Below are positions 1-64,000 of a DNA stretch of 64,000 nucleotides, one piece after another. Made by a program: the position numbers and the translations under genes. Source of the stretch: Thalassobaculaceae bacterium. GTDB lineage: Bacteria; Pseudomonadota; Alphaproteobacteria; Thalassobaculales; Thalassobaculaceae. The notes below the pieces were generated by a model. It worked only from the letters and a program-made list of their open reading frames with translations, ran no database searches and was not told the origin of the DNA. The first letter of the stretch is position 1. Each line of letters starts with the position of its first letter. The stretch is taken from contig JARGOG010000002.1 of NCBI GenBank assembly GCA_029212785.1, positions 12,121 to 76,120 on the forward strand, in the 5' to 3' direction.

Positions 1-9
1 CATCGAAAG

Positions 10-1119
10 CTAAGCGAAACGGCTGGGAGAAAGGGCATCGACGATGACTCCGGCGAGGCTTGTCGAGCCGCTGAGGATCATTTCCGAGGTGAGCATCGAC
101 AGCGCCGGCGCGGTCTGCACGCCGTACCCGCCCTGGCCCGCCAGCCAGAAGAACCCCTCGGCGGCAGGGTCCATGCCGACCACCGGGGTCCTGTCCGGGG
201 CGAAGGTCCGCAGGCCCGCCCAACTGGTCTCCACCCGCGAGACGGTGTAGTCGACGGCACGCTCGAACCGGTCCAGGCCCTCGGCCAGCACCATGTCGTC
301 GGCCCAGGCGTCGTGGGGCTCGACCGGATCCTCGTCGGCCGGACTGACCATCAGCTTGCCGGCTTCGGGCTTGGCGTACCAGCTCTCGGTCGCGGGCGCG
401 AAGAGCGGCCACCGGGAGATGTCGTAGCCGTCCGGCGCCGGCAGGATTGCCGCCGACCGCCGCAGTGGGGTGAGCGGAATGTCGCTGACCCCCGCCATCC
501 GGCCGACCCGCCCCGCCCAGGCGCCGGCGGCATTGATGACGATGGGAGCGGCGTAGGTATCCCGATCGGAGGAGATCGACCACAGGCCCGCCTCGCGCCG
601 AATCCCGCGCACCGCCACATCGGTCTCGATGATGCCGCCCCGCCGGCGCAGAAGGCGCGCATAGCCCGACAGCATCCGGTCGACGTCGATGTCCTGGGCG
701 TCCCATTCGATCGCTGCCCTGGCGATGCCCTCGACCCGCAGGATCGGCACCAGTTCCTGCGCCTGCTCGCCGGTCAGCATCTCCATGCCGGTCGACCCGT
801 CGACATAGGCGTCCAGGTGTTCCAATTCGTCCTCACCCGCCACCAGCATCTCGCCGCGCGGGCTGAGCAGGCTCTCGTCGCTCACCTGATCGGGAGCCTC
901 CAGAAACGGGGCAGAGGCCAGGTTCAGCGCCCGCAGCGTCGCATTGCCATAGTTGCGGATCAGGATCGCCGCCGATCGGCCGGTGGCGTGATAGCCGATG
1001 CGGGATTCGCCCTCCAGGACCAGGACGGAGAGGTGGCGGGCCAGACAGGCGCCGGCGCTGATGCCGGCGATGCCGCCGCCGACGATAATGACATCGGCCT
1101 TGCTCATGATGCGATCCAA
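10..1119 (-). CDS. DauA-like FAD-dependent amine/D-amino acid dehydrogenase
   Basis: This 369-residue DAO-superfamily flavoprotein probably oxidises a D-amino acid, amino acid conjugate or other amine imported by the adjacent transporter. A Rossmann FAD signature GGGIAG lies at residues 14-19. GYHATGRSAA at 42-51 and FFWLAGQGGYGVQT near the C terminus closely resemble the corresponding stretches of D-arginine dehydrogenase DauA, including the His after GY. It is the last of five co-directional minus-strand genes, 17 bp after the ATPase gene. Start could be Met1 or Met5. Family membership is clear; the substrate is inferred from context, and a glycine/sarcosine oxidase-like activity remains possible. 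Confidence 0.9.
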   Translation of the reverse strand: MDRIMSKADVIIVGGGIAGISAGACLARHLSVLVLEGESRIGYHATGRSAAILIRNYGNATLRALNLASAPFLEAPDQVSDESLLSPRGEMLVAGEDELEHLDAYVDGSTGMEMLTGEQAQELVPILRVEGIARAAIEWDAQDIDVDRMLSGYARLLRRRGGIIETDVAVRGIRREAGLWSISSDRDTYAAPIVINAAGAWAGRVGRMAGVSDIPLTPLRRSAAILPAPDGYDISRWPLFAPATESWYAKPEAGKLMVSPADEDPVEPHDAWADDMVLAEGLDRFERAVDYTVSRVETSWAGLRTFAPDRTPVVGMDPAAEGFFWLAGQGGYGVQTAPALSMLTSEMILSGSTSLAGVIVDALSPSRFA

Positions 1120-1136
1120 TGGGTCGGGGATGGGTT

Positions 1137-2210
1137 TCAGCCCGGCAGGGCCGCGCAGTCCTGGGGACGGAAGGCGACCACCACCGCGCTGCCTTCCGGG
1201 AACGGGCGCTCGTTGATCATGTTGATCGCCTGCAGCGACCGGTCGCCGACGCGCACGAAATACCGCACGGTCTGGCCCTGGTAATCGACGGTCTCGACCG
1301 TCGCGGCGGCGGCGATCATCCCGGACGTGTCGGCGCCGGTGTCCATCAGGGTCAGCTTCTCCGCCCGCAGCACCAGTTTGGCCGGGCCGTCGGTGACGCG
1401 GGCCGCCTTATCGTTCGGTACCGGGACCATGCCGAACAGCGGCACCTCGAGCGTGGCGGTCTCCGCGCTGCGCTCGCGGCACACCCCGGTCAGAATGTTG
1501 GAGGCGCCGAGGAAATTGGCGACGAACTCGCTCTGTGGCCGGTTGTAGACCTCCTCCGGCGTGCCGACCTGCTCGATCCGCCCGCCGCTCATCACGACGA
1601 TACGGTCGGACATGGCCAGCGCTTCGGACTGGTCGTGGGTGACGAAGACGGTGGTCACGCCGATCTGGTGCTGGATGCGTTTCAGCTCCACGCGCATGTC
1701 CTCACGCAGGTTGGCGTCCAGCGCCGAGAGCGGCTCGTCCAGCAACAGCACGTCCGGCTCGATGACGATGGCGCGGGCCAGCGCGATGCGCTGCTGCTGT
1801 CCGCCGGAGAGTTCCTTGGGATAGCGCCCGCCCACATGCGGCAGTTGGACGAGGCTCAGGGCCGCCTCTACCCGGCGGGCGATCTCGGTCTTCGTCACGT
1901 TGCGGTATTTCAGTCCGAAGGCGACATTGTCGGCCACCGACTTATGCGGAAACAGCGCGTAGTTCTGGAAGACGATACCCAGGTTCCGCTTATGGATCGG
2001 CAGATCGTTGACCCGTTTGCCGCCGATCAGGATCTCGCCCTCGGTCGGGTCGAGGAGGCCGGCGATCATCCGCAGATTTGTCGTCTTGCCGCAGCCGGAC
2101 GGACCGAGAAGGGTGACGAAGTCCCCTTCCGGAATCTCCAGATTGGACGGATGGACGGCGGTGAAGCTGCCGAAGCGCTTGACGATGTTCTTCAGGACTA
2201 CCGAGCTCAC
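1137..2210 (-). CDS. ABC transporter ATPase, spermidine/putrescine (PotA) type
   Basis: This 357-residue nucleotide-binding subunit would power the importer formed with the two permeases and the binding protein encoded upstream. It has Walker A GPSGCGKTT, signature LSGGQQQR, Walker B VLLLDEPLSALD, the switch His in VTHDQSEA, and a C-terminal TOBE-like domain of about 110 residues typical of the polyamine/iron/sulfate (CUT1-related) class. It begins with GTG behind a GGGAG ribosome-binding sequence. A strong hairpin separates it from the binding-protein gene, as is common when the binding protein must be made in excess. Confidence 0.95.
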   Translation of the reverse strand: MSSVVLKNIVKRFGSFTAVHPSNLEIPEGDFVTLLGPSGCGKTTNLRMIAGLLDPTEGEILIGGKRVNDLPIHKRNLGIVFQNYALFPHKSVADNVAFGLKYRNVTKTEIARRVEAALSLVQLPHVGGRYPKELSGGQQQRIALARAIVIEPDVLLLDEPLSALDANLREDMRVELKRIQHQIGVTTVFVTHDQSEALAMSDRIVVMSGGRIEQVGTPEEVYNRPQSEFVANFLGASNILTGVCRERSAETATLEVPLFGMVPVPNDKAARVTDGPAKLVLRAEKLTLMDTGADTSGMIAAAATVETVDYQGQTVRYFVRVGDRSLQAINMINERPFPEGSAVVVAFRPQDCAALPG

Positions 2211-2246
2211 CTGGACACTCCCGTCCGTTCAATGAATGCGTGGCAA

Positions 2247-2278
2247 CGCCCCCTCCCGGCCGGAACCGAGAGGGGGCG
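2247..2278 (-). terminator. Intercistronic hairpin after the binding-protein gene
   Basis: Perfect 9-bp inverted repeat CGCCCCCTC / GAGGGGGCG with a 14-nt loop. It lies just past the stop of the solute-binding-protein gene and before the ATPase gene. No T-run follows, so an mRNA-stabilising or attenuating stem is more likely than a full terminator. Confidence 0.6.
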
Positions 2279-2284
2279 ACCGTC

Positions 2285-3439
2285 TTAGTAGCCTTTCTGG
2301 ACCCGGCCGAAGGTCTTGGACCACTCGGCCTCGTGGCCGTTCCAGTAGCCCGGGTCGGCGAAGGTGAGGCCGGCCAGCTTGCCGGTCGGATCGAAGGCCG
2401 GCAGGGTCGGGATCTTCTTGCCGAGATCGACCTTCTGCGGGTCCAGGGCCGGCGGATAGTTCTGGCCCTCGGCCACGGCGATGGACGTCTCCGGCGCCAG
2501 CATGAAGTTCAGCAGCTCCTCGCAGGGCTCCATCGGCGAGCCCTTGATGACGAACAGGCATTCCTGCCAGCCATAGCCGTTCGGCGGATCCATGTAGCCG
2601 ATGTCGTGGCCCTGCTCCTGCAGCGCGTAGATGCGGCCGGACCAGCCTTCGGTCACGTAGATCTCCTCCTCGGCCAGCAGGCTCATCAGCTCGGCCCCCG
2701 AGCCCCAGTACTTCAGCGACAGGTCGCGGTGCTGGCGGATCGCGTCCCACACGGCGTCCATGTCGGTCGCGTTGTTCGGGTCCTGGTCGGTCTGCAGGGC
2801 GCCGAACCAGATCCGGGTGCGCCAGTCGCCCCAGCCGGAGATCTTGTCCTTCAGGCGCTCGTCGATGAGGATCTTGGCGCCCTTCTCCTTCATCTCGTCG
2901 TCCGAGACGTGCTTGCGGTTATAGGCGATGCCGGTGGTGCCGTAGTCGTAGGGCACGCAGGACAGCTTGCCGTCGGTCACCGCACGGAAAACGTCGACCA
3001 GCTTGGGGATGACGTATTTCAGGTTCGGGATGTTGGCCTCGTTGAGCTCCGAGGACAGGCCCAGATTGTGGTAGCGGGCATAGTCGAACACGCCGGACAG
3101 ATGCGCGATGTTGTACTCGCCGGTCGGGCTGGCCTTGACCCGCGACAGGTACTCGTCGCCGCCGCCGAAGGTGCCGTCGACCACCTCGATGCCGGTCTGC
3201 TTTGTGTACGGGTCGAAGGCGTATTTGCGGAACGCCTCGGAGACCACGCCGCCCCAGCCGTCGAACCGGACCTGACTGACATTGGCGGCGAGGGCGTGCC
3301 GGGCGAACGGGGTTTGAACGCCGTAGGCGAGACCGGCGGCGCCAATCAGGCCGAGGAAACCGCGGCGGTCGAGATCGCCGTTCATGTAGCGCTCGCGCAG
3401 CCGCTCCAGGCGGGTGGTGGTGTCCATCTTATCGGTCAT
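2285..3439 (-). CDS. Extracellular solute-binding protein, PotD/PotF-like
   Basis: This 384-residue periplasmic receptor defines the specificity of the ABC importer. The N terminus carries a Tat-type signal: DRRGFLGLIGAAG around residues 25-37, then a hydrophobic stretch and an Ala-X-Ala-like cleavage region near ARHALA. The remainder fits family 1/polyamine-binding proteins. The start has a good AGGAGAG ribosome-binding site. With the DauA-like enzyme next to it, a cationic amino acid, opine or polyamine ligand is plausible, but no ligand residues can be assigned from sequence alone. Confidence 0.92.
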   Translation of the reverse strand: MTDKMDTTTRLERLRERYMNGDLDRRGFLGLIGAAGLAYGVQTPFARHALAANVSQVRFDGWGGVVSEAFRKYAFDPYTKQTGIEVVDGTFGGGDEYLSRVKASPTGEYNIAHLSGVFDYARYHNLGLSSELNEANIPNLKYVIPKLVDVFRAVTDGKLSCVPYDYGTTGIAYNRKHVSDDEMKEKGAKILIDERLKDKISGWGDWRTRIWFGALQTDQDPNNATDMDAVWDAIRQHRDLSLKYWGSGAELMSLLAEEEIYVTEGWSGRIYALQEQGHDIGYMDPPNGYGWQECLFVIKGSPMEPCEELLNFMLAPETSIAVAEGQNYPPALDPQKVDLGKKIPTLPAFDPTGKLAGLTFADPGYWNGHEAEWSKTFGRVQKGY

Positions 3440-3479
3440 GAAGCTCTCCTGTTTGGGTCTTGGTCTTCGGAATTCGACG

Positions 3480-4283
3480 TCAGCCCCCGCTGCGTTGAGC
3501 GAGACGCCGGGCCACCGCCACGCCCAGCAGCGGCAGGCCGACGGTCATCACGATCATCACCGTGCCCAGCGCATTGATCTCCGGGGAGATCGAGTTGCGG
3601 AGCATGGCGAAGATCTGGGTGGGGATCGTCTCGACCCCCCCGGGCTTCCAGAACAGGGTGCCGGTGATGTCGTCGAAGCTGATGGTGAAGGCGAATAGCG
3701 CGCCCGCCAGTACCGCCGGCAGCATCAGCGGCAGGGTGATCTGGAAGAAGGTTTGGACCGGGTTGGCGCCCAGGCTCATGGCGGCTTCCTCGATCTCGCG
3801 CCTGATGCTGACCAGACGCGCCTGCACGACGAGGATGACGAAGGGCAGGGTGAAGATCACATGGCCGAAGAGCAGCAGCGCGAAGCTCTTGTGGATTCCG
3901 AGGAAGTTGAGGAACAGCAGCAGCGCCACCGCCAGCACCACTTCCGGCACCAGGATCGGCGCGATCAGCAGGGTGGAGATCGCGTTGGCACCCGGTACCC
4001 GGTAGCGAACCAGGGCGAGGCTGGCGAGCACGCCCAGGGTGGTGGAGATGATCGAGGTAAGCAGGCAGAGCACGATGGACGTCTCGAACGCCCGCAGGAT
4101 CGCCTCGTTCTCCCAGAGCTCGACGAACCAGCGGAAGGAGAGGCCGGTCATCGGGAAACTGCCGAACTGGCTGTCGTTGAAGCTGAGCAGCACCACGACT
4201 GCCACCGGCAGGAACATGAAGACGTAGACCAGCAGCGCCCAGCCGCGGATCAGATGCCAGCCAAGGCCGCTGGTGCTCCGCAT
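3480..4283 (-). CDS. ABC transporter permease, PotC type
   Basis: This 267-residue inner-membrane permease has about six transmembrane segments, beginning with a hydrophobic helix at residues 12-35. The EAA loop that docks on the ATPase appears as EEAAMSLGANPVQTFFQITLPL. The chosen ATG (4283-4281) begins MRSTSG and overlaps the stop of the upstream permease in an ATGA arrangement; a longer open frame upstream is only a shadow of that gene. Together with the neighbouring permease it would form the heterodimeric channel of the polyamine/opine-type importer. Confidence 0.94.
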   Translation of the reverse strand: MRSTSGLGWHLIRGWALLVYVFMFLPVAVVVLLSFNDSQFGSFPMTGLSFRWFVELWENEAILRAFETSIVLCLLTSIISTTLGVLASLALVRYRVPGANAISTLLIAPILVPEVVLAVALLLFLNFLGIHKSFALLLFGHVIFTLPFVILVVQARLVSIRREIEEAAMSLGANPVQTFFQITLPLMLPAVLAGALFAFTISFDDITGTLFWKPGGVETIPTQIFAMLRNSISPEINALGTVMIVMTVGLPLLGVAVARRLAQRSGG

Positions 4284-5149
4284 CACCCGAGCCCCTTCAT
4301 GAGCTGGGCCATGCCCAGGTAGCGGTTGTAGATCGCCACCAGCAGGCCGAGCACGGCCAGCAGCATCAGGCTCAGCGCCGAGCCGAGCGGCCAGTTGAGC
4401 TGGGTGATGATCGCCTCGAAGACCAGGTTGGCGAACATCGCGTCGCTTGGCCCCCCAAGAACCAGCGGGGTGATGTAAGTGCCGGCCCCAAGGACGAAGC
4501 AGAGCAGCCCGCCGGCGGCGAGGCCGGGCAGGGACAGCGGCAGGGTGACCTGCAGGAAGGCCTCCCATCGGTTCGCGCCGAGCGACGTCGCCGCCTCTTC
4601 CAGCGTCATGTCGATGCCGTCCAGGCTGACATAGACGTTGAGGATCATGAACGGCAGCAGGAAGTGCACGAGGCCGAGGATCACCGTCGGCTCGTTGTAG
4701 AGCATCTGGATCGGCTCGGAGACCAGACCGGTCCACATCAGGAACGTGTTCAGCGCGCCGGATACTCCGAGGATGTTGATCCAGCTCATGGTGCGGATGA
4801 TGTAGCTGATCCAGAACGGCAGCATGAGCATCAGCAGCAGGATCGCCTTGTTGCCGCGGGACCGGGCGATGAAATACGCCGCCGGATAGCCCATCAGCGC
4901 GCAGACCAGGGTGGTGATCGCGGCGATCCGCAGGGTCGAGATCAGGATGTCGCGGTAGAACCGGTCGGTCAGCGCTTCCTGCCAGTTGTCGAGGAAGAAG
5001 CCGACCTGATCGGCGCCGGACGCCGTGCGCAGCCAGAAACTGTAGACCACGATGAAGATCAGCGGCACGAACAGGAGCAACCCGACGGCCGTCAGGGCCG
5101 GCGACAGAAGGATCCAGGGCTGGCGGGCTTCGCGCGCTTCAACCGACAT
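4283..5149 (-). CDS. ABC transporter permease, PotB type
   Basis: This 288-residue membrane protein is the first gene of the minus-strand importer operon. Hydrophobic segments include residues 12-36 and several later helices. The EAA-type coupling loop is EEAATSLGANRWEAFLQVTLPLSLPG. It partners the PotC-type permease with which it shares an ATGA stop/start overlap. The operon promoter should lie in the 85-bp gap to the divergent LysR gene. Confidence 0.95.
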   Translation of the reverse strand: MSVEAREARQPWILLSPALTAVGLLLFVPLIFIVVYSFWLRTASGADQVGFFLDNWQEALTDRFYRDILISTLRIAAITTLVCALMGYPAAYFIARSRGNKAILLLMLMLPFWISYIIRTMSWINILGVSGALNTFLMWTGLVSEPIQMLYNEPTVILGLVHFLLPFMILNVYVSLDGIDMTLEEAATSLGANRWEAFLQVTLPLSLPGLAAGGLLCFVLGAGTYITPLVLGGPSDAMFANLVFEAIITQLNWPLGSALSLMLLAVLGLLVAIYNRYLGMAQLMKGLG

Positions 5150-5207
5150 TCATCAGCTTTCGTTGCCGTGATCCCGGAAAGCTTGCGAAGTCCTTAACCA
5201 TAGTTCA

Positions 5208-5224
5208 AATAGATATGGCGTATT
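5208..5224. promoter_or_regulatory. Candidate LysR-type operator
   Basis: The intergenic AATA-N9-TATT inverted repeat contains the T-N11-A pattern expected of LysR-family sites. It lies between the divergent permease and LysR genes, 11 bp before the LysR start. The motif is short, so the call rests mainly on position. Confidence 0.3.
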
Positions 5225-5234
5225 CTGAATATCG

Positions 5235-6212
5235 ATGAAATCTATGATCGATTCCGACAAGCGATATCAGCCGGACCGGATCGCCCGCGAGCTTGACTGG
5301 AACCTGCTGCGCACCTTCGTGGTGTTGGCGGAAAGCCGGTCGGTCACGGAGGCGGCCCAGCGGCTCAGCCTCAAGCAACCCTCGGTCTCCACCGCCTTGA
5401 AGAAGCTGGAAGACCGGCTCGGCCGCCGGTTGATCGACCGGTCGCCGGGGCGTTATGCCCTGACCGATGCGGGGGAATTGCTGTATCAGGCGGCGCTGGA
5501 GATCAATGGCTCGGTCCTGCGGCTCTCCACCCTGATGCGCGAAGTGACCGACGAGATCCGCGGTCATGTCACGATCTCCGTTGCGAGCCACGTGGTCTGT
5601 CCGCTGTTCGACCGGGTGCTGGCCGAGTTCCATCGGGCCTATCCGGAGGTCACCCTGTCGATGGACGTGCAATCGAGCGCCGACGCCGTCGCCGAGGTGA
5701 TGGCGAAACGCGCCTCCTTCGCTATCTGCCTCGTCAGGGAGCCGAATCCACAGCTCGAATACGAGAGGCTCTACCGCGAGTTCTTCGGGCTTTTCTGCGG
5801 GCCGTATCACAGCCTGTTCGGCCGCTCCGACCTGTCCCTGGCGGATCTGGCCGGGCACAACTCCGTCAGCTTCGAGACCGACCGGCTGCACGACGCCCTG
5901 AAGCCGGTCACCCTGATGCGAGCCCAGACCGGGCTCGGCCAGCGGATCACCGGAATGTCCAGCAACCTGGAGGAGGTTACGCGGATGATCTACACCGGCT
6001 TTGGCATCGGCCCCCTCCCGGTGCATGTCGCCGCCCGCGACGTGGCCGACGGAAGGCTGTGGCAGGTGCCGCCCTACGATCCGCTGCCGGCGATCGACGT
6101 GTACCTCGTCTGGAATAAGAAGACGGCGAAGAACCGGGCGGAGGAAATGCTGATCGCCGCCCTGCAGGACGCGATCGCCACCACCCCCATTGAGGACCGC
6201 ACCTATCGGTAG
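5235..6212 (+). CDS. LysR-family transcriptional regulator
   Basis: This 325-residue regulator has an N-terminal winged helix-turn-helix (about residues 17-77, with SVTEAAQRLSLKQPSVSTAL as the core) and a C-terminal effector-binding domain of two periplasmic-binding-like lobes. It is transcribed away from the ABC/DauA-like operon, the usual layout for a LysR protein that controls its neighbour in response to the transported substrate or a breakdown product. The start ATG at 5235 has a second in-frame ATG three codons later. Confidence 0.95.
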   Translation: MKSMIDSDKRYQPDRIARELDWNLLRTFVVLAESRSVTEAAQRLSLKQPSVSTALKKLEDRLGRRLIDRSPGRYALTDAGELLYQAALEINGSVLRLSTLMREVTDEIRGHVTISVASHVVCPLFDRVLAEFHRAYPEVTLSMDVQSSADAVAEVMAKRASFAICLVREPNPQLEYERLYREFFGLFCGPYHSLFGRSDLSLADLAGHNSVSFETDRLHDALKPVTLMRAQTGLGQRITGMSSNLEEVTRMIYTGFGIGPLPVHVAARDVADGRLWQVPPYDPLPAIDVYLVWNKKTAKNRAEEMLIAALQDAIATTPIEDRTYR

Positions 6213-6452
6213 GGTGGGCTACCGATCACCGTGCGGCCACGGCCACGGTAGCAATAGCCCCCCTCGCAGGTGATGTGCTCCTCGTCGGTCAGGCTGGCGG
6301 CATTGAACGCCTTCGGGCCGATCGACTGGCGGGATCCCGGCCCCACCCATCCCAACCGGTTCAATGGGGTGTTTGGATCGTCACATTGAAATACGGAACG
6401 AGAAATCGATGGCGAAGCAGGCGGGGCGCCGCTCTAAGGCAGCGTCGATCCG

Positions 6453-7913
6453 CTACCTGGCTGGCATCGCGATCCGACGTGCCAGGATCAGACCAGCGAT
6501 TCCGGTGATCAGTGCAGAGAGGTCGACGGCCGCGATAGGGGCGAGTGACGCGGGCTGAGGAAGGGACGCGGCGGTCAGGTAGAGGGTCTGAAACGGAAAT
6601 CCGATCAGCAGCACGCACGCGGCGGAGCTGAGGTCCCGACCGGCCCGAACACCGCGCAGAAAGCTCCAGAACATGGCCGCGGCCCAGGCGACGAGGAAGA
6701 CCGCCATGGCGGAAGGGTAGGCGGTCGGCGGCGCCGAAGGCATCAGCCGGGCGACAAAGAATGTGACCGCCGCGGCTACCGCCAGCCCCGCGATCGTACC
6801 GGTCATCAGCCGGGTGAAAATGGCGGCATTCGCCGCCCCTGACAGGCGGCTGCGCCAGATCCGAAGGCCCGAGATGGCCAGCACGCACATCGAGATCCCC
6901 AGAGCCGCATAGAGCAGCTTGACCGCCACGCCGCCGAAACTGCCGTAGTGCAGAGGCGTGACCATGGCATAGAGCCGTCGACCCACACCCTCCCGGCTCC
7001 AGTCCACCATCTCCGTCACCTCGCCGCTGGCGCCGCTCAGGGATACGCTGGGGTAATAGACCAACCGGCCCGAGAGGTTGCCCATGGCCACCAGGCGGGC
7101 CGAGCTTTGACCCCAATCCGCGACGTCCACGACCTCGGGCACCATGCCCGGCATCCTGCGCAGGGCTTCTGCCATCAGGCGCGATGCCGGCACCATGTCC
7201 GCCGTCGCCTCGCTGCTGGGGTGCAGCATGCCCATGGCGGCCATCGCCGCGGCGCCATCGCCGCGATAGGCGGTCAACGCGGCGAGCAGGACGACGATTC
7301 CGGCGAAGCCGAGGATTGTGCCGGTCAGGGCCATGACCACGTGAAAAGGTGCGGCCCATAACCCGATCAGCTTGTGCATGTCGGTCCAGAAAAGCCGGAT
7401 GCTGCGGTCGGGACGGAAGCTGAACATCTCCTGCAGCATCTTGCGGTGGAGCAGCAGGCCGGAGATCGCGGATGCCAGAAGTGCGATGCCGAGCAGCCCG
7501 ACGATGTAGCGGCCGATCGACTGTGGCAGCAGCAGATCCGTATGCAGCCGGGTCAGCATTTCCGCCGCGGTCTCGCCGCGTGCCGGCAGGGGCGCGAGGG
7601 TGGCCGGATCCAGCCGCTGGGCCGGTGCGCTCTCCCGGCCGCCCGGGATCACGGTGACCCAGGGCCGGTAGGGGTTGGGAAGCAACAGCAGAAAGCTCCG
7701 GGTTCCTCCCGCGGCGGTGCGGTCCACCAGGGAGTCCAGGCTACCGGAGGTGAGCGATGGCGGGGCCGATAGATCCGCGCGCAACCACGGGTCGAGCTCC
7801 TCCGCGAACAGGGCGATCACGCCGGAAAAGCTGACCACGTAGAGCAGCAGTCCCAGCGTCAGCCCGATCCAGGAATGCAGATCGTAGAGACGTCGCAGGG
7901 CTTCACGGTGCAT
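6453..7913 (-). CDS. PepSY-associated TM protein, putative ferric-siderophore reductase
   Basis: This 486-residue inner-membrane protein is of the PepSY_TM (PiuB/FsrB-like) class, thought to reduce ferric siderophores or move electrons in iron uptake. Helices include residues 13-35, a pair near 145-165 and 190-225, and several at the C terminus. Conserved histidines occur in LYDLHSWIG, RLHTDLLLP, DMHKLIG and TPLHYGSFG, consistent with haem or metal binding. The start MHREALRR overlaps the preceding membrane-protein gene by 11 bp, indicating coupling. Reduction of iron is inferred from family and context. Confidence 0.88.
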   Translation of the reverse strand: MHREALRRLYDLHSWIGLTLGLLLYVVSFSGVIALFAEELDPWLRADLSAPPSLTSGSLDSLVDRTAAGGTRSFLLLLPNPYRPWVTVIPGGRESAPAQRLDPATLAPLPARGETAAEMLTRLHTDLLLPQSIGRYIVGLLGIALLASAISGLLLHRKMLQEMFSFRPDRSIRLFWTDMHKLIGLWAAPFHVVMALTGTILGFAGIVVLLAALTAYRGDGAAAMAAMGMLHPSSEATADMVPASRLMAEALRRMPGMVPEVVDVADWGQSSARLVAMGNLSGRLVYYPSVSLSGASGEVTEMVDWSREGVGRRLYAMVTPLHYGSFGGVAVKLLYAALGISMCVLAISGLRIWRSRLSGAANAAIFTRLMTGTIAGLAVAAAVTFFVARLMPSAPPTAYPSAMAVFLVAWAAAMFWSFLRGVRAGRDLSSAACVLLIGFPFQTLYLTAASLPQPASLAPIAAVDLSALITGIAGLILARRIAMPAR

Positions 7914-8514
7914 CCGGGGCTCCGGGAAGGGCGAGGCCCTGGAAGGCGAGCCAGACGCTGGCGCCCGCCGCCAGGGCGAGGGTAAGGGCGGACAGTGCGG
8001 GGAAGCCTGCCCGCCGGCTTGCGTAGAGCCACAGCAATGCCGCCGCCCAGAGCAGCGGCCACAGAACGATCGCCAGGAAGCCGCGCTCCAACGGTGCCAG
8101 GGGAAGCCAGGCCGCCATGGCGAGAGCAAGGGCCGCCGCCGCCGCGCCGCCGAGCAGTATGCCGCTGACCGCTGCCAGGGGAGCGAAGGACCGAAGCACC
8201 TTGGCGTCCCTCCGGTCCTCTCGCCGGCCGTCCCGTGTCCGACCCACCTCGGTTCCGACGGGCCGCGCCGAGGGCGGCCAGAAGGCCGTCAGCATTCCGG
8301 CCAGGCCGACGAGACCGATCCAGACCGCGACTCCGCCCGGCCATTCCCACGTCAGACCGGGCAGGAAGACCGATGCCGTCAGGCAGAAGGCGGTGACCGA
8401 CAGGGTGTACGGACCCGGCGGATCGAGCCGCCGGAGTCGAAGCATGTGCATCCCGGCCGAGGTCAGCAGGATGCTGGCGGCGATCCCGATCGCCGGAGGC
8501 ACGCCGCCCGCCAT
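7903..8514 (-). CDS. Fused DUF3325-DUF3649 iron-uptake membrane protein
   Basis: This 203-residue protein has about six hydrophobic segments. The first half (residues 1-80, with GMHMLRLRR and VAVWIGLVGLAGMLTAF) resembles DUF3325. The second half (from about residue 108, LAAVSGILLGGAAAAALALA, then FLAIVLWPLLWAAALLWLYA) resembles DUF3649. In other bacteria these are separate small genes beside a TonB receptor and a PepSY protein; here they appear joined by a charged Arg/Glu/Asp-rich linker. It lies 15 bp after the TonB receptor gene. Its exact role in iron uptake is unknown. Confidence 0.75.
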   Translation of the reverse strand: MAGGVPPAIGIAASILLTSAGMHMLRLRRLDPPGPYTLSVTAFCLTASVFLPGLTWEWPGGVAVWIGLVGLAGMLTAFWPPSARPVGTEVGRTRDGRREDRRDAKVLRSFAPLAAVSGILLGGAAAAALALAMAAWLPLAPLERGFLAIVLWPLLWAAALLWLYASRRAGFPALSALTLALAAGASVWLAFQGLALPGAPDAP

Positions 8515-8529
8515 TGTCCGTCGCGAGGC

Positions 8530-10905
8530 CTAGAACTTCAGCGACGCAGTGACACCGACGACCCGGCCGGCGCCGAGGGTGGCGGCGACGCTCTGGCCGG
8601 ACGTGTCCTTGGACTCGTAGACGAAATACTCTTCGTCGAAGAGGTTCTCCGCGAACACGGTCAACCGCAATCCGCCCGTCTGGTATCCCATCTGGGCGTT
8701 GGCTACCCAGTAGCTGTCGACATACTCGTGCGGCGCGAAGTCGAGGCGGCTCAGATACTCCGACACGTACTTGGCGTCGGCGCCGAGGAAGAATCCGCTC
8801 TTATGCTCGTAGAATCCACCGATCGCCAGGTTCCATTCCGGGGCCTCGGGAAACGGCATGCCCGACAGGTCGCCGAGGCTGACATCCTCGAACTCCTCGA
8901 ACTCGGTATCGACATAGCCGATCGACGCGAAGGTCGAGAAGCCGGGGGTGAAGAGATAGGTGCCCTCCAGCTCGAAGCCCTTGGTGGTCGAGCTGGCCGC
9001 GTTGGTCACCCGGGAGGAGTTGAAGTCGGCGGGGTCCTCCTGAACCTCGACCTGCTGATCGCTCCAGTCCATGAAGAAGACATTGGCGCTGGTGCGAAGG
9101 CGGCCGTCGAGGAATGTGCCCTTATACGAAGCTTCATAGGTCCAGGCCTTCTCGGCATCGAAGGTATAGGCCGCGCCGGTCGAACTCTGGACGCCGGCCC
9201 CCCCGCTGCGGAAGCCCTGCTGCACGGTGAAGCCCAGGGTATGGTCCGGGGTCAGATCTTTGATCAGCCCAAATTTCGGCAGGAAAACGGTCTCGTCGAA
9301 CGAGGTGGATTGATCGGTGGTCGTCGTCCCGTTGCGCGAGAAGAAGTTGTCGTTGGTTTCATCCGTGTAGTCGACCCGGCCGCCGGCGAGCACCTTCCAG
9401 GTCGGCACGAACTCGTAGGTTGCCTCGCCGAACAGCGCGGCGTTGAACGTTTCGGAACTGCCCTCGCTGACATCGCTGCGGCCGAAATAGTCCGGTCGCT
9501 GGTACCCGACATCGGATTCCTCTTTTGCCAGATAGGCACCGAGCACCCCGGCCCATCGGCCCGCCGCGTAATTCGCGCGGAACTCCTGGGTAGCCACGTA
9601 TTGTTCCTGCGTGCCGCGGGTGATGTTGGTCTCCCCGGCCGTACCCTCGTTCACCGACGGGCGGTTCAGGTCGGTGGCGGAATAGGTGGTCAGCGACGTG
9701 AAGGTCAGCATCGAGTTCACGTCGTGCGTCAGTTCGAAGGAGAGGTTGTGGGTCTCCGCGGTACGCACTTCAGAGAAGACCGGCAGGTTGAAGTCACCGC
9801 GTTTGTCGCCGTAGTCGAAACCCAGGCCGGGGCCGGCCACGTCTCGGATGTTGGGCGAGTCATGGGAGAACGAATAGGTCAGCAGCCCCGAGGTGTCCGG
9901 CATGGACTTCGGCTGCACTAGCAGTTTGCCGCGAAGCTGGTAGTACTCGTCCTCTGCGAAGTCGTCGTATCGGTCGAAGCTCTCGTAATCCGGATAGTTG
10001 ATGTCGCTCTCGCTGGTCGCGTACTCACCGGAGATGCGCAGAGCGACCTGATCGTCGAGCACCGGCGTGTTGGCCATGAAGGCTCCACCGACGGTGCTGT
10101 CGGTGCCGACCGTGCTCTGTACCTTGGCCTCGCGTTCGAAGATCGGATCCTTGGTCTTCACATAAATCGCGCCGGCGAGGGCCGCCCGGCCGCTGAGGGT
10201 CGACTGCGGTCCGCGATAGACCTCAATCTGCTGCACGTCCCACAGCCCGCGGGCGCCGCGCCGGGCGCCCTGTACGGTTTGTTGCGCGCCGTCGACATAG
10301 ACGCTGGCGAGCGGTGCGCCGCCAGGGGTCAGGCCCTCGGAATTGACGCCGCGGATGACGAATCCAGCGTCGTTCCAGTCGCTGTCCATGACGTTGCCCA
10401 TCGTGCGGAACGCCTCGCGGAAGCTGCCGAGCTGGCGCTTCTCGATCTCCTGCTCGGTGACGATCCCCACACTTGCCAGGGTGTCGTCCAGCGAGGTCGT
10501 TGTCTTGGCGCCATAGACCTGGAGTGGGGCAAGCCGCAGCACGCCGGTATCCTCCGGCGCCTTGGCGATGGTCAGCGCACCGGATGCCGTATAGGCCGAT
10601 TGCAGGCCGCTTCCCGCGAGCAGTCGGTCAAGCGCTTCCTCGGCGGTGAAGCTGCCGCTGAGGGCCGGTGCCTGACGGCCGGCGACGGAGGGTTCGGTGT
10701 AGACCACCGGCGTGCCGGTCTGCGCCGAAAGGGCGGCGATCGCGTCGACCAGAGATTGGGCGGGCAGCGCGATCGCGTGGCGCTGTGGGGCTTGGGCGAG
10801 TTGGTCGGCTCGGGCCTGTCCCGTGCCGGTGGCCGGCATGCCCAACAGCAAAGCCGCCGTTGCCGCGCCGGTCAGCAGCGCCCGCCTCATCACATTGATC
10901 CCCAT
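8530..10905 (-). CDS. TonB-dependent siderophore receptor with N-terminal signalling domain
   Basis: This 791-residue outer-membrane receptor has a signal peptide (hydrophobic core about residues 10-24). A secretin/TonB short N-terminal (STN) signalling domain follows at roughly 45-110 (LVDAIAALSAQTGTPVVY). The plug domain covers about 125-240, and the 22-strand barrel ends in the terminal Phe of ASLKF. The STN domain means it should signal to FecR, which is encoded immediately upstream. It heads a three-gene minus-strand unit with the fused DUF3325-DUF3649 and PepSY genes. Ferric-siderophore uptake is well supported; the siderophore is unknown. Confidence 0.95.
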   Translation of the reverse strand: MGINVMRRALLTGAATAALLLGMPATGTGQARADQLAQAPQRHAIALPAQSLVDAIAALSAQTGTPVVYTEPSVAGRQAPALSGSFTAEEALDRLLAGSGLQSAYTASGALTIAKAPEDTGVLRLAPLQVYGAKTTTSLDDTLASVGIVTEQEIEKRQLGSFREAFRTMGNVMDSDWNDAGFVIRGVNSEGLTPGGAPLASVYVDGAQQTVQGARRGARGLWDVQQIEVYRGPQSTLSGRAALAGAIYVKTKDPIFEREAKVQSTVGTDSTVGGAFMANTPVLDDQVALRISGEYATSESDINYPDYESFDRYDDFAEDEYYQLRGKLLVQPKSMPDTSGLLTYSFSHDSPNIRDVAGPGLGFDYGDKRGDFNLPVFSEVRTAETHNLSFELTHDVNSMLTFTSLTTYSATDLNRPSVNEGTAGETNITRGTQEQYVATQEFRANYAAGRWAGVLGAYLAKEESDVGYQRPDYFGRSDVSEGSSETFNAALFGEATYEFVPTWKVLAGGRVDYTDETNDNFFSRNGTTTTDQSTSFDETVFLPKFGLIKDLTPDHTLGFTVQQGFRSGGAGVQSSTGAAYTFDAEKAWTYEASYKGTFLDGRLRTSANVFFMDWSDQQVEVQEDPADFNSSRVTNAASSTTKGFELEGTYLFTPGFSTFASIGYVDTEFEEFEDVSLGDLSGMPFPEAPEWNLAIGGFYEHKSGFFLGADAKYVSEYLSRLDFAPHEYVDSYWVANAQMGYQTGGLRLTVFAENLFDEEYFVYESKDTSGQSVAATLGAGRVVGVTASLKF

Positions 10906-10935
10906 AGGTCCCGCCTCACAGCCAATAAAATAAGA

Positions 10936-10952
10936 ATGCGACGCAGTCGCAT
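10936..10952. promoter_or_regulatory. Fur-like palindrome upstream of the TonB receptor
   Basis: ATGCGACGCAGTCGCAT is a perfect 7-3-7 palindrome, 31 bp before the receptor start codon, where a repressor would block transcription. It resembles alphaproteobacterial Fur-type sites with GCGA...TCGC cores and shares the TGCGA-GC arrangement with the second palindrome at 13230-13248. Confidence 0.6.
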
Positions 10953-11049
10953 CTGTGAGAATGACGTTTGGGATCGGAGCTTCCCCCCCCCTCGCCGCGA
11001 AAAATTCCCGGCGGTCGCGAGGGCGTGGCAGGCGGGATCAAAAAATGCG

Positions 11050-12051
11050 TCAGCGCACGACGATCAGGAAATCGGACAGCACCGTGATCTTGACTGGGAT
11101 GATATCGCCGATCGCCTCCATGGCCCGCACCGGCATACGGGTCGAAAAGGCACCACTGAGCTTTCGGGATGCGAGCGCGTTGTTGGCGATCAGGATCCGT
11201 CCGGGGTAGTAGCGGTCGAGTTCGGCGACGACGCTGGACAGCGGCGCGTCGTGAAAGACGATCTGGTCCTTCAGCCAGGCGTTCTGTTCTGTTCGGTCGA
11301 ACCGCGTCGGGGCGGAGATCCCGGTCGGGCCAAGCCGGGCTTCCTGGCCGGGCGCCAGCACGGTCGGCGCCGCTGCCGGTTGCGCGCCGGTCCGCATCTC
11401 GACCCGGCCCCTCTCCAGACTTACCAGGGCGGAGGCTCCGGACAGGCGGACATCGAAGACCGTACCGGCGACGGTGACGATTCCCGACGGGGTCGCGACA
11501 CGGAAGGGCCGCCCGTCGGTCCGACGCACGTCGAACCGGACCCGGCCGCGCAGCAGCGTAACGCGACGCTCTTGCGGGGAAAGGTGGACGGCGATCGCGG
11601 AATCGCTATCGAGGACAACATGTGAACCGTCGCCAAGGACGATCTCCGACCGCGCGCCGATCGCCGTCACATAGTCGGCGCGCAGGCGGGCGATGGCCAT
11701 GTCGCCCCACCCCAGGCTCCAGGCTGCGAAGACGCCGAACGCGACGAGAGCGGCTGCCAGACCGACACCCCACCGACGACGCGACTGCGGGGAGGGCAGT
11801 TCCGGCGGACTCCGATCCTCGGACGCCCGCTGCACAACGGCGGCCGGCATCTCAAGGTGCCGCCACAGGCGTCCGGTCCGAGCGAAGGCGTCGCCATGGG
11901 ACGGGTCGGCGGCGAGCCAGCACGCGAACGCCTCCCGCTCTTCGGGCGTGACGCTCGGCTCGCGCAGACGGGCGTGCCAGACCGCCGCCATCGCGTCGGG
12001 AGCGTCGGTTCTGTCGTCCTGAAACGGTTCAGCGTCGTGCATGCATCTCAT
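11050..12051 (-). CDS. FecR-family anti-sigma factor
   Basis: This product of about 333 residues is a membrane-bound sensor that would hold the ECF sigma factor until the TonB receptor signals ligand binding. The N-terminal cytoplasmic DUF4880 part contains AVWHARLREP and FACWLAADPSHGDAFAR. One transmembrane helix follows at RWGVGLAAALVAFGVFAAW. The periplasmic FecR domain includes ARSEIVLGDGSHVVLDSDS and an STN-like C terminus ending LIVVR. The sequence from MRCMHDAEP is preferred; an upstream ATG at 12102 would add 17 basic residues, and neither has a clear ribosome-binding site. Confidence 0.88.
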   Translation of the reverse strand: MRCMHDAEPFQDDRTDAPDAMAAVWHARLREPSVTPEEREAFACWLAADPSHGDAFARTGRLWRHLEMPAAVVQRASEDRSPPELPSPQSRRRWGVGLAAALVAFGVFAAWSLGWGDMAIARLRADYVTAIGARSEIVLGDGSHVVLDSDSAIAVHLSPQERRVTLLRGRVRFDVRRTDGRPFRVATPSGIVTVAGTVFDVRLSGASALVSLERGRVEMRTGAQPAAAPTVLAPGQEARLGPTGISAPTRFDRTEQNAWLKDQIVFHDAPLSSVVAELDRYYPGRILIANNALASRKLSGAFSTRMPVRAMEAIGDIIPVKITVLSDFLIVVR

Positions 12052-12192
12052 CGTCGTCGTTCGCGTCCGTCGGGTGTCTCTGCACCCATGTGTCCCCGCC
12101 AATACGCCCGGGGCGGCCGGCGGCGATGTTCATCACCCTGGCATTGATGGGACGGATGGGCGACGGGTTTTCCCCCGCTGGCGCCGTGCGCT

Positions 12193-12708
12193 TCAGATCT
12201 CGACCCCCGCGTCGTTCAACCGCTTGCCGCAATGGAGCATGGCCCGGGCGATATGCTTCTCGACGGTCTTCTGGGAGATCCCGAGCTGAAGCGATATCTG
12301 CCGCATGGTCAGCCCGCGCGCCCGGTAAAGCAGGAATACCTCCCGGCATTTCGGTGGCAGGTCCTCAATTGCGGCGACGAGGAGGCCCATGACCTGGCGG
12401 GATTCCGCCGCCTGGTCCGGCAATGCCGGCGGTACGGTCATCTGCTCCTCGACCACGCCGGTCAGGGCTTTTCCCTGGGCTGCATCGCGGCGGGCGATGT
12501 CGGTCGCGACATTGCCCACCATGCGATAGAGGTACGCCCGGGGGTTGTCCGGCATCGCGGCGGCGGTGGTCCGGGCACGCAGCCAGGTCTCCTGGATCAC
12601 GTCATCGGCGACGGTGGACGAACCGGTCCGGCGCAGAAGATAGCGCCGCAATTCTCCGTAATAGGCTTCCAGCGCCTGGCTTAGCGAAGGGAAGCGGTCG
12701 TCTGTCAT
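12193..12708 (-). CDS. ECF RNA polymerase sigma factor, FecI-like
   Basis: This 171-residue sigma-70 family protein has region 2 at about residues 10-75 (QALEAYYGELRRYLLRR, DDVIQETWLRA) and region 4 at about 110-165 (IEDLPPKCREVFLLYRARGL, then a helix-turn-helix around MRQISLQLGISQKTVEKH). It is encoded directly upstream of fecR and the STN-bearing receptor, the classic three-part cell-surface signalling cascade. The ATG beginning MTDDRFPS gives the normal family length; the longer open frame has no added conserved domain. Confidence 0.93.
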   Translation of the reverse strand: MTDDRFPSLSQALEAYYGELRRYLLRRTGSSTVADDVIQETWLRARTTAAAMPDNPRAYLYRMVGNVATDIARRDAAQGKALTGVVEEQMTVPPALPDQAAESRQVMGLLVAAIEDLPPKCREVFLLYRARGLTMRQISLQLGISQKTVEKHIARAMLHCGKRLNDAGVEI

Positions 12709-12862
12709 CGGTGCGCAGGGGCGTATGCTTCTTGGGGCACGTCTAAGTCTCGCAGATCCGAGGGGGGGTGAAGGCCGCCGTCGATACCGGGCGGCGGTTT
12801 CGACGGCCCGATGACATCCTCGGACGCAGGAGGCCATTGGAAACGGGATCCACGGCCTGCTG

Positions 12863-13159
12863 TCAGCCGTTGGACTCGCCCTGCGTCCACGTGACGGAAA
12901 GCTCCTCCTTCCAGGCGAACCGGACGAGGTGATCCGCAACGACGTCCTGGACGACGGCAAGGGCTTTCTCGGTCTCGCTTTCGCACATAAGAGTGAGAGT
13001 GCCGTCCGATGCGGACATGCGGCAGGCGCCCGGCTCGAACCGGACCAGTCCTTCCGTTTCATTCCACTCTGCCGGGACCCGGTGGCTGAAATGCTTGCAC
13101 AGCTGCGCGACGTAACGACTGGCCTTGTCTGTGCGAACCTGGGCGGTGGCGGTTTTCAA
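12863..13159 (-). CDS. DUF2218 family protein
   Basis: This 98-residue cytosolic protein of unknown biochemical function belongs to DUF2218 (features HFSHRVPAEW, GACRMSASDGTLTL and a DVVADHLVRFAWKEEL tail). DUF2218 genes are often found beside siderophore uptake or siderophore-reductase genes, which fits this iron locus. The start is taken as TTG at 13159 because AGGAAGCAGGAA lies just upstream and the length matches the family; an upstream ATG at 13285 would run through the putative regulatory site. Confidence 0.78.
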   Translation of the reverse strand: MKTATAQVRTDKASRYVAQLCKHFSHRVPAEWNETEGLVRFEPGACRMSASDGTLTLMCESETEKALAVVQDVVADHLVRFAWKEELSVTWTQGESNG

Positions 13160-13229
13160 GGTTTCCTGCTTCCTGCGCGATGGGCGACGCGGTGAGATGG
13201 CTCTCGATATGATGGCAGTTCTAATCGCT

Positions 13230-13248
13230 ATTGCGAAGCGTTTGCAAT
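13230..13248. promoter_or_regulatory. Fur-like palindrome upstream of the DUF2218 gene
   Basis: ATTGCGAAGCGTTTGCAAT has two 8-bp arms, seven of which match, around a 3-bp centre (one more matching T/A pair flanks it). It lies about 70 bp upstream of the DUF2218 TTG start and resembles alphaproteobacterial iron boxes. With the site before the TonB receptor it suggests joint iron control. Confidence 0.5.
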
Positions 13249-13434
13249 ATGAACATGACAAGGACGGCTCGTGCCATCGATGCATCTCGGGCCCGGCCGT
13301 CAGGACATTGGATGCCGCGTTACCTTCAGGATCGCCACGCGCGGCACACTGATCCTGCCGCCGGACCAGACACTGTCGACGGTTGGGTGGTCCATGAATC
13401 CAAGCCCGTGAAGGACTGAAACAGCCATACTATC

Positions 13435-13450
13435 TGATTGACGTACCTCA
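13435..13450. promoter_or_regulatory. Candidate LacI-family operator before the regulator gene
   Basis: TGATTGACGTACCTCA has a central CG like LacI-family operators and lies 33 bp before the regulator start codon. It matches the reverse complement of the site at 14584-14599 in 14 of 16 positions, suggesting autoregulation. Confidence 0.55.
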
Positions 13451-13483
13451 GATCGTTTCGATACGGTCGCGCCCGGAGGAGCG

Positions 13484-14512
13484 ATGGCGAGACCAACGGT
13501 TCACGATGTTGCAAGCGTTGCCGGCGTCAGCCTGGCAACCGTCGATCGGGTGCTCAACGGCCGCGCTGGAGTGCGCGAGGAAACGGTCAATCGGGTTCAG
13601 TCGGCGATCCGCGAACTTGGCTACGTCAGGGACACGTCCGCCGCGAATCTGGCGCGCAAGCGCGAGTATCGGTTTGCCGTCGTTCTGCCGCAGGATTCGA
13701 GCCAATTCGTCGCGACGCTTAAGGATGCGCTGACGGAAGCGAGCGCGTCGCATATCGCCGACCGCATCTCGGTGAAGATCAAAGCGGTCCTGCCGGAAGA
13801 TCCTCATGCCGTGGCCCGCGAACTTCATGCCCTGCGAGCGGCAAAGCCGGACGGGGTGGCGATCATGGCACAGGAGACCCCGCAGGTACGCGACGCCATC
13901 TCGCGCCTCAAGGCCGACGGAATCGCGGTGGTCGCCCTGATATCGGACCTTCCGAGTTCGGAGCGTGACTTCTTCGTTGGTGTGAACAGCGAGGCTGCGG
14001 GCCGCACGGCGGCCCTGCTGATGGGGCGGTTCGTGCGCCGGTCGACCGGCAAGGTCCTCGCGATCGCCAACTCGATGGTCTCGCGCGACAGCATCGATCG
14101 CCGTCTCGGATTCGATACCGTCATGCTGCGGGAGTTCGCGGGACTCGACGTGCTCCCGTCCGTGGAGACGCATAACGACCCCGACCGTGTCCGCGCCATC
14201 GTCCGCCACGTCGCGGCAATCCACGACGACCTGGTCGGTGTCTATTCGATGGGGTCGGGTAACCGATACATCCTCGACGCCTTTCGGGAGATCGGGCGCC
14301 TGCACGATCTCGTTTATATCGGTCACGAACTCACCCCGAGGTCTCGCGAGGCGCTGGTCAGCGGTGAGATCGACGCGGTCATCGCCCAGAATGTGGGGCA
14401 TTTGGCCAGAAGCGCGCTCCGTGTCCTGCGGGCGAAATGCGACGACGTCGCCGTCTTCGAGGCGCAGGAGCGCATTCGCATCGACATCGTGACCCGGGAA
14501 AACCTGCCTTAG
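13484..14512 (+). CDS. LacI-family transcriptional regulator
   Basis: This 342-residue repressor has the LacI helix-turn-helix at residues 4-25 (TVHDVASVAGVSLATVDRVL, then NGRAGV hinge-helix region) and a C-terminal sugar-binding-protein-like effector domain. It precedes, in the same direction, a carbohydrate ABC import operon. GGAGG lies just upstream of the ATG. Candidate operators occur before both this gene and the binding-protein gene, so it probably represses itself and the operon until the transported sugar or polyol appears. Confidence 0.94.
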   Translation: MARPTVHDVASVAGVSLATVDRVLNGRAGVREETVNRVQSAIRELGYVRDTSAANLARKREYRFAVVLPQDSSQFVATLKDALTEASASHIADRISVKIKAVLPEDPHAVARELHALRAAKPDGVAIMAQETPQVRDAISRLKADGIAVVALISDLPSSERDFFVGVNSEAAGRTAALLMGRFVRRSTGKVLAIANSMVSRDSIDRRLGFDTVMLREFAGLDVLPSVETHNDPDRVRAIVRHVAAIHDDLVGVYSMGSGNRYILDAFREIGRLHDLVYIGHELTPRSREALVSGEIDAVIAQNVGHLARSALRVLRAKCDDVAVFEAQERIRIDIVTRENLP

Positions 14513-14583
14513 TCGACGTCGAGGGACCGGGCAGCGCGGTCGACGCGTGGTCCTGGCGCGCGTGTCTCGATTTCGGGTTTACA

Positions 14584-14599
14584 TGAGGTACGTACATCA
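14584..14599. promoter_or_regulatory. Candidate LacI-family operator before the ABC operon
   Basis: TGAGGTACGTACATCA is a palindrome with seven of eight paired positions and a central CG, the form of a LacI-family operator. It lies 93 bp upstream of the binding-protein start, in the 180-bp gap after the LacI gene. Confidence 0.65.
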
Positions 14600-14691
14600 A
14601 TTACGGTTCCTTTCTGCTCGAAGAAAACCAACAAGCGAAAGCAGCGGTAAACGGCATCGGGAAATCCGGGCCGGGGAAAGAGGAGGAAGCG

Positions 14692-16014
14692 ATGAATTTC
14701 AAGATGATTGCTGCCGCTCTGTCGGTAGCGACGGTGGCGACGATGAGCGCACCGGCCGCCAAGGCCGATGATCTCACCCTGTGCTGGGCCGCCTGGGACC
14801 CGGCGAATGCCCTTGTCGAGCTGTCGAAGGACTTCGAGGCCAAGTCGGGGCACAAGATGAGCTTCGAGTTTGTGCCCTGGCCGAACTTCGCCGACCGGAT
14901 GCTGAACGAGCTCAACTCCGGCGGACAGCTATGTGACCTGATGATCGGCGACAGCCAGTGGATTGGCCTCGGTGCCGAGGCCGGGCACTACATCAAGCTC
15001 AACGACTTCTTCGACGCTCAGGGCATCTCGATGAAGGACTTCATCCCGGCGACGGTGACCGGGTATGCCGAGTGGCCGAAGGGGACGCCGAACTACTGGG
15101 CCTTGCCGGCCTTCGGCGACGTCGTCGGATGGACCTATCGCAAAGACTGGTTCGCGCGTCCCGAACTCCAGGCCGAGTACAAGAAGACGTACGGCCGAGA
15201 CCTCGAAGCGCCGAAGACCCTTGCCGAACTGAAGGACATCGCGGAGTTCTTCCAGGGTCGCGAGATCGACGGCACCACGGTCTACGGTGCCGCGATCTAT
15301 ACCGAGCGGGGATCGGAAGGCATCACCATGGGCGTGACCAACGCCCTGTATAACTACGGTTTCGAGTACAGCAATCCCGACAAGCCCTATGACCTCCCCG
15401 GATACGTGAATTCGGACGGCGCGGTGAAGGGGCTCGAGTTCTACAAGGCGCTGTACGACTGCTGCACGCCTCCGGGGTCCTCTGACTGGTACATGTCCGA
15501 AGACATCGACGCCTATAAGTCGGGCCAGGTCGCGCTGCAGATGAATTTCGCCTTCATCTGGCCGGGCGTGAACGCCGATCCGAATGTCGGCGGCGACAAG
15601 TCTGGCTATTTCGCGAACCCGCCAGGTCCGGGAGGTCATTTCGCCCAGCTCGGCGGCCAGGGCATATCCGTGGTGTCGTACTCCGACAGCAAGGATGCGG
15701 CGCTTGAATACATCAAGTGGTTCGCCCAGCCGGAGATTCAGAAGCATTGGTGGAAGCTCGGTGGATATTCCGCCCTGCGGGCCGTGGTCGAGGACCCCAC
15801 CTTCGCTTCGAGCCAGCCCTATGCTCAGACGTTCCTGGACTCCATGGCGATCGTGAAGGACTTCTGGGCCGAACCCTCCTATGCGTCGCTGCTTCTATCG
15901 ATGCAGGCCCGTGTCCACAAATACGTCGTCGCTGGCGAAGGGACCGCCAAGGAGGCGTTGGACGGTCTGGTCGAAGACTGGACGGAGGTCTTCGAAGACG
16001 AGGGTAAACTCTGA
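14692..16014 (+). CDS. Carbohydrate ABC transporter, extracellular solute-binding protein
   Basis: This 440-residue periplasmic binding protein (family 1) has a Sec signal peptide (MNFKMIAAALSVATVATM, cleavage near AAKADD). It is the specificity component of the sugar/polyol importer encoded downstream. A very strong AGAGGAGG ribosome-binding site precedes the ATG, consistent with high expression. Aromatic residues typical of sugar clefts occur throughout, such as LCWAAWDPANALV and FVPWPNFADR. The ligand is not evident; the terminal kinase gene points to a triose/tetrose ketose or related polyol. Confidence 0.94.
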   Translation: MNFKMIAAALSVATVATMSAPAAKADDLTLCWAAWDPANALVELSKDFEAKSGHKMSFEFVPWPNFADRMLNELNSGGQLCDLMIGDSQWIGLGAEAGHYIKLNDFFDAQGISMKDFIPATVTGYAEWPKGTPNYWALPAFGDVVGWTYRKDWFARPELQAEYKKTYGRDLEAPKTLAELKDIAEFFQGREIDGTTVYGAAIYTERGSEGITMGVTNALYNYGFEYSNPDKPYDLPGYVNSDGAVKGLEFYKALYDCCTPPGSSDWYMSEDIDAYKSGQVALQMNFAFIWPGVNADPNVGGDKSGYFANPPGPGGHFAQLGGQGISVVSYSDSKDAALEYIKWFAQPEIQKHWWKLGGYSALRAVVEDPTFASSQPYAQTFLDSMAIVKDFWAEPSYASLLLSMQARVHKYVVAGEGTAKEALDGLVEDWTEVFEDEGKL

Positions 16015-16025
16015 GTCAAAAGGCG

Positions 16026-16085
16026 GCTCCGCCCACGGGCGGGGCTCCGAGATGGTGCGGAACCGCTAGTTCCAGGCGGTTCCGC
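16026..16085 (+). terminator. Tandem intercistronic hairpins after the sugar-binding-protein gene
   Basis: Two stems lie between the binding-protein and permease genes. The first pairs GCTCCGCCC with GGGCGGGGC (16026-16045, one G-U pair, very short loop). The second is a perfect 10-bp stem GCGGAACCGC / GCGGTTCCGC around a 9-nt loop (16057-16085). Without a U-run they probably protect the upstream mRNA or reduce read-through rather than end transcription. Confidence 0.6.
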
Positions 16086-16121
16086 GCCCTCACCACGGCT
16101 TGAGTTGAGGATTATCGGGTC

Positions 16122-17069
16122 ATGTCGAATACAGCGATGGACCGTGTCGCCGAGGCAACGCCGCCGAAAGTCGCGCGCCGGATCAGGGGACTATCGGACC
16201 GGGTGATCGCATGGATCTTCGTGGCGCCGACGATCGCCCTCCTGCTGGCGATCAATATCTTCCCGCTGCTCTGGACGGTCTGGCTCAGCTTCACGAACTA
16301 CCGCGCCAACCGCCCAAATCTCCCCGTCCAATGGATTGGACTGCGCAATTACGAGCGTATCCTGTCCGACGCCGATATCTGGGCCACCATGCAGGCGACG
16401 GCGCATTTCCTGTTCTGGACGCTGTTCTTCCAGGTGGTGCTTGGCTTCGCGCTCGCCTGGCTCATCAATCGCAAGTTCAAGGGCAACGACCTTTGGACGA
16501 CCATCATCGTGTTGCCGATGATGCTGTCGCCGGCGGTTGTCGGGAACTTCTGGACATTCCTGTATCAGCCGCAGATCGGCCTGTTCAACTATGGGATTGC
16601 GTTCTTGACGGGGGTTGATCCCACCAGTTTCAGCATGATCGGCGACGTCGCCCTGGCGCCCTGGTCCATCGTCATCGTCGATACCTGGATGTGGACGCCC
16701 TTCGTCATGCTGATCTGCCTGGCCGGATTGCGGTCGATCCCCGACTACATCTATGAAGCGGCGGAATGCGACCGGGCGTCCAACTGGCGCCAGTTCTGGA
16801 CCATCACGGTGCCGATGGTGCTGCCGTTCCTCATGCTGGCGGTGCTGTTCCGCGGAATCGAGAACTTCAAGATGTTCGATCTGGTGGTCCAGTTGACGGG
16901 CGGCGGGCCCGGATCGATCACGGAGCTGACCTCCATCAACCTCAAGCGTGAGGCGTTCGAGAAGTGGCGCACCGGCTATTCCTCAGCCTACGCCATCATT
17001 CTGTTCGTCACCGTCTTCGGGCTCGCCTCGATCTACGTGAAGGCGCTGAACAAGGTCAAAGATCGATGA
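16122..17069 (+). CDS. Carbohydrate ABC transporter permease (MalF/UgpA type)
   Basis: This 315-residue inner-membrane permease has six predicted transmembrane segments; the first is about residues 28-52 (IAWIFVAPTIALLLAINIFP). The EAA loop is YEAAECDRASNWRQFWTITVPMVLPF. It pairs with the next permease to form the importer channel and ends in an ATGA overlap with it. CUT1-family membership fits the carbohydrate operon. Confidence 0.95.
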   Translation: MSNTAMDRVAEATPPKVARRIRGLSDRVIAWIFVAPTIALLLAINIFPLLWTVWLSFTNYRANRPNLPVQWIGLRNYERILSDADIWATMQATAHFLFWTLFFQVVLGFALAWLINRKFKGNDLWTTIIVLPMMLSPAVVGNFWTFLYQPQIGLFNYGIAFLTGVDPTSFSMIGDVALAPWSIVIVDTWMWTPFVMLICLAGLRSIPDYIYEAAECDRASNWRQFWTITVPMVLPFLMLAVLFRGIENFKMFDLVVQLTGGGPGSITELTSINLKREAFEKWRTGYSSAYAIILFVTVFGLASIYVKALNKVKDR

Positions 17070-18004
17070 GCGGCTATTCGATCACCGAGCCGTCCCCGCG
17101 CCAGAAGTGGATCGCGGGCGTTCTGGTCATCGGCTATGCGCTGGTGACCCTGATGCCGCTGCTCTGGATCCTGGCGACCGGGTTCAAATCCTCCTCGGAC
17201 GCGATTGCGTATCCTCCGAAGGTCACGTTCGACCTGACGCTGGAGGGCTACGTCAATCTCTTCACCACCCAGACCCGTCAGACCCCGGAGTACCTCGCCG
17301 AGCACCCGCCGCAGACCTGGTATGAGGAGATCGTCCGCGACAAGGGCATGGTGATCGCCGGACCGTCGCGTTTCGGCGAACGCTTCCTGAACTCGACGAT
17401 CATCGGTTTCGGCTCGACGTTCTTGTCGGTTTTCCTGGGCACGCTCGCAGCCTATGCGTTCTCCCGGTTCCGGGTACCGATCAAGGACGATCTGCTGTTC
17501 TTCATCCTGTCGACACGGATGATGCCGCCGATCGCGGTGGCCATTCCGATCTTCCTGATGTTCCGTTCGGTGGGGCTGTCGGACACCCACACCGGCATGA
17601 TCCTGCTCTATACGGCGGTCAATCTGTCGCTCTCGGTCTGGCTGCTGAAAGGGTTCATCGACGAGATCCCCCGCGAGTACGAGGAGGCGGCGCTGATCGA
17701 CGGCTACACGCGGTTTCAGGCCTTCTACAAGGTGGTTCTACCGCAGGCCGCAACCGGGATCGCGTCCACCGCCATCTTCTGCCTGATCTTCGCCTGGAAC
17801 GAGTATGCATTCGCCGTGCTGCTGACCTCGGGAACGGCCCAGACCGCGCCGCCGTTCATTCCCACCATCATTGGCGTCGGGGGGCAGGATTGGCCCGCGG
17901 TCGCGGCCGGCGCCACGATCTTCCTGGTTCCCGTCATGGTGTTCACGATCCTGCTGCGGCGCCACCTGTTGCGCGGCATCACCTTCGGTGCGGTGCGCAA
18001 ATGA
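17066..18004 (+). CDS. Carbohydrate ABC transporter permease (MalG/UgpE type)
   Basis: This 312-residue permease begins at the ATG overlapping the previous stop (MSGYSITEPS); a longer in-frame reading upstream lies inside the first permease and is rejected. Six helices are predicted, with a large periplasmic insertion at about residues 55-105 (FTTQTRQTPEYLAEHPPQTWYEE). The EAA loop is YEEAALIDGYTRFQAFYKVVLPQ. The insertion is typical of a subset of polyol/sugar permeases. It is followed by an ATGA-coupled small membrane protein gene. Confidence 0.95.
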   Translation: MSGYSITEPSPRQKWIAGVLVIGYALVTLMPLLWILATGFKSSSDAIAYPPKVTFDLTLEGYVNLFTTQTRQTPEYLAEHPPQTWYEEIVRDKGMVIAGPSRFGERFLNSTIIGFGSTFLSVFLGTLAAYAFSRFRVPIKDDLLFFILSTRMMPPIAVAIPIFLMFRSVGLSDTHTGMILLYTAVNLSLSVWLLKGFIDEIPREYEEAALIDGYTRFQAFYKVVLPQAATGIASTAIFCLIFAWNEYAFAVLLTSGTAQTAPPFIPTIIGVGGQDWPAVAAGATIFLVPVMVFTILLRRHLLRGITFGAVRK

Positions 18005-18189
18005 ACGCCTTTCTGAACGGCCTGCTCCGATGCCGGCGTGCTCCCTGGGAGGCGGTGGCATCCATCCTCATCGCGCTTGGCGTCTTTATGCTGATGCAGC
18101 CCTTCGCGCTGGTCGCCTTCACCTATTCCTTCGCCGTCACGCTGGTTGGCACCATGACCTTCATCATCGTCAGTCATTTCCCGGAATGA
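18001..18189 (+). CDS. Small membrane protein of the carbohydrate ABC operon
   Basis: This 62-residue protein has two hydrophobic segments (about residues 14-32, PWEAVASILIALGVFMLMQP, and 37-57, FTYSFAVTLVGTMTFIIV) joined by a short turn. Its ATG overlaps the permease stop (ATGA), so it is translationally coupled and likely real despite its size. It may be an accessory subunit of the importer, as small membrane proteins occur in other polyol ABC operons. I do not recognise a named family, and function is unknown. Confidence 0.75.
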   Translation: MNAFLNGLLRCRRAPWEAVASILIALGVFMLMQPFALVAFTYSFAVTLVGTMTFIIVSHFPE

Positions 18190-18261
18190 TGTCGCTTCAA
18201 GACAGAAAGCCGGCCTTCGCGCCGCGCGCCCGGTCACCTCAAGTCCAGGGAGGAACGAGGT

Positions 18262-19359
18262 ATGGCTGAGATCGTCGTCAGGAACCTGCGCAAGGAGTTC
18301 GGGGATTTCACCGCCGTGCAATCGTCGTCCTTCAAGATCGAGGACGGCGAGTTCTTCATGCTGTTGGGCCCGTCGGGCTGCGGCAAGACGACGACATTGC
18401 GCATGCTGGCCGGCCTCGAGCTTCCCACCTCCGGCGAGATCTACATCGACGGAGAGGAGGTCAGCCAGAAGCCCGCCAGCCAGCGCGACATCGCCTTCGT
18501 GTTTCAGATGTTCGCTCTCTATCCGCACATGAATGTGCGCAAGAATCTCAGCTACCCGCTCGTGAGCCAGGGGCTGCCGAAGAACCAGATCCACGAGAAG
18601 GTGGCGGAGGTCTCGCGGATTCTCGGCATCGAGAACATCCTCGACGCGCCGGTCAGTGGCCTTTCCGGCGGCGACCGTCAGCGGGTGGCGCTCGGCCGCG
18701 CCATCGTGCGCAACCCGAAATGCTTTCTGATGGACGAACCGCTCGGCGCGCTCGACGCCGAGTTTCGCGAGCGCATGGCCGACGAGCTCCGCGGCCTGCA
18801 TGACCGCATGGGAGCGACCACCGTCTACGTGACCCACGACCAGCTCGAGGCCATGCAGATGGGCGACAAGATCGTCGTCATGAATCACGGCGTGATCGAG
18901 CAGTTCGGCACGCCGCGCGACATTTACGACAAGCCGACCAGCATGTTCGTCGCCGACTTCATCGGATCCCCGCCGATGAACTTCCTGAAGGTCCGCGGCA
19001 GTCTGGAGGTCGGCGCGACGAGTATCGAAATGCATCACCAGACCTTCGGGATCCCGACACTCACGGAGCCGTTCAGCGGTGACATGATCTATGGGGTAAG
19101 GCCCGAGCACATCCGCCTTTCGGACGTCGCACCCTATCGCGCGGAGATTGTCGCGGCCGAATATCTGGGCACCACCCAGATCGTGACGCTGCGAACCTAT
19201 AACGGAGAGGTCAAGGCGCGGGTGTCGTCCGCGGATACGGCCCGGGTCGGCGAGAATGTCGGACTCGATTTCGACGGAGCCACCGTGACCTTGTTCGACA
19301 GCCAGACCGGCCGTGCCATCCGCTCCGAACTCAACGCGGGGGTGCTTGGCCATGGCTGA
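18262..19359 (+). CDS. Carbohydrate ABC transporter ATPase, intact (UgpC/MsmK type)
   Basis: This 365-residue ATPase of the CUT1 class has Walker A GPSGCGKTTT, signature LSGGDRQR, Walker B CFLMDEPLGALD, switch His VTHDQLEA and a C-terminal TOBE domain (YGVRPEHIRLSD). A GGGAGGAACGAGG ribosome-binding region precedes the ATG. The next gene encodes a second, similar ATPase and overlaps it by 8 bp, so the importer probably uses a heterodimer of nucleotide-binding subunits, this one being catalytically complete. Confidence 0.95.
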   Translation: MAEIVVRNLRKEFGDFTAVQSSSFKIEDGEFFMLLGPSGCGKTTTLRMLAGLELPTSGEIYIDGEEVSQKPASQRDIAFVFQMFALYPHMNVRKNLSYPLVSQGLPKNQIHEKVAEVSRILGIENILDAPVSGLSGGDRQRVALGRAIVRNPKCFLMDEPLGALDAEFRERMADELRGLHDRMGATTVYVTHDQLEAMQMGDKIVVMNHGVIEQFGTPRDIYDKPTSMFVADFIGSPPMNFLKVRGSLEVGATSIEMHHQTFGIPTLTEPFSGDMIYGVRPEHIRLSDVAPYRAEIVAAEYLGTTQIVTLRTYNGEVKARVSSADTARVGENVGLDFDGATVTLFDSQTGRAIRSELNAGVLGHG

Positions 19360-20347
19360 GGTCATCCTCCGGGACGTGACGAAGGCATTCGGCGCCACCC
19401 TTGCGGTCGACCGCCTGAGCATGACCATCGAGGACGGTGGTTTCGTCGTCCTTCTCGGACCCACGGGGGCCGACAAGACCACGACGCTCAGGCTGATCTC
19501 CGGCCTGGAGCGGCCGGATGGGGGCGAGATCCGGATTGACGGCCGGGCGGTGATCGATGAGACGCCGGCCCAGCGCGATGTGGCGATGGTCTTCCAGCAA
19601 TACTCGCTCTATCCGCATATGACGGTGCGTGAGAACCTGGCCTTTCCCCTGCGCTCGCCGATTCTGCGGACGCCAGAGGACAGGATCGAGCAGAAGGTGC
19701 GCGAGGTCGCCGAGGTCCTGCGCATCTCGGGCAAGCTCAACAACCGGGCCACGGCCCTGTCCGGCGGCGAGATGCAGCGTGTTTCGATCGGGCGCGCGTT
19801 GGTTCGCGACCCCGCCATCTATCTCATGGACGAGCCGCTGAGCTCGCTCGACGCCAAGCTTCGCGGCGAGCTCAGGCTCGAACTCAAGCGCATTCACGCG
19901 GGCCTGGGCGCCACACTCCTCTACGTCACCCACGATCAGGTCGAGGCCATGACCATGGCCACCCGTGTCGGCGTGATGGACGAGGGCCGGCTTGTCCAGT
20001 TTGGCTCGCCACGTGAAATCTACGAGGACCCGGTCAGCCTCTATGTCGCCGGTCGGCTCGGGCTTCCGAGGATCAATGCGCTGCCCGCGGACCTCTTTGC
20101 CGGCGCCCCGTCGGGCGCGAGCACGATCGGACTGCGTCCGGAGCATATCCAGCAGGGGGAGGGGAGGCCGTCGACCGTCACCCGCGTGGAACATCTGGGC
20201 GACCAGACCCGTCTGCATCTGACGCTCGACGGTCACGCACTGGTCACGCTGACGGAGGTGCACACCAAACTCGAGCCTGGCGACACCGTAAATATCCAAC
20301 CTCGCAGCGCCCTCTATTTTGATGCCGCGGGCAACCGGACCCGGTGA
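19352..20347 (+). CDS. Carbohydrate ABC transporter ATPase with altered Walker A
   Basis: This 331-residue second nucleotide-binding subunit starts at the ATG inside the preceding gene (MAEVILRDV). Signature LSGGEMQR, Walker B IYLMDEPLSSLD, switch VTHDQVEA and the TOBE-type C terminus (IGLRPEHIQQGE) are intact. Walker A reads GPTGADKTTT: the invariant Gly before the catalytic Lys is Asp41. A single G-to-A change (GGC to GAC) would explain it. It may bind ATP poorly, making the pair asymmetric, or the base may be a sequencing error. Confidence 0.93.
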   Translation: MAEVILRDVTKAFGATLAVDRLSMTIEDGGFVVLLGPTGADKTTTLRLISGLERPDGGEIRIDGRAVIDETPAQRDVAMVFQQYSLYPHMTVRENLAFPLRSPILRTPEDRIEQKVREVAEVLRISGKLNNRATALSGGEMQRVSIGRALVRDPAIYLMDEPLSSLDAKLRGELRLELKRIHAGLGATLLYVTHDQVEAMTMATRVGVMDEGRLVQFGSPREIYEDPVSLYVAGRLGLPRINALPADLFAGAPSGASTIGLRPEHIQQGEGRPSTVTRVEHLGDQTRLHLTLDGHALVTLTEVHTKLEPGDTVNIQPRSALYFDAAGNRTR

Positions 20348-20358
20348 GGAGAAACTCA

Positions 20359-21978
20359 ATGAGTCAATTCATCAATGCCAAGGAAACGTTGGTCACGGAG
20401 GCCATCGACGGCATGTTGCGCCATGCCGGAGGCCGGCTCGCGCGCCTGGATGGCTATCCTCACATCAAGGTCGTGATTCGCAACGACTGGGACCGTTCGA
20501 AGGTCGCTCTGGTCTCGGGCGGCGGTTCCGGGCACGAGCCCAGCCACGCCGGATTCGTCGGCCAGGGCATGTTGACGGCGGCGGTCTGCGGCGAGGTGTT
20601 CGCCTCGCCCTCGGTTGATGCGGTCCTGGCCGGCATCCTCGCGGTGACCGGCAAGGCGGGGTGCCTGCTGATCGTCAAGAACTACACCGGAGATCGCCTG
20701 AATTTCGGCCTCGCCGCCGAGCGGGCGCGGGCATACGGCCTGAACGTCAACATGGTGATCGTGGATGACGACATCGCGCTTCCGGATCTGCCGCAGGCGC
20801 GGGGCGTGGCCGGGACCCTGTTCGTCCACAAGATCGCCGGTGCCCTGGCCGACCAGGGGGCCGAGCTGGACGTCGTCACTGCCGCCGCCAGGAAGGCGAT
20901 CGGCGGTATGGCGTCGATCGGCATGTCGCTTGATTCCTGCACCGTACCGGGAAACGCCAAAGACAACCGCATCCCCGACGGCAAGGCGGAGCTCGGCCTT
21001 GGCATCCATGGCGAGCCGGGAGTCGAGCAGGTCGATTTCTCGGGCGCGTCCGGCGCGGTCGAGATGGTCGTGGAACGGCTTGCGGCGTCGATCGGTCCCG
21101 GACCGCACGTGGCGCTGGTCAACAACCTGGGGAGCGCCACGCCGCTCGAGATGTCGGTGCTGGTCGAAGAACTGATCAAGTCCCGTATCGGCGATCAGAT
21201 TCGATGGGTGATCGGGCCGGCTCCGCTCATGACGTCGCTCGACATGCGCGGTTTCTCGGTCTCGCTGCTGCCGGTTGGCAAGGCGGAGGAAATGGCGTTG
21301 ATCGCGCCGGTGGCCTGCGCGGCGTGGCCGGGCTGTCACGCGGTCGGCAAGATCGACACCGTGCCGTTGCCGGACGGCCTGGCGCCCATCGCACCGATGC
21401 CGTCACGCCATGAGGGGCGCCGGGCGTTCATCGAGAATTGCTGCCACGTGTTCATCGAGGCCGAGGACGATCTCAACGCCCTCGACCTGAAATCCGGCGA
21501 CGGCGATACCGGAAGCACGCTGGCGACCGCGGCCCGCGCGCTCATCGGCGCATTGGACCGTTTGCCCCTGGCCGATATCACTCAGCTCTACCGCGCCATC
21601 GGTCTGGAACTCAGCCAGACCATGGGGGGGTCCTCAGGCGTGCTTCTGGCGATCTTCTTCGCCGCAGCCGGGGATGCGTCCGGCAATGGCGAGGACACGA
21701 TCGGGGCGTTGAGCTCCGCGCTGAAGCGCGTGCAGGAAGTCGGAGGGGCCAAGAAGGGGGATCGGACCATGGTCGACGCGCTTGGCCCGGCCATCGACGC
21801 ATTGGCCGGCGGACTGCTTGAAGCGGCGACGGCGGCCCGCGGGGGCGCTGACGCCACGGCCGCGATCGGCAAGGCCGGCGCTGGCCGCGCGAGCTACATC
21901 GCGTCGGTGAATCTCATCGGCCACAACGACCCGGGAGCCGAGGCGGTGGCGCGCCTGTTCGAACATCTGGCCGGGTAG
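20359..21978 (+). CDS. ATP-dependent dihydroxyacetone/ketotetrose kinase (DhaK-DhaL fusion)
   Basis: This 539-residue kinase phosphorylates a short ketose such as dihydroxyacetone, or erythrulose-type tetroses. The N-terminal DhaK domain (about 1-330) has SGGGSGHEPSHAG and the substrate-linking His217 in GIHGEPG. The C-terminal DhaL ATP-binding domain (about 350-539) has the Mg/ATP motif GDGDTGST at 380-387. The ATG with GAGGAG upstream is chosen over a GTG five codons earlier. As the last gene of the operon it probably acts on the imported compound or its oxidised form. Confidence 0.92.
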   Translation: MSQFINAKETLVTEAIDGMLRHAGGRLARLDGYPHIKVVIRNDWDRSKVALVSGGGSGHEPSHAGFVGQGMLTAAVCGEVFASPSVDAVLAGILAVTGKAGCLLIVKNYTGDRLNFGLAAERARAYGLNVNMVIVDDDIALPDLPQARGVAGTLFVHKIAGALADQGAELDVVTAAARKAIGGMASIGMSLDSCTVPGNAKDNRIPDGKAELGLGIHGEPGVEQVDFSGASGAVEMVVERLAASIGPGPHVALVNNLGSATPLEMSVLVEELIKSRIGDQIRWVIGPAPLMTSLDMRGFSVSLLPVGKAEEMALIAPVACAAWPGCHAVGKIDTVPLPDGLAPIAPMPSRHEGRRAFIENCCHVFIEAEDDLNALDLKSGDGDTGSTLATAARALIGALDRLPLADITQLYRAIGLELSQTMGGSSGVLLAIFFAAAGDASGNGEDTIGALSSALKRVQEVGGAKKGDRTMVDALGPAIDALAGGLLEAATAARGGADATAAIGKAGAGRASYIASVNLIGHNDPGAEAVARLFEHLAG

Positions 21979-22134
21979 CCGGACGCCCTCCGTTCTCGAC
22001 CTGAATGCGATGGCGGGGGCGCTGTCACACATCCGGTGGCCGGCTGACCAACCGCGTCGGGCGGCCGGACGATCCATGGCGTCGTCTAGTCCCTGACGGT
22101 TTGTTCTTGGGGAGCGTCGCCGATCCGGATATTT

Positions 22135-22151
22135 CTACAGATATATTACAG
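22135..22151 (-). promoter_or_regulatory. Possible PHO-box-like repeat before phnD
   Basis: On the minus strand CTGTAATATATCTGTAG contains two CTGTA units with an 11-bp period, like the PhoB consensus CTGTCAT-N4-CTGTCAT. It lies about 55 bp before phnD in an AT-rich patch. The orientation is opposite to the usual one and the second unit matches poorly, so this is tentative. Confidence 0.3.
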
Positions 22152-22206
22152 TCAATGAGTCACTCGCGTATGCGGGACGGCGATAACAATGTGTAGGGAG
22201 GATAGG

Positions 22207-23169
22207 ATGATTCGCAGAACTCTAATGCTGTCGGCCGCTGTTGGTTTGGTCGGTGCCCTGGCTCTCGGCTGGGCGGCGCCGGGCAAGGCGATGGATTCCC
22301 GCTTCAAGGATGAGAATGGAGATCTGGTCGCCGATACACCGAGCGACCCGAGTCAGCAGATCGACCCTGATACTCTGATTTTCGCCTATACCCCGGTCGA
22401 GGATCCGGCGGTCTACGCCAAGGTGTGGGACGGGTTCCTGCGGCACATGGAGTCGGTGACCGGCAAGAAGGTCCAGTTCTTCCCCGTCCAGTCGAACGCC
22501 GCCCAGATCGAGGCGATGCGCGCCGGCCGCCTGCATGTGGCGGGCTTCAACACCGGGTCGAATCCCCTGGCCGTGAACTGCGCCGGATTCGTGTCCTTCA
22601 CCATCATGGCCTCGAAGGACGGCGATTTCGGCTACAACATGGAGATCATCACCTATCCGGGCAGCGGCATCGAGAAGGTCGAGGACATCAAGGGCAAGAA
22701 GATGGCCTTCACGTCCCAGACCTCGAATTCCGGGTTCAAGGCGCCGTCGGCGATCCTGAAGGCGGATTACGGCATGGAGCCGGATCGTGATTTCGAGCCG
22801 GTGTTCTCCGGCAAGCACGACAACTCGATCCTCGGCGTGGCGAACAAGGACTATCCGGCGGCGGCGATCGCGAACTCGGTGCTGCACCGGATGGTCGCCC
22901 GCGACGTGATCAAGGCCGATCAGGTGGTCTCGATCTACAAGTCGCAGAAGTTCCCGACCACCGGCTTCGGCTACGTCTACAACCTGAAGCCGGAACTGCA
23001 GGAGAAGATCAAGGAGTCGTTCTTCACCTTCGATTGGGAAGGTTCGGCGCTGAAGGAGGAGTTCCTGCGCTCGGGCGAGGAGCAGTTCATTCCGATCACC
23101 TACAAGGAACACTGGGAGGTGATCCGCAAGATCGACACGGCGAACGGCGTTTCCTACGACTGCAAGTAA
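22207..23169 (+). CDS. phnD: Phosphate/phosphite/phosphonate ABC transporter, binding protein PhnD
   Basis: This 320-residue periplasmic receptor has a signal peptide (MIRRTLMLSAAVGLVGALAL, cleavage near GKAMDS). The PhnD/PtxB-like fold shows in FAYTPVEDPAVYAKVWDGF, the anion-binding SQTSNSGFKAPSAIL region and FSGKHDNSILGVANKDYPA. The ATG at 22207 has AGGGAGG upstream. The downstream phnC-phnE-phnE genes complete the importer. No C-P lyase or phosphonatase gene is in the window, so phosphate or phosphite are as likely as organophosphonates. Confidence 0.93.
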   Translation: MIRRTLMLSAAVGLVGALALGWAAPGKAMDSRFKDENGDLVADTPSDPSQQIDPDTLIFAYTPVEDPAVYAKVWDGFLRHMESVTGKKVQFFPVQSNAAQIEAMRAGRLHVAGFNTGSNPLAVNCAGFVSFTIMASKDGDFGYNMEIITYPGSGIEKVEDIKGKKMAFTSQTSNSGFKAPSAILKADYGMEPDRDFEPVFSGKHDNSILGVANKDYPAAAIANSVLHRMVARDVIKADQVVSIYKSQKFPTTGFGYVYNLKPELQEKIKESFFTFDWEGSALKEEFLRSGEEQFIPITYKEHWEVIRKIDTANGVSYDCK

Positions 23170-23219
23170 CGGCTCGGCAGTCCTGAACACCTCAACGGCA
23201 CATTGTGGGGAGCGGCCGA

Positions 23220-24062
23220 ATGCTGCGCTTGAATGACCTCTCCAAGGTCTATGCAACCGGTGATCGGGCGCTCACCGAGGTGAGCCTCACGGTCGAACCC
23301 GGTCAGGTCGTTGGCCTGATCGGGCCGTCCGGAGCGGGTAAGTCGACACTGATCCGCTGTATCAACCGCCTGGTCGAGCCGACATCGGGCCAGATCTATC
23401 TGGGCGATATGGAGATCACCGGCCTCAGCCGAGGCGCGCTGCGTCAGGCGCGCCGACGGATCGGCATGATCTTCCAGGAATATGCCTTGGTCGAACGGCT
23501 GACCGTCATGGAGAACGTGCTGTCGGGCCGGCTCGGCTATGTCGGCTTCTGGCGGAGTTTTTTCCGCAAGTTTCCTCCCGATGCGGTCGAGAATGCCTAT
23601 CGCTTGCTCGATCGGGTGGGACTGTCGGACCATGTGAACAAGCGCGCCGATGCCCTGTCGGGCGGCCAGCGTCAGCGGGTCGGCATCGCGCGGGCCCTGG
23701 AACAGGATCCCGACCTGCTGCTGATCGACGAGCCAACGGCCTCGCTCGATCCGAAGACGTCGCGCCAGATCATGCGGCTCATCGTCGAGATCTGCGACGA
23801 GCGGGGTCTTCCGGCGATCATCAACATTCACGACGTCGCCCTGGCGCAGCAGTTCGTGCGGCGCGTCATCGGCCTGCAGGCCGGCCGCGTGGTCTTCGAC
23901 GGCAGCCCCGAGGACCTTACCGCCGACGTCCTCACCACGATCTACGGTGAAGAGGACTGGTCGGCGACGATCCGAAAGGCGGACGAGGACGCAGACGACG
24001 TCGATGGCGAGCATCATGGCTCGGCGTCGATCGACAGAGAGCGGCTGGCGGGGCTGACATGA
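23220..24062 (+). CDS. phnC: Phosphonate/phosphate ABC transporter ATPase PhnC
   Basis: This 280-residue ATPase has Walker [12 protein letters not shown]-loop [14 protein letters not shown], signature [15 protein letters not shown], Walker [13 protein letters not shown] and a switch His in NIHDVALAQ. These are PhnC-like features, including the conserved LSGRLGY stretch after the Q-loop. A GGGGAG ribosome-binding sequence sits before the ATG at 23220. Its stop overlaps the first phnE start in ATGA. It would couple ATP hydrolysis to the two PhnE permeases. Confidence 0.95.
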
Positions 24063-24871
24063 CGGCGGGAACCGATGCGGCTGAGCGCCGATCCTGGTCG
24101 CGGCCACCTTTCATCAAGCGCGCTGGCCTGCGTTGGGCGCTTTACGGCGGCGGCCTGCTCTATCTGGCGCTGGCGATCGCCTCGGTCGAGGTCAACTGGG
24201 TTCGGGTCTGGGAGGGGCTGGACCGCGGGGTGCGGTTCGTCGAAGGCTTCCTGGTTCCCGACTTCACCAGCCGCTGGGACGACATTCTCCAGGGGATGGA
24301 GGAGAGCCTGACCATGACGGTGACGTCGACCGTTGTCGGCGTTCTCATTTCGATCCCCATCGGCATCGGTGCCGCTCGGAACATTGCCCCGCTGCCGATC
24401 TACGCCGTCTGTCGGGCCATCGTCGCGCTGTCGCGCAGCTTCCAGGAGATCATTGTCGCCATTCTGTTCGTCGCGATGTTCGGCTTCGGCCCGTTCGCCG
24501 GATTCCTGACCCTGTCCTTCGCGACGATCGGATTCCTGGCCAAATTGCTGGCCGAAGACATCGAAGATATCGACGAGAGTCAGGCTGAGGCGGTGCGGGC
24601 GACCGGAGCCGGATGGTGGCAGATCGTGAACTACGCGATCCAGCCGCAGGTGATGCCGCGACTCATCGGCCTCAGCCTCTACCGGCTCGACATCAATTTT
24701 CGGGAATCCGCGGTGATCGGCATCGTCGGTGCCGGCGGCATTGGCGCGACGCTGAACACGGCGATGGACCGCTACGAGTATGATTCGGCCGCGGCGATCC
24801 TGATCGTGATCATTCTGATCGTCATGGCCGCGGAATATCTGTCGGGCTACGTGCGGAAGTGGGTGCAGTGA
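24059..24871 (+). CDS. phnE: Phosphonate/phosphate ABC transporter permease PhnE (first)
   Basis: This 270-residue inner-membrane permease has about six helices and the PhnE-type coupling region [29 protein letters not shown], followed by the conserved [16 protein letters not shown] motif. It is translationally coupled to phnC (ATGA) and to the second phnE (TGATG, 1-bp overlap). Having two PhnE subunits implies a heterodimeric channel. Confidence 0.95.
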
Positions 24872-25680
24872 TGGTGACGGACACGTTGCGCCAGTCCTGG
24901 CGCCGCCGCTCGACCAAGCAGGAACTGACCCTCTGGCTCGGCTGGCTCCTGCTCGTGGCCCTGTTCGTCTTCTGCTGGCAGGTCATGACCCAGGGCACGA
25001 TCTGGGCTTTTGTCACGGATGCCCCGCGACAGGCGGCGGATATCGGATCCCGTATGTTCCCGCCACGCTGGGACTACGTCCCGAACCTGCTCGAGCCGCT
25101 GTGGGATACCTTGAACATCGCCACGCTCGGCACGTTGCTCGCCCTGTTCATGGCGGTGCCGGTGGCCTTTCTTGCCGCCCGTAACACGACACCGAGTGTC
25201 CGTTTCGTGCGACCGATCGCTCTGCTGATCATCGTCTCGAGCCGGTCGATCAACTCGCTGATCTGGGCTCTGCTGCTGGTGGCGGTGATCGGACCCGGCG
25301 TGATGGCCGGCATCGTCGCCATCGCGTTCCGCTCCATCGGCTTCGTCGCCAAGCTGCTGTACGAGGCGATCGAGGAGATCGACGCCGTTCAGGTCGAGGC
25401 GGTATCGGCGACGGGGGCCAGCAAGGCGCAGGTCATGGATTATGCGGTGGTGCCTCAGATCCTGCCGGCCTTCGCCGGGATCACCGTGTTCCGCTGGGAC
25501 ATCAACATCCGCGAGTCGACGGTGCTGGGTCTGGTCGGCGCCGGCGGGCTGGGGTTGCGCCTGCAGGAGTCGCTGAACGTTCTGGCTTGGCCGCAGGTCA
25601 CCGTGATTTTTCTGCTGATTCTGATCACGGTCCTGGTCAGCGAATGGGTCTCCGCCAAGGTTCGCCATGCCATCATCTAG
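24871..25680 (+). CDS. phnE: Phosphonate/phosphate ABC transporter permease PhnE (second)
   Basis: This 269-residue partner permease starts at the ATG overlapping the previous stop by one base ([10 protein letters not shown]). It has the coupling loop AVQVEAVSATGASKAQVMDYAVVPQ and the family motif IRESTVLGLVGAGGLG. It completes the phnDCEE importer and is followed 43 bp later by a sodium/phosphate cotransporter gene in the same direction. Confidence 0.95.
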   Translation: MVTDTLRQSWRRRSTKQELTLWLGWLLLVALFVFCWQVMTQGTIWAFVTDAPRQAADIGSRMFPPRWDYVPNLLEPLWDTLNIATLGTLLALFMAVPVAFLAARNTTPSVRFVRPIALLIIVSSRSINSLIWALLLVAVIGPGVMAGIVAIAFRSIGFVAKLLYEAIEEIDAVQVEAVSATGASKAQVMDYAVVPQILPAFAGITVFRWDINIRESTVLGLVGAGGLGLRLQESLNVLAWPQVTVIFLLILITVLVSEWVSAKVRHAII

Positions 25681-25723
25681 CGGCGCATCATGTCCGGTCC
25701 GGGCGTGACCACGGGAAACGCGA

Positions 25724-27364
25724 ATGCATCTGCTCATTGAAATCGCCGGTGGGGTGGCGCTTCTGCTGTGGGGCGTGCGCATGGTGCGCACCGGCGTCAC
25801 CCGGGCCTTCGGATCGGCGATCCGCCGCGGCATCGCGTCGGCGACCCGCAACCGCCTGACGTCGTTCCTGACGGGATTCACGGTCACCGGGTTCCTGCAG
25901 AGCAGCACCGCCACGGCCCTGATCGTGGGCTCGTTCGGCGGGCGCAGGATGATCGCTCTGCCGGCCGGCCTGGCGATCATGCTCGGCGCCGATGTCGGCA
26001 GCACCGTCGTGGTCCAGGTGCTGGCCTTCGACGTGTCCTGGATCTCTCCGCTTCTGCTTTTTGTCGGTGTCGTGGCCTTCCTGTCATCCGACGATTCCCG
26101 GCGCCGGGCCCTGGCGCGGGTGCTGATCGGGCTCGGCCTGATGTTGCTGGCGATCAAGCTCGTGATGCTGGCCTCGGTACCGCTGCGGGAAGGGCCGACG
26201 CTGTCGATCCTGCTGGCGCCGATGATGAGCGAGCCGGTCCTGGCCATTCTGCTCGGCGCGGCCCTCGCCTGGATGGCGCATTCCAGCCTGACCGTGATCG
26301 TGCTCGTGATGACCCTGGTGTCGTTGCATGTGGTCGAGGTGCAGCTCGCCATGGCGCTGGTTCTCGGCGCCAATATCGGCAGCTCGATCACGCCGGTGGC
26401 GATGAATTGGCGCGCCGATCCATCCGCGCGCCGCATCCCCGTCGGCAACCTTCTGATGCGAACGGCCGGTGCGGCGGCGGTGTACTGGATCGTGCCGTGG
26501 CTTGTCCCCTATCTGGCCGACTTCTCGGCGGATCCGGCGCATCTGATCGCGAATTTCCACACCGGCTTCAATTTGGCCGTGGCGATCGTGTTCCTGCCGC
26601 TCGTCGGGCCGGTCGCGGCGTTGGTGGTACGGATGCTGCCCGACAGTGCCGTGGTGGAGGATGAAAAGACACCCCGGCATCTGGAGGAATCCGCCCTCGA
26701 CTCCCCTGGTGTTGCGCTGTCCGGAGCGGCGCGGGAAACATTGCGGATCGGGGATACGGTGGAGTCGATGCTCGAGCGCACCATGGAGGTGTTCAAGGGC
26801 GGCCGCATGGATCTGATCAAGGAGATCGAGCGGGACGACGATGTGGTCGACATCCTGCACGAGGCGGTGAAGCTCTACCTGACACGGTTGTCCCGCCAGG
26901 AACTCGATCCCAAGGAAAGCCGGCGGGTGGTCGAGATCCTCACCTTCACCACCAACCTCGAGCATATCGGCGACATCATCGACAAGAACCTGCTGGAGCT
27001 CGCAGCCAAGAAGATCAAGGACGGGACCGTCTTCTCCGACGCCGGCATGTCCGAATTGCAGGCGATGCACGGCGAGGTCGTGGCAAACTTGAAGCTCGCG
27101 CTCAGTGTGTTCATGAGCGGCGACGTCCTGCTGGCCCGGCGCCTGATGGAGCAGAAGGTGCATATCCGCGAACTGGAGCAGAAATTCGCCGAAGCCCATT
27201 ATGCTCGGATCCGCGACGGAAAGCCGGAATCGCTCGGCAGCTCGTCGCTGCATCTCGACGTTCTTCGGGACTTGAAGCGGATCAACAGTCACATCACGTC
27301 GGTGGCGTACCCGATCCTGGAATCGACAGGCCAGATCGCGGAAAGCCGGTTGCGCGACGTCTAG
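25724..27364 (+). CDS. Na+/phosphate cotransporter with C-terminal PhoU-like domain
   Basis: This 546-residue NptA/PhoU-type protein carries two inverted Na_Pi_cotrans repeats in the N-terminal 300 residues. The first repeat has GFLQSSTATALIVG and GADVGSTVVVQVLAF; the second has LAWMAHSSLTVIVL and GANIGSSITPVAMNW. From about residue 330 a helical PhoU-like domain follows (ERTMEVFKGGRMDLIKEIER, TNLEHIGDIIDKNLLEL). It probably moves phosphate across the inner membrane, uptake or efflux, with its own regulatory domain. Its place directly after the phn importer ties this block to inorganic phosphate handling. Confidence 0.92.
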   Translation: MHLLIEIAGGVALLLWGVRMVRTGVTRAFGSAIRRGIASATRNRLTSFLTGFTVTGFLQSSTATALIVGSFGGRRMIALPAGLAIMLGADVGSTVVVQVLAFDVSWISPLLLFVGVVAFLSSDDSRRRALARVLIGLGLMLLAIKLVMLASVPLREGPTLSILLAPMMSEPVLAILLGAALAWMAHSSLTVIVLVMTLVSLHVVEVQLAMALVLGANIGSSITPVAMNWRADPSARRIPVGNLLMRTAGAAAVYWIVPWLVPYLADFSADPAHLIANFHTGFNLAVAIVFLPLVGPVAALVVRMLPDSAVVEDEKTPRHLEESALDSPGVALSGAARETLRIGDTVESMLERTMEVFKGGRMDLIKEIERDDDVVDILHEAVKLYLTRLSRQELDPKESRRVVEILTFTTNLEHIGDIIDKNLLELAAKKIKDGTVFSDAGMSELQAMHGEVVANLKLALSVFMSGDVLLARRLMEQKVHIRELEQKFAEAHYARIRDGKPESLGSSSLHLDVLRDLKRINSHITSVAYPILESTGQIAESRLRDV

Positions 27365-27424
27365 GTTCGACGCGGATCTGCCGCGGGCGTCAATTCACTG
27401 CCGAGATCTGAAGACGGAGCCCTC

Positions 27425-27736
27425 ATGACCCACCCAATCGATCAGCTGTTCGAGTTGGTCCAGACCTCGAGCCGGGATACCGAAGTGGCCAACCGGACCG
27501 CGCAGCTGCTCCGCGACGGCAACCCGAAGATTGCCAAGAAGGTCGTCGAGGAGGCGGCGGAAGTCGCGCTCGATGCGGTGGTCTCCGACCGCGATGGCGT
27601 GATCCGGGAATCCGCCGATCTGCTTTATAATCTGACCGTCCTGTGGGTCTGGATGGGGATTACGCCGGCCGAGATCTGGCACGAGATGGACACCCGCGAA
27701 CGTGAGCTGGGCCTGGCCGGCAAATGGCCGAAATAG
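27425..27736 (+). CDS. HisE-like phosphoribosyl-ATP pyrophosphohydrolase (orphan)
   Basis: This 103-residue all-alpha NTP pyrophosphatase fold protein has the HisE/MazG metal-binding arrangement: KKVVEEAAEV (Glu pair) followed by ESADLLYNLTVLW (E-x-x-D). True HisE acts in histidine synthesis beside hisI/hisF. None of those genes is in the window; instead this gene lies 60 bp after a phosphate cotransporter. It may be the genome's hisE, or a nucleotide house-cleaning enzyme linked to phosphate. Activity on a pyrophosphate bond is well supported; the substrate is not. Confidence 0.85.
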   Translation: MTHPIDQLFELVQTSSRDTEVANRTAQLLRDGNPKIAKKVVEEAAEVALDAVVSDRDGVIRESADLLYNLTVLWVWMGITPAEIWHEMDTRERELGLAGKWPK

Positions 27737-27832
27737 CCGCCGATCCGCGCGGTACGGCCATGGCCGTCGACGACACGCGGGGCGAAGGGCTACGGTCCGT
27801 CTGATCGTTCCGGGAACCGCCGGATAACGAGA

Positions 27833-28429
27833 TCACCCGGTCGGTTCTTGGACGGGCCAGGCGCGCATCGCCAGCCGGGCCACGTCGCGGAGCTGTTCGC
27901 ATGTGGCGCCACCGCTCGCCTGTACGGACATGCCGTGGGTGATGGTCGTCATGAACCGCGCCAGGGCCTCCGGGTCGGTATCGGCGGGCAAGCGACCGTC
28001 GCGGCGCTCGTCCTCGAAACGCTGGCGGATCCGCTCCTCGAAAGAGGCCCTGATCTTGGTCAGTTCATCGCGCACCCGTTCGCTCTCGTCGCGGCAGGTC
28101 AGGGCGCCCTGGACCGCCATGCAGCCGATCGGATGGCTGGAATCGGTGAGGACCTCGGCGGCGTCGTGGAGCAGCTTCTCTACCATCCTGCGCGCGGTCG
28201 GTTCGGCCATGGCCTGGTTTATGTAGTCGTTCTTCAGCGCGACGTAACGGTCCAGCGCCTTCTGAAAGAGTTCTTCCTTGTTACCGAAGGTCGCATAGAG
28301 GCTCGGTCGGTTGATCCCCATCGCCTCTGTCAGGCGCGAGATCGAGGTGCCTTCGTACCCGGTGCGCCAGAACACCTCCAGCGCGTGATCCAGGGCGGTG
28401 TCCTCGCAAAACGCCCGCGGCCGACTCAT
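27833..28429 (-). CDS. TetR/AcrR-family repressor of the RND efflux operon
   Basis: This 198-residue regulator has an N-terminal helix-turn-helix (about residues 12-50: ALDHALEVFWRTGYEGTSISRL, GINRPSLYATFGNKEELF) and a helical ligand-binding domain. It is divergent from an RND efflux operon, the standard arrangement for a drug-responsive repressor. The ATG at 28429 gives the normal family start (MSRPRAFCEDT). Two identical palindromes in the shared promoter region are its probable operators. Confidence 0.93.
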   Translation of the reverse strand: MSRPRAFCEDTALDHALEVFWRTGYEGTSISRLTEAMGINRPSLYATFGNKEELFQKALDRYVALKNDYINQAMAEPTARRMVEKLLHDAAEVLTDSSHPIGCMAVQGALTCRDESERVRDELTKIRASFEERIRQRFEDERRDGRLPADTDPEALARFMTTITHGMSVQASGGATCEQLRDVARLAMRAWPVQEPTG

Positions 28430-28459
28430 GGTTTGGATTCCTCCGTCGGAATTTTTTTT

Positions 28460-28473
28460 GTACCGATCGGTAC
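28460..28473. promoter_or_regulatory. TetR operator, copy 1
   Basis: GTACCGATCGGTAC is a perfect 14-bp palindrome 31 bp from the TetR start, preceded by a run of eight Ts. Its 12-bp core TACCGATCGGTA is repeated at 28527-28538 in the same intergenic space, a strong sign of a repressor site. Confidence 0.75.
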
Positions 28474-28526
28474 GTGGGAGCTTGAACCGCCAATGTCCAC
28501 CCTCCATATGCGGCCGAACGGTTTCC

Positions 28527-28538
28527 TACCGATCGGTA
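28527..28538. promoter_or_regulatory. TetR operator, copy 2
   Basis: TACCGATCGGTA repeats the core of copy 1, 25 bp before the efflux adaptor start. Read on the minus strand it is TTTTGTACCGATCGGTA, the same 17-mer as copy 1 on the plus strand, so the two sites face in opposite directions. Confidence 0.75.
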
Positions 28539-28563
28539 CAAAACCCCCTTATGGAGCGACCCG

Positions 28564-29814
28564 ATGGCCGGCACAGAACCCACTGTACTTCGACACAGAA
28601 TCATATTGGGCGCGATTGCGGTAGCCGCAATCCTCGCCGTCGGGGTGTTTGCCCTCACACCAACGGAGTTGGGGCAGGCGGCGACCCAGCCCGATGCGGC
28701 GCCGGCCGTGCCGGCGAAGCCGTCTCCGCCGGCGGTTCCGGTCTCGGTCGCCACGGTCGTGCAGAAGGATCTGGTCGGTTGGAAGGATTTCTCCGGCCGG
28801 CTCGAGGCGGTCGAGCGCGTCGATGTCCGCTCCCGCGTGGCCGGGCAGGTACGCGCGGTGCATTTCCGCGAGGGCGGTCTGGTGAAGATGGGGGACCTGC
28901 TGGTCACCATCGACCCGGAGCCCTATGCGGCCGAGGTTGCGCGGGCGGAGGCCGATCTCACCGCCGCCCGGGCCCGGCTGTCCTTCACCAAGAAGGAGCA
29001 TGAGCGCGCCCAGCAGCTCGTGCAGTCCCGCACGCTGCCGGTCCGCGAAGGCGATACCCGAGCCAACGCCTATCGCGAAGCCCAGGCGCATTATCAGGCG
29101 GCCGAGGCGGCTCTGAGGGTGGCGCAGATCGACCTCGGCTACACCGAGATCCGCGCGCCGGTGTCGGGTCGGGTGGGCAAGATCCTGATCAATGTCGGTA
29201 ATCTTGTGCCCGCCGGGGCCGGTGCGCCGGTGCTCACCACCCTGGTCTCGGTCGATCCGATCTATGCCAGCTTCGATGCCGACGAGCATGTGGTGCTGGA
29301 GGCGATCCGCGACCTGAAGGCGACCTCCGCCGCGGGCGCCGGCGGCGCTCGCGACGTCACCCGCATTCCGGTCGAGATGGAGTCCCTCTTCACCGGCGAA
29401 GCGCCGGTCCGCGGCCATCTCCAGCTCATCGACAATACCGTCGATGCCGCCAGCGGCACGGTCCGGGTGCGCGCCCAGTTCGACAACCGGGACGGTTTGC
29501 TGATCCCGGGCCAGTTCGCCCGGCTGCGCATGGGCAAGGCGGTGACCGAACGCGCGCTTCTGATTACCGATCGGGCGGTCGGCATCGACCAGGGCAAGAA
29601 ATTCGTCCTGGTGGTCGGCGCCGACAACACCGTGTCGTATCGCGAAGTGGTGCTCGGCGCGTCGGACGGTCGCCTGCGCGTCGTCACCAGCGGCCTGAAC
29701 CCGGACGAGCGGATCGTCGTCAACGGTCTGCAGCGGGTGCGGCCCGGCGCCCATGTGGCGCCGGAAATGGTCGAGATGGTCCCCGAACTGCCGCTCGAAA
29801 CCGCATCGAACTGA
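28564..29814 (+). CDS. RND efflux periplasmic adaptor (membrane fusion protein)
   Basis: This 416-residue MexA/AcrA-type adaptor has an N-terminal membrane anchor (about residues 10-32), a Pro/Ala-rich linker, and the biotinyl-lipoyl-like half motif SRVAGQVRAVHFREGGLVKMGDLL. An alpha-hairpin coiled coil follows (AEVARAEADLTAARARLSFTKK to YREAQAHYQAAEAAL), then the second lipoyl half YTEIRAPVSGRVG and beta-barrel/membrane-proximal domains. It is not a lipoprotein. It would link the downstream RND pump to an outer-membrane channel encoded elsewhere. Confidence 0.95.
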   Translation: MAGTEPTVLRHRIILGAIAVAAILAVGVFALTPTELGQAATQPDAAPAVPAKPSPPAVPVSVATVVQKDLVGWKDFSGRLEAVERVDVRSRVAGQVRAVHFREGGLVKMGDLLVTIDPEPYAAEVARAEADLTAARARLSFTKKEHERAQQLVQSRTLPVREGDTRANAYREAQAHYQAAEAALRVAQIDLGYTEIRAPVSGRVGKILINVGNLVPAGAGAPVLTTLVSVDPIYASFDADEHVVLEAIRDLKATSAAGAGGARDVTRIPVEMESLFTGEAPVRGHLQLIDNTVDAASGTVRVRAQFDNRDGLLIPGQFARLRMGKAVTERALLITDRAVGIDQGKKFVLVVGADNTVSYREVVLGASDGRLRVVTSGLNPDERIVVNGLQRVRPGAHVAPEMVEMVPELPLETASN

Positions 29815-29872
29815 CCGGCTTTCCCGCCGGTGATCCTTCATACCCATCGCACCCGAAAACCGGATCTGTGAC

Positions 29873-32800
29873 ATGAACGTCTCGAAATTCTTCATCGACC
29901 GTCCGGTTTTCGCCGGGGTTCTGTCGGTTCTCATAGTCGTTGCCGGCCTGCTGGCCCTGCGCACGCTGCCGATCTCCGAATATCCGGAGGTCGTCCCGCC
30001 CACCGTGGTGGTTACCGCTCAGTATCCGGGCGCCAATCCGAAGGTGATCGCCGCCACCGTGGCCACGCCGATCGAGGAGGCGATCAACGGTGTGGAGGAC
30101 ATGCTCTATATGAGCAGTCAGGCCACCACCGACGGCCTGATGACCCTGACCGTCACCTTCAAGCTCGGTGCCGATCCGGACAAGGTGCAGCAACTCGTCC
30201 AGAACCGGGTGGCGCAGGCCGAACCGCGGCTGCCCGAGGAGGTGCGTCGGCTCGGCGTGACCACCGTGAAGAGCTCCCCCGACCTCACCATGGTCGTTCA
30301 CCTGCTGTCGCCGAACGATCGCTACGACATGACCTATCTGCGCAACTATGCGGTCCTCAATGTGAAGGATCGGCTGGCGCGGATCGAGGGTGTGGGGCAG
30401 GTGCGTCTGTTCGGCTCCGGCGATTACGCCATGCGGATCTGGCTCGATCCGCAGCAGGTGGCGGAGCACCGCCTATCCGCCGGCGATGTGGTCGCCGCCA
30501 TCCGCGCCCAGAACATTCAGGCCGCGGCAGGCGTGATCGGCGCCTCGCCGGGGGCGGTCGGCATCGACCTGCAATTGCCGGTCAACGCCCAGGGGCGACT
30601 GGAGACCGAGGAGCAGTTCGGCGCCATCATCGTAAAGTCCGAGACCGACGGCGCGGTGACCCGTCTGCGCGACATCGCCCGCATCGAGCTCGGGGCATCG
30701 GAGTACGCGCTGCGCTCCCTGCTCGACAACAAGTCGGCGGTGGCCATCCCGATCTTCCAGGCTCCCGGATCGAACGCCATCCAGATCTCGGACAACGTCC
30801 GCGCCACCATGGCCGAGCTGAAGCAATACATGCCGGAAGGGGTGGATTTCGAGATCGTCTACGATCCGACCCAGTTCGTGCGCGCCTCCATCGAATCCGT
30901 TGTGCACACGCTGCTGGAGGCGGTCGGGCTCGTTGTCCTCGTGGTGATCCTGTTCCTGCAGACCTGGCGGGCGTCGATCATCCCGCTACTGGCGGTGCCG
31001 GTCTCGGTGATCGGTACCTTCGCCGCCATGCACCTGCTTGGCGTGTCGATCAACGCGCTGTCGCTGTTCGGTCTGGTGCTGGCGATCGGCATCGTGGTCG
31101 ACGACGCCATCGTCGTGGTCGAGAACGTCGAACGGAACATAGAGGAAGGACTGGCGCCGAAGCAGGCGACCTATCAGGCGATGCGGGAGGTATCGGGACC
31201 GATCATCGCCATCGCCCTCGTGCTGGTGGCCGTCTTCGTGCCGCTCGCGTTCATCTCGGGTCTGACCGGTCAGTTCTACGAGCAGTTCGCGCTGACCATT
31301 GCGATCTCGACAGTGATCTCGGCGGTCAATTCCCTGACCCTGTCGCCCGCCCTGGCGGCGCTGCTGCTGAAGGGGCACGATGCGCCGAAGGATCGGCTGA
31401 CGCGGGTCATCGATTTTCTGCTCGGCTGGCTGTTCCGTGGCTTCAATGCGGTCTTCCGCCGAGGGTCCGACGCCTATGGCGGCGGGGTGGCGCGGGTGAC
31501 GCGGCACAAGTCGGCGATGCTCGCCGTGTATGCGCTCCTGCTCGGCGGGACCTATGTCGTGTTCAATCAGGTCCCCGGCGGGTTTGTGCCGATGCAGGAC
31601 AAGCAGTATCTGATCGGCTTCGCCCAACTGCCGAATGGTGCCACTCTCGACCGGACCGACGCGGTGATCCGCGAGATGAGCCGGATCACCACGGACGATC
31701 CGGATGTGGAGCACGCCGTGGCGTTCCCCGGCCTGTCGATCAGCGGTTTCACCAACAGCTCCAGCGCCGGCATCGTCTTCGCCACCCTCAAGCCGTTCGA
31801 GGATCGGGTAGGGGTGGCGCACAGCGCCGGCGCCATCGCCGGCCGCCTGAACGCCAAATACGGGGCGATCAAGGACGCCTTCGTGGTGATCTTCCCCCCG
31901 CCCCCGGTGCAGGGGCTCGGCACGACCGGCGGTTTCAAGCTGCAGATCGAGGATCGGGCCTCGCATGGGTACGAGGCGTTGGACGCCGCCGTGCAGTCCT
32001 TCCTGGCCGCGGCCCGGCAGGCGCCGGAACTGGCCAACCTGTTCACCAACTTCCAGGTCAACGTGCCGCAGCTCTACGCCGACCTGGACCGCACCAAGGC
32101 GCAGCAACTCGGCGTGTCGGTGACCGATGTGTTCGAAACGCTGCAGATCTATCTGGGCAGCCTGTATGTGAACGACTTCAACCGGTTCGGGCGAACCTAT
32201 TCGGTGCGGGTCCAGGCCGATGCCGTCTTCCGATCGCAGCCGGAGGATATCGGTGCGCTGAAGATCCGTTCCAACTCCGGCGCGATGGTGCCTCTGTCCG
32301 CTCTGCTGAGGGTCGAGCCGTCGGCGGGGCCGGAGAGGGCGTTGCGGTACAACGGGTTCATCGCCGCCGACGTGAGTGGAGCGCCGGCGCCCGGCTTCTC
32401 CTCCGGTCAGGCGCAGGCCGCGGTCGAACGGGTCGCGGCGGAAGCCCTGCCGCCGGGCTTTTCCTTCGAATGGACCGATCTGACCTACCAGCAGATCCTG
32501 GCGGGCGACTCCTCGCTTCTCGTGTTCCCGCTGGCCCTGCTGCTGGTGTTCCTGGTGCTGGCGGCGCAGTACGAAAGCCTTAGCCTGCCGCTGGCGATCA
32601 TCCTGATCGTGCCGATGAGCGTGCTGGCGGCCATGACCGGTGTGTGGTTGACCGGAGGAGACAACAACGTCTGGACCCAGATCGGCCAGAGCGTGCGGGG
32701 CGGGCTCTCGGCGAAGAATGCGATCCTGATCGTCGAGTTCGCCCGCGATCTGGAGTTCGGCGGACGCACGCCCGTCGCCGCCGCGATCGAGGCGAGCCGG

Positions 32801-33067
32801 TTGCGCCTGCGGCCGATCCTGATGACGTCGATGGCATTCATCATGGGCGTGGTGCCGCTGATTACCTCGACCGGGGCCGGGGCGGAGATGCGCTACGCCA
32901 TGGGGCTGACCGTGTTCTCCGGCATGATCGGCGTCACCGCCTTCGGCATCTTCCTCACCCCGGTCTTCTATGTGGTCGTGCGTGCGCTGGCCGGGAACAG
33001 ACCTCTGCGCCGTCCGGGAGATGAGGGGGATCGGATCGCGGGGGAAGAACGAACGCTGACACCCTGA
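29873..33067 (+). CDS. RND multidrug efflux pump, inner-membrane subunit (HAE1 type)
   Basis: This 1064-residue proton-driven exporter of the AcrB/MexB class has an N-terminal helix and large periplasmic loops after TM1 and TM7. The proton-relay Asp pair is in TM4 (GIVVDDAIVVVENVERN), and the TM10 Lys is in GLSAKNAILIVEFARD. The periplasmic pore domain includes FFPP-like IFPPPPVQGLG. It follows the adaptor gene by 58 bp under TetR control. Substrates cannot be read from sequence; hydrophobic drugs, solvents or phenolics are typical. No outer-membrane factor gene follows. Confidence 0.95.
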   Translation: MNVSKFFIDRPVFAGVLSVLIVVAGLLALRTLPISEYPEVVPPTVVVTAQYPGANPKVIAATVATPIEEAINGVEDMLYMSSQATTDGLMTLTVTFKLGADPDKVQQLVQNRVAQAEPRLPEEVRRLGVTTVKSSPDLTMVVHLLSPNDRYDMTYLRNYAVLNVKDRLARIEGVGQVRLFGSGDYAMRIWLDPQQVAEHRLSAGDVVAAIRAQNIQAAAGVIGASPGAVGIDLQLPVNAQGRLETEEQFGAIIVKSETDGAVTRLRDIARIELGASEYALRSLLDNKSAVAIPIFQAPGSNAIQISDNVRATMAELKQYMPEGVDFEIVYDPTQFVRASIESVVHTLLEAVGLVVLVVILFLQTWRASIIPLLAVPVSVIGTFAAMHLLGVSINALSLFGLVLAIGIVVDDAIVVVENVERNIEEGLAPKQATYQAMREVSGPIIAIALVLVAVFVPLAFISGLTGQFYEQFALTIAISTVISAVNSLTLSPALAALLLKGHDAPKDRLTRVIDFLLGWLFRGFNAVFRRGSDAYGGGVARVTRHKSAMLAVYALLLGGTYVVFNQVPGGFVPMQDKQYLIGFAQLPNGATLDRTDAVIREMSRITTDDPDVEHAVAFPGLSISGFTNSSSAGIVFATLKPFEDRVGVAHSAGAIAGRLNAKYGAIKDAFVVIFPPPPVQGLGTTGGFKLQIEDRASHGYEALDAAVQSFLAAARQAPELANLFTNFQVNVPQLYADLDRTKAQQLGVSVTDVFETLQIYLGSLYVNDFNRFGRTYSVRVQADAVFRSQPEDIGALKIRSNSGAMVPLSALLRVEPSAGPERALRYNGFIAADVSGAPAPGFSSGQAQAAVERVAAEALPPGFSFEWTDLTYQQILAGDSSLLVFPLALLLVFLVLAAQYESLSLPLAIILIVPMSVLAAMTGVWLTGGDNNVWTQIGQSVRGGLSAKNAILIVEFARDLEFGGRTPVAAAIEASRLRLRPILMTSMAFIMGVVPLITSTGAGAEMRYAMGLTVFSGMIGVTAFGIFLTPVFYVVVRALAGNRPLRRPGDEGDRIAGEERTLTP

Positions 33068-33131
33068 CGGATTGGGATCCGGCCGTTTCGTCGTCGGTCC
33101 GCGCGCGTGGGCTGGATCTGGATCCTGAACG

Positions 33132-33341
33132 AGGCCGCCGTCGCTGGTTCGTGTGCTGCGTCTGCCGAGGAACGGCGGCAAGGCGCGGGCGCTGAACGCA
33201 GCCTTGCGTCAGATCTCCTCGGATGTCGTGGGTTGCCTGGATGCCGATTGTCAGTCGGTGACCGCGACTGGAGCGCGCTGCTCAGGCGATCCGCGCCCGG
33301 ACATCCCGAAGACCGGACCGGTTTCCATGATGGTGGTATAG
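33132..33341 (+). pseudogene. Remnant of a family 2 glycosyltransferase
   Basis: In the 350-bp gap before the phosphopantetheinyl transferase gene one frame reads VRVLRLPRNGGKARALNAAL, then RQISSDVVGCLDADC. This is the nucleotide-sugar-binding core of GT2 enzymes (NGGKA-x-ALN ... LDAD). Similarity stops after LDADC and the frame closes at 33341, with no recognisable N-terminal or catalytic remainder. It therefore looks like a gene relic left by deletion; no start codon or function is claimed. Confidence 0.5.
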
Positions 33342-33418
33342 TCGCGCGGGTCCTCTTTGCGGCCTTCCAGGGGGCCAGGGGCCTCAGACCGGCCACCACT
33401 CCGAACGAAGCGATAAGC

Positions 33419-34120
33419 ATGGCGGATGTCGATCTCTGGGTGGTTCAACTGTCGGCGCTGCAACCGCGTTCCCGCGCGCTGACCGCGGTGCTCTCCCCGC
33501 GCGAGCGAGACCGGGCGGCGGGCCTGAAGAGCGCGGCCCGGCACACGGAATTCACGCTGACCCGCGGGTTCGTCAGGACGGTGCTGTGCGGGTATGTCGG
33601 AGCGCCCGCCGCCGAGCTTGAGCTGAGTGACGCCGGCCAGGGGAAACCGGTTCAGGTGCCGACGCCGGGAACGGTGGCGATCGCGTTCAACGTCTCCCAT
33701 TCGAAAGGAGCGGTTGCACTCGCCATCTGCAGAAGCCGGGCGGTCGGGGTGGATATCGAGCGCATCCGACCGATGCCGAATGCGCTGGCGATGGCGGCTC
33801 AGTACTTCGCTGCGGACGAGCATCGCCGGTTGGCCGAGCAGTTGGAACCGACCGATCGCGACGCGCTCTTCCTTCGTTTCTGGACGCGCAAGGAAGCCCT
33901 GATGAAAGCGCATGGCGGGGGACTGACGCTCGGAACGGGGGCGATCTGCGTGGATTTCGGTCCTGCTCCCGTCGGCGGCATTGTCCGTCTGATTGAGGGG
34001 CGGACGTTCGCGGTGACCGACTGCGATGTGGTGCCGGACTGTCATGTTTGCGTCGCTGCGGAGGGGCCGGCGGTGTCGGTGACGCTCCGCGAGGCGTCGG
34101 GGCTCCTGGACCGGCTTTAG
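33419..34120 (+). CDS. 4'-phosphopantetheinyl transferase, Sfp type
   Basis: This 233-residue enzyme moves the phosphopantetheine arm of CoA onto the serine of carrier proteins. It has the family motifs VGVDIE (residues 109-114, with the Mg-binding Asp and Glu) and FWTRKEALMKAHGGGL (W155, K158, E159), the pattern of Sfp/AcpT-like transferases. The start MADVDLW gives the usual length. It lies 1.3 kb before an aryl polyene cluster with two dedicated ACPs and is the natural candidate to activate them, although it is not in the same operon. Confidence 0.92.
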   Translation: MADVDLWVVQLSALQPRSRALTAVLSPRERDRAAGLKSAARHTEFTLTRGFVRTVLCGYVGAPAAELELSDAGQGKPVQVPTPGTVAIAFNVSHSKGAVALAICRSRAVGVDIERIRPMPNALAMAAQYFAADEHRRLAEQLEPTDRDALFLRFWTRKEALMKAHGGGLTLGTGAICVDFGPAPVGGIVRLIEGRTFAVTDCDVVPDCHVCVAAEGPAVSVTLREASGLLDRL

Positions 34121-34230
34121 GCGCTCTGGTCAGATGCCGGGCGCGGAGATATACAATTTACGATACGTTCTGGATGGTCGCCCGCCCGCGGATTGCGGTG
34201 CTGGCGGTGGCGAGTCTTTGAGAAGGAAAG

Positions 34231-34620
34231 ATGATGCGATTGGGTTGGATTCGTTTGCTCGCGCTCGGCTGTCTGGTTGGACTGGTGGCCGGATGCCGTG
34301 TCGTCCCCGTGCAGAACGTCACCGACGCGCCGTTCACCCGGGAAGCGCCGTCGCTCGAAGTCGCGGCCAGGGCGATCACCGTCGCGGGCGCCAATCTCGG
34401 CTGGCAGGTCACGGAAGAAGAGCCCGGGCACCTGATCGGCCGCCTGCCCCTGCGCACCCATCTGGCGATCGTCGACATCTACCACGACCGCGAGACCTAC
34501 AGCATCCAGTACAAGGACAGCGCGAACCTGCGCTATGACGGCCAGAACATTCATGCGAATTACGCGCGTTGGATCGCCAATCTGCAGAAGGGAATCGGCG
34601 TTCAGACCGCGCTGTACTGA
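34231..34620 (+). CDS. Small putative lipoprotein, unknown function
   Basis: This 129-residue protein begins with a signal sequence and lipobox LVAGC (Cys near residue 22), so it is probably lipidated and membrane-anchored. The mature part contains ARAITVAGANLGWQVTEEEPG and repeated Tyr-rich beta-type segments (IYHDRETYSIQYKDS). A purine-rich AGAAGGAAAG precedes the ATG pair. I do not recognise a named family. Position between the carrier-protein activator and the PagL-like gene suggests an envelope role, nothing firmer. Confidence 0.82.
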   Translation: MMRLGWIRLLALGCLVGLVAGCRVVPVQNVTDAPFTREAPSLEVAARAITVAGANLGWQVTEEEPGHLIGRLPLRTHLAIVDIYHDRETYSIQYKDSANLRYDGQNIHANYARWIANLQKGIGVQTALY

Positions 34621-34649
34621 CCGCCGGCCGCGGCGCGTCGGCCGGGCGG

Positions 34650-35225
34650 CTATTCGCCGAACAGCCGGTCCAGAGGGACCGAGTAATAGACCGTCAGAAT
34701 CTCGCTGCCCGGGTTTTCGTCACCTGTCCAGGCGTTGGAGATATGGGAGAATGCGAGGCCCAGGCGGGAACGGTCGTCGAACCGGTAGGCGACCTCCAGC
34801 TGCGAGCGGATCTCGAAGGTGTTGCCCATATCCAGGCCGCCACCGTTCCGATAGGCGCCGACACCGATGCTCGGCGTCACGACGACCCTGCGACCGAAAT
34901 AGAAATCCGTAAGCACGCCGCCATTGGCGAACACGCCGCCATCCGTCGTGACTTCGAGGCCAATCCAGGGTTTGAAGATCCAAAGCCCGTCGCCGTGACG
35001 GTATTCCACGCGGAAATCGCCGGCGCGATCGGTGTTCTCGACAATGTCGAAAACCCCGACTCCGAACGACAGGAACGCCGGGTCCGCGCCGATGTCCTGG
35101 GCGTGGGCGGGGCCGCTATGACCGAGGGCGCCGAGGACGAGAGAACAGAGGACGGCGGCGGCACGGCAGGGGGACGTGAACAGTCGAGCGACGTTTCTCA
35201 AAGCGCGTACTTTCCGAATGGCCAA
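34650..35225 (-). CDS. PagL-like lipid A 3-O-deacylase (acyloxyacyl hydrolase)
   Basis: This 191-residue outer-membrane beta-barrel enzyme has an N-terminal signal (hydrophobic residues 22-36, cleavage near AHAQDI). The signature AFSHISNAWTG contains His161, Ser163 and Asn164, and Glu175 lies 14 residues after the His, matching the PagL catalytic His-Ser-Glu spacing. It removes a 3-O-linked acyl chain from lipid A, remodelling the outer leaflet. It is divergent from the aryl polyene operon, 236 bp away. Confidence 0.88.
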   Translation of the reverse strand: MAIRKVRALRNVARLFTSPCRAAAVLCSLVLGALGHSGPAHAQDIGADPAFLSFGVGVFDIVENTDRAGDFRVEYRHGDGLWIFKPWIGLEVTTDGGVFANGGVLTDFYFGRRVVVTPSIGVGAYRNGGGLDMGNTFEIRSQLEVAYRFDDRSRLGLAFSHISNAWTGDENPGSEILTVYYSVPLDRLFGE

Positions 35226-35306
35226 TCAACGGACTTTCTCGACAGGGCCTCGGGGGACAGTACCGGACCGCGTATCGACTGCAAGGAAGTATGTCAGATC
35301 AACGGG

Positions 35307-35334
35307 TTGACGTCGAGGCGGCGGTCGATAAAAA
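35307..35334 (+). promoter_or_regulatory. Possible sigma-70-type promoter for the aryl polyene operon
   Basis: TTGACG and TAAAAA are separated by 16 bp, about 130 bp before the first aryl polyene gene in the divergent gap with the PagL-like gene. The -10 match is weak, so this is only a candidate. Confidence 0.25.
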
Positions 35335-35461
35335 CATGCTGTGCAACCGTCGCGATGACGCTCTGGCACCGGGCGTCGGCCCACGATAATATCCGGCTAT
35401 GTCACTCGCCCGCGGGCGTCCCAAACATCAGGTGCGGTCCGTCGGGGAGGGGCCAGAACCT

Positions 35462-36232
35462 ATGAACGAAGCAAGTCTCGCGGTGACCCGGTGGTCGGCG
35501 TGGTCGTTCGGGCTGGGGCCGGACCGCAATTGGCAGGTCTGGTCGAAGGACGGCCTGCACGTCCAGGCGGCGGAAAAGCCCGACGTCCAGTTCGTCAAGC
35601 CGATCCTCCGTCGACGTCTCAATCCGTTGACACGCATGGCGTTCCGAGTGTCGGCGGATTGTCTCGCCGGGGCGGAGGCGGCACAGGATGCGGGCCGGGT
35701 CGGTGTCTTCTGTTCCCGCTTCGGCGAATTCGGGCGGGCTTTCGAGATGCTGGGCGATCTGGCCGCGGGAGCCCACGTCTCGCCGGCCTCCTTCAGCCTG
35801 TCGGTCCACAACACCATCGCCAGTCTGTTCTCGATCCATCGTCAGGACACCGCCCCCTATACGGCGGTCGCGGCGGGAGAGACGTCCCTGGAGGCCGGGT
35901 TCCTCGAGGCCTGGTCGCTGCTCCGGGACGGGACGGCCCGGTCGGTGCTTCTGGTGTATTGCGACGACCCCCTTCCCGAGTTCTACGCCACGCAGGCGGA
36001 GGGTGCCGCGCCGCTGGCCATCGCCCTGCTGCTGACCCTGCCGGAGGCGAGCCCGGAAATGCCGTGCCTGGCGCTGTCATGGGCGCGCAGCGACGCCGAG
36101 GAACCGGAGCGCCAGGGCGCGCCGACGTCCCCTCTCGATCTCATCCCGCTGCTTCTCCGCCGGCGGGAGACCATGCGGGTCAGCGCCGAGCGACTCACCT
36201 GGTCCTGGTATCGGCATGCTGCAGTCGCTTGA
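35462..36232 (+). CDS. apeC: Aryl polyene chain-length factor (ketosynthase-like)
   Basis: This 256-residue protein is of the beta-ketoacyl synthase-like N-terminal family (PF13723 type). It has the expected PASFSLSVHNTIASLFSI and AGETSLEAGFLEAWSLL segments but no active-site Cys-His-His set, and is shorter than a catalytic ketosynthase. In characterised aryl polyene pathways ApeC pairs with ketosynthase ApeO. The ATG at 35462, with GGGGAGGGG upstream, is favoured over an ATG 21 codons earlier. It is the first gene of the cluster and overlaps the next by 17 bp. Confidence 0.85.
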   Translation: MNEASLAVTRWSAWSFGLGPDRNWQVWSKDGLHVQAAEKPDVQFVKPILRRRLNPLTRMAFRVSADCLAGAEAAQDAGRVGVFCSRFGEFGRAFEMLGDLAAGAHVSPASFSLSVHNTIASLFSIHRQDTAPYTAVAAGETSLEAGFLEAWSLLRDGTARSVLLVYCDDPLPEFYATQAEGAAPLAIALLLTLPEASPEMPCLALSWARSDAEEPERQGAPTSPLDLIPLLLRRRETMRVSAERLTWSWYRHAAVA

Positions 36233-36980
36233 CCGTCTCCGGCGGCTGATCGTCACCGGGTTGAGCTTCTCGGCTTTCGGCGTCGGCGGGCTCATCCTCG
36301 GGGTGATCGTTTTCCCCCTCGTCCACCTGGCCTCGTCGGACCGTGGCACAGCGGAGCGGCGGTGCCAGTACCTCGTACACCGGACCTTCCGCTTCTTCAT
36401 CTGGATGCTAAACGCCTTGGGCGTGCTTAGCTACGAGGTCGTCGGCGCCGCGCGGCTCCGAGACGCCTCCGCGCGGGTGGTGATCGCCAACCATCCCTCG
36501 CTGATCGACGTGGTGTTCATCGTCGCGATGATTCCGCAGGCCCTATGCGTCGTCAAACGGGCGGCGTGGTCCAACCCCTTCATGGCCGGGATCATGTCGG
36601 CGACCGGGTATATTCCGAACGACGACCCCTTTCAGATGATCGACGACTGCGTCCTCGCCCTTGACCGCGGCCAGTGCATCGTGATTTTCCCGGAAGGAAC
36701 CCGGACCGTCCCGGGGCGGCCGATGAAGTTCAAACGGGGCGCGGCGTCAGTCATCGTGAAGAGCCGATCGAACGTCATTCCGATCATCATACAGTGCGAA
36801 CCGACTACTCTGACCAAGGGCAACAAGTGGTATAATATACCACACAGGAAGCCTCATTTTCAGGTTATGGTCGGCGATCAATTCGATCCGTCGCCGGTCG
36901 TAGACCCCGTCGAGCCTCTGACTTTGGCGAGTCGAAGAATGAACATACATCTTGTGGGGATTTTATCGAGTAATGACTAG
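36216..36980 (+). CDS. Lysophospholipid acyltransferase-family protein of the aryl polyene cluster
   Basis: This 254-residue PlsC-type membrane acyltransferase has an N-terminal hydrophobic segment (about 18-42). The catalytic HX4D motif is NHPSLID and the glycerophosphate-binding motif is IVIFPEGTR. It corresponds by position and type to ApeD of aryl polyene clusters and may help build the lipid anchor of the pigment. Base composition turns AT-rich towards its 3' end. It overlaps the first ACP gene by 8 bp. Confidence 0.88.
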   Translation: MLQSLDRLRRLIVTGLSFSAFGVGGLILGVIVFPLVHLASSDRGTAERRCQYLVHRTFRFFIWMLNALGVLSYEVVGAARLRDASARVVIANHPSLIDVVFIVAMIPQALCVVKRAAWSNPFMAGIMSATGYIPNDDPFQMIDDCVLALDRGQCIVIFPEGTRTVPGRPMKFKRGAASVIVKSRSNVIPIIIQCEPTTLTKGNKWYNIPHRKPHFQVMVGDQFDPSPVVDPVEPLTLASRRMNIHLVGILSSND

Positions 36981-37257
36981 TGTGGAAGATCTATCGAATG
37001 AAATAAAATCATTGATTATTGAGACATTGGATTTGGAGGATGTCGAACCGAAAGACATCGATGAATCAGCGCCGTTATTTGGCGATGGTCTTGGCCTCGA
37101 TTCAATAGATGCGCTGGAGTTGGGCGTCAGCCTGCAGAGCAAATACAATCTGAGGCTGGATTCAAATGACCAGAAAATGCAGGAATATTTCCGTTCGATA
37201 GAAACGCTTGTGCAGTTGGTGCTTGAGAGGCGTGTAGAAAACGTGGTGCAGGGCTGA
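36973..37257 (+). CDS. apeE: Acyl carrier protein 1 of the aryl polyene cluster
   Basis: This 94-residue acyl carrier protein carries the phosphopantetheine attachment serine, Ser44, in GLGLDSIDALELG. It would hold the growing polyene chain during elongation. The ATG (MTSVEDLS) overlaps the acyltransferase gene by 8 bp. The gene is very AT-rich (16 of 60 bases G/C in 36961-37020) against 65-68 % nearby. The stop is shared with the start of the second ACP (TGATG). Confidence 0.9.
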   Translation: MTSVEDLSNEIKSLIIETLDLEDVEPKDIDESAPLFGDGLGLDSIDALELGVSLQSKYNLRLDSNDQKMQEYFRSIETLVQLVLERRVENVVQG

Positions 37258-37505
37258 TGGGTAGCAAAGAAGAAATATTTGATAAGATAAAAACGATCCT
37301 GATTGATCGGTTCGATATTGAACCCGGCGTAATTGCGCTGGATGCAAATCTTTATGATGACCTGGATATCGACAGTATAGACGCGGTCGACTTGATGGCC
37401 GAGATCAAGGAGATATCGGGAAAGAAGCTCGATCCGACGACATTCAAGGGCGTGCGGTCCGTCGACGATGTTGTGTCTGCGGTCTGCACTCTGATGAACC
37501 GATAA
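37257..37505 (+). CDS. apeF: Acyl carrier protein 2 of the aryl polyene cluster
   Basis: This 82-residue acyl carrier protein has the attachment Ser40 in DLDIDSIDAVDLM. Two different ACPs in tandem are a hallmark of aryl polyene loci. One base overlaps the preceding ACP. Like it, this gene is AT-rich (19 of 60 bases G/C in 37261-37320), in contrast with the GC-rich rest of the operon. It is likely activated by the Sfp-type transferase at 33419-34120. Confidence 0.9.
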   Translation: MGSKEEIFDKIKTILIDRFDIEPGVIALDANLYDDLDIDSIDAVDLMAEIKEISGKKLDPTTFKGVRSVDDVVSAVCTLMNR

Positions 37506-37514
37506 AATGTTCTG

Positions 37515-38093
37515 ATGAATGTCAGGCTGGTCAATCTGCTCTATGGGGTGTTGGTGCTGGCATACCCATTGGTGGTTTATGTCGGCCTGAAGTATTTCGA
37601 CGCGCGGAGCACGGCGTTCGGCCTCCTGCTACTGACGGTGCTGCGGTTCCTGTTCCTGCGCGCCGCCGATCCGAAAATGGGGTCGCGGGCCTTTGCCGTG
37701 GTGCCGATCGCCCTGACCGCGGGGCTTGTCGGGCTGGCCTTCGTCTTCGATGCGGACGCCTATCTCCTGTTCTATCCCGTCGCGATCAACGCGGTGATGC
37801 TGGTGCTGTTCGCGGAATCCCTGGCGCGCCCGCCGACGGTCATCGAGCGGCTCGCGCGGATCTCCGAGCCGGATCTGCCCCCCTCCGGTGTGCGCTACAC
37901 CCGCAAGGTCACGATGGCCTGGTGCGGATTCTTCATTCTGAACGGCGGGGTGGCGCTCTATACGACGACGCTGTCCGACCTGGCGGTCTGGACGGTCTAT
38001 AACGGCTTCGTTGCCTACATACTGATGGCGGTCATGTTCGGCGGTGAGTATCTCGTCCGGCTCTATGTCCGCCGTGGATCGGGGGCCTCCTAG
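37515..38093 (+). CDS. COG4648-type membrane protein of the aryl polyene cluster
   Basis: This 192-residue integral membrane protein has about five to six helices (first at residues 7-26, VNLLYGVLVLAYPLVVYVGL; last at about 150-180). It corresponds to the conserved ApeG-type protein found between the ACP and adenylation genes in aryl polyene loci. Biochemical role is unknown. The conserved stretch PPSGVRYTRKVTMAWCGFF marks the family. GC content returns to the operon norm within this gene. Confidence 0.85.
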   Translation: MNVRLVNLLYGVLVLAYPLVVYVGLKYFDARSTAFGLLLLTVLRFLFLRAADPKMGSRAFAVVPIALTAGLVGLAFVFDADAYLLFYPVAINAVMLVLFAESLARPPTVIERLARISEPDLPPSGVRYTRKVTMAWCGFFILNGGVALYTTTLSDLAVWTVYNGFVAYILMAVMFGGEYLVRLYVRRGSGAS

Positions 38094-38223
38094 CGGTGCC
38101 GCGCCGGATGCCCGGCAATCCCGCGGTCCCGGGTCATCGGCGAAGTTCGCACTTGTCATCCAATGGGGGGCAGGGGATGTCTGGACGAGCAAACAGGCAG
38201 CCGATCCGATCGGGTATTCGTTG

Positions 38224-39972
38224 ATGGATTTTCAGTTCTCTCTGGCATCGGTCTTTTCCGCGTCGCCGGACCCGCGGTCGCCGGTCGCAATCCTGTCGGA
38301 CCGGACCGTGAACTGGGGAGCGTTCGAGCGTGATGTCGCCGCGCTGACGGCCCGGCTGCCGGCCGACGCGGACGGGCGTTGGTTGCTCGCGAGCGACGAT
38401 CCCTATGCCGTCGCGGTCGGCCTGCTCGCCGTCGCCTTTTCCCGGCAGAGCGTCGTTCTTCCGGGCAACCTGAAGAGTGGACATATCGAGGCGTTGAGCC
38501 AGGACGTTACCGGCGTGCTGAGCCACGGAGTGGACCTTCCGGCAGGTCTGAACGCCCGGCCCATTCTCGACCGCGACACCCCGGATCCGCCAACGCCGAT
38601 GCCGTTGACGGCGTTCGATTCTACGGCCGTGGAGATCGTCCTCTACACCTCTGGAACCACTGGACAGCCGGTCGCCGTGGCGAAATCCCTGCGCTGCTTC
38701 GAGCTGGAGGTCGCGACGCTCGAGCGGACGTTCGGCGGCGAGGCCGATACCCGCATTCTCTCGACGGTGCCGCCCTATCACATGTATGGCCTGCTGTTCT
38801 GGGTGCTGTGGCCGCTGCTGGTCCGACGGCCGTTGCTGACCGAGGTGATCCGATTTCCCGGAGAGTTGGTCGACGCCGCCAAGGCGGCCGGCGCGGCGAT
38901 CGTGATCTCCAGTCCGGCTTTCCTGCGCCGATCGGTTTCGGCCCTCGACTTGCGGGCGATCGATGCATGCCTTCGCGGCATCTACTCGTCCGGCGGCCCG
39001 TTGGACCCGGCGGTTGCCGCCGCCTACAACGCCCGGCTCAGCCACCCGGTGGTCGAGGTCTACGGCAGTACGGAGACCGGGGGGGTGGCTCACCGCTCCG
39101 TCTACAGCCGGGCCGAGCCTCCGGGCTGGACACTCTTCGCGGACGTGGAGATCGACATCGACCCCGTCGAAGGGACGCTTTCGGTGTCGTCGCCGCTGCT
39201 GCCGACGGACGAGCCCTTCGTGATGGGCGATCGGGCGTGCCTGCGCCCCGACGGGACATTCGATCTCCTGGGGCGACGCGATCGGGTCATGAAGATCGAG
39301 GAACGCCGGGTGTCGCTGACCGAAGTCGAGAGCCGGCTTGCGGGTCTGGAGGAGATCGCGACGGCGCGTGTCGTGGCGGTGGAAAGCACCAACCTCCGCA
39401 CCGAGCTGGCGGCTGTGGTGGTGCCGTCGCCGCAGGGATGGCGGGACATCGTCACGTCGGGCAAGCAGATGATGACGGCGCGAATGCGGGCGGCACTTGG
39501 AGCGCATCTGGAGGATGTCGGGATACCCCGGAAATGGCGATTCGTCCGGGCGATGCCGGAATCCAGCCACGGAAAGACGACGAGCGCCGATCTGGGCAGC
39601 CTGTTTGCCGCCGGCGACGGCGCGGTCACGACGCCGGTCGTCCTGGCGCGGTCCAGCGATGTGTCGACGGCCCGTCTGACGCTGCGGATCCCCGATGATC
39701 TGATGTTTCTCGACGGCCATTTCGACGGCTACCCGATCGTGCCGGGTGTCGTGCAGATCGACTGGGCGATCCGTTACGCCCGGGATGCATTCCCGATAAC
39801 CGGCACCTTCCATCGACTGGAAGCCGTGAAGTTCTTCCATGTCCTGGCGCCGGGCGACGAGACAGATCTGACGATCGACTACGATGCCGCCAGGGGGCGG
39901 ATGCGGTTCGGCTTCGAAGCCGGAGCGACGACGTTCTCCTCGGGGCGCGTGCTGTTCGGTGAACCGGAATGA
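38224..39972 (+). CDS. apeH: Fused acyl-ACP synthetase (AMP-ligase) and 3-hydroxyacyl dehydratase
   Basis: This 582-residue bifunctional protein has an ANL adenylation domain at about residues 1-455: phosphate loop LYTSGTTGQPVAVAKS, YGSTETGG, GRRDRVMKIEERRVS and the C-terminal catalytic Lys in SSHGKTT. It would load an aromatic acid such as 4-hydroxybenzoate onto an ACP. Residues about 475-582 form a hot-dog dehydratase with GHFDGYPIVPGVVQIDWAI, the His of FabA/FabZ-type active sites. In E. coli these are separate proteins, ApeH and ApeI. The start is chosen at MDFQFS; the longer frame overlaps the previous gene. Confidence 0.88.
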   Translation: MDFQFSLASVFSASPDPRSPVAILSDRTVNWGAFERDVAALTARLPADADGRWLLASDDPYAVAVGLLAVAFSRQSVVLPGNLKSGHIEALSQDVTGVLSHGVDLPAGLNARPILDRDTPDPPTPMPLTAFDSTAVEIVLYTSGTTGQPVAVAKSLRCFELEVATLERTFGGEADTRILSTVPPYHMYGLLFWVLWPLLVRRPLLTEVIRFPGELVDAAKAAGAAIVISSPAFLRRSVSALDLRAIDACLRGIYSSGGPLDPAVAAAYNARLSHPVVEVYGSTETGGVAHRSVYSRAEPPGWTLFADVEIDIDPVEGTLSVSSPLLPTDEPFVMGDRACLRPDGTFDLLGRRDRVMKIEERRVSLTEVESRLAGLEEIATARVVAVESTNLRTELAAVVVPSPQGWRDIVTSGKQMMTARMRAALGAHLEDVGIPRKWRFVRAMPESSHGKTTSADLGSLFAAGDGAVTTPVVLARSSDVSTARLTLRIPDDLMFLDGHFDGYPIVPGVVQIDWAIRYARDAFPITGTFHRLEAVKFFHVLAPGDETDLTIDYDAARGRMRFGFEAGATTFSSGRVLFGEPE

Positions 39973-41663
39973 CGCTCCGCCTGTGCATCGTGGTGCCGGT
40001 GTATGAGCATGCCGCCGGCGCCCGTGCCCTGGTGGCGGACCTGGCGCGGCTCGGCATCGAGACGATTCTGGTCAATGACGGCAGCGGTCCCGACTGTACC
40101 GAGGTGCTTGAGGAGCTGGCCGTCGGGAACGCCTGGTTGCAGGTGATCGCTCGCCCGGTGAATGGCGGGAAGGGGGCGGCGGTCCTGACCGGACTTCGGG
40201 CCGCGGCGGACCGCGGCTTCACCCATGCGCTTCAGATCGACGCGGATGGACAGCACGACGTGGCCGACATCCCGCGGTTCCGGGACCTGGCGGCCCGCCA
40301 TACGGACGCGGTGATCGTCGGGCAGCCGATCTTCGATGCGAGCATTCCCAAGGGCCGGCTGATCGGTCGCTATATCACGCATGTCTGGGTCTGGATCGAG
40401 ACGCTCTCGTTCCGGATCAAGGACTCCATGTGCGGGTTCCGGGTCTATCCGCTGGCGGACGTGCTCGCGATCGCCGACCGTGTCAGGCTCGGGACGCGCA
40501 TGGATTTCGATCCGGAGATCCTGGTCCGGCTGTTCTGGCGTGGCGTGCCGTTCGTCGCCCTGCCGACCCGGGTCCACTACCCGCAGGACGGCGTCTCTCA
40601 TTTCCGCATGTTCCACGACAACGCCCTGATCTCGCGGATGCATTGCCGGCTGGTGCTGGGGATGCTGTGGCGGTTGCCCGTCCTGATGTCCCGCAATGTA
40701 TTCGGCGGATCCGGGCGCAAGGCGGGCCATTGGGCGAGCCTGCAGGAGCGTGGCGGCTATTGGGTGCTGAGCTTCATGCTGATGACCTATCGGGTGTTCG
40801 GCCGCGCGGTCTTCTCCGCGATCCTGCGCGTGGTGATCTCGTACTATTTCGTCTTCAATGCGCGTGCCCGGCGGGCATCCCTCGACTATCTGCGGCGCGT
40901 GCGGGCCGTCGATGCGGCGGCGCTGGGACCGGCCGAGGGATCTCTCCTGCGCCCATCGTTCTCCCATTTCGTAAGTTTCGGCGAAGCCATCCTCGACAAG
41001 CTGCGGGCCTGGAACGACGAGATCGCCGAGGACGATCTGGTGTTCGATAACCTGGAGGCGGTGGATGCGATCCTGGCCTCGGGCCGGGGCGCATTGATGA
41101 TCACGTCCCATCTCGGCAATGCGGAAGTCTGCAGGGCCCTCGGCACCCGGCTCAAGGGGCACAGGATCAATGTCCTCGTGCACACGCGGCACGCCGAGGC
41201 CTTCAACCGGTTGCTCTCGAACGATGCTCGGGCGGCCGGATTGAACCTCATCCAGACCACCGAGGTCGGCCCGGAAACCGCCATTCTGTTGCGCCAGAAG
41301 GTCGACGCCGGCGAGCTGGTCGTCATTGTCGGCGACCGGGTGCCGGTGAGCGATGCGCCGCGGATCCTGCGGGTCCCGTTCCTTGGGGCGCCGGCGCCGT
41401 TTCCGCAGGGGCCGTATATTCTCGCCTCCCTGCTCAAATGCCCGGTCCTGCTGCTGTTCTGCGTCCGGCAGGGGCGGCGGTTCAGGATCTCGTTCGAGCC
41501 GTTCGCCGACCGGGTTCGACTGGATCGGACCCGCCGGGAGGAGGCCATGCGGGAGATGGCGCTACGCTTCGCCGAACGCCTGGAGGCCCACTGTCTCAGA
41601 AGCCCGTTGCAGTGGTTCAATTTTTTCGATTTCTGGAACCAAGGGGGCCATATTGATCGCTAA
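39969..41663 (+). CDS. Fused family 2 glycosyltransferase and LpxL-like acyltransferase
   Basis: This 564-residue two-domain envelope enzyme has a GT2 fold at residues 1-225 (VVPVYEHAAG, VNDGSG, NGGKGAAVLTGL, QIDADGQHD, MCGFRVYPL). Transmembrane or membrane-associated segments follow near 265-300. An LpxL/HtrB-type acyltransferase covers about 340-564 (ITSHLGNAEV for the HX4-acid motif, VGDRVPV, FPQGPYILASLL). It would join sugar and acyl groups to the polyene lipid anchor. Its ATGA overlap with the ApeH-ApeI gene indicates coupling. Known aryl polyene clusters contain a similar fusion (ApeJ). Confidence 0.88.
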   Translation: MTLRLCIVVPVYEHAAGARALVADLARLGIETILVNDGSGPDCTEVLEELAVGNAWLQVIARPVNGGKGAAVLTGLRAAADRGFTHALQIDADGQHDVADIPRFRDLAARHTDAVIVGQPIFDASIPKGRLIGRYITHVWVWIETLSFRIKDSMCGFRVYPLADVLAIADRVRLGTRMDFDPEILVRLFWRGVPFVALPTRVHYPQDGVSHFRMFHDNALISRMHCRLVLGMLWRLPVLMSRNVFGGSGRKAGHWASLQERGGYWVLSFMLMTYRVFGRAVFSAILRVVISYYFVFNARARRASLDYLRRVRAVDAAALGPAEGSLLRPSFSHFVSFGEAILDKLRAWNDEIAEDDLVFDNLEAVDAILASGRGALMITSHLGNAEVCRALGTRLKGHRINVLVHTRHAEAFNRLLSNDARAAGLNLIQTTEVGPETAILLRQKVDAGELVVIVGDRVPVSDAPRILRVPFLGAPAPFPQGPYILASLLKCPVLLLFCVRQGRRFRISFEPFADRVRLDRTRREEAMREMALRFAERLEAHCLRSPLQWFNFFDFWNQGGHIDR

Positions 41664-41743
41664 GGTTTCCCTTTCGCCGCACGGTGCCGGATCGTCCGTT
41701 CTCCACCGACACCTTGCTCGACCACCGGAATATCGACGGTCTG

Positions 41744-42172
41744 ATGAATAAGAACCTGCCCGAACTTCCCGAAGCCAGCGTCGTCATCGAAGTTCCGTTC
41801 CATGACATCGACCCCATGGAGATCGTCTGGCATGGGCACTACGCGAAGTACTTCGAGGTCGCGCGCGGTAAGCTTTTGAGTTCATTCGCCTATAACTACC
41901 CCGAGATGAAAGAGTCGGGGTTCGCCTGGCCGGTGATCGAGATGAGAATCCGCTACATCAAGCCGGCTCGCTTCGGCCAGCGGGTACGCGTCACGGCGAC
42001 GGTTCTCGAGTACGAGTTCCGACTTCGGATCGGCTACCTGATCACCGATTTCGAGAGCGGAGAGCGTCTGACCCGCGGACACAGCGATCAGGTTGCCGTC
42101 GATATCGAGACGGGGGAGATGTCCCTCGGCTCGCCTGCGGTGCTGTTCGAAAAGCTTGGTGTGGCGCAATGA
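41744..42172 (+). CDS. Hot-dog acyl thioesterase (YbgC/4HBT-like) of the aryl polyene cluster
   Basis: This 142-residue thioesterase has the catalytic signature FHDIDPMEIVWHGHYAKYFE (Asp plus HxHYxxYFE) of 4-hydroxybenzoyl-CoA thioesterase relatives. In aryl polyene pathways the equivalent enzyme (ApeK) is thought to release or edit chains. ATG at 41744 is preferred on length; a GTG at 41684 would add 20 residues, and neither start has a clear ribosome-binding site. The stop overlaps the LolA-like gene (ATGA). Confidence 0.87.
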   Translation: MNKNLPELPEASVVIEVPFHDIDPMEIVWHGHYAKYFEVARGKLLSSFAYNYPEMKESGFAWPVIEMRIRYIKPARFGQRVRVTATVLEYEFRLRIGYLITDFESGERLTRGHSDQVAVDIETGEMSLGSPAVLFEKLGVAQ

Positions 42173-42789
42173 TCCCGGCGGTCCGAGCGGCCCTCCTGTC
42201 GTGCTTTCTGTTGGTGCTTGGCGCCGCCGCCGTCTCCGCCGGCGATATCGAGACGGTGCGCGCCCGGCTGGTCGGTGCGGAGATCCTGCGCGCGGATTTC
42301 AGGCAGCAGAAATCGCTCCCGGTCCTGAGCCGCGAGCTGACGTCCCGGGGCGGGATGATCCTGGTCCGGGGCCGCGGGATCCTGTGGCACATCCTTGAAC
42401 CCTTCGACCGCTTTGTCCTGGTCAGGCCGGACCAGGTGACCGAATGGGAAGACGGCGCCGCCGCCGCGAAGACCACCAAGGCGACGGGGGCGGTTATGGC
42501 GCGCGTCATCAAGGTCATCCTGGCGGCGATTTCCGGGGACATCGCCTATCTGGAAAAATATTTCGCGATCGCCGTTGAGGAGCGCCCGGCCGGCTGGCAC
42601 ATCGCTTTGACCCCTTCCGCCACGTCGGGTCGGGGGATGTTTTCCCGCATCGAGATTGAGGGCGACAGGTTCGTCGAAACCGTCGTCGTGACCGCTGCGG
42701 GCGGCGACGTCACGACGATCCGGCTGGACAATTTCCGCACCGAACCGGCGCGCTTGAGCGAGCGCGAGATGGACTATTTTGATCAGTAG
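42169..42789 (+). CDS. LolA-like outer-membrane lipoprotein carrier of the aryl polyene cluster
   Basis: This 206-residue periplasmic protein has a signal peptide (MIPAVRAALLSCFLLVLGAA, cleavage near VSAGDI). A LolA-type open beta-barrel fold is recognisable in LRADFRQQKSLPVLSRELTS and GILWHILEPFDRFVLV. It probably ferries the hydrophobic pigment or its lipid from the inner to the outer membrane together with the adjacent MMPL exporter. It corresponds to ApeL in position. It overlaps the exporter gene by 11 bp. Confidence 0.86.
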   Translation: MIPAVRAALLSCFLLVLGAAAVSAGDIETVRARLVGAEILRADFRQQKSLPVLSRELTSRGGMILVRGRGILWHILEPFDRFVLVRPDQVTEWEDGAAAAKTTKATGAVMARVIKVILAAISGDIAYLEKYFAIAVEERPAGWHIALTPSATSGRGMFSRIEIEGDRFVETVVVTAAGGDVTTIRLDNFRTEPARLSEREMDYFDQ

Positions 42790-45154
42790 GGCCGCCACGC
42801 TGGCCTGGCTCGTCGTGCTGGCCGTGGCGGTGCTGTGGGTTGCCGCCCGGGCATGGCAGGCGCCGGTGATCAGCGCCGACCTCTTGGCGATGCTGCCGAA
42901 ACCGTCTCAGCCCTCAGGCGTCGCGCGCTGGAGCGAGACTTATCGCAAGACGGCGGAGCGCCAGGTGGCATTCCTGATCGGCGCGCCGTCCCGGGATCTG
43001 GCGGAGCGTGCGTCTCTGTTGGCGTATCAGGACCTGAAGGCGTCCCGGCAGTTTGAGGAACTGACCCTTCGGCATGATGCCCAGGCGGCGGGGGATGTCG
43101 TGGAGTTCTACGTTCCGCGTCGTTTCGGCCTTCTGACCGACCGGACCCGCGAGAGGCTCGGGAGCGGACAGGACGATCTGGTGCTGCGCGCCATCATCCG
43201 CGCCTATTTTGATCCCGCTTCGGCTCTGGTCTCCAATGTCATCGAGGTCGATCCGTTCCTGTTCCTGTCACGGTACATGGCGGATCTCGGCGGGTCCTCC
43301 GGCGGCGAGGTCAGCGTCGAGAACGGCCTCGTGACGGTCCGCGCGGAAGGCACGGTGTATATCCTGATTTCCGGCACCCTCGCGGACAGCCCGTTTTCCT
43401 TCGCGCTGCAGGATCGGCTTCGTCCGGTGCTGGCCGCGCTCGGCACCGCCGGTGCGGGCTACCCGGACGGCGTGAGCGTTCTGCGGTCGGGGGCGATCTT
43501 CCATGCCGTGGCGGGCCGGGACTCCGCTCGAGGCGAGATCTCGACGGTCGGTCTCGGCGCCCTGGCCGGCATCGTGCTCCTGTACCTGGTGGTGTTCCGG
43601 TCGTTTCGGCCGCTCGTGCTGAGCCTGTTGTCGATCGCGGTCGGTTGCCTGGGCGGGTTCGCGGCCTGTGTGATCGCGTTCGGCCAGATCCATCTGCTGA
43701 CGCTGGTGTTCGGTGCCACGCTGGTCGGCATCTCGGTGGACTACTCCCTCCATTATTTCTGCGCCCGGTTTCATCCGCGATCGCACGGCGGACCCGCCGC
43801 GGCGATCAGACGGGTGCTGCCGGGCATGACGTTGGGCCTCCTGACCAGCGCCGCGGGCTTTGCCGGGCTGCTGCTGCTCGGCTTTCCGGGTTTGCAGCAG
43901 GTCGGGCTGTTCTCCGGCGTCGGGCTGCTCTGCGCCTATCTTTTCGTCCTGACCGTGTCCCCCCGCCTCGACGCGGCGGCCGGTGTTTCTCCGCCCACCC
44001 GGCTGCTGGCCTGGGCCGACGGTTATCTGGACCGGGCGGCACGGCGGAGAAGCGCCTATGTCGGGGCCGCCGCCATCGTGCTGGCGGTCGGCGTATCGGG
44101 AATGCTGAAGCTCCACGCGGTCGATGACATCCGCCAGCTTCAATCGGCCGATCCTTCGGTGCTGGCGGAAGACCGGAGCGTCCGTGACCGCCTCGGCCAG
44201 GACGTGGCCAGCCAGTTCTTTCTCGTCACCGCCGCCGATTCCGGCCAGTTGCTGGCGCGCGAGGAGCATCTGGCCGCGCTGCTGAAGCAGGCCGAAACCG
44301 ACGGGACGATTTCCGGGCACATGGCGTTCGCGGCATTCGTACCGTCGCCGGCAAGGCGGGCGGAGAACTACGCGCTCCTCGGTGACTTCCTGCGCGACCG
44401 CCGCCCGGAGCTGGAGCGCGTTGCCGGCGAGGTCGGGCTTCCGGACGCCCTCCTCGACCGCTATCGGGTCGATTTTGCCGCGGGCGACGGGGCGGACGAC
44501 GCCGATGCCCTCGCCGCGTGGCTGGAGACGCCCATGGCCCGGCCCTATCGCGCGCTGTGGCTCGGACGGTCGGGCGATCAGGTCGCGGCGGTCGTCGGCC
44601 TCAGTGGCGTGCGCGACCCCCGGGCGCTGGCCGGCCTGCAGGAGCGCGTGGACGGGGTCACCTTCGTCGATCGGGTCGATGACCTGTCGCGGCTGTTCGC
44701 GGAGCTGCGCGAGGCGGCCCAGGTATTGATCCTGGCGGCCTGCGCTGTTATCGCCATGGTAGTCGTTTTTCGCTATGGACCAACCGGTGGAGCGGCGGTC
44801 ATCACCGCACCCGTGACGGCCGTGGTGGCAAGTCTCGGCCTGCAGGGATGGTTGGGTGAACCTCAAAGCATATTCAACGTGATGGCGCTGCTGTTAGTTC
44901 TGGGGATTGGCGTGGATTTCGGGATTTTCGTGCGTGAGGCCGGGCGGGAGGCCGGATCGACCCTGCTCGCGGTCGCACTGTCGGCGGTCACCTCCATCCT
45001 CGCTTTCGGATTGCTCGGGCTTTCCTCCACGGCCGGCGTGCACGGCTTCGGCCTGACGGTTTTCATCGGCGTCGTGGTCGCCTTCCTTCTGTGTCCGCTG
45101 GCCACGACCGGCCGCTCTCCGGACACCGCCCCACCACATCCCGGTGCTTCGTGA
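42779..45154 (+). CDS. MMPL/RND-family lipid exporter of the aryl polyene cluster
   Basis: This 791-residue polytopic membrane protein has two related halves, each with a first helix, a large periplasmic loop and a bundle of about five helices. These include GLGALAGIVLLYLVVFRSF with FGATLVGISVDYSLHYF in the first half, and LLLVLGIGVDFGIFV in the second. The paired GISVDY / GIGVDF motifs are typical of MMPL transporters. It starts at TTG in the tail of the LolA-like gene. It probably exports the aryl polyene-lipid and corresponds to ApeM. Confidence 0.88.
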   Translation: MISRAATLAWLVVLAVAVLWVAARAWQAPVISADLLAMLPKPSQPSGVARWSETYRKTAERQVAFLIGAPSRDLAERASLLAYQDLKASRQFEELTLRHDAQAAGDVVEFYVPRRFGLLTDRTRERLGSGQDDLVLRAIIRAYFDPASALVSNVIEVDPFLFLSRYMADLGGSSGGEVSVENGLVTVRAEGTVYILISGTLADSPFSFALQDRLRPVLAALGTAGAGYPDGVSVLRSGAIFHAVAGRDSARGEISTVGLGALAGIVLLYLVVFRSFRPLVLSLLSIAVGCLGGFAACVIAFGQIHLLTLVFGATLVGISVDYSLHYFCARFHPRSHGGPAAAIRRVLPGMTLGLLTSAAGFAGLLLLGFPGLQQVGLFSGVGLLCAYLFVLTVSPRLDAAAGVSPPTRLLAWADGYLDRAARRRSAYVGAAAIVLAVGVSGMLKLHAVDDIRQLQSADPSVLAEDRSVRDRLGQDVASQFFLVTAADSGQLLAREEHLAALLKQAETDGTISGHMAFAAFVPSPARRAENYALLGDFLRDRRPELERVAGEVGLPDALLDRYRVDFAAGDGADDADALAAWLETPMARPYRALWLGRSGDQVAAVVGLSGVRDPRALAGLQERVDGVTFVDRVDDLSRLFAELREAAQVLILAACAVIAMVVVFRYGPTGGAAVITAPVTAVVASLGLQGWLGEPQSIFNVMALLLVLGIGVDFGIFVREAGREAGSTLLAVALSAVTSILAFGLLGLSSTAGVHGFGLTVFIGVVVAFLLCPLATTGRSPDTAPPHPGAS

Positions 45155-46389
45155 CCGTCGAGCAGGCGGTCAGCTGCGATGTCGCGATCATCGGCGCGGG
45201 GCCGGCCGGCACCGTGGCCGGCGCGCTGCTTGCCGCCCAGGGCTTCGATGTCGTCGTGCTCGAGCGTTCGACGTTCCCGCGGTTCTCGATCGGCGAGAGT
45301 TTGCTGCCGCAGTCGATGGTCGTGCTTGAGGAAGCGGGCATGCTCGACGCGGTGGAGGCGGGCCGATTCCAGCTGAAGACCGGGGCGGTGTTTCACCGGG
45401 GACCACGGAGCGCGGTCTTCGACTTCTCGGACAAGTTCTCTCCCGGATGGGGCACCGCCCTTGAGGTTCAGCGGGCGCCGTTCGACAAGATCCTCGCCGA
45501 CGAGGCGGCGCGCCAGGGTGTCGAGATCTGGTACGGGTGCGACCTGGGCGAGGTCGATTTCGATCGCGACCGGCCGCGTCTGGCCTGCACGCGCGAGGGC
45601 GGCGAGACCGTTCTGACGGCATCCTTCTGTCTCGATGCCAGCGGGTTCGGGCAGGTCCTGGCGAAGAAACTGAACCTCGCCCGGCCCAGCCGGTATCCGG
45701 CCAGGGAGTCGATCTTCACCCATGTCGGGGATGCATTCCCGCAAGGTCTGTTCGATCGCGATAAGATCCTGATCACGGTTCATCCAACCGACCCCGGCAT
45801 CTGGTATTGGCTGATCCCGTTCTCCAACGGGACGAGTTCCATCGGTACCGTGGCGGCGAAGGACGCGTATCGGCGATACCCGGGCGACGATGCCGACATT
45901 CTGACTGGCGTCATCGCCGAGGCCGACCGGCTTGCCGAGCTGATGGCGCATGCCACGTTCGACCGTCCCTGCCAACGCATCGTCGGTTATTCCTCGGAGG
46001 TGACGACGCTGACCGGCGCCAATTTCGCGCTGCTGGGAAATGCGGGCGGATTTCTCGATCCGGTGTTCTCCTCGGGCGTGACGATCGCCCTCAAGTCGGC
46101 CTCGCTGGCGGCATCCGTCCTGGGGCGGCAGCTGCGCGGGCATGCGGTGGACTGGGAACAGCAATTCGTCGCGCCGATGCAGCTCGGTGTGCGGACATTC
46201 GGCGCATTCGTCAGCGCCTGGTATGATGGCCGGCTGCAGGACATCATCTTCGCCGAAGACAAGCGCATCCCCATTCAGCAGATGATCTGCTCGGTCCTGG
46301 CGGGGTATGCCTGGGACATGAACAATCCCTATGTCGCGCAACCGGAACGCCGCCTGACCGCGTTGGCGGAGATCTGCCGGCGGTCATGA
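45151..46389 (+). CDS. Halogenase-like FAD-dependent oxidoreductase of the aryl polyene cluster
   Basis: This 412-residue flavoprotein starts at the GTG overlapping the exporter stop (GTGA). It has the FAD motif GAGPAGTVAG, then GESLLPQSM. Lys76 lies in FQLKTGAVF, the WxWxIP motif is WYWLIP (218-223), and FLDPVFSSG (301-309) fits FxxPxxSxG. WxWxIP is the hallmark of flavin-dependent halogenases, and the GES-LP plus Lys pattern resembles their phenol/pyrrole-type branch. It may halogenate or hydroxylate the aryl head group; a non-halogenating relative cannot be excluded. Confidence 0.82.
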   Translation: MTVEQAVSCDVAIIGAGPAGTVAGALLAAQGFDVVVLERSTFPRFSIGESLLPQSMVVLEEAGMLDAVEAGRFQLKTGAVFHRGPRSAVFDFSDKFSPGWGTALEVQRAPFDKILADEAARQGVEIWYGCDLGEVDFDRDRPRLACTREGGETVLTASFCLDASGFGQVLAKKLNLARPSRYPARESIFTHVGDAFPQGLFDRDKILITVHPTDPGIWYWLIPFSNGTSSIGTVAAKDAYRRYPGDDADILTGVIAEADRLAELMAHATFDRPCQRIVGYSSEVTTLTGANFALLGNAGGFLDPVFSSGVTIALKSASLAASVLGRQLRGHAVDWEQQFVAPMQLGVRTFGAFVSAWYDGRLQDIIFAEDKRIPIQQMICSVLAGYAWDMNNPYVAQPERRLTALAEICRRS

Positions 46390-46964
46390 GGCACCTGTCG
46401 ATCCTGTTCGTGTGCGCGGTGGTGCTGTCGGGATGCGCCGCCGGGCAAGCGGAGCCGCCGGCAGGGCAGGCCCTGCTATCAGCCATCCTGCCGCCGTCCA
46501 GCCTCGGCCATCCCCTGGTGTCGAGCCAGCTCATGGATCTCGATGTCGGTGGCGAGACGATGACGTTTCAAATCGAACTCGAACTGACCTCGGCGCGCCT
46601 CGCGATGGTGGTGCTCACGACCTACGGCGCCCCGGCCTTCACGCTGGAGCAGGACGCGCGGGACGTTTCGGTGCAGACTTTCGGTGCCGACGCCTTCCCG
46701 ATCGATCCCCGCTATGTGCTTTCGGATTTTCAGCTCTCGCGCTGGCCGATGGCGGTGCTGCGGGAGCCGCTCGAGGATCGGGGATTCGTTCTGCGGGAGA
46801 TCGACGGGATGCGCACGGTGTTCAACGGCCTGGGGGTCAGGCTGGTCGAGATCGCGGTTCCGCAGAGCGCCGGATCCGCGATGCCGGGCAAGAGTACGAT
46901 CCGGCATTTCGATCCCGCTTACCGGGCGTCGATCCGGCCCATCGGGACAGGGGCGGACCGCTAG
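46386..46964 (+). CDS. DUF3261 lipoprotein of the aryl polyene cluster
   Basis: This 192-residue secreted lipoprotein has the lipobox VVLSGC (Cys near residue 17), followed by a beta-rich domain with SRWPMAVLREPLEDRGFVL. DUF3261 proteins are recurrent in aryl polyene loci and may help anchor or insert the pigment at the outer membrane; no enzyme motif is visible. ATGA overlap with the flavoprotein gene. Confidence 0.82.
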   Translation: MRHLSILFVCAVVLSGCAAGQAEPPAGQALLSAILPPSSLGHPLVSSQLMDLDVGGETMTFQIELELTSARLAMVVLTTYGAPAFTLEQDARDVSVQTFGADAFPIDPRYVLSDFQLSRWPMAVLREPLEDRGFVLREIDGMRTVFNGLGVRLVEIAVPQSAGSAMPGKSTIRHFDPAYRASIRPIGTGADR

Positions 46965-46966
46965 GC

Positions 46967-48163
46967 ATGTCGCAGCCGGTATATCTTTCTGACCTTGGGA
47001 TCGTGAGCCCGCTCGGCCGCGGCCCGACGGCGGTGTTTGAAGCGATGGTCTCCGGCGGTAGTCCGGGGGTTGTCCGCCGCCCCGACCTGCTGGTGGGTGG
47101 AGCGACGGCCCATGTCGGTGTTGTCGACGGGCGTCTCCCGGCGATTCCTGACCATCTGGCGTGCTACGCCAGCCGAAACACCGCGATGATCATCGAAGCG
47201 GCGGAGCAACTGCGCGCGCCGATCGAGGCGGCTCTGTCGAAATTCGGGCCGGAGCGGATCGCCGTGGTGATGGGGACGAGCACCTCCGGGATCGACGAAG
47301 GCGAACGCGCGGTGTGGGCGGGGCGCGCCGCCGGAAAGGTGCCGTCGAGCTTCGATACTCGGCAGCAGGAAATCGGCAGCCCGGCCGAATTCCTGGCGCG
47401 CTATCTGGGCCTCGAGGCGCCGGCCTACTGCATTTCGACGGCTTGCAGCTCCAGCGCGCACGCCCTTGCCGCCGGGCGGCGGATGCTGTCGACGGGCATG
47501 GCGGATGTGGTGCTGGCGGGCGGTGCCGACAGTCTCTGCCGTCTAACCGTTAATGGATTCCACGCCTTGTCGGCGCTGTCTCCGGGCCGCTGCAATCCGT
47601 TCAGTCGGAACCGGGACGGCACGATGATCGGGGAGGGAGCGGCGATTTTCTTGATGCAGAAGGCCCCCTCGGAAGTGGCTCTGCTCGGGGTCGGGGCTTC
47701 GTCGGATGCCCACAGCATGACGGCGCCCGAGCCCGACGGCGCGGGGGTGGAACTGGCGGTCCGTCAGGCGTTGGACGACGCCGATCTGTCGCCCGAAGCG
47801 ATCGACTATATCCAGTTGCATGGCACCGGAACCCAGCAGAACGACGCGATGGAGAGCCGGGTGGTCCGCCGGGTGTTCGGCACACGGACTCCCTGCAGCT
47901 CGTCCAAGGGTCAGATCGGCCATACGCTTGGCGCGGCTGGTGCCATGGGCGCGGCGCATTGCTGGCTCGCGGCGCGGTCGGACAATCCCGACGGTCGGCT
48001 GCCGCCGCATGTCTGGGACGGCGCGGCGGAAGAGGGGCTTTTGTCGGAGTGTCTGGTGCGGCCCGGTCAGTCTCTGTCGCCCGCCGCCCGCCGCGTTTTT
48101 CTGAGCCAGGCCTTTGCCTTTGGCGGCAACAACGTCGCCCTCGTGATCGGTCGGCGGTCATGA
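46967..48163 (+). CDS. apeO: Beta-ketoacyl-ACP synthase, aryl polyene elongation
   Basis: This 398-residue type II ketosynthase has a complete Cys-His-His triad: Cys160 in ISTACSSSAHA, His in LHGTGTQQND, and His in KGQIGHTLGAAG. It should pair with the ApeC-like chain-length factor and condense malonyl units to extend the polyene. The ATG beginning MSQPVYLSDLG, two bases after the previous stop, gives the normal ketosynthase N terminus; the longer frame is a shadow of the DUF3261 gene. Confidence 0.9.
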   Translation: MSQPVYLSDLGIVSPLGRGPTAVFEAMVSGGSPGVVRRPDLLVGGATAHVGVVDGRLPAIPDHLACYASRNTAMIIEAAEQLRAPIEAALSKFGPERIAVVMGTSTSGIDEGERAVWAGRAAGKVPSSFDTRQQEIGSPAEFLARYLGLEAPAYCISTACSSSAHALAAGRRMLSTGMADVVLAGGADSLCRLTVNGFHALSALSPGRCNPFSRNRDGTMIGEGAAIFLMQKAPSEVALLGVGASSDAHSMTAPEPDGAGVELAVRQALDDADLSPEAIDYIQLHGTGTQQNDAMESRVVRRVFGTRTPCSSSKGQIGHTLGAAGAMGAAHCWLAARSDNPDGRLPPHVWDGAAEEGLLSECLVRPGQSLSPAARRVFLSQAFAFGGNNVALVIGRRS

Positions 48164-48603
48164 CGGCGTTTCCCTGGTCGATCGAGGAGGTGCTGCCGCA
48201 TAGCGGCGGGATGGTCCTGTTGGACGCGGTCGTCGACGTGGGCGATACCTGGGCCCGAACCAGCGTGCGGATCGGTGAAGACAGCCTGTTCTTCGAGCCG
48301 GGCAGCGGCGTACCCGGCTGGGTCGGTATCGAATACATGGCGCAGACCATCGCCCTGATCTTCGGCGTGCAGTCGAGGCGGGCGGGCGAGGATGTCCGGA
48401 TCGGCATGCTGCTCGGCACCCGGCGTTACGAGGCGGACGTCGCGTATTTTCCGCTGGGTCTTGAACTGCAGGTTCACGTCGCCGAGGCATGGCAGGACGG
48501 CACCATGGCGGTCTTTGACTGTGGTATCGAGAATGAAGCGGGGAGCCGTCTTGCGACGGCACGGGTCAATGTCTATCGCTCAGACATGACCTTGGCTGGC
48601 TAG
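48160..48603 (+). CDS. apeP: 3-hydroxyacyl-ACP dehydratase (hot-dog), aryl polyene cluster
   Basis: This 147-residue single hot-dog domain protein has features PHSGGMVLLDAVVD and GWVGIEYMAQTIAL, as in ApeP/FabZ-like proteins. In the E. coli system ApeP works in complex with the second dehydratase ApeI, here fused to the adenylation enzyme. It would form the conjugated double bonds after ketoreduction. The start overlaps the ketosynthase stop (ATGA). Confidence 0.88.
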   Translation: MTAFPWSIEEVLPHSGGMVLLDAVVDVGDTWARTSVRIGEDSLFFEPGSGVPGWVGIEYMAQTIALIFGVQSRRAGEDVRIGMLLGTRRYEADVAYFPLGLELQVHVAEAWQDGTMAVFDCGIENEAGSRLATARVNVYRSDMTLAG

Positions 48604-48617
48604 GGGAGGGAATGGGC

Positions 48618-49343
48618 ATGCGACGCACCGTTCTAGTGACCGGCGGCGGTCGCGGTATCGGCAGGGAGGTCTCGCTGCGCCTGGCGCGCTCCGGCTTCGA
48701 CCTTTCGGTCCACTACCATCGGAACCGGGAGGCGGCGGAGGCCGTCGCCGAGGAGGCGCGCGGCACCGGCGTTCAAGCCCACACCCTGCAGTTCGATCTG
48801 GTGGAACGCGACCACACCTGCGAGACGCTGAGCCGGGACATGGCCGAGCACGGCGCCTATTACGGGGTCGTCTTCAATGCCGGTATGAACCACGACGCTG
48901 CCTTCCCCGCGATGACCGGCGAGGAATGGGACAGCGTGCTGCACACCAATCTCGACGGTTTCTACAATGTGCTGCACCCGATCACGATGCCGATGGTCCG
49001 CGCCCGTCTCGGCGGTCGGATCGTGGTGATGTCGTCGGTGGCCGGGATTGCCGGGAACCGCGGCCAGGTGAACTACAGCGCCGCCAAAGGCGGGCTGATT
49101 GCGGCGGCGAAATCGCTGGCCATCGAGCTGGCCAAGCGGCGGATCACCGTCAACTGCATCGCGCCCGGGTTCATCGAGACCGAAATGACCGAGGCGATCC
49201 CGGCGGATCTGGTCCGCGATCTGGTCCCGGCCCGCCGGATGGGGCGCCCCGAGGAGGTGGCTGGTCTCGTCGCCTATCTGTTCTCTGACGATGCCGAGTA
49301 CATCACGCGCCAGGTCATCTCCGTGAACGGAGGGATGCTGTGA
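48618..49343 (+). CDS. apeQ: 3-oxoacyl-ACP reductase (SDR), aryl polyene cluster
   Basis: This 241-residue NADPH-dependent short-chain dehydrogenase is FabG-like. Cofactor motif TGGGRGIG lies at residues 8-15, the NAG motif in VFNAGMNHD, and the catalytic Ser, Tyr and Lys in VMSSVAGIAGN and VNYSAAKGG. The ATG at 48618 is chosen because GGGGAGGG lies 8 bp upstream; the ATG at 48612 is too close to it. It reduces the beta-keto group after each condensation. Confidence 0.92.
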   Translation: MRRTVLVTGGGRGIGREVSLRLARSGFDLSVHYHRNREAAEAVAEEARGTGVQAHTLQFDLVERDHTCETLSRDMAEHGAYYGVVFNAGMNHDAAFPAMTGEEWDSVLHTNLDGFYNVLHPITMPMVRARLGGRIVVMSSVAGIAGNRGQVNYSAAKGGLIAAAKSLAIELAKRRITVNCIAPGFIETEMTEAIPADLVRDLVPARRMGRPEEVAGLVAYLFSDDAEYITRQVISVNGGML

Positions 49344-50578
49344 CCAAGCGGGTCGTCGTGACGGGCATGGGGGGCGTTTCCCCGATCGGGACGGCCTGGA
49401 CGGAGGTCGAGCAGGCCCTGCGCGCGGGTCGCAGCGCCGTCCACACCATGCCGGACTGGGATAAATACGAAGGCCTGAACACCCGGCTCGGCGCACGGGC
49501 GGTACCGTTCGAGGTCTCCGAGCGGTATTCCAGAAAGCGGACGCGCAGCATGGGACGGGTCGCCCTGATGGCGACCTGGACGGCCGATCAGGCATTGCGG
49601 GATGCCGGGCTCAGCGACGATCCCATTCTCCAAAGCGGCCGGGTCGGGGTCGCCTACGGCTCGTCCTCCGGCTCGCCGCCCGCCCTCAGCAGCCTGATCC
49701 AGATGCTGCTGACCAATTCCACACAATCGGTCACCGCCAATTCATACGTTCAGATGATGCCGCACACGACCGGTGCGAACGTGTCGGTGTTCTTCGGGAT
49801 CTGCGGGCGGATGATCCCGACCTCCAGCGCCTGCACCTCCGGCAGTCTGGCCATTGGCATGGCGTACGAAGCCATCCAGCAGGGCAAGCAGACGATCATG
49901 CTGGCCGGCGGGGCGGAGGAGCTCAGCGTGGCGCAGGCCGCCGTCTTCGACGTCCTGTACGCGACGAGCACCAGGAACGACTGCCCGACATCGACGCCGC
50001 GGCCGTTCGACGCCGACCGCGACGGCATGGTCGTCGGCGAGGGGGCGGCCACCCTGGTGCTGGAGGAGTTGGAGCACGCCCGGGCACGGGGCGCGACCAT
50101 CCACGCGGAGATCGTCGGATTCGGGACCAATTCGGACGGGCGGCACTTCACTCAACCGTCGAAGGAGACCATGGCGGTCGCGATGCGGCTTGCGCTGGAC
50201 GGGGCCGGACTGACTCCCGATCGGATCGGTTATGTCAACGCGCACGGGACCGCGACCGGGTTGGGCGATATCGCCGAATCCCACGCGACCCGGGAGATCT
50301 TCGGCCGTTCGGTGCCGTTCAGTTCCCTGAAGAGCTATTTCGGGCATACGCTTGGCGCCTGCGGAAGCATCGAGGCCTGGATGACGATCGAAATGATGAA
50401 AGCGGGCTGGTTCGCGCCGACCATCAATCTTCGTTCCGTCGACAAGGAGTGCGCCGATCTGGACTACATCATCGGCGACGGAAGGGCCGCTCCCGTCGAT
50501 TTCGCCATGTCGAACAATTTCGCGTTCGGCGGCGTGAACACATCGCTGATTTTCCGCCGGGGAGAGGCGGAAGGCTGA
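49340..50578 (+). CDS. apeR: Beta-ketoacyl-ACP synthase, second, of the aryl polyene cluster
   Basis: This 412-residue ketosynthase has Cys165 in TSSACTSGSLAIG, His in NAHGTATGLGD and His in LKSYFGHTLGACG. It starts at GTG overlapping the reductase stop. In characterised aryl polyene systems ApeR can carry out the first condensation on the aryl starter, while ApeO-ApeC does the extension. It ends the co-directional cluster; the next gene is on the other strand. Confidence 0.9.
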   Translation: MTKRVVVTGMGGVSPIGTAWTEVEQALRAGRSAVHTMPDWDKYEGLNTRLGARAVPFEVSERYSRKRTRSMGRVALMATWTADQALRDAGLSDDPILQSGRVGVAYGSSSGSPPALSSLIQMLLTNSTQSVTANSYVQMMPHTTGANVSVFFGICGRMIPTSSACTSGSLAIGMAYEAIQQGKQTIMLAGGAEELSVAQAAVFDVLYATSTRNDCPTSTPRPFDADRDGMVVGEGAATLVLEELEHARARGATIHAEIVGFGTNSDGRHFTQPSKETMAVAMRLALDGAGLTPDRIGYVNAHGTATGLGDIAESHATREIFGRSVPFSSLKSYFGHTLGACGSIEAWMTIEMMKAGWFAPTINLRSVDKECADLDYIIGDGRAAPVDFAMSNNFAFGGVNTSLIFRRGEAEG

Positions 50579-50583
50579 GCGGA

Positions 50584-50931
50584 TCAGTTTGACACTCTAA
50601 ACGCCGTATACCCGGCCCGCTTGAAGGACATTCCGCAGTAGGACCGGTTGGCGTTTGTGTCGACGTAAAGGTTAGCCGCTTTTCCCGCTTCGAAGAACTG
50701 AACCCGCTTCCAGCCCGATTGCCCGTCGACTGTCCCGTCGACGACCGAGCTGACGCTGACAGCGTTCATGCGCTCATCCGCTTTCTTGTGGCCGTATGTA
50801 TTGGTCCAAATACAGTTCTTTGTGATCAATGACGCATATTTCCGGGAGTCTGCATCAGTTAACTGACTGCCGGTTGTCTGGCAGCCGGCGAGCATGGTGA
50901 ATACAACTGTCGCTAAAACCCATATCCGCAT
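50584..50931 (-). CDS. Small putative lipoprotein, unknown function
   Basis: This 115-residue secreted protein has signal MRIWVLATVVFTMLAGC with the lipobox Cys at residue 17. The mature domain has two further Cys residues (TKNCIWTNTYGHKK and NRSYCGMSF) that could form a disulfide. The chosen ATG has GGAGG seven bases upstream. Base composition, especially the promoter region (50932-51060), is more AT-rich than the neighbours. No family is recognised. It faces the aryl polyene operon tail to tail, with a 5-bp gap. Confidence 0.8.
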   Translation of the reverse strand: MRIWVLATVVFTMLAGCQTTGSQLTDADSRKYASLITKNCIWTNTYGHKKADERMNAVSVSSVVDGTVDGQSGWKRVQFFEAGKAANLYVDTNANRSYCGMSFKRAGYTAFRVSN

Positions 50932-51152
50932 CTCATATCCTCCGCCTTCCCGAAGGCTTGGATCGTAGAATATGAAGTTTGCTATGTGAATCAACTTTTC
51001 AACTTTAAGAGAGTTTTCGGGTCGTGGTCGGAATCTCGATTTGCCTCGCTCCAAGCGTACCCTGACCGCGAGTGCCTTGTTGTGACGGATCAGCCGAGGC
51101 GTTTCGGCTATCATTGTCCGATTCGATCCGTGTCCAGCGCTGCGGAAACGCC

Positions 51153-52196
51153 ATGACGTCCATCCTCATCGTCACCGACGCCTGGCGGCCTCAGGTCAAT
51201 GGTGTCGTCCGGTCGCTCGAAAGCACCGCCAGGGAACTGGAGGGGATGGGGGTTCGGGTCGAGATCCTGTCGCCGCAGGAATTCGTGACCGCCCCTTGCC
51301 CGACCTACCCGGACATCCGGCTGTCGCTGACATATCGGGGGGCGGTGCAACGGCGCATCGCGGCATTCGACTGCGAGCATATTCATATCGCCACCGAAGG
51401 TCCGCTCGGACTGCTGGCCGGATCGGCGGCGCGCCGGATGGGGCGGCCGTACACGACCAGCTATCACACGCGCTTTCCGGAGTATCTGGGCGCGCGCTGG
51501 CCGTTTCCGATCGACTGGACCTACGCCTGGCTGCGCCGGTTCCACAATTTCGGGGTCGGCTGCATGGTGGCGACCGAGTCGCTCAGGCGGGACCTTGAGT
51601 TTCGCGGCTTCCGGAACCTGATGCCGTGGTCGCGCGGCGTGGATGCCGAGCTGTTTCGGCCCTTGGACGGGTCGGTCCTTCCGGACACCCTGCCGCGTCC
51701 GATCTTCATGAATGTCGGACGGATCTCGGTCGAGAAGAACATCGAGGCCTTCCTCGACCTGGACCTTCCCGGATCCAAGGTGGTGGTCGGCGACGGTCCT
51801 CGATTGCCGACCTTCCGGCGGAAGTATCCGGACGTGCTGTTCACCGGCGAAAAGTCCGGTGAGGAGTTGGCGGGTCTATGCGCCAGTGCCGATGTGTTCG
51901 TTTTTCCGTCGCGCACCGACACGTTCGGCCTCGTCCTGCTGGAGGCACTGGCCTGTGGCGTGCCGGTCGCCGCATTCCCCGTCATGGGGCCGCGCGACAT
52001 CGTCGCGGACAGCGGAGCCGGTATTCTCAGCGACGATCTGCGTCAGGCCGCCCTGGACGCGCTCGACATTCCAGGAGCGCGTTGCCGCGAACGGGCGCTG
52101 GAGTTCAGCTGGGCGTCCTGCGCGCGGCAGTTTCTCGACAACGCACAGACCGCTCAGGCGGCGTTCGCGACTCCGCGACTACCGCTCATTGCCTGA
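51153..52196 (+). CDS. GT4-family glycosyltransferase (GT-B fold)
   Basis: This 347-residue cytosolic or peripheral membrane glycosyltransferase resembles MgtA/PimB-type GDP-mannose or UDP-sugar transferases. The N-terminal Rossmann domain has TDAWRPQVNGVVRSLE and the acceptor-loop region TEGPLGLLAG. The C-terminal domain has VGRISVEKNIEAF and the EX7E donor motif within TDTFGLVLLEALACGVPVAAF. The ATG at 51153 is the family start. It converges on a cyclopropane-synthase-like gene; both may modify membrane lipids, for example as glycolipid synthesis. Confidence 0.9.
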   Translation: MTSILIVTDAWRPQVNGVVRSLESTARELEGMGVRVEILSPQEFVTAPCPTYPDIRLSLTYRGAVQRRIAAFDCEHIHIATEGPLGLLAGSAARRMGRPYTTSYHTRFPEYLGARWPFPIDWTYAWLRRFHNFGVGCMVATESLRRDLEFRGFRNLMPWSRGVDAELFRPLDGSVLPDTLPRPIFMNVGRISVEKNIEAFLDLDLPGSKVVVGDGPRLPTFRRKYPDVLFTGEKSGEELAGLCASADVFVFPSRTDTFGLVLLEALACGVPVAAFPVMGPRDIVADSGAGILSDDLRQAALDALDIPGARCRERALEFSWASCARQFLDNAQTAQAAFATPRLPLIA

Positions 52197-52227
52197 CGTG
52201 GTGTCGACCGTCACGCGACGATATGTT

Positions 52228-53418
52228 CTAGGAACGGGCATAGGCGATCTGGCAGATGTCGATGAATCCGCCACGGAAACCGCCCTCGCAATAGGCCAGG
52301 TAGTAGTCCCACATCCGGTGGAACCGCGCGTCAAATCCCTGGCGCTCAATTTCCGGCCAGTTGTCGAGAAACCGGGCGCGCCAATATGCGAGCGTGCGGG
52401 CGTAGTCGGCTCCGAACGTCTCCTCCGTATCGACTTTCAGGCCGTGCGCCGCGCCGAGCTGGTGCAGGTGTTGTCGGGTCGGCAGCATGCCGCCCGGAAA
52501 GATGTAGCGCTGGATGAAGTCCGGATTGGCCTTGTAGTCTTCGAATCCCTCCTCGACGATCGTGATCACCTGCAAGGCGGCGCGGCCGTCGGCGGTCAGC
52601 AGGTTTCGAAGCTGGGCAAAGAACCCGGTCCAGTAGGCTTCGCCGACCGCTTCGAACATCTCGATCGAGGCGATCGCGTCGAACGGCCCCGCGATGTCGC
52701 GATAGTCCCGGATCTCGAAGCGCACCCGGTCCGAAACGCCGGCGCGGCGCGCCCGTTCGACGGCATAGGCGTGCTGCTCCCGTGACAGGGTGATGCCGAC
52801 GGCCTCGACGCCGTATTGCTCGGCCGCGTAGATGGCAAATCCACCCCACCCGCAACCGATATCCAACAGCCGCTGACCGGGGCGCAGGTCGAGCTTCTCG
52901 GCGATGCGGCGATGCTTCGCCCTCTGGGCCGTCTCCAGATCCCGTTCACCGTCTTCGAACCGGGCACTCGAGTAGGTCATGGAAGGGTCGAGCCACTGGG
53001 CGTAGAAATCATTGCCCATGTCGTAGTGATAGGCGGCGTTGCGCAGACTGCCGCGGCGGCTGTTGCTGTTGAACCAATGCAGCATGCGGCGGGTCAGGAT
53101 ACGGAACAGGTTGTTCGGATTGCCCTGGTTGAACGCGTGCTTGTTGCGCTCGAAGAGTTCGATGACGGCGACGATATCGGGGCTGTCCACCGATCCGTCC
53201 ATATAGGCTTCGGCGAAGGCCAGATGTCCGCCCAGGATAAACCGCTTGGGCACGCCTCGGGCGTTGAGTCGCAGGACGGCGTCGGGGCCGGGAGCCGAAC
53301 CATCGAAGGCGAACTCCCGTGCGTCGGGCAGGATGACGGTCAGGCGGCCGACACGGAGTCCACCCAGCATGGCGAAGGCGGCGCGGGTCCACCTGTCCAG
53401 CCGCTGGTCCAGGCTCAT
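52228..53418 (-). CDS. Cyclopropane-fatty-acyl-phospholipid synthase-like methyltransferase
   Basis: This 396-residue SAM-dependent enzyme acts on unsaturated acyl chains of phospholipids. It has an N-terminal lipid-binding domain, then HYDMGNDFYAQWLDPSMTYSS, the SAM-binding motif LLDIGCGWGGFAIYAAE, and IEMFEAVGEAYW. A Ser replaces the Cys that follows Tyr-Ser in the E. coli enzyme. Translation is coupled to the radical SAM gene by an ATGA overlap, so the two may act on the same lipid. The product could be a cyclopropane or another methylated lipid. Confidence 0.9.
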   Translation of the reverse strand: MSLDQRLDRWTRAAFAMLGGLRVGRLTVILPDAREFAFDGSAPGPDAVLRLNARGVPKRFILGGHLAFAEAYMDGSVDSPDIVAVIELFERNKHAFNQGNPNNLFRILTRRMLHWFNSNSRRGSLRNAAYHYDMGNDFYAQWLDPSMTYSSARFEDGERDLETAQRAKHRRIAEKLDLRPGQRLLDIGCGWGGFAIYAAEQYGVEAVGITLSREQHAYAVERARRAGVSDRVRFEIRDYRDIAGPFDAIASIEMFEAVGEAYWTGFFAQLRNLLTADGRAALQVITIVEEGFEDYKANPDFIQRYIFPGGMLPTRQHLHQLGAAHGLKVDTEETFGADYARTLAYWRARFLDNWPEIERQGFDARFHRMWDYYLAYCEGGFRGGFIDICQIAYARS

Positions 53419-54944
53419 TGTATCGTCAACCCTGTGTCCGCCGTGCCGGCGCGGATCTCCGCGGTCAGCTTGCCGTCGCCGTCGGTGACGTAGAGCGGCT
53501 CGAAATCGCGGGCGAATTTCTCGGCGAGGGGATGCATCGGACGGTAGCTGACGCTCAGCGGATCGCTCATGGCGCAGTATGTGCGGGCCGGCTCGCGCCA
53601 GGTCTGGCGGATCTGGCGCAGGTTCCCGACCCTTACGGTGCCGCCGAAGCGGATGAGGGGGCCGAGCAGGCTGATCAGTGACTGCGAGAGGTCGAATGAC
53701 GATTTGCGCGACCAGACATGGCTGACCGCATGGCGGACCAGGGCCGATTTGCGGCCGCGGAACCGCAGCAGATCGGCTACGAAAGGCACGACGCGCTCCA
53801 GCGGTTCCTTCGGCCATTCGACCAGTTTCTGGCCGTCCAGGTCGCTCAGCCGCAGGTTCGGCATAAGGCGACCGGCTCTCGCGGCCTCATCGAAATATGG
53901 GGTGCCCAGGATCGGGATGGTCAGCGACAGCAAGGCCGGCAGGGGGGTGTCCGTGCTGGCGAGCAGGGTTTCGATCTGGCCGTCGATCTCGGCGACCGTC
54001 TGTTGGGTGAAGTCCAGCATCATGCCGTAGTCGAACAGTACGCCATGGTCGGCACAGAGCCGCGCCAAGGTGCGCGGGTCGGAGGACAGGCTCTGGCGTT
54101 TGTTGAAGCTCTTCAGGACCGCCGGGTCGAGGGACTCGACGCCGGAGAACAGCGCCTTGCATCCGTTCGCCGCGACGCGAGCCAGGTTGTCCGGGTTCTT
54201 GAAGAAATCGCCGGTGACCAGAGCGCCCCATCCCCGGAAATCGCCACGGCGCCAATGCGCGCCGAGCAGATCGGTCCTCCGCTCGAAGTCCGAGCGGTTG
54301 CTGCCGTAGAAATTATTGTCCAGCACCATGAGCATCTGCATCCGGCCCTGGGCATCGAGTTGTCGGGATATCTCGCGGGAGCTGTAGGGCTGATACGGCC
54401 GGTTTTCGCCGGTCAGGGAGCAGAACGCGCAGCTGAAGTTGCAGTTCCGGGTCGTCTCGACATAGCCGAGACCATAGGACCATCCGGCGAGGTCGAACCG
54501 GGGGGCGGGGTCGTCGGCGCGATGCCCCGGCCCGAGCGCCGCGTCGACGATGTCGTCCAACGCCTCGATGTCGCCCTGGCAGACGTAATCGAAGACGCTG
54601 TCGCACAGATGGGGCAGCGCGCGGGCAATGGGTCCGCCGATGGCGACCGCGACATCGGGTCGGGCATTTCGGAAATAGGCCGAAAGCTGGCGCGCCCGGT
54701 CGAACGACATGGTGAGGCCGGTGAGCACGACGAGATCCGGCCAGTCGAAGAGACGCGGGTTCAGCAGGGCGCCGTGATGAACCTCGTCATGGACGCGGAC
54801 CTCCGTGCGTTCCGGGCAGAAACGGCCGGCGAGGTAATAGGGCGCCATGGCGCGCGGAATGAACAGGCGCGTCGGCGCCGCCGAGCGCCAGGGGCAGACA
54901 TAGGCGTTTACGATCAGAACGCGCGGTTTCCTGTTTCCTCTCAT
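53415..54944 (-). CDS. B12-binding-domain-like radical SAM protein
   Basis: This 509-residue protein has an N-terminal Rossmann-like domain (residues 5-130) as in B12-binding radical SAM enzymes, but no clear cobalamin DxHxxG motif. The radical SAM core contains the 4Fe-4S cluster motif CNFSCAFC (Cys168, Cys172, Cys175). Later motifs include GVESLDPAVLKSFNK. The C-terminal 120 residues are of unknown function. It sits first in an operon with the cyclopropane-synthase-like gene, suggesting radical chemistry on a lipid. Substrate is unknown. Confidence 0.88.
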   Translation of the reverse strand: MRGNRKPRVLIVNAYVCPWRSAAPTRLFIPRAMAPYYLAGRFCPERTEVRVHDEVHHGALLNPRLFDWPDLVVLTGLTMSFDRARQLSAYFRNARPDVAVAIGGPIARALPHLCDSVFDYVCQGDIEALDDIVDAALGPGHRADDPAPRFDLAGWSYGLGYVETTRNCNFSCAFCSLTGENRPYQPYSSREISRQLDAQGRMQMLMVLDNNFYGSNRSDFERRTDLLGAHWRRGDFRGWGALVTGDFFKNPDNLARVAANGCKALFSGVESLDPAVLKSFNKRQSLSSDPRTLARLCADHGVLFDYGMMLDFTQQTVAEIDGQIETLLASTDTPLPALLSLTIPILGTPYFDEAARAGRLMPNLRLSDLDGQKLVEWPKEPLERVVPFVADLLRFRGRKSALVRHAVSHVWSRKSSFDLSQSLISLLGPLIRFGGTVRVGNLRQIRQTWREPARTYCAMSDPLSVSYRPMHPLAEKFARDFEPLYVTDGDGKLTAEIRAGTADTGLTIQ

Positions 54945-54978
54945 GGGGTCCCGTCGCTTGCCGTTGGCATTTGCCGGA

Positions 54979-56136
54979 TCACACCTGATCGAGTCCGACG
55001 AATATCCCGAGGATGAAGATGGCGTACACGCCGATGATGGCGTGGGAAATGATCGGTGGAACGATGCTGCGCGACCGCATGAACAGCCAGCCCCATAGCA
55101 GGGACGGCAGGATCACGGCGGCCGATACGATCGGATTGAGATGGGCATGCAGCACCGCGAACAGCAGTGTCGCTACCCCGTTCGCGATCCATCCGGCCGG
55201 CCCGACAACACCGGTGAGGAAACTTTCCAGCGGCGCCTGAATGGCGCAGCGGGTGGCGAATTGCTGGAACAGCACCGAGATCAGGTAGACCGACACGCCG
55301 ATCGTATACAGGCCGACGCCGTCCACCTTCGTGCCGTCATCCAGGACGTAGAAGCTGAAGAGTGGCGTCGTCGGACCCGCCGGATCCGAGCCGAGATGAA
55401 TCAAAAGAAATTTTCCGGCCGTCATCGTCGCGCAGAACCCGATCGACCAGATGACCGCCTCGACCACGTGGCGGCGCTTCGGTCTGAGATCGAGGCCGAC
55501 ACTCTCCGAACTGGGTGAGATCCAGCGATTGATCAGGAAGGCGATGATCACCAGCGTCAGAAGCGCCATCACCGGCCCGAAATCGAAGTATCGGTTCCGC
55601 GCCAGCTCCTGGATCGGCTCCAACAGCAGGGTGAAAACGCTGAAGATCGTCAGGATGGCGACAATGAACCGCCCGGTCGCCGCGCGCTCGCGCTCGCGCG
55701 CCGCGCTCTTTGCCAGAAACTCGACCCGCTCGCTCTCGTCGGAGAGCATGACCAGGACGCCGATCCGCTCGTTGGAGCCTCTGCGGTGCAGCAGGACGGT
55801 TCGGACGCTGAGGTGGAGAACCGTCCCCCCATGGTCCAGGCTGATATTGGCGATATGCTCCTCGTCGGGGTGCCGGACCGCTTCCAACACGCAGTCGGTG
55901 AAATCATCCAGACCCTCGATCGGCAGGAATACCTCCGCGACGGTCTTGCCGACGACTTCCGGGGCCTGCAGCCCGAAGATCGCTTCGGCACCTGGATTGA
56001 AGGAGGTCAGCCGGCCCTGCGGATCGATGGTGACGATCCCGTCCTGCGACGAGGCGACGATATCGTCGGTCATCGCGACCGGCAGGGATTGGAATGGAAT
56101 CTGGTCTGGCATGCGTGCAGTCACTGTCTGAGTCAT
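54979..56136 (-). CDS. PAS domain fused to CPBP/CAAX-type membrane protease domain, catalytic Glu pair lost
   Basis: This 385-residue protein has an N-terminal PAS domain at about residues 20-135 (DGIVTIDPQGRLTSFNPGAEAIFG) and a short coiled linker. Roughly eight transmembrane helices follow, forming a CPBP (Abi/CAAX protease) domain. Motif 2 is intact as FAVLH (326-330), and a later His lies in ISHAIIGVY. Motif 1, normally EExxxR, reads QQFATR (291-296), so both catalytic Glu are Gln. It may be a non-proteolytic membrane sensor or scaffold responding to a PAS-bound ligand or redox signal. It lies 34 bp upstream of the radical SAM gene. Confidence 0.85.
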   Translation of the reverse strand: MTQTVTARMPDQIPFQSLPVAMTDDIVASSQDGIVTIDPQGRLTSFNPGAEAIFGLQAPEVVGKTVAEVFLPIEGLDDFTDCVLEAVRHPDEEHIANISLDHGGTVLHLSVRTVLLHRRGSNERIGVLVMLSDESERVEFLAKSAARERERAATGRFIVAILTIFSVFTLLLEPIQELARNRYFDFGPVMALLTLVIIAFLINRWISPSSESVGLDLRPKRRHVVEAVIWSIGFCATMTAGKFLLIHLGSDPAGPTTPLFSFYVLDDGTKVDGVGLYTIGVSVYLISVLFQQFATRCAIQAPLESFLTGVVGPAGWIANGVATLLFAVLHAHLNPIVSAAVILPSLLWGWLFMRSRSIVPPIISHAIIGVYAIFILGIFVGLDQV

Positions 56137-56188
56137 CTGAGCGATCGAAACCGCCCCCCGCGATCCCGATGGCGGTCGGGTGTAGCGG

Positions 56189-57244
56189 TCACACCACGGG
56201 CGGGGTGTGTCCGTCCAGGCCGTTCTGCTGCGCGGTCATCGCTTCCAGATTGGCGACCGAGCGGTCGACCTCGTTGCGGATATGGGCGTATTGGCCGACC
56301 GGTGGGTAGCGGGCCGGCCGGTCCGGCCCGACGAATTGCGGCAGCGGTGCCACGACCTGATCGCCGTCGACGGCGTAAAACAGGATCAGCGAATAGCGCT
56401 GCCACGGCGTGTTGACGACCCGGTGACCGGTGGCCGGCAGAGTGCCGTTGGTGAAGCGCTCCATCATGTCGCCGAGGATGATGGTGAACCGGCCGCCGGC
56501 GGCCGGCGCCTGGTGCCAGTTGCCCTCGACATCGGTCAGCTCCAGCCCGGGAGCGGTCTGGTACATGATGGTGAAGCACTCGAAATCGGTATGGGCGGCG
56601 ATCCCGACATTGATGTCGTCGGCCGGCGCGTCGTTCGCCGGATAGTGCAGCAGCCGCAGCGTCTTCGGCGCCCGGTCCCCGCTCATACGGTTGAAGAAGC
56701 CGCGCTCCTCGCCGACCAACTCCGAGAACACCTCGAACAGTGCCCGGCCCAGCCGGTTGGCCGCCGCGTTGTAGGTTTCGACCGCGTCCCGGAACCCCGG
56801 CAGGTCGGGCCAAGGGATCGGCCAGATGCCGACTTCCTGCGCCGCCTCCGCCGATGGGAACAGGGCCACGTCGGGGCCGGCATCGAAGGACTCCATGTAG
56901 GCGATCGTGTTCTCCTGGTAGGACGGCTCCTCGAAAATCGGAGCCCAGCCGGTGGTGCCCGGCGCCAGATCCTGATGCACCGCCTGCTTGATCGGATCGT
57001 CGTCCGGCAGCGCGAAGAGCCGGTCCATCTGGGTCAGGGTGTCCTGGATCACACGGTCGTCGATGCAGGTGTTGTGCACCAGGAAGAAGCCGCTACGCTC
57101 GCAGGCCCGTCGGGCTTCCGCCACCACCCGTGCCCGACCGTCGGGATCGTCGCGGAAGAGCGGGGCGAGATCGATATCGATGATCTTGTCCGGATCAAGT
57201 TCCGTTGCCGCCGCAGTCGCGTTCAGGGATTGGGTATCCGGCAT
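56189..57244 (-). CDS. Fe(II)/2-oxoglutarate-dependent oxygenase, isopenicillin N synthase-like
   Basis: This 351-residue soluble non-haem iron oxygenase has an N-terminal DIOX_N domain (DIDLAPLFRDDPDGRARVV) and a C-terminal jelly roll. The iron ligands appear in AAHTDFECFTIMYQ (His, Asp) and ATGHRVVNTPWQRYS (distal His, with the R-x-S that binds the co-substrate). It is divergent from the mgsABC/gmaS-like operon with a shared 229-bp promoter region carrying an inverted repeat, hinting at linked control. Substrate unknown. Confidence 0.9.
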   Translation of the reverse strand: MPDTQSLNATAAATELDPDKIIDIDLAPLFRDDPDGRARVVAEARRACERSGFFLVHNTCIDDRVIQDTLTQMDRLFALPDDDPIKQAVHQDLAPGTTGWAPIFEEPSYQENTIAYMESFDAGPDVALFPSAEAAQEVGIWPIPWPDLPGFRDAVETYNAAANRLGRALFEVFSELVGEERGFFNRMSGDRAPKTLRLLHYPANDAPADDINVGIAAHTDFECFTIMYQTAPGLELTDVEGNWHQAPAAGGRFTIILGDMMERFTNGTLPATGHRVVNTPWQRYSLILFYAVDGDQVVAPLPQFVGPDRPARYPPVGQYAHIRNEVDRSVANLEAMTAQQNGLDGHTPPVV

Positions 57245-57287
57245 GGCTAGCTCCGTGGCCGAAATGCGGACCGTCGCGGCCCCGAAA

Positions 57288-57317
57288 GATCACCCTAGCG
57301 GTGTTGTCCGGGTGATC
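57288..57317. promoter_or_regulatory. Inverted repeat in the divergent promoter region
   Basis: GATCACCC and GGGTGATC form a perfect 8-bp inverted repeat separated by 14 bp. Arm centres are 22 bp apart, about two helical turns, as for a dimeric regulator. It lies between the oxygenase and the amidotransferase gene. No regulator gene is adjacent, so the binding protein is unknown. Confidence 0.45.
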
Positions 57318-57473
57318 AAACTGCAACTCGACCGATTGTCTGGGCTTTTCCGCACCGCGTCATGGCGTCAAGATGATGGCGACCGGTTCAGTCGGCGGCG
57401 TTCTCGCCAGACCGTCGGGGCAAGGCCGGGCGCGCCGGTGGGGCGCCATCGGGACGGGAACGTGGAGCAGTGT

Positions 57474-58370
57474 ATGTGTGGAATCGTCGGGCTCTATCTG
57501 AAATCCGAAGCCTTGTCGGCCGACCTCGGGCGTCTGACCGGTCTGATGCTGCATGAGATGCGCGGCCGGGGACCGGACTCCGCCGGGTTCGCGGTCTATG
57601 GCGCGCCGGAGGCCGGCTCCAAGCTGGTGCTGCTGGCCGAAGCGACGGTGGTCGACTGGCCGTCGATCGCCACCCGGCTGGAGGTGGCGCAGGGTGCCGC
57701 GGCTGAGATTACGCCGATCGCCAATCACGCCGTGCTGCGCACCGAGGGTGACGGTCAGGCGGCGCGCGACTGGCTGATCGCCAATGTGCCGGAGGTGACC
57801 GTGCTCTCGGTCGGCCGGTCGATCGAACTGTTCAAGGGGGTCGGCGATCCGGATGCGGTGGCCGATCGTTTCGGGCTGGCCGGGCGCTCCGGCACCCATG
57901 CCATCGCCCATACCCGCATGGCGACGGAATCGGCGGTGACCACCGCCGGTTCGCACCCGTTCTCCACCGGGGCCGATACCTGCCTCGTGCATAACGGCTC
58001 GCTGTCGAACCACAACGGGTTGCGCCGCCGGCTCGAAGCGTCGGGCGAGCGGTTCCAGACCGAGAATGATTCCGAGGTGGCCGCCGGCTACCTGGCGCAT
58101 CGCATGCGCGGCGGCGACACGCTGGCCGACGCGGTCGGCGCGGCCCTGCGGGACCTGGACGGGTTCTTCACCTTCGCCATCGGCACCGCCGAGGGTTTCG
58201 CCGTCGTGCGCGACCCGATCGCCTGCAAGCCGGCGGTGATGGCCGAGACCGACGACTGGGTCGCCATGTCGTCGGAGTTCCGCGCCATCGCCAAGCTGCC
58301 CGGGGTCGGCCATGCCCGGATCTGGGAGCCGAGACCGGCGGAGATCTATTCCTGGAGCCGCGCGGCGTGA
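57474..58370 (+). CDS. Class II glutamine amidotransferase subunit (GlxB / MgsA type)
   Basis: This 298-residue Ntn-type amidotransferase begins MCGIVG, so removal of Met exposes the catalytic Cys2. RGRGPDSAGFAVYG, AHTRMATESAVTTAGSHPF and LVHNGSLSNH are the expected glutamine-binding elements. In methylotrophic bacteria this is subunit A of N-methylglutamate synthase (MgsABC), a split glutamate synthase that joins methylamine-derived groups to glutamate; in rhizobia it is named GlxB. The stop overlaps the next start (GTGA). Confidence 0.9.
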   Translation: MCGIVGLYLKSEALSADLGRLTGLMLHEMRGRGPDSAGFAVYGAPEAGSKLVLLAEATVVDWPSIATRLEVAQGAAAEITPIANHAVLRTEGDGQAARDWLIANVPEVTVLSVGRSIELFKGVGDPDAVADRFGLAGRSGTHAIAHTRMATESAVTTAGSHPFSTGADTCLVHNGSLSNHNGLRRRLEASGERFQTENDSEVAAGYLAHRMRGGDTLADAVGAALRDLDGFFTFAIGTAEGFAVVRDPIACKPAVMAETDDWVAMSSEFRAIAKLPGVGHARIWEPRPAEIYSWSRAA

Positions 58371-59062
58371 GCGTCGATACCCTGAACCATAGCGTCCTCG
58401 ACCTGGGCGCAGAGCCGGTGCGCGCGGTCAACCGGACCCTGCAGGCGGCGTCCGGGGGCGCCTTCACTATCCGCAATCCGAACGGGGCGCATGCGCTGGC
58501 CTGCGGTCTGGACGCCCCGGTCGACATCACCATCGCCGGGCATGTGGGCTACTACTGCGCCGGCATGAACAAGCACGCCTCGGTCACGGTCGAGGGCAAT
58601 GCCGGCACCGGTCTTGCCGAGAACATCATGTCCGGCACCGTGCGGGTGACCGGCGATGCCAGCCAGTCGGCGGGCGCCACGGGCCACGGCGGATTGGTGG
58701 TGATCGAGGGTGACGCCTCGGCGCGCTGCGGGATCTCGATGAAGGGCGTCGACATCGTGGTCGGCGGTTCGGTCGGGCACATGTCGGCCTTCATGGCGCA
58801 GTCGGGAACCCTGGCCGTGCTCGGCGATGCCGGCGAGGCGCTCGGCGATTCGATCTACGAGGCGCGGCTCTATGTGCGCGGATCGGTGGCCGGCCTCGGC
58901 GCCGATTGCGTGGAGAAGGGGATGCGCGCCGAGCATGTGGCCGAGTTGCAGGCGCTGCTGACACGGGCCGGTTACGGCGATGTCGATGCCGCGACCTTCC
59001 GGCGCTACGGTTCGGCCCGCCAGCTCTATCATTTCAAGGTCGACAATGTCGGCGCGTATTGA
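58367..59062 (+). CDS. GXGXG-repeat subunit of split glutamate synthase (GlxC / MgsB type)
   Basis: This 231-residue protein is built from the right-handed beta-helix of the GltB C-terminal domain. Repeated glycine-rich turns are visible (NGAHALACGLDAPVDITIAG, GNAGTGLAENIMSG, ATGHGGLVVIEGDASARCG). It is the structural linker subunit of the GlxBCD/MgsABC complex. It starts at GTG coupled to the amidotransferase gene and is followed nine bases later by the FMN subunit gene. Confidence 0.9.
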   Translation: MSVDTLNHSVLDLGAEPVRAVNRTLQAASGGAFTIRNPNGAHALACGLDAPVDITIAGHVGYYCAGMNKHASVTVEGNAGTGLAENIMSGTVRVTGDASQSAGATGHGGLVVIEGDASARCGISMKGVDIVVGGSVGHMSAFMAQSGTLAVLGDAGEALGDSIYEARLYVRGSVAGLGADCVEKGMRAEHVAELQALLTRAGYGDVDAATFRRYGSARQLYHFKVDNVGAY

Positions 59063-59071
59063 GGCCCAGCA

Positions 59072-60406
59072 ATGACCGGTTCCCCGAAGATCCCGCGAAC
59101 GGCACCCCGCAAGTCCGCCACCTTCGACGACATCACCCTGTCGGAAATCCGCCGGGCGGCGGCGACCGGCATCTACGACATTCGCGGGGCGGGCGCGAAG
59201 CGGGCGCTGCCGCATTTCGACGACCTGCTGTTTCTCGGCGCCTCGATCTCGCGCTATCCGCTGGAGGGGTATCGCGAGACCTGCCGCACCGACGTGGTGC
59301 TCGGCGACCGCTTCGCCTCCAAGCCGATCCACCTGAAGATCCCGATCACCATCGCCGGCATGAGCTTCGGCTCGCTCTCGGCCCAGGCCAAGGAGGCGCT
59401 CGGGCGCGGTGCCTCGGCCATGGGAACCTCGACCACCACCGGCGATGGCGGCATGACCGAGGAGGAACGCGGGCATTCCGAGCTGCTGGTCTATCAGTAC
59501 CTGCCGAGCCGCTACGGCATGAACCCGGACGACCTGCGCCGGGCCGACGCCATCGAGGTGGTGGTGGGCCAGGGGGCAAAGCCCGGTGGCGGCGGCATGC
59601 TGCTCGGCCAGAAGATCAGCGCGCGGGTCGCCGGGATGCGCGACCTGCCGGAAGGCATCGACCAGCGCTCGGCCTGCCGTCACCCGGACTGGACCGGCCC
59701 CGACGATCTGGAGATCAAGATCCAGGAGCTGCGGGAGATCACCAATTGGGAAAAGCCGATCTACGTCAAGGTCGGCGCTTCCCGGCCGTATTACGACGTG
59801 GCGCTCGCGGTGAAGTCCGGCGCCGACGTGGTCGTGCTCGACGGCATGCAGGGCGGCACAGCGGCGACCCAGGACGTGTTTATCGAGCATGTCGGCATCC
59901 CGATCCTGTCGGCGATCCGCCCGGCCGTGGCGGCCCTCCAGGAACTCGACATGCACCGCAAGGTCCAGCTCGTCGTTTCCGGTGGCGTGCGCAACGGCGC
60001 CGACGTCGCCAAGTGCCTGGCACTCGGCGCGGATGCGGTCTCGATCGGTACTGCCGCCCTGGTGGCGCTCGGCGACAACGATCCGCGCTGGGAGGCCGAC
60101 TACAATGCGCTCGGCACCACGGCCGGCGCCTATGACGACTGGCACGAGGGCAACGACCCGGCCGGCATCACCACCCAGAATCCCGAGCTGGCGGCTCGGC
60201 TCGACCCGGTCGCGGCCGGCCAACGCCTGGCCAACTACCTCGCCGTCATGACCCTGGAATGCCAGACCATCGCGCGGGCCAACGGCAAGTCGGACGTGCG
60301 CAACCTGGAGCCCGAGGATCTCGTGGCGCTGACCATCGAGGCGGCGGCGATGGCGCGGGTTCCGCTCGCGGGCACCGACTGGATACCCGGTCCGGGCGGG
60401 CGCTGA
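59072..60406 (+). CDS. FMN-binding glutamate synthase-like subunit (GlxD / MgsC type)
   Basis: This 444-residue (beta/alpha)8 protein corresponds to the FMN and 2-oxoglutarate/Fe-S synthase domain of GltB. Signature stretches are ITIAGMSFGSLSAQAKEAL, GDGGMTEEERGHS, GQGAKPGGGGMLLGQKIS and VVLDGMQGGTAATQ. It would be the catalytic subunit of the split enzyme: N-methylglutamate synthase in the methylamine pathway, or a glutamate synthase-like enzyme of unknown substrate. It lies 51 bp before the glutamine-synthetase-like gene. Confidence 0.92.
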   Translation: MTGSPKIPRTAPRKSATFDDITLSEIRRAAATGIYDIRGAGAKRALPHFDDLLFLGASISRYPLEGYRETCRTDVVLGDRFASKPIHLKIPITIAGMSFGSLSAQAKEALGRGASAMGTSTTTGDGGMTEEERGHSELLVYQYLPSRYGMNPDDLRRADAIEVVVGQGAKPGGGGMLLGQKISARVAGMRDLPEGIDQRSACRHPDWTGPDDLEIKIQELREITNWEKPIYVKVGASRPYYDVALAVKSGADVVVLDGMQGGTAATQDVFIEHVGIPILSAIRPAVAALQELDMHRKVQLVVSGGVRNGADVAKCLALGADAVSIGTAALVALGDNDPRWEADYNALGTTAGAYDDWHEGNDPAGITTQNPELAARLDPVAAGQRLANYLAVMTLECQTIARANGKSDVRNLEPEDLVALTIEAAAMARVPLAGTDWIPGPGGR

Positions 60407-60457
60407 TCCTGTCGGCGGAAACGGAAACCACTACCAACAGCGAAGAGGTATGACGGC

Positions 60458-61765
60458 ATGGCGATCGATCTGGCGAATGAGGCGAAGAAGCGCGGTATCG
60501 AGTATTTCCTGATCTCATTCGTCGATCTGTTCGGCGTCATGCGGGCCAAACTGGTGCCGGCCTCGGCGATCGGGCCGATGGCGAAAGAGGGGGCGGGCTT
60601 CGCCGGCTTCGCCGCCTGGCTCGACCTGAATCCGGCCCACCCGGACATGTTCGCCGTACCCGATCCGGACAGCCTGATCCAACTGCCGTGGAAGCCGAGT
60701 GTCGGCTGGCTCGCCGCCGATCTCCACATGGACGGCAAGGAGCTAGAGCAAGCCCCGCGCGCCGCCCTCAAGCGCGCCGTCGCGACCGCCGCCAAGCAGG
60801 GTTACCGGCTCAAGCACGGGGTCGAGTGCGAGTACTTCCTGATCACCCCGGACGGCCGGTCGCTGGCCGACGCCCAGGATACCCAGGGCAAGCCCTGCTA
60901 CGACATCGAGGCGCTGATGCGCCGCTACGACGTCATCACCGAGATCTGCGACGCGATGCAGGCACTGGGCTGGGGCCCGTATCAGAACGACCACGAGGAT
61001 GCCAACGGCCAGTTCGAGATGAACTGGGATTACGCCGACGCCCTGATCACCGCCGACCGCCACGCGTTCTTCAAATACATGGTCAAGTCGGTCGCCGAGA
61101 AGCACGGGTTGCGCGCGACCTTCATGCCGAAGCCCTTCGCCAACCTCACCGGCAACGGCTGCCACGCCCATGTCAGCCTGTGGGACAAGACCGGCAGGAA
61201 GAACGTGTTCGACGACCCCAAGGGCGAGCTTGGGATCTCGGCGCTCGGCTACAACTTCCTTGGCGGCCTGATGGGGCATGCCCCGGCGCTTTGCGCCATC
61301 GCCAACCCGACCGTCAATTCCTATAAGCGGCTGAACGCACCGGTCACCGCCTCGGGCGCGACCTGGGCGCCGAACACCATCACCTATGGCGGCAACAACC
61401 GCACCCACATGGTCCGCATCCCGGATGCCGGACGCTTCGAGGTGCGTCTCGCCGACGGGGCGACCAACCCGTACCTGCTGCCCGCCGCGATCCTGGCCGC
61501 CGGCCTCGACGGCATCGCGACCAAGGCGGAGCCGGGCAAGCGGATCGATATCGACATGTATGCCGAGGGTCACAAGGTCCGGGGCGTGAAGAAGCTGCCG
61601 TTGAACCTGCTGGACGCGCTCCGCGCCCTGGAGAAGGACCGTACCCTGTGCAAGGCAATCGGCGAGGAGACGGTCTCCGCCCTGGTCAAACTGCGGATGC
61701 AGGACTGGAACGCCTATAGCCGCGAACTCACCGATTGGGAGCGGGCGAACACGCTCGACTGCTGA
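60458..61765 (+). CDS. Glutamine synthetase family ligase (GmaS / GlnT type)
   Basis: This 435-residue ATP-dependent amide ligase has the beta-grasp N-terminal part, then the catalytic core with HGVECEYFL, NGQFEMNWDY, GNGCHAHVSLW and APVTASGATWAPN. The length and the tight link to glxBCD/mgsABC genes fit gamma-glutamylmethylamide synthetase (GmaS), which makes gamma-glutamylmethylamide from methylamine and glutamate. They also fit rhizobial GlnT (type III glutamine synthetase). The families are close and sequence inspection alone cannot decide. Confidence 0.9.
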   Translation: MAIDLANEAKKRGIEYFLISFVDLFGVMRAKLVPASAIGPMAKEGAGFAGFAAWLDLNPAHPDMFAVPDPDSLIQLPWKPSVGWLAADLHMDGKELEQAPRAALKRAVATAAKQGYRLKHGVECEYFLITPDGRSLADAQDTQGKPCYDIEALMRRYDVITEICDAMQALGWGPYQNDHEDANGQFEMNWDYADALITADRHAFFKYMVKSVAEKHGLRATFMPKPFANLTGNGCHAHVSLWDKTGRKNVFDDPKGELGISALGYNFLGGLMGHAPALCAIANPTVNSYKRLNAPVTASGATWAPNTITYGGNNRTHMVRIPDAGRFEVRLADGATNPYLLPAAILAAGLDGIATKAEPGKRIDIDMYAEGHKVRGVKKLPLNLLDALRALEKDRTLCKAIGEETVSALVKLRMQDWNAYSRELTDWERANTLDC

Positions 61766-61780
61766 GGGCGGGCCGGCGCT

Positions 61781-62659
61781 CTACGGCGTCTGGCTGCGGA
61801 CCAGGGCGATCAGCGGGGCGACGGCGGGGTTGTCCTGGCCACGCAGGGTCTTCAGGGCGACCTCCATGGTCGGCGCATTGACCAACGGACGCGCCACGAG
61901 ATCCAGCATGTGCCCGTCGCAGATCGACTCCGGCACCAGCGCCACCCCGAGGCCGGTGGCGACGAGCCGCAGGATGGTGTTCTGCAGCTGCGGCTCGAAA
62001 CGGAAGCGCGGCACGATCCCCGCCGCGGCGAAATAGCCGGTGATCGCCGCCCTCAGGGTCGGTGCGACGGCGGCGGAAGCGGCGATCAGATCCTCCTGCC
62101 CAAGGTCTTCCGGGCCGACCGACCGGAGTGCGGCGAGGCCATGGCTTGGCGGCATGACCAGGCACAGCCGGTCTTGCAGGAACGTGTGGCTGTCGATCTG
62201 CGAATTGCTTGGGTCGGCAAAAGTGATGGCGGCGTCGAGGTCCCGGCTCAGCAGCTTCTGTTCGATTTCCGCGGGCGTCGTTTCCGACAGGGACAGCCGG
62301 ACGTCCGGGCGGATGGCACCGTAGCGGCTGACCATCTGCGGCACGATCCGGTGGGCCGCGTGCATCATGAAGCCGAGACGCAGTTCGCCGGTCATCCCCT
62401 TGGCCACCAGACGGGCATCGCGGCAGGCGATTTCGAACTGCGCCAGTACCGCGCGGGAATCCTCCAGAAACCGTGCCCCTGCCGCCGTCAGGTGCACCTG
62501 CCTGGAGGTCCTGTTCACCAGGGTGACGCCGAGATCGCGCTCGAGATTGGCGATCTGCCGGCTGAATGGCGGCTGGGTCATGTTCAGCCGCGCCGCCGCA
62601 CGGCCGAAATGCAGAGTCTCCGCCAGGGCCACGAAATAACGCATCTGCCGTGTATCCAT
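61781..62659 (-). CDS. LysR-family transcriptional regulator
   Basis: This 292-residue regulator has an N-terminal winged helix-turn-helix (residues 1-60, MRYFVALAETLHFGRAAARL, MTQPPFSRQIANLERDLG) and a C-terminal inducer-binding domain. It belongs to the branch that often controls aromatic or amine catabolism. It is divergent from an AEC-family transporter gene, its most likely target, and convergent with the glutamine-synthetase-like gene, 15 bp away. Confidence 0.94.
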   Translation of the reverse strand: MDTRQMRYFVALAETLHFGRAAARLNMTQPPFSRQIANLERDLGVTLVNRTSRQVHLTAAGARFLEDSRAVLAQFEIACRDARLVAKGMTGELRLGFMMHAAHRIVPQMVSRYGAIRPDVRLSLSETTPAEIEQKLLSRDLDAAITFADPSNSQIDSHTFLQDRLCLVMPPSHGLAALRSVGPEDLGQEDLIAASAAVAPTLRAAITGYFAAAGIVPRFRFEPQLQNTILRLVATGLGVALVPESICDGHMLDLVARPLVNAPTMEVALKTLRGQDNPAVAPLIALVRSQTP

Positions 62660-62755
62660 TGATACCTCAATTGAATTAGTTGGCCTCTTAGATTGAAATG
62701 GATTGTATCGAAGAAGGCCGATACGAGAACAGGGTTTCCGCCACGGGGTCCACCC

Positions 62756-63694
62756 ATGCTCGCCAACCTGTTCGTCGTCCTGCCGATCTTCGCGCTCATT
62801 CTGACCGGATGGGTCGCGCGGCGGTCCAATGCGCTCGGCCCGAACGCGACCCGCGAGGTTAACCGCCTTGTCGTCTATCTGGCGCTGCCGGCGCTGCTGT
62901 TCGATATCATGGCGAACGCCGACCCGGCGGAAATCTGGCAGCCGGGGTTCATTCTGGCCTTCTCCGTCGGCTGCGCGGCGATCTTCGCCCTGACCCTCGC
63001 GGTACGGCTGCGCCAGGGCTGCGCGCTGGCCGACGCGGCGATCGACGGGCTGAATGCCAGCTACGCGAATACCGGGTTCGTCGGCTTCCCGCTCGTTCTG
63101 GCGGTGATGGGCAGCTCGGCCCTGGGCGCGACCCTGGTCGCCACGATCCTGACCGCCTGCGTTTTGTTCGCGATCGCGATCGTGCTGGTGGAGTGCAGCC
63201 TGCAGACCGAGGCCCGTCGCCGGGACATCGCGCGCAAGACGGCCCTCTCGCTGGTGAAGAACCCGCTGCTCGTCGCCCCGGCGCTGGGCGCCGCCGTCAT
63301 GGTGTCAGGGGTGGCGCTGCCGCCGGCCCTCGAGACTTATCTGACGCTGCTCGGCGGGGCCGCGGCACCCTGCGCCCTGGTTGCGCTCGGCCTGTTCCTG
63401 GCCGAGAACTCGGAGCGGCAGCCGCAGGCGGGGTCGGCGGTTCAGACCGGTCTGGTGGCGTTGAAGCTGATCGCGCAGCCTGCAATCACCTGGGTCGTCG
63501 CGGTGCCGATGCTGGGTCTGTCCTCGAGCCTGGCCCATACGGCGGTGCTTCTGGCGGCACTGCCGACCGGCACCGGACCGTTCATGCTCGCCCAGTTCTA
63601 TCAGCGCGAAGCCTTGCTGACCGGGCGTGTCGTCCTGACCACGACCATCCTGTCGATCGTCACCCTGTCGCTCTATCTGAGCGTCCCACGGTAA
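62756..63694 (+). CDS. AEC-family transporter (auxin efflux carrier type)
   Basis: This 312-residue integral membrane protein has about ten helices in two repeated halves (first LFVVLPIFALILTGWVARRS; core AALPTGTGPFMLAQFYQRE). AEC proteins export organic anions such as malonate or malate, or related compounds. The ATG at 62756 starts the family N terminus; the longer frame crosses the promoter shared with the divergent LysR gene. The substrate is unknown and may relate to the amidohydrolase that follows. Confidence 0.9.
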   Translation: MLANLFVVLPIFALILTGWVARRSNALGPNATREVNRLVVYLALPALLFDIMANADPAEIWQPGFILAFSVGCAAIFALTLAVRLRQGCALADAAIDGLNASYANTGFVGFPLVLAVMGSSALGATLVATILTACVLFAIAIVLVECSLQTEARRRDIARKTALSLVKNPLLVAPALGAAVMVSGVALPPALETYLTLLGGAAAPCALVALGLFLAENSERQPQAGSAVQTGLVALKLIAQPAITWVVAVPMLGLSSSLAHTAVLLAALPTGTGPFMLAQFYQREALLTGRVVLTTTILSIVTLSLYLSVPR

Positions 63695-63791
63695 CCCCTC
63701 ACGTCCGGAATTCGACACGTCAGGGCCTTCACCCTCTCGACGCGGCGCTGCAAGGTGCGATCATGCTCGCGCGGCAACGAGGAGAGGCGGG

Positions 63792-64000
63792 ATGGCGACG
63801 GGAAAGGTTCTGACCGGCGGCCGGGTGCTGGATCTCGATACCGGGACGTTGCGAGCGGCGGACATCGTGATCGCCGATGGCGCGATCGAAGCGGTCGTCG
63901 ATGCGGGGGCGGTGACGGCTGAGGATCGGCCCCGCCTCGACGTCACCGGCAAGCTGATCCATATCGGGCTGGTCAACGCCCATACCCATGGGCACGGCGC
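63792..64000 (+). CDS. Amidohydrolase family protein, 5' part only
   Basis: The first 69 residues lie in the window and the gene runs off its end. GGAGAGGCGG sits immediately upstream of the ATG. The N terminus GKVLTGGRVLDLDTG leads to IHIGLVNAHTHGHG, the HxH metal-binding motif of the cytosine deaminase/TrzA-AtzB-like amidohydrolases that hydrolyse or deaminate ring compounds. Same direction as the AEC transporter gene, 97 bp after it, so a shared catabolic role is possible. Confidence 0.85.
   Translation, partial: MATGKVLTGGRVLDLDTGTLRAADIVIADGAIEAVVDAGAVTAEDRPRLDVTGKLIHIGLVNAHTHGHG

Follow-up and report, generated by a model that had tools for sequence, protein, structure and literature searches.

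A PAS sensor fused to a CPBP membrane domain with an altered active site and encoded next to a radical SAM enzyme

What does a membrane protease fold do when the residues of its active site have been exchanged and a sensor domain has been placed in front of it? This question is raised by a gene of a Thalassobaculaceae bacterium (Alphaproteobacteria; GenBank assembly GCA_029212785.1), found in a stretch of 64,000 nucleotides (contig JARGOG010000002.1, positions 12,121 to 76,120), here called the window. Prokaryotic CPBP proteins are described as widespread and largely unexplored (PMC11980579). The original prediction, made from the sequence alone, read the gene as a PAS sensor fused to a CPBP protease domain with Gln-Gln in place of the catalytic Glu pair, and hence as a pseudo-protease turned membrane signalling protein. 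In outline this account is right; it overlooked the adjacent radical SAM gene, the related forms with a cyclic-nucleotide-binding domain and the QE state of the site.

Domain layout and fold of the PAS-CPBP

The gene is read from the minus strand (Table 1); the plus-strand frame at 54979-56136 contains two stops. According to a Pfam scan, the window protein matches PAS with 48 bits (cut-off 22.6) and PF02517 with 38.2 bits (cut-off 22.4), which places it in the CPBP/Rce1-like superfamily. Both domains being above cut-off, the proposed fusion is borne out. PF02517 is matched by all 13 PAS-CPBPs (the window protein and its homologues at loci L010-L021) and PAS by 12 of them; in L018, which has no PAS match, the contig starts at residue 79. 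The best scores of the PAS domain, in sequence profiles and in the structure match, are to input modules of sensor kinases. Cys82 is invariant in 13/13 PAS-CPBPs, as is D133-x-S135-E136-R137, which closes the PAS domain and runs into a helix toward the first membrane span. Hydropathy yields eight hydrophobic windows from residue 152 onward, and since these partly overlap, seven or eight membrane spans are expected.

Table 1. Positions of the PAS-CPBP gene, its domains and its neighbours in the window
Feature	Position	Strand	Remarks
PAS-CPBP gene, sensor and Rce1-like membrane domain	54979..56136	-	385 aa, ATG at 56136
PAS domain, residues 24-133	55738..56067	-	Pfam
Rce1-like core PF02517, residues 279-368	55033..55302	-	Pfam and model
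QQFATR at the place of EExxxR, residues 291-296	55249..55266	-	sequence, profile alignment
Radical SAM protein, B12-binding-like N-terminal fold	53415..54944	-	34 bases downstream of PAS-CPBP
GT4 glycosyltransferase	51072..52196	+	next to the pair in the window, in L010 and L021 and in five cNMP-type loci
Cyclopropane-fatty-acid-synthase (CFA) family gene	52228..53490	-	start codon uncertain, longest ORF to 53817
2OG-Fe(II) oxygenase	56189-57244	-	52 bases upstream of PAS-CPBP, same strand

In the structure model of the PAS-CPBP (pLDDT 71, pTM 0.49), the PAS part resembles the PAS domain of ThkA (Z 13.0), a single long helix spans residues 135-182, and residues 153-382 match MmRce1, the Rce1 of M. 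maripaludis (4CAD_F; Z 12.1, rmsd 3.6, 199 aligned residues, 13% identity). Because helical bundles reach such Z-scores by chance and the pLDDT is 71, this match has weight only together with the sequence match. Structure prediction, suggested as a check by the original prediction, has thus returned a Rce1-like membrane fold. A search of PDB sequences with the PAS-CPBP gave relatives of the PAS domain and a few weak matches, none of them a CPBP chain. The best NCBIfam CPBP matches would place the protein with MrtJ and the myxosortases; this membership is ruled out by the weak score (38.7 bits, cut-off 75) and by the QQ...G site described below. The MrtJ cut-off is exceeded by five genes (L091 and L093-L096), all of which read EE...N.

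The altered active site and its conservation

Compared with the protease motifs EExxxR, FxxxH and HxxxN, the window protein reads QQFATR (291-296), FAVLH (326-330) and HAIIG (365-369), so that only FxxxH is intact. A profile alignment sets QQ in the EE columns, in agreement with the original prediction, which had also rightly seen that FAVLH and a later His (that of HAIIG) are retained. It had overlooked that this third motif is HxxxG in place of HxxxN. No proper EE motif is present elsewhere in the protein, whose sole EE pair (92-93) lies within the PAS domain. MmRce1, MrtX and MrtJ share the Rce1-like fold but are described with EExxxR and HxxxN, as opposed to QQ...G here. For MmRce1 and MrtX, the water is reported to be bridged by the first Glu together with a His, and the oxyanion hole to be formed by His and Asn of HxxxN (PMC11980579). 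DidK has Asp at the first position; its description assigns the water to E141 in one sentence and elsewhere finds the counterpart of E140 to be essential (PMC10811503). With both the water-activating Glu and the oxyanion Asn replaced, the window protein is unlikely to cleave peptides by the known mechanism.

The altered site is not peculiar to this strain. Ten of the 13 PAS-CPBPs read QQ (window, L010-L016, L018, L021), three read QE (L017, L019, L020) and none reads EE. A further 13 proteins carry a cyclic-nucleotide-binding domain instead of PAS (cNMP-CPBPs; L055-L066, L104), with this domain and PF02517 both above the Pfam cut-off in each. All 13 read QE, in a set that was gathered by PF02517, profile and BLAST searches partly seeded by earlier members and may therefore favour the same signature. 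Their membrane domains are 16-31% identical to that of the window protein (11/13 measured). Throughout these 26 sensor-CPBPs, the position of the first Glu is Gln, the Asn of HxxxN is Gly, and Arg and both His are kept; the second Glu is retained, as QE, in 16. With EE in 0/26, the window protein is no lone mutant among EE homologues. Gln and Gly in 26/26, together with the Rce1-like fold, make the assignment as a putative pseudo-protease with a sensor in front well supported by sequence. As the remainder of the pocket is strictly conserved, binding is favoured over decay.

Compared with nine homologues, the window gene shows dN of 0.15-0.47 and dS of 0.69-1.86, i.e., purifying selection, and the radical SAM partner of the QQ genes is under purifying selection as well. 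The Gln codons of QQ vary synonymously between CAG and CAA among the same nine homologues. Hence, QQ is maintained at the protein level. A lone-strain mutation or a sequencing error is ruled out by the occurrence of QQ in 10/13 PAS-CPBPs with synonymous codon changes.

As a control, we compared 53 PF02517 loci, comprising 23/23 matches from relatives and 30/38, mostly the better-scoring ones, from a sample of the phylum. Forty of these read EE and 13 have Gln first. HxxxG accompanies Gln in 13/13 and EE in 0/40, where ten of the 13 Gln rows are sensor-CPBPs themselves and three are small solo proteins, and where the active-site profile was built from an alignment containing many of the rows that it later scored. 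At the Asn of HxxxN, the EE rows have N in 31 (plus L043 via a second fragment), D in six, S in one and an unresolved residue in one (L039).

The same QE...HxxxG site is found without any sensor in small solo CPBPs (L035, L036, L100 and L105, the last from the phylum search with profile A4), which may represent the stand-alone form of a QE/HxxxG class. The site is thus part of a broader class and did not arise with the sensor fusion. By eye, L100 adjoins a gene for an MscS-like channel.

In the tree calculated from 48 CPBP cores, one branch (96/98) has the 26 sensor-CPBPs all on the same side, and another (97/84) the 19 EE rows. Because the EE rows stay together, Gln and Gly may have a single origin, and we do not claim repeated co-evolution of the two. 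The 13 PAS forms constitute a single clade (100/100) inside the cNMP forms, grouping with L063, L065 and L066 (100/100). This nesting suggests an exchange of sensor domains, in the simplest case of PAS for cNMP. As QE occurs in all cNMP forms and in three PAS forms, and Gly in 26/26, loss of the first Glu would have come earliest, along with loss of the oxyanion Asn, and QQ later. QE is thus probably the wider and older state. One of the three cNMP forms that group with the PAS clade, L065 (5155-7832 of the locus), lies on a plasmid of Legionella lytica near a carotenoid biosynthesis gene.

Sensor-CPBPs are rare. At E 1e-12, profile A4 matched 6/398 genomes of the phylum, of which four hold a sensor-CPBP (G000, G006, G127, G460), one a solo QE protein (G392) and one a canonical EE protein (G406). 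These genome counts and those of the radical SAM search in the phylum are lower bounds, as up to six and three candidates per genome were scored, respectively.

The radical SAM gene and the wider neighbourhood

The gene for a radical SAM protein adjoins the PAS-CPBP gene in the window and in 11/12 homologue loci (L010-L021), in tandem in ten and divergently in L017. In 8/9 tandem loci measured, 6-34 bases separate the stop codon of the CPBP gene from the earliest start that the radical SAM gene could use; in L014 the distance is 274 or more. A search for the partner at E 1e-40 found it in 7/112 relatives and 3/398 phylum genomes, corresponding to eight distinct genomes. It lies beside a sensor-CPBP in all eight, of the PAS type in three (G000, G002, G007) and of the cNMP type, divergently, in five (G006, G010, G030, G050, G460). 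Loci L010 and L021 appear to be those of genomes G007 and G002, so that the locus and genome counts overlap. PAS-linked and cNMP-linked radical SAM proteins are 58-64% identical (3 x 5 rows); the membrane domains of the PAS and cNMP CPBPs beside them are 16-20% identical (6 x 3 rows) and belong to separate clades.

In a radical SAM tree of 16 rows, from which L010 (BAL199) was omitted because its frame is interrupted, the nine QQ-linked proteins group together (100/99) and the two QE-linked PAS forms stay outside, which fits a single step from QE to QQ. The L010 partner gene (9007-10688) is split between two frames that overlap, and one of its matches contains a stop, owing to a frameshift or a sequencing error.

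The pairing is not exclusive. Lamprobacter (L019) has a PAS-CPBP, whose gene comes after that of a Cys/Met PLP enzyme, and a search of its 5.7 Mb genome at E 1e-20 finds no such radical SAM protein. Likewise, 8/13 cNMP-CPBPs (L059-L066) lack a partner homologue in the fetched stretches, of which that of L064 stops 484 bases past the CPBP gene, leaving the downstream side outside the data. The membrane domain is thus not dedicated to this radical SAM enzyme alone.

What the partner catalyses cannot be read from its structure model, which is poor (pLDDT 60.5); PDB sequences gave no match to the family at E 0.1. PF04055 is matched by 11/11 partner proteins at E 0.01, with 29.6 bits against a cut-off of 29.5 for the window protein, and C168, C172 and C175 of its CxxxCxxC motif are invariant in 11 rows. 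The B12-binding domain PF02310 is likewise matched in 11/11 at E 0.01, with the window protein (24.6 bits) below the cut-off of 32.1, and we are unsure whether the partner binds cobalamin. In so far as a poor model can tell, the protein resembles AprD4, TsrM, OxsB and CysS (Z 14.8, 13.2, 12.6 and 12.6; rmsd 5.8-6.5) in having an N-terminal B12-binding-type fold and a radical SAM core.

Around the pair, gene content varies. The GT4 glycosyltransferase is 72-80% identical in L055-L057 and 62% in L058, the L104 copy being assigned by its place and Pfam. As the gene is common to PAS- and cNMP-type arrangements, one sensor-CPBP may have taken the place of another at a corresponding locus. Neither GT4 nor the CFA gene stands beside the pair in the Roseibium loci, and in L016, the one of these whose surroundings were scanned with Pfam, the pair lies near genes for a multicopper oxidase and a thymidylate synthase, as expected of a transferred two-gene unit. 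The CFA synthase is ruled out as a fixed partner, for no locus other than the window, L010 and L021 (T. litoreum) has it next to the pair. The 2OG-Fe(II) oxygenase gene is probably co-transcribed with the PAS-CPBP gene in the window; such an operon is not conserved as far as the stretches of L010-L021 (E 1e-8) and L055-L066 (E 1e-10) reach, as these gave no homologue. Further upstream (57360-61765, plus strand), Pfam matches GATase_6, GXGXG, a glutamate-synthase FMN domain and a glutamine-synthetase-like gene in succession, which we take to be an N-methylglutamate/glutamine-synthetase-like module.

Several cNMP-CPBP genes have lipid genes nearby. L060, L061 and L063 each have one for a fatty acid desaturase, L063 has a CDP-alcohol phosphatidyltransferase fusion in addition, and L059 has a relative of CFA synthase. 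In L064 (G127, 4669-7908), the cNMP-CPBP gene stands beside a TMEM164-family gene and those of an acyl carrier protein and a phosphopantetheinyl transferase, possibly an acyl-lipid or polyketide cluster that uses the same membrane domain. From these neighbours, a modest basis without a chance control, we guess at a role in membrane lipids. Other radical SAM genes lie about 1-6 kb from the cNMP-CPBP gene in L060, L061 and L062. A function in anti-phage defence was considered and rejected: PADLOC gave no match for the PAS-CPBP or the radical SAM protein, and the L055 cNMP-CPBP matches Pycsar effector profiles over its nucleotide-binding part only.

Possible roles of the sensor-CPBPs

Because cleavage is unlikely and the pocket is nevertheless strictly kept, we propose that the PAS-CPBP is a sensor-controlled pseudo-CPBP that no longer cuts peptides and works in the membrane as a partner to the radical SAM enzyme encoded next to it. 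We prefer this reading tentatively and judge that it falls slightly short of probable. A cytoplasmic PAS domain, or a cNMP-binding domain in the relatives, would act through a signalling helix on the Rce1-like membrane domain. In the latter, Arg and both His are kept, Gln replaces the water-activating Glu and Gly replaces the oxyanion Asn; most likely it leaves peptides uncut. It would most likely bind either a membrane-held substrate, for which we guess at a lipid or a molecule linked to one, or the radical SAM enzyme itself, and the sensor would gate the complex of the two proteins.

The original prediction knew of no description of such a pseudo-protease turned signalling protein; the idea itself has precedents in Abx1, SpdC, LnsB and APH-1. 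APH-1 is a eukaryotic protein with presenilin as its partner, and to our knowledge it has no sensor domain. This subunit of gamma-secretase is placed in the same superfamily, with poorly conserved catalytic residues (PMC7387801, PMC4602095), and resembles the role proposed here as a degenerate member that serves as a partner subunit. LnsB of S. aureus is a degenerate CPBP protein required together with LnsA for N-acylation of lipoproteins, and a non-catalytic role like that of APH-1 has been suggested for LnsB (PMC7387801). As described, it is like the PAS-CPBP in its CPBP fold, its lost catalytic motifs and its second protein. It differs in that the description mentions no sensor, in that LnsA is an NlpC/P60 and not a radical SAM enzyme, and in that its motifs diverge broadly, whereas the pocket of the PAS-CPBP is conserved in an altered form. 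SpdC is reported to lack key catalytic residues (PMC7387801) and to bind histidine kinases (PMC5854430), and Abx1 to regulate CovS even when its own Glu and His are replaced (PMC3578759). Like the protein proposed here, these CPBP/Abi proteins act through protein contacts; unlike it, they regulate histidine kinases, their accounts mention no fused PAS or cNMP domain, and Abx1 has EE and both His. A search of the open-licence literature for CPBP/CAAX fusions with PAS or cNMP domains, for such a pseudoprotease or for a radical SAM pairing found none, and an earlier mention is possible. What stands of the claimed novelty is therefore the sensor fusion with a Q...G site and its radical SAM pairing.

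The same data can be read in other ways. The QE/HxxxG class might still be enzymatic and, under the control of the sensor, catalyse another reaction or rely on a different base, namely the second Glu together with both His; the radical SAM enzyme would then make or modify the substrate, and QQ would represent a later form that is weaker or has lost activity. Invariance of Arg, both His, Gln and Gly in 26/26 sensor-CPBPs and in the four solo proteins resembles a working site, and the second Glu survives in 16/26. Yet both the residue that holds the water and the oxyanion Asn of MmRce1 and MrtX, as described (PMC11980579), are changed here, and purifying selection persists on the QQ genes and their partner, so that we regard continued catalysis as unlikely, though credible. 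Alternatively, the membrane domain might be an adaptor of the Abx1/SpdC type that binds a histidine kinase or another regulator, with PAS setting the signal and the radical SAM gene merely co-transferred or co-regulated. This would agree with the kinase-like affinities of the PAS domain and with reports that the Abx1-CovS interaction needs neither Glu nor His of Abx1 (PMC3578759) and that SpdC binds several kinases (PMC5854430). However, Pfam finds no kinase among the ten window proteins scanned round the gene (neighbours at the other loci were mostly read by eye), and the pocket is strictly conserved where Abx1 function does not need it. Moreover, adjacency to the radical SAM gene in 8/8 genomes with two CPBP clades is hard to credit to hitch-hiking. 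An adaptor role is rather improbable.

CPBP proteins and radical SAM enzymes are each known from peptide pathways, which invites a further reading as RiPP-like maturation, with the radical SAM enzyme modifying a small peptide that the CPBP domain binds or exports. The partner does weakly match the RiPP radical SAM protein ApyD (34.4 bits, cut-off 750). Against this, gaps of 34 bases in the window and 6-34 in 8/9 tandem loci leave no space for a precursor gene between the two genes, and Pfam finds no peptide-binding domain in the radical SAM protein; we consider this very improbable.

Returning to the sensor-gated partner of the radical SAM enzyme, its most specific version would be an intramembrane substrate chaperone. 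A frozen Rce1-type pocket would hold a lipid or lipid-linked substrate and present it to the B12-fold radical SAM enzyme upon a PAS or cNMP signal, such that one radical SAM enzyme is served by two distant sensor-pseudoproteases in different lineages. This version is speculative and, in our estimation, doubtful.

The sensor-fused pseudo-CPBPs belong to the known pseudo-CPBP proteins; we have not found the sensor fusion and the radical SAM partner described. The signature QE or QQ...H...HxxxG defines a class that splits cleanly from EE/HxxxN in the control set and contains the sensor-fused clade. Its repeated pairing with one radical SAM family points to a specific partner and provides a system of two genes for studying what use is made of a pseudo-protease, which is likewise in question for LnsB and SpdC. 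If the link to lipids is true, the pair would be a signal-controlled system for membrane modification.
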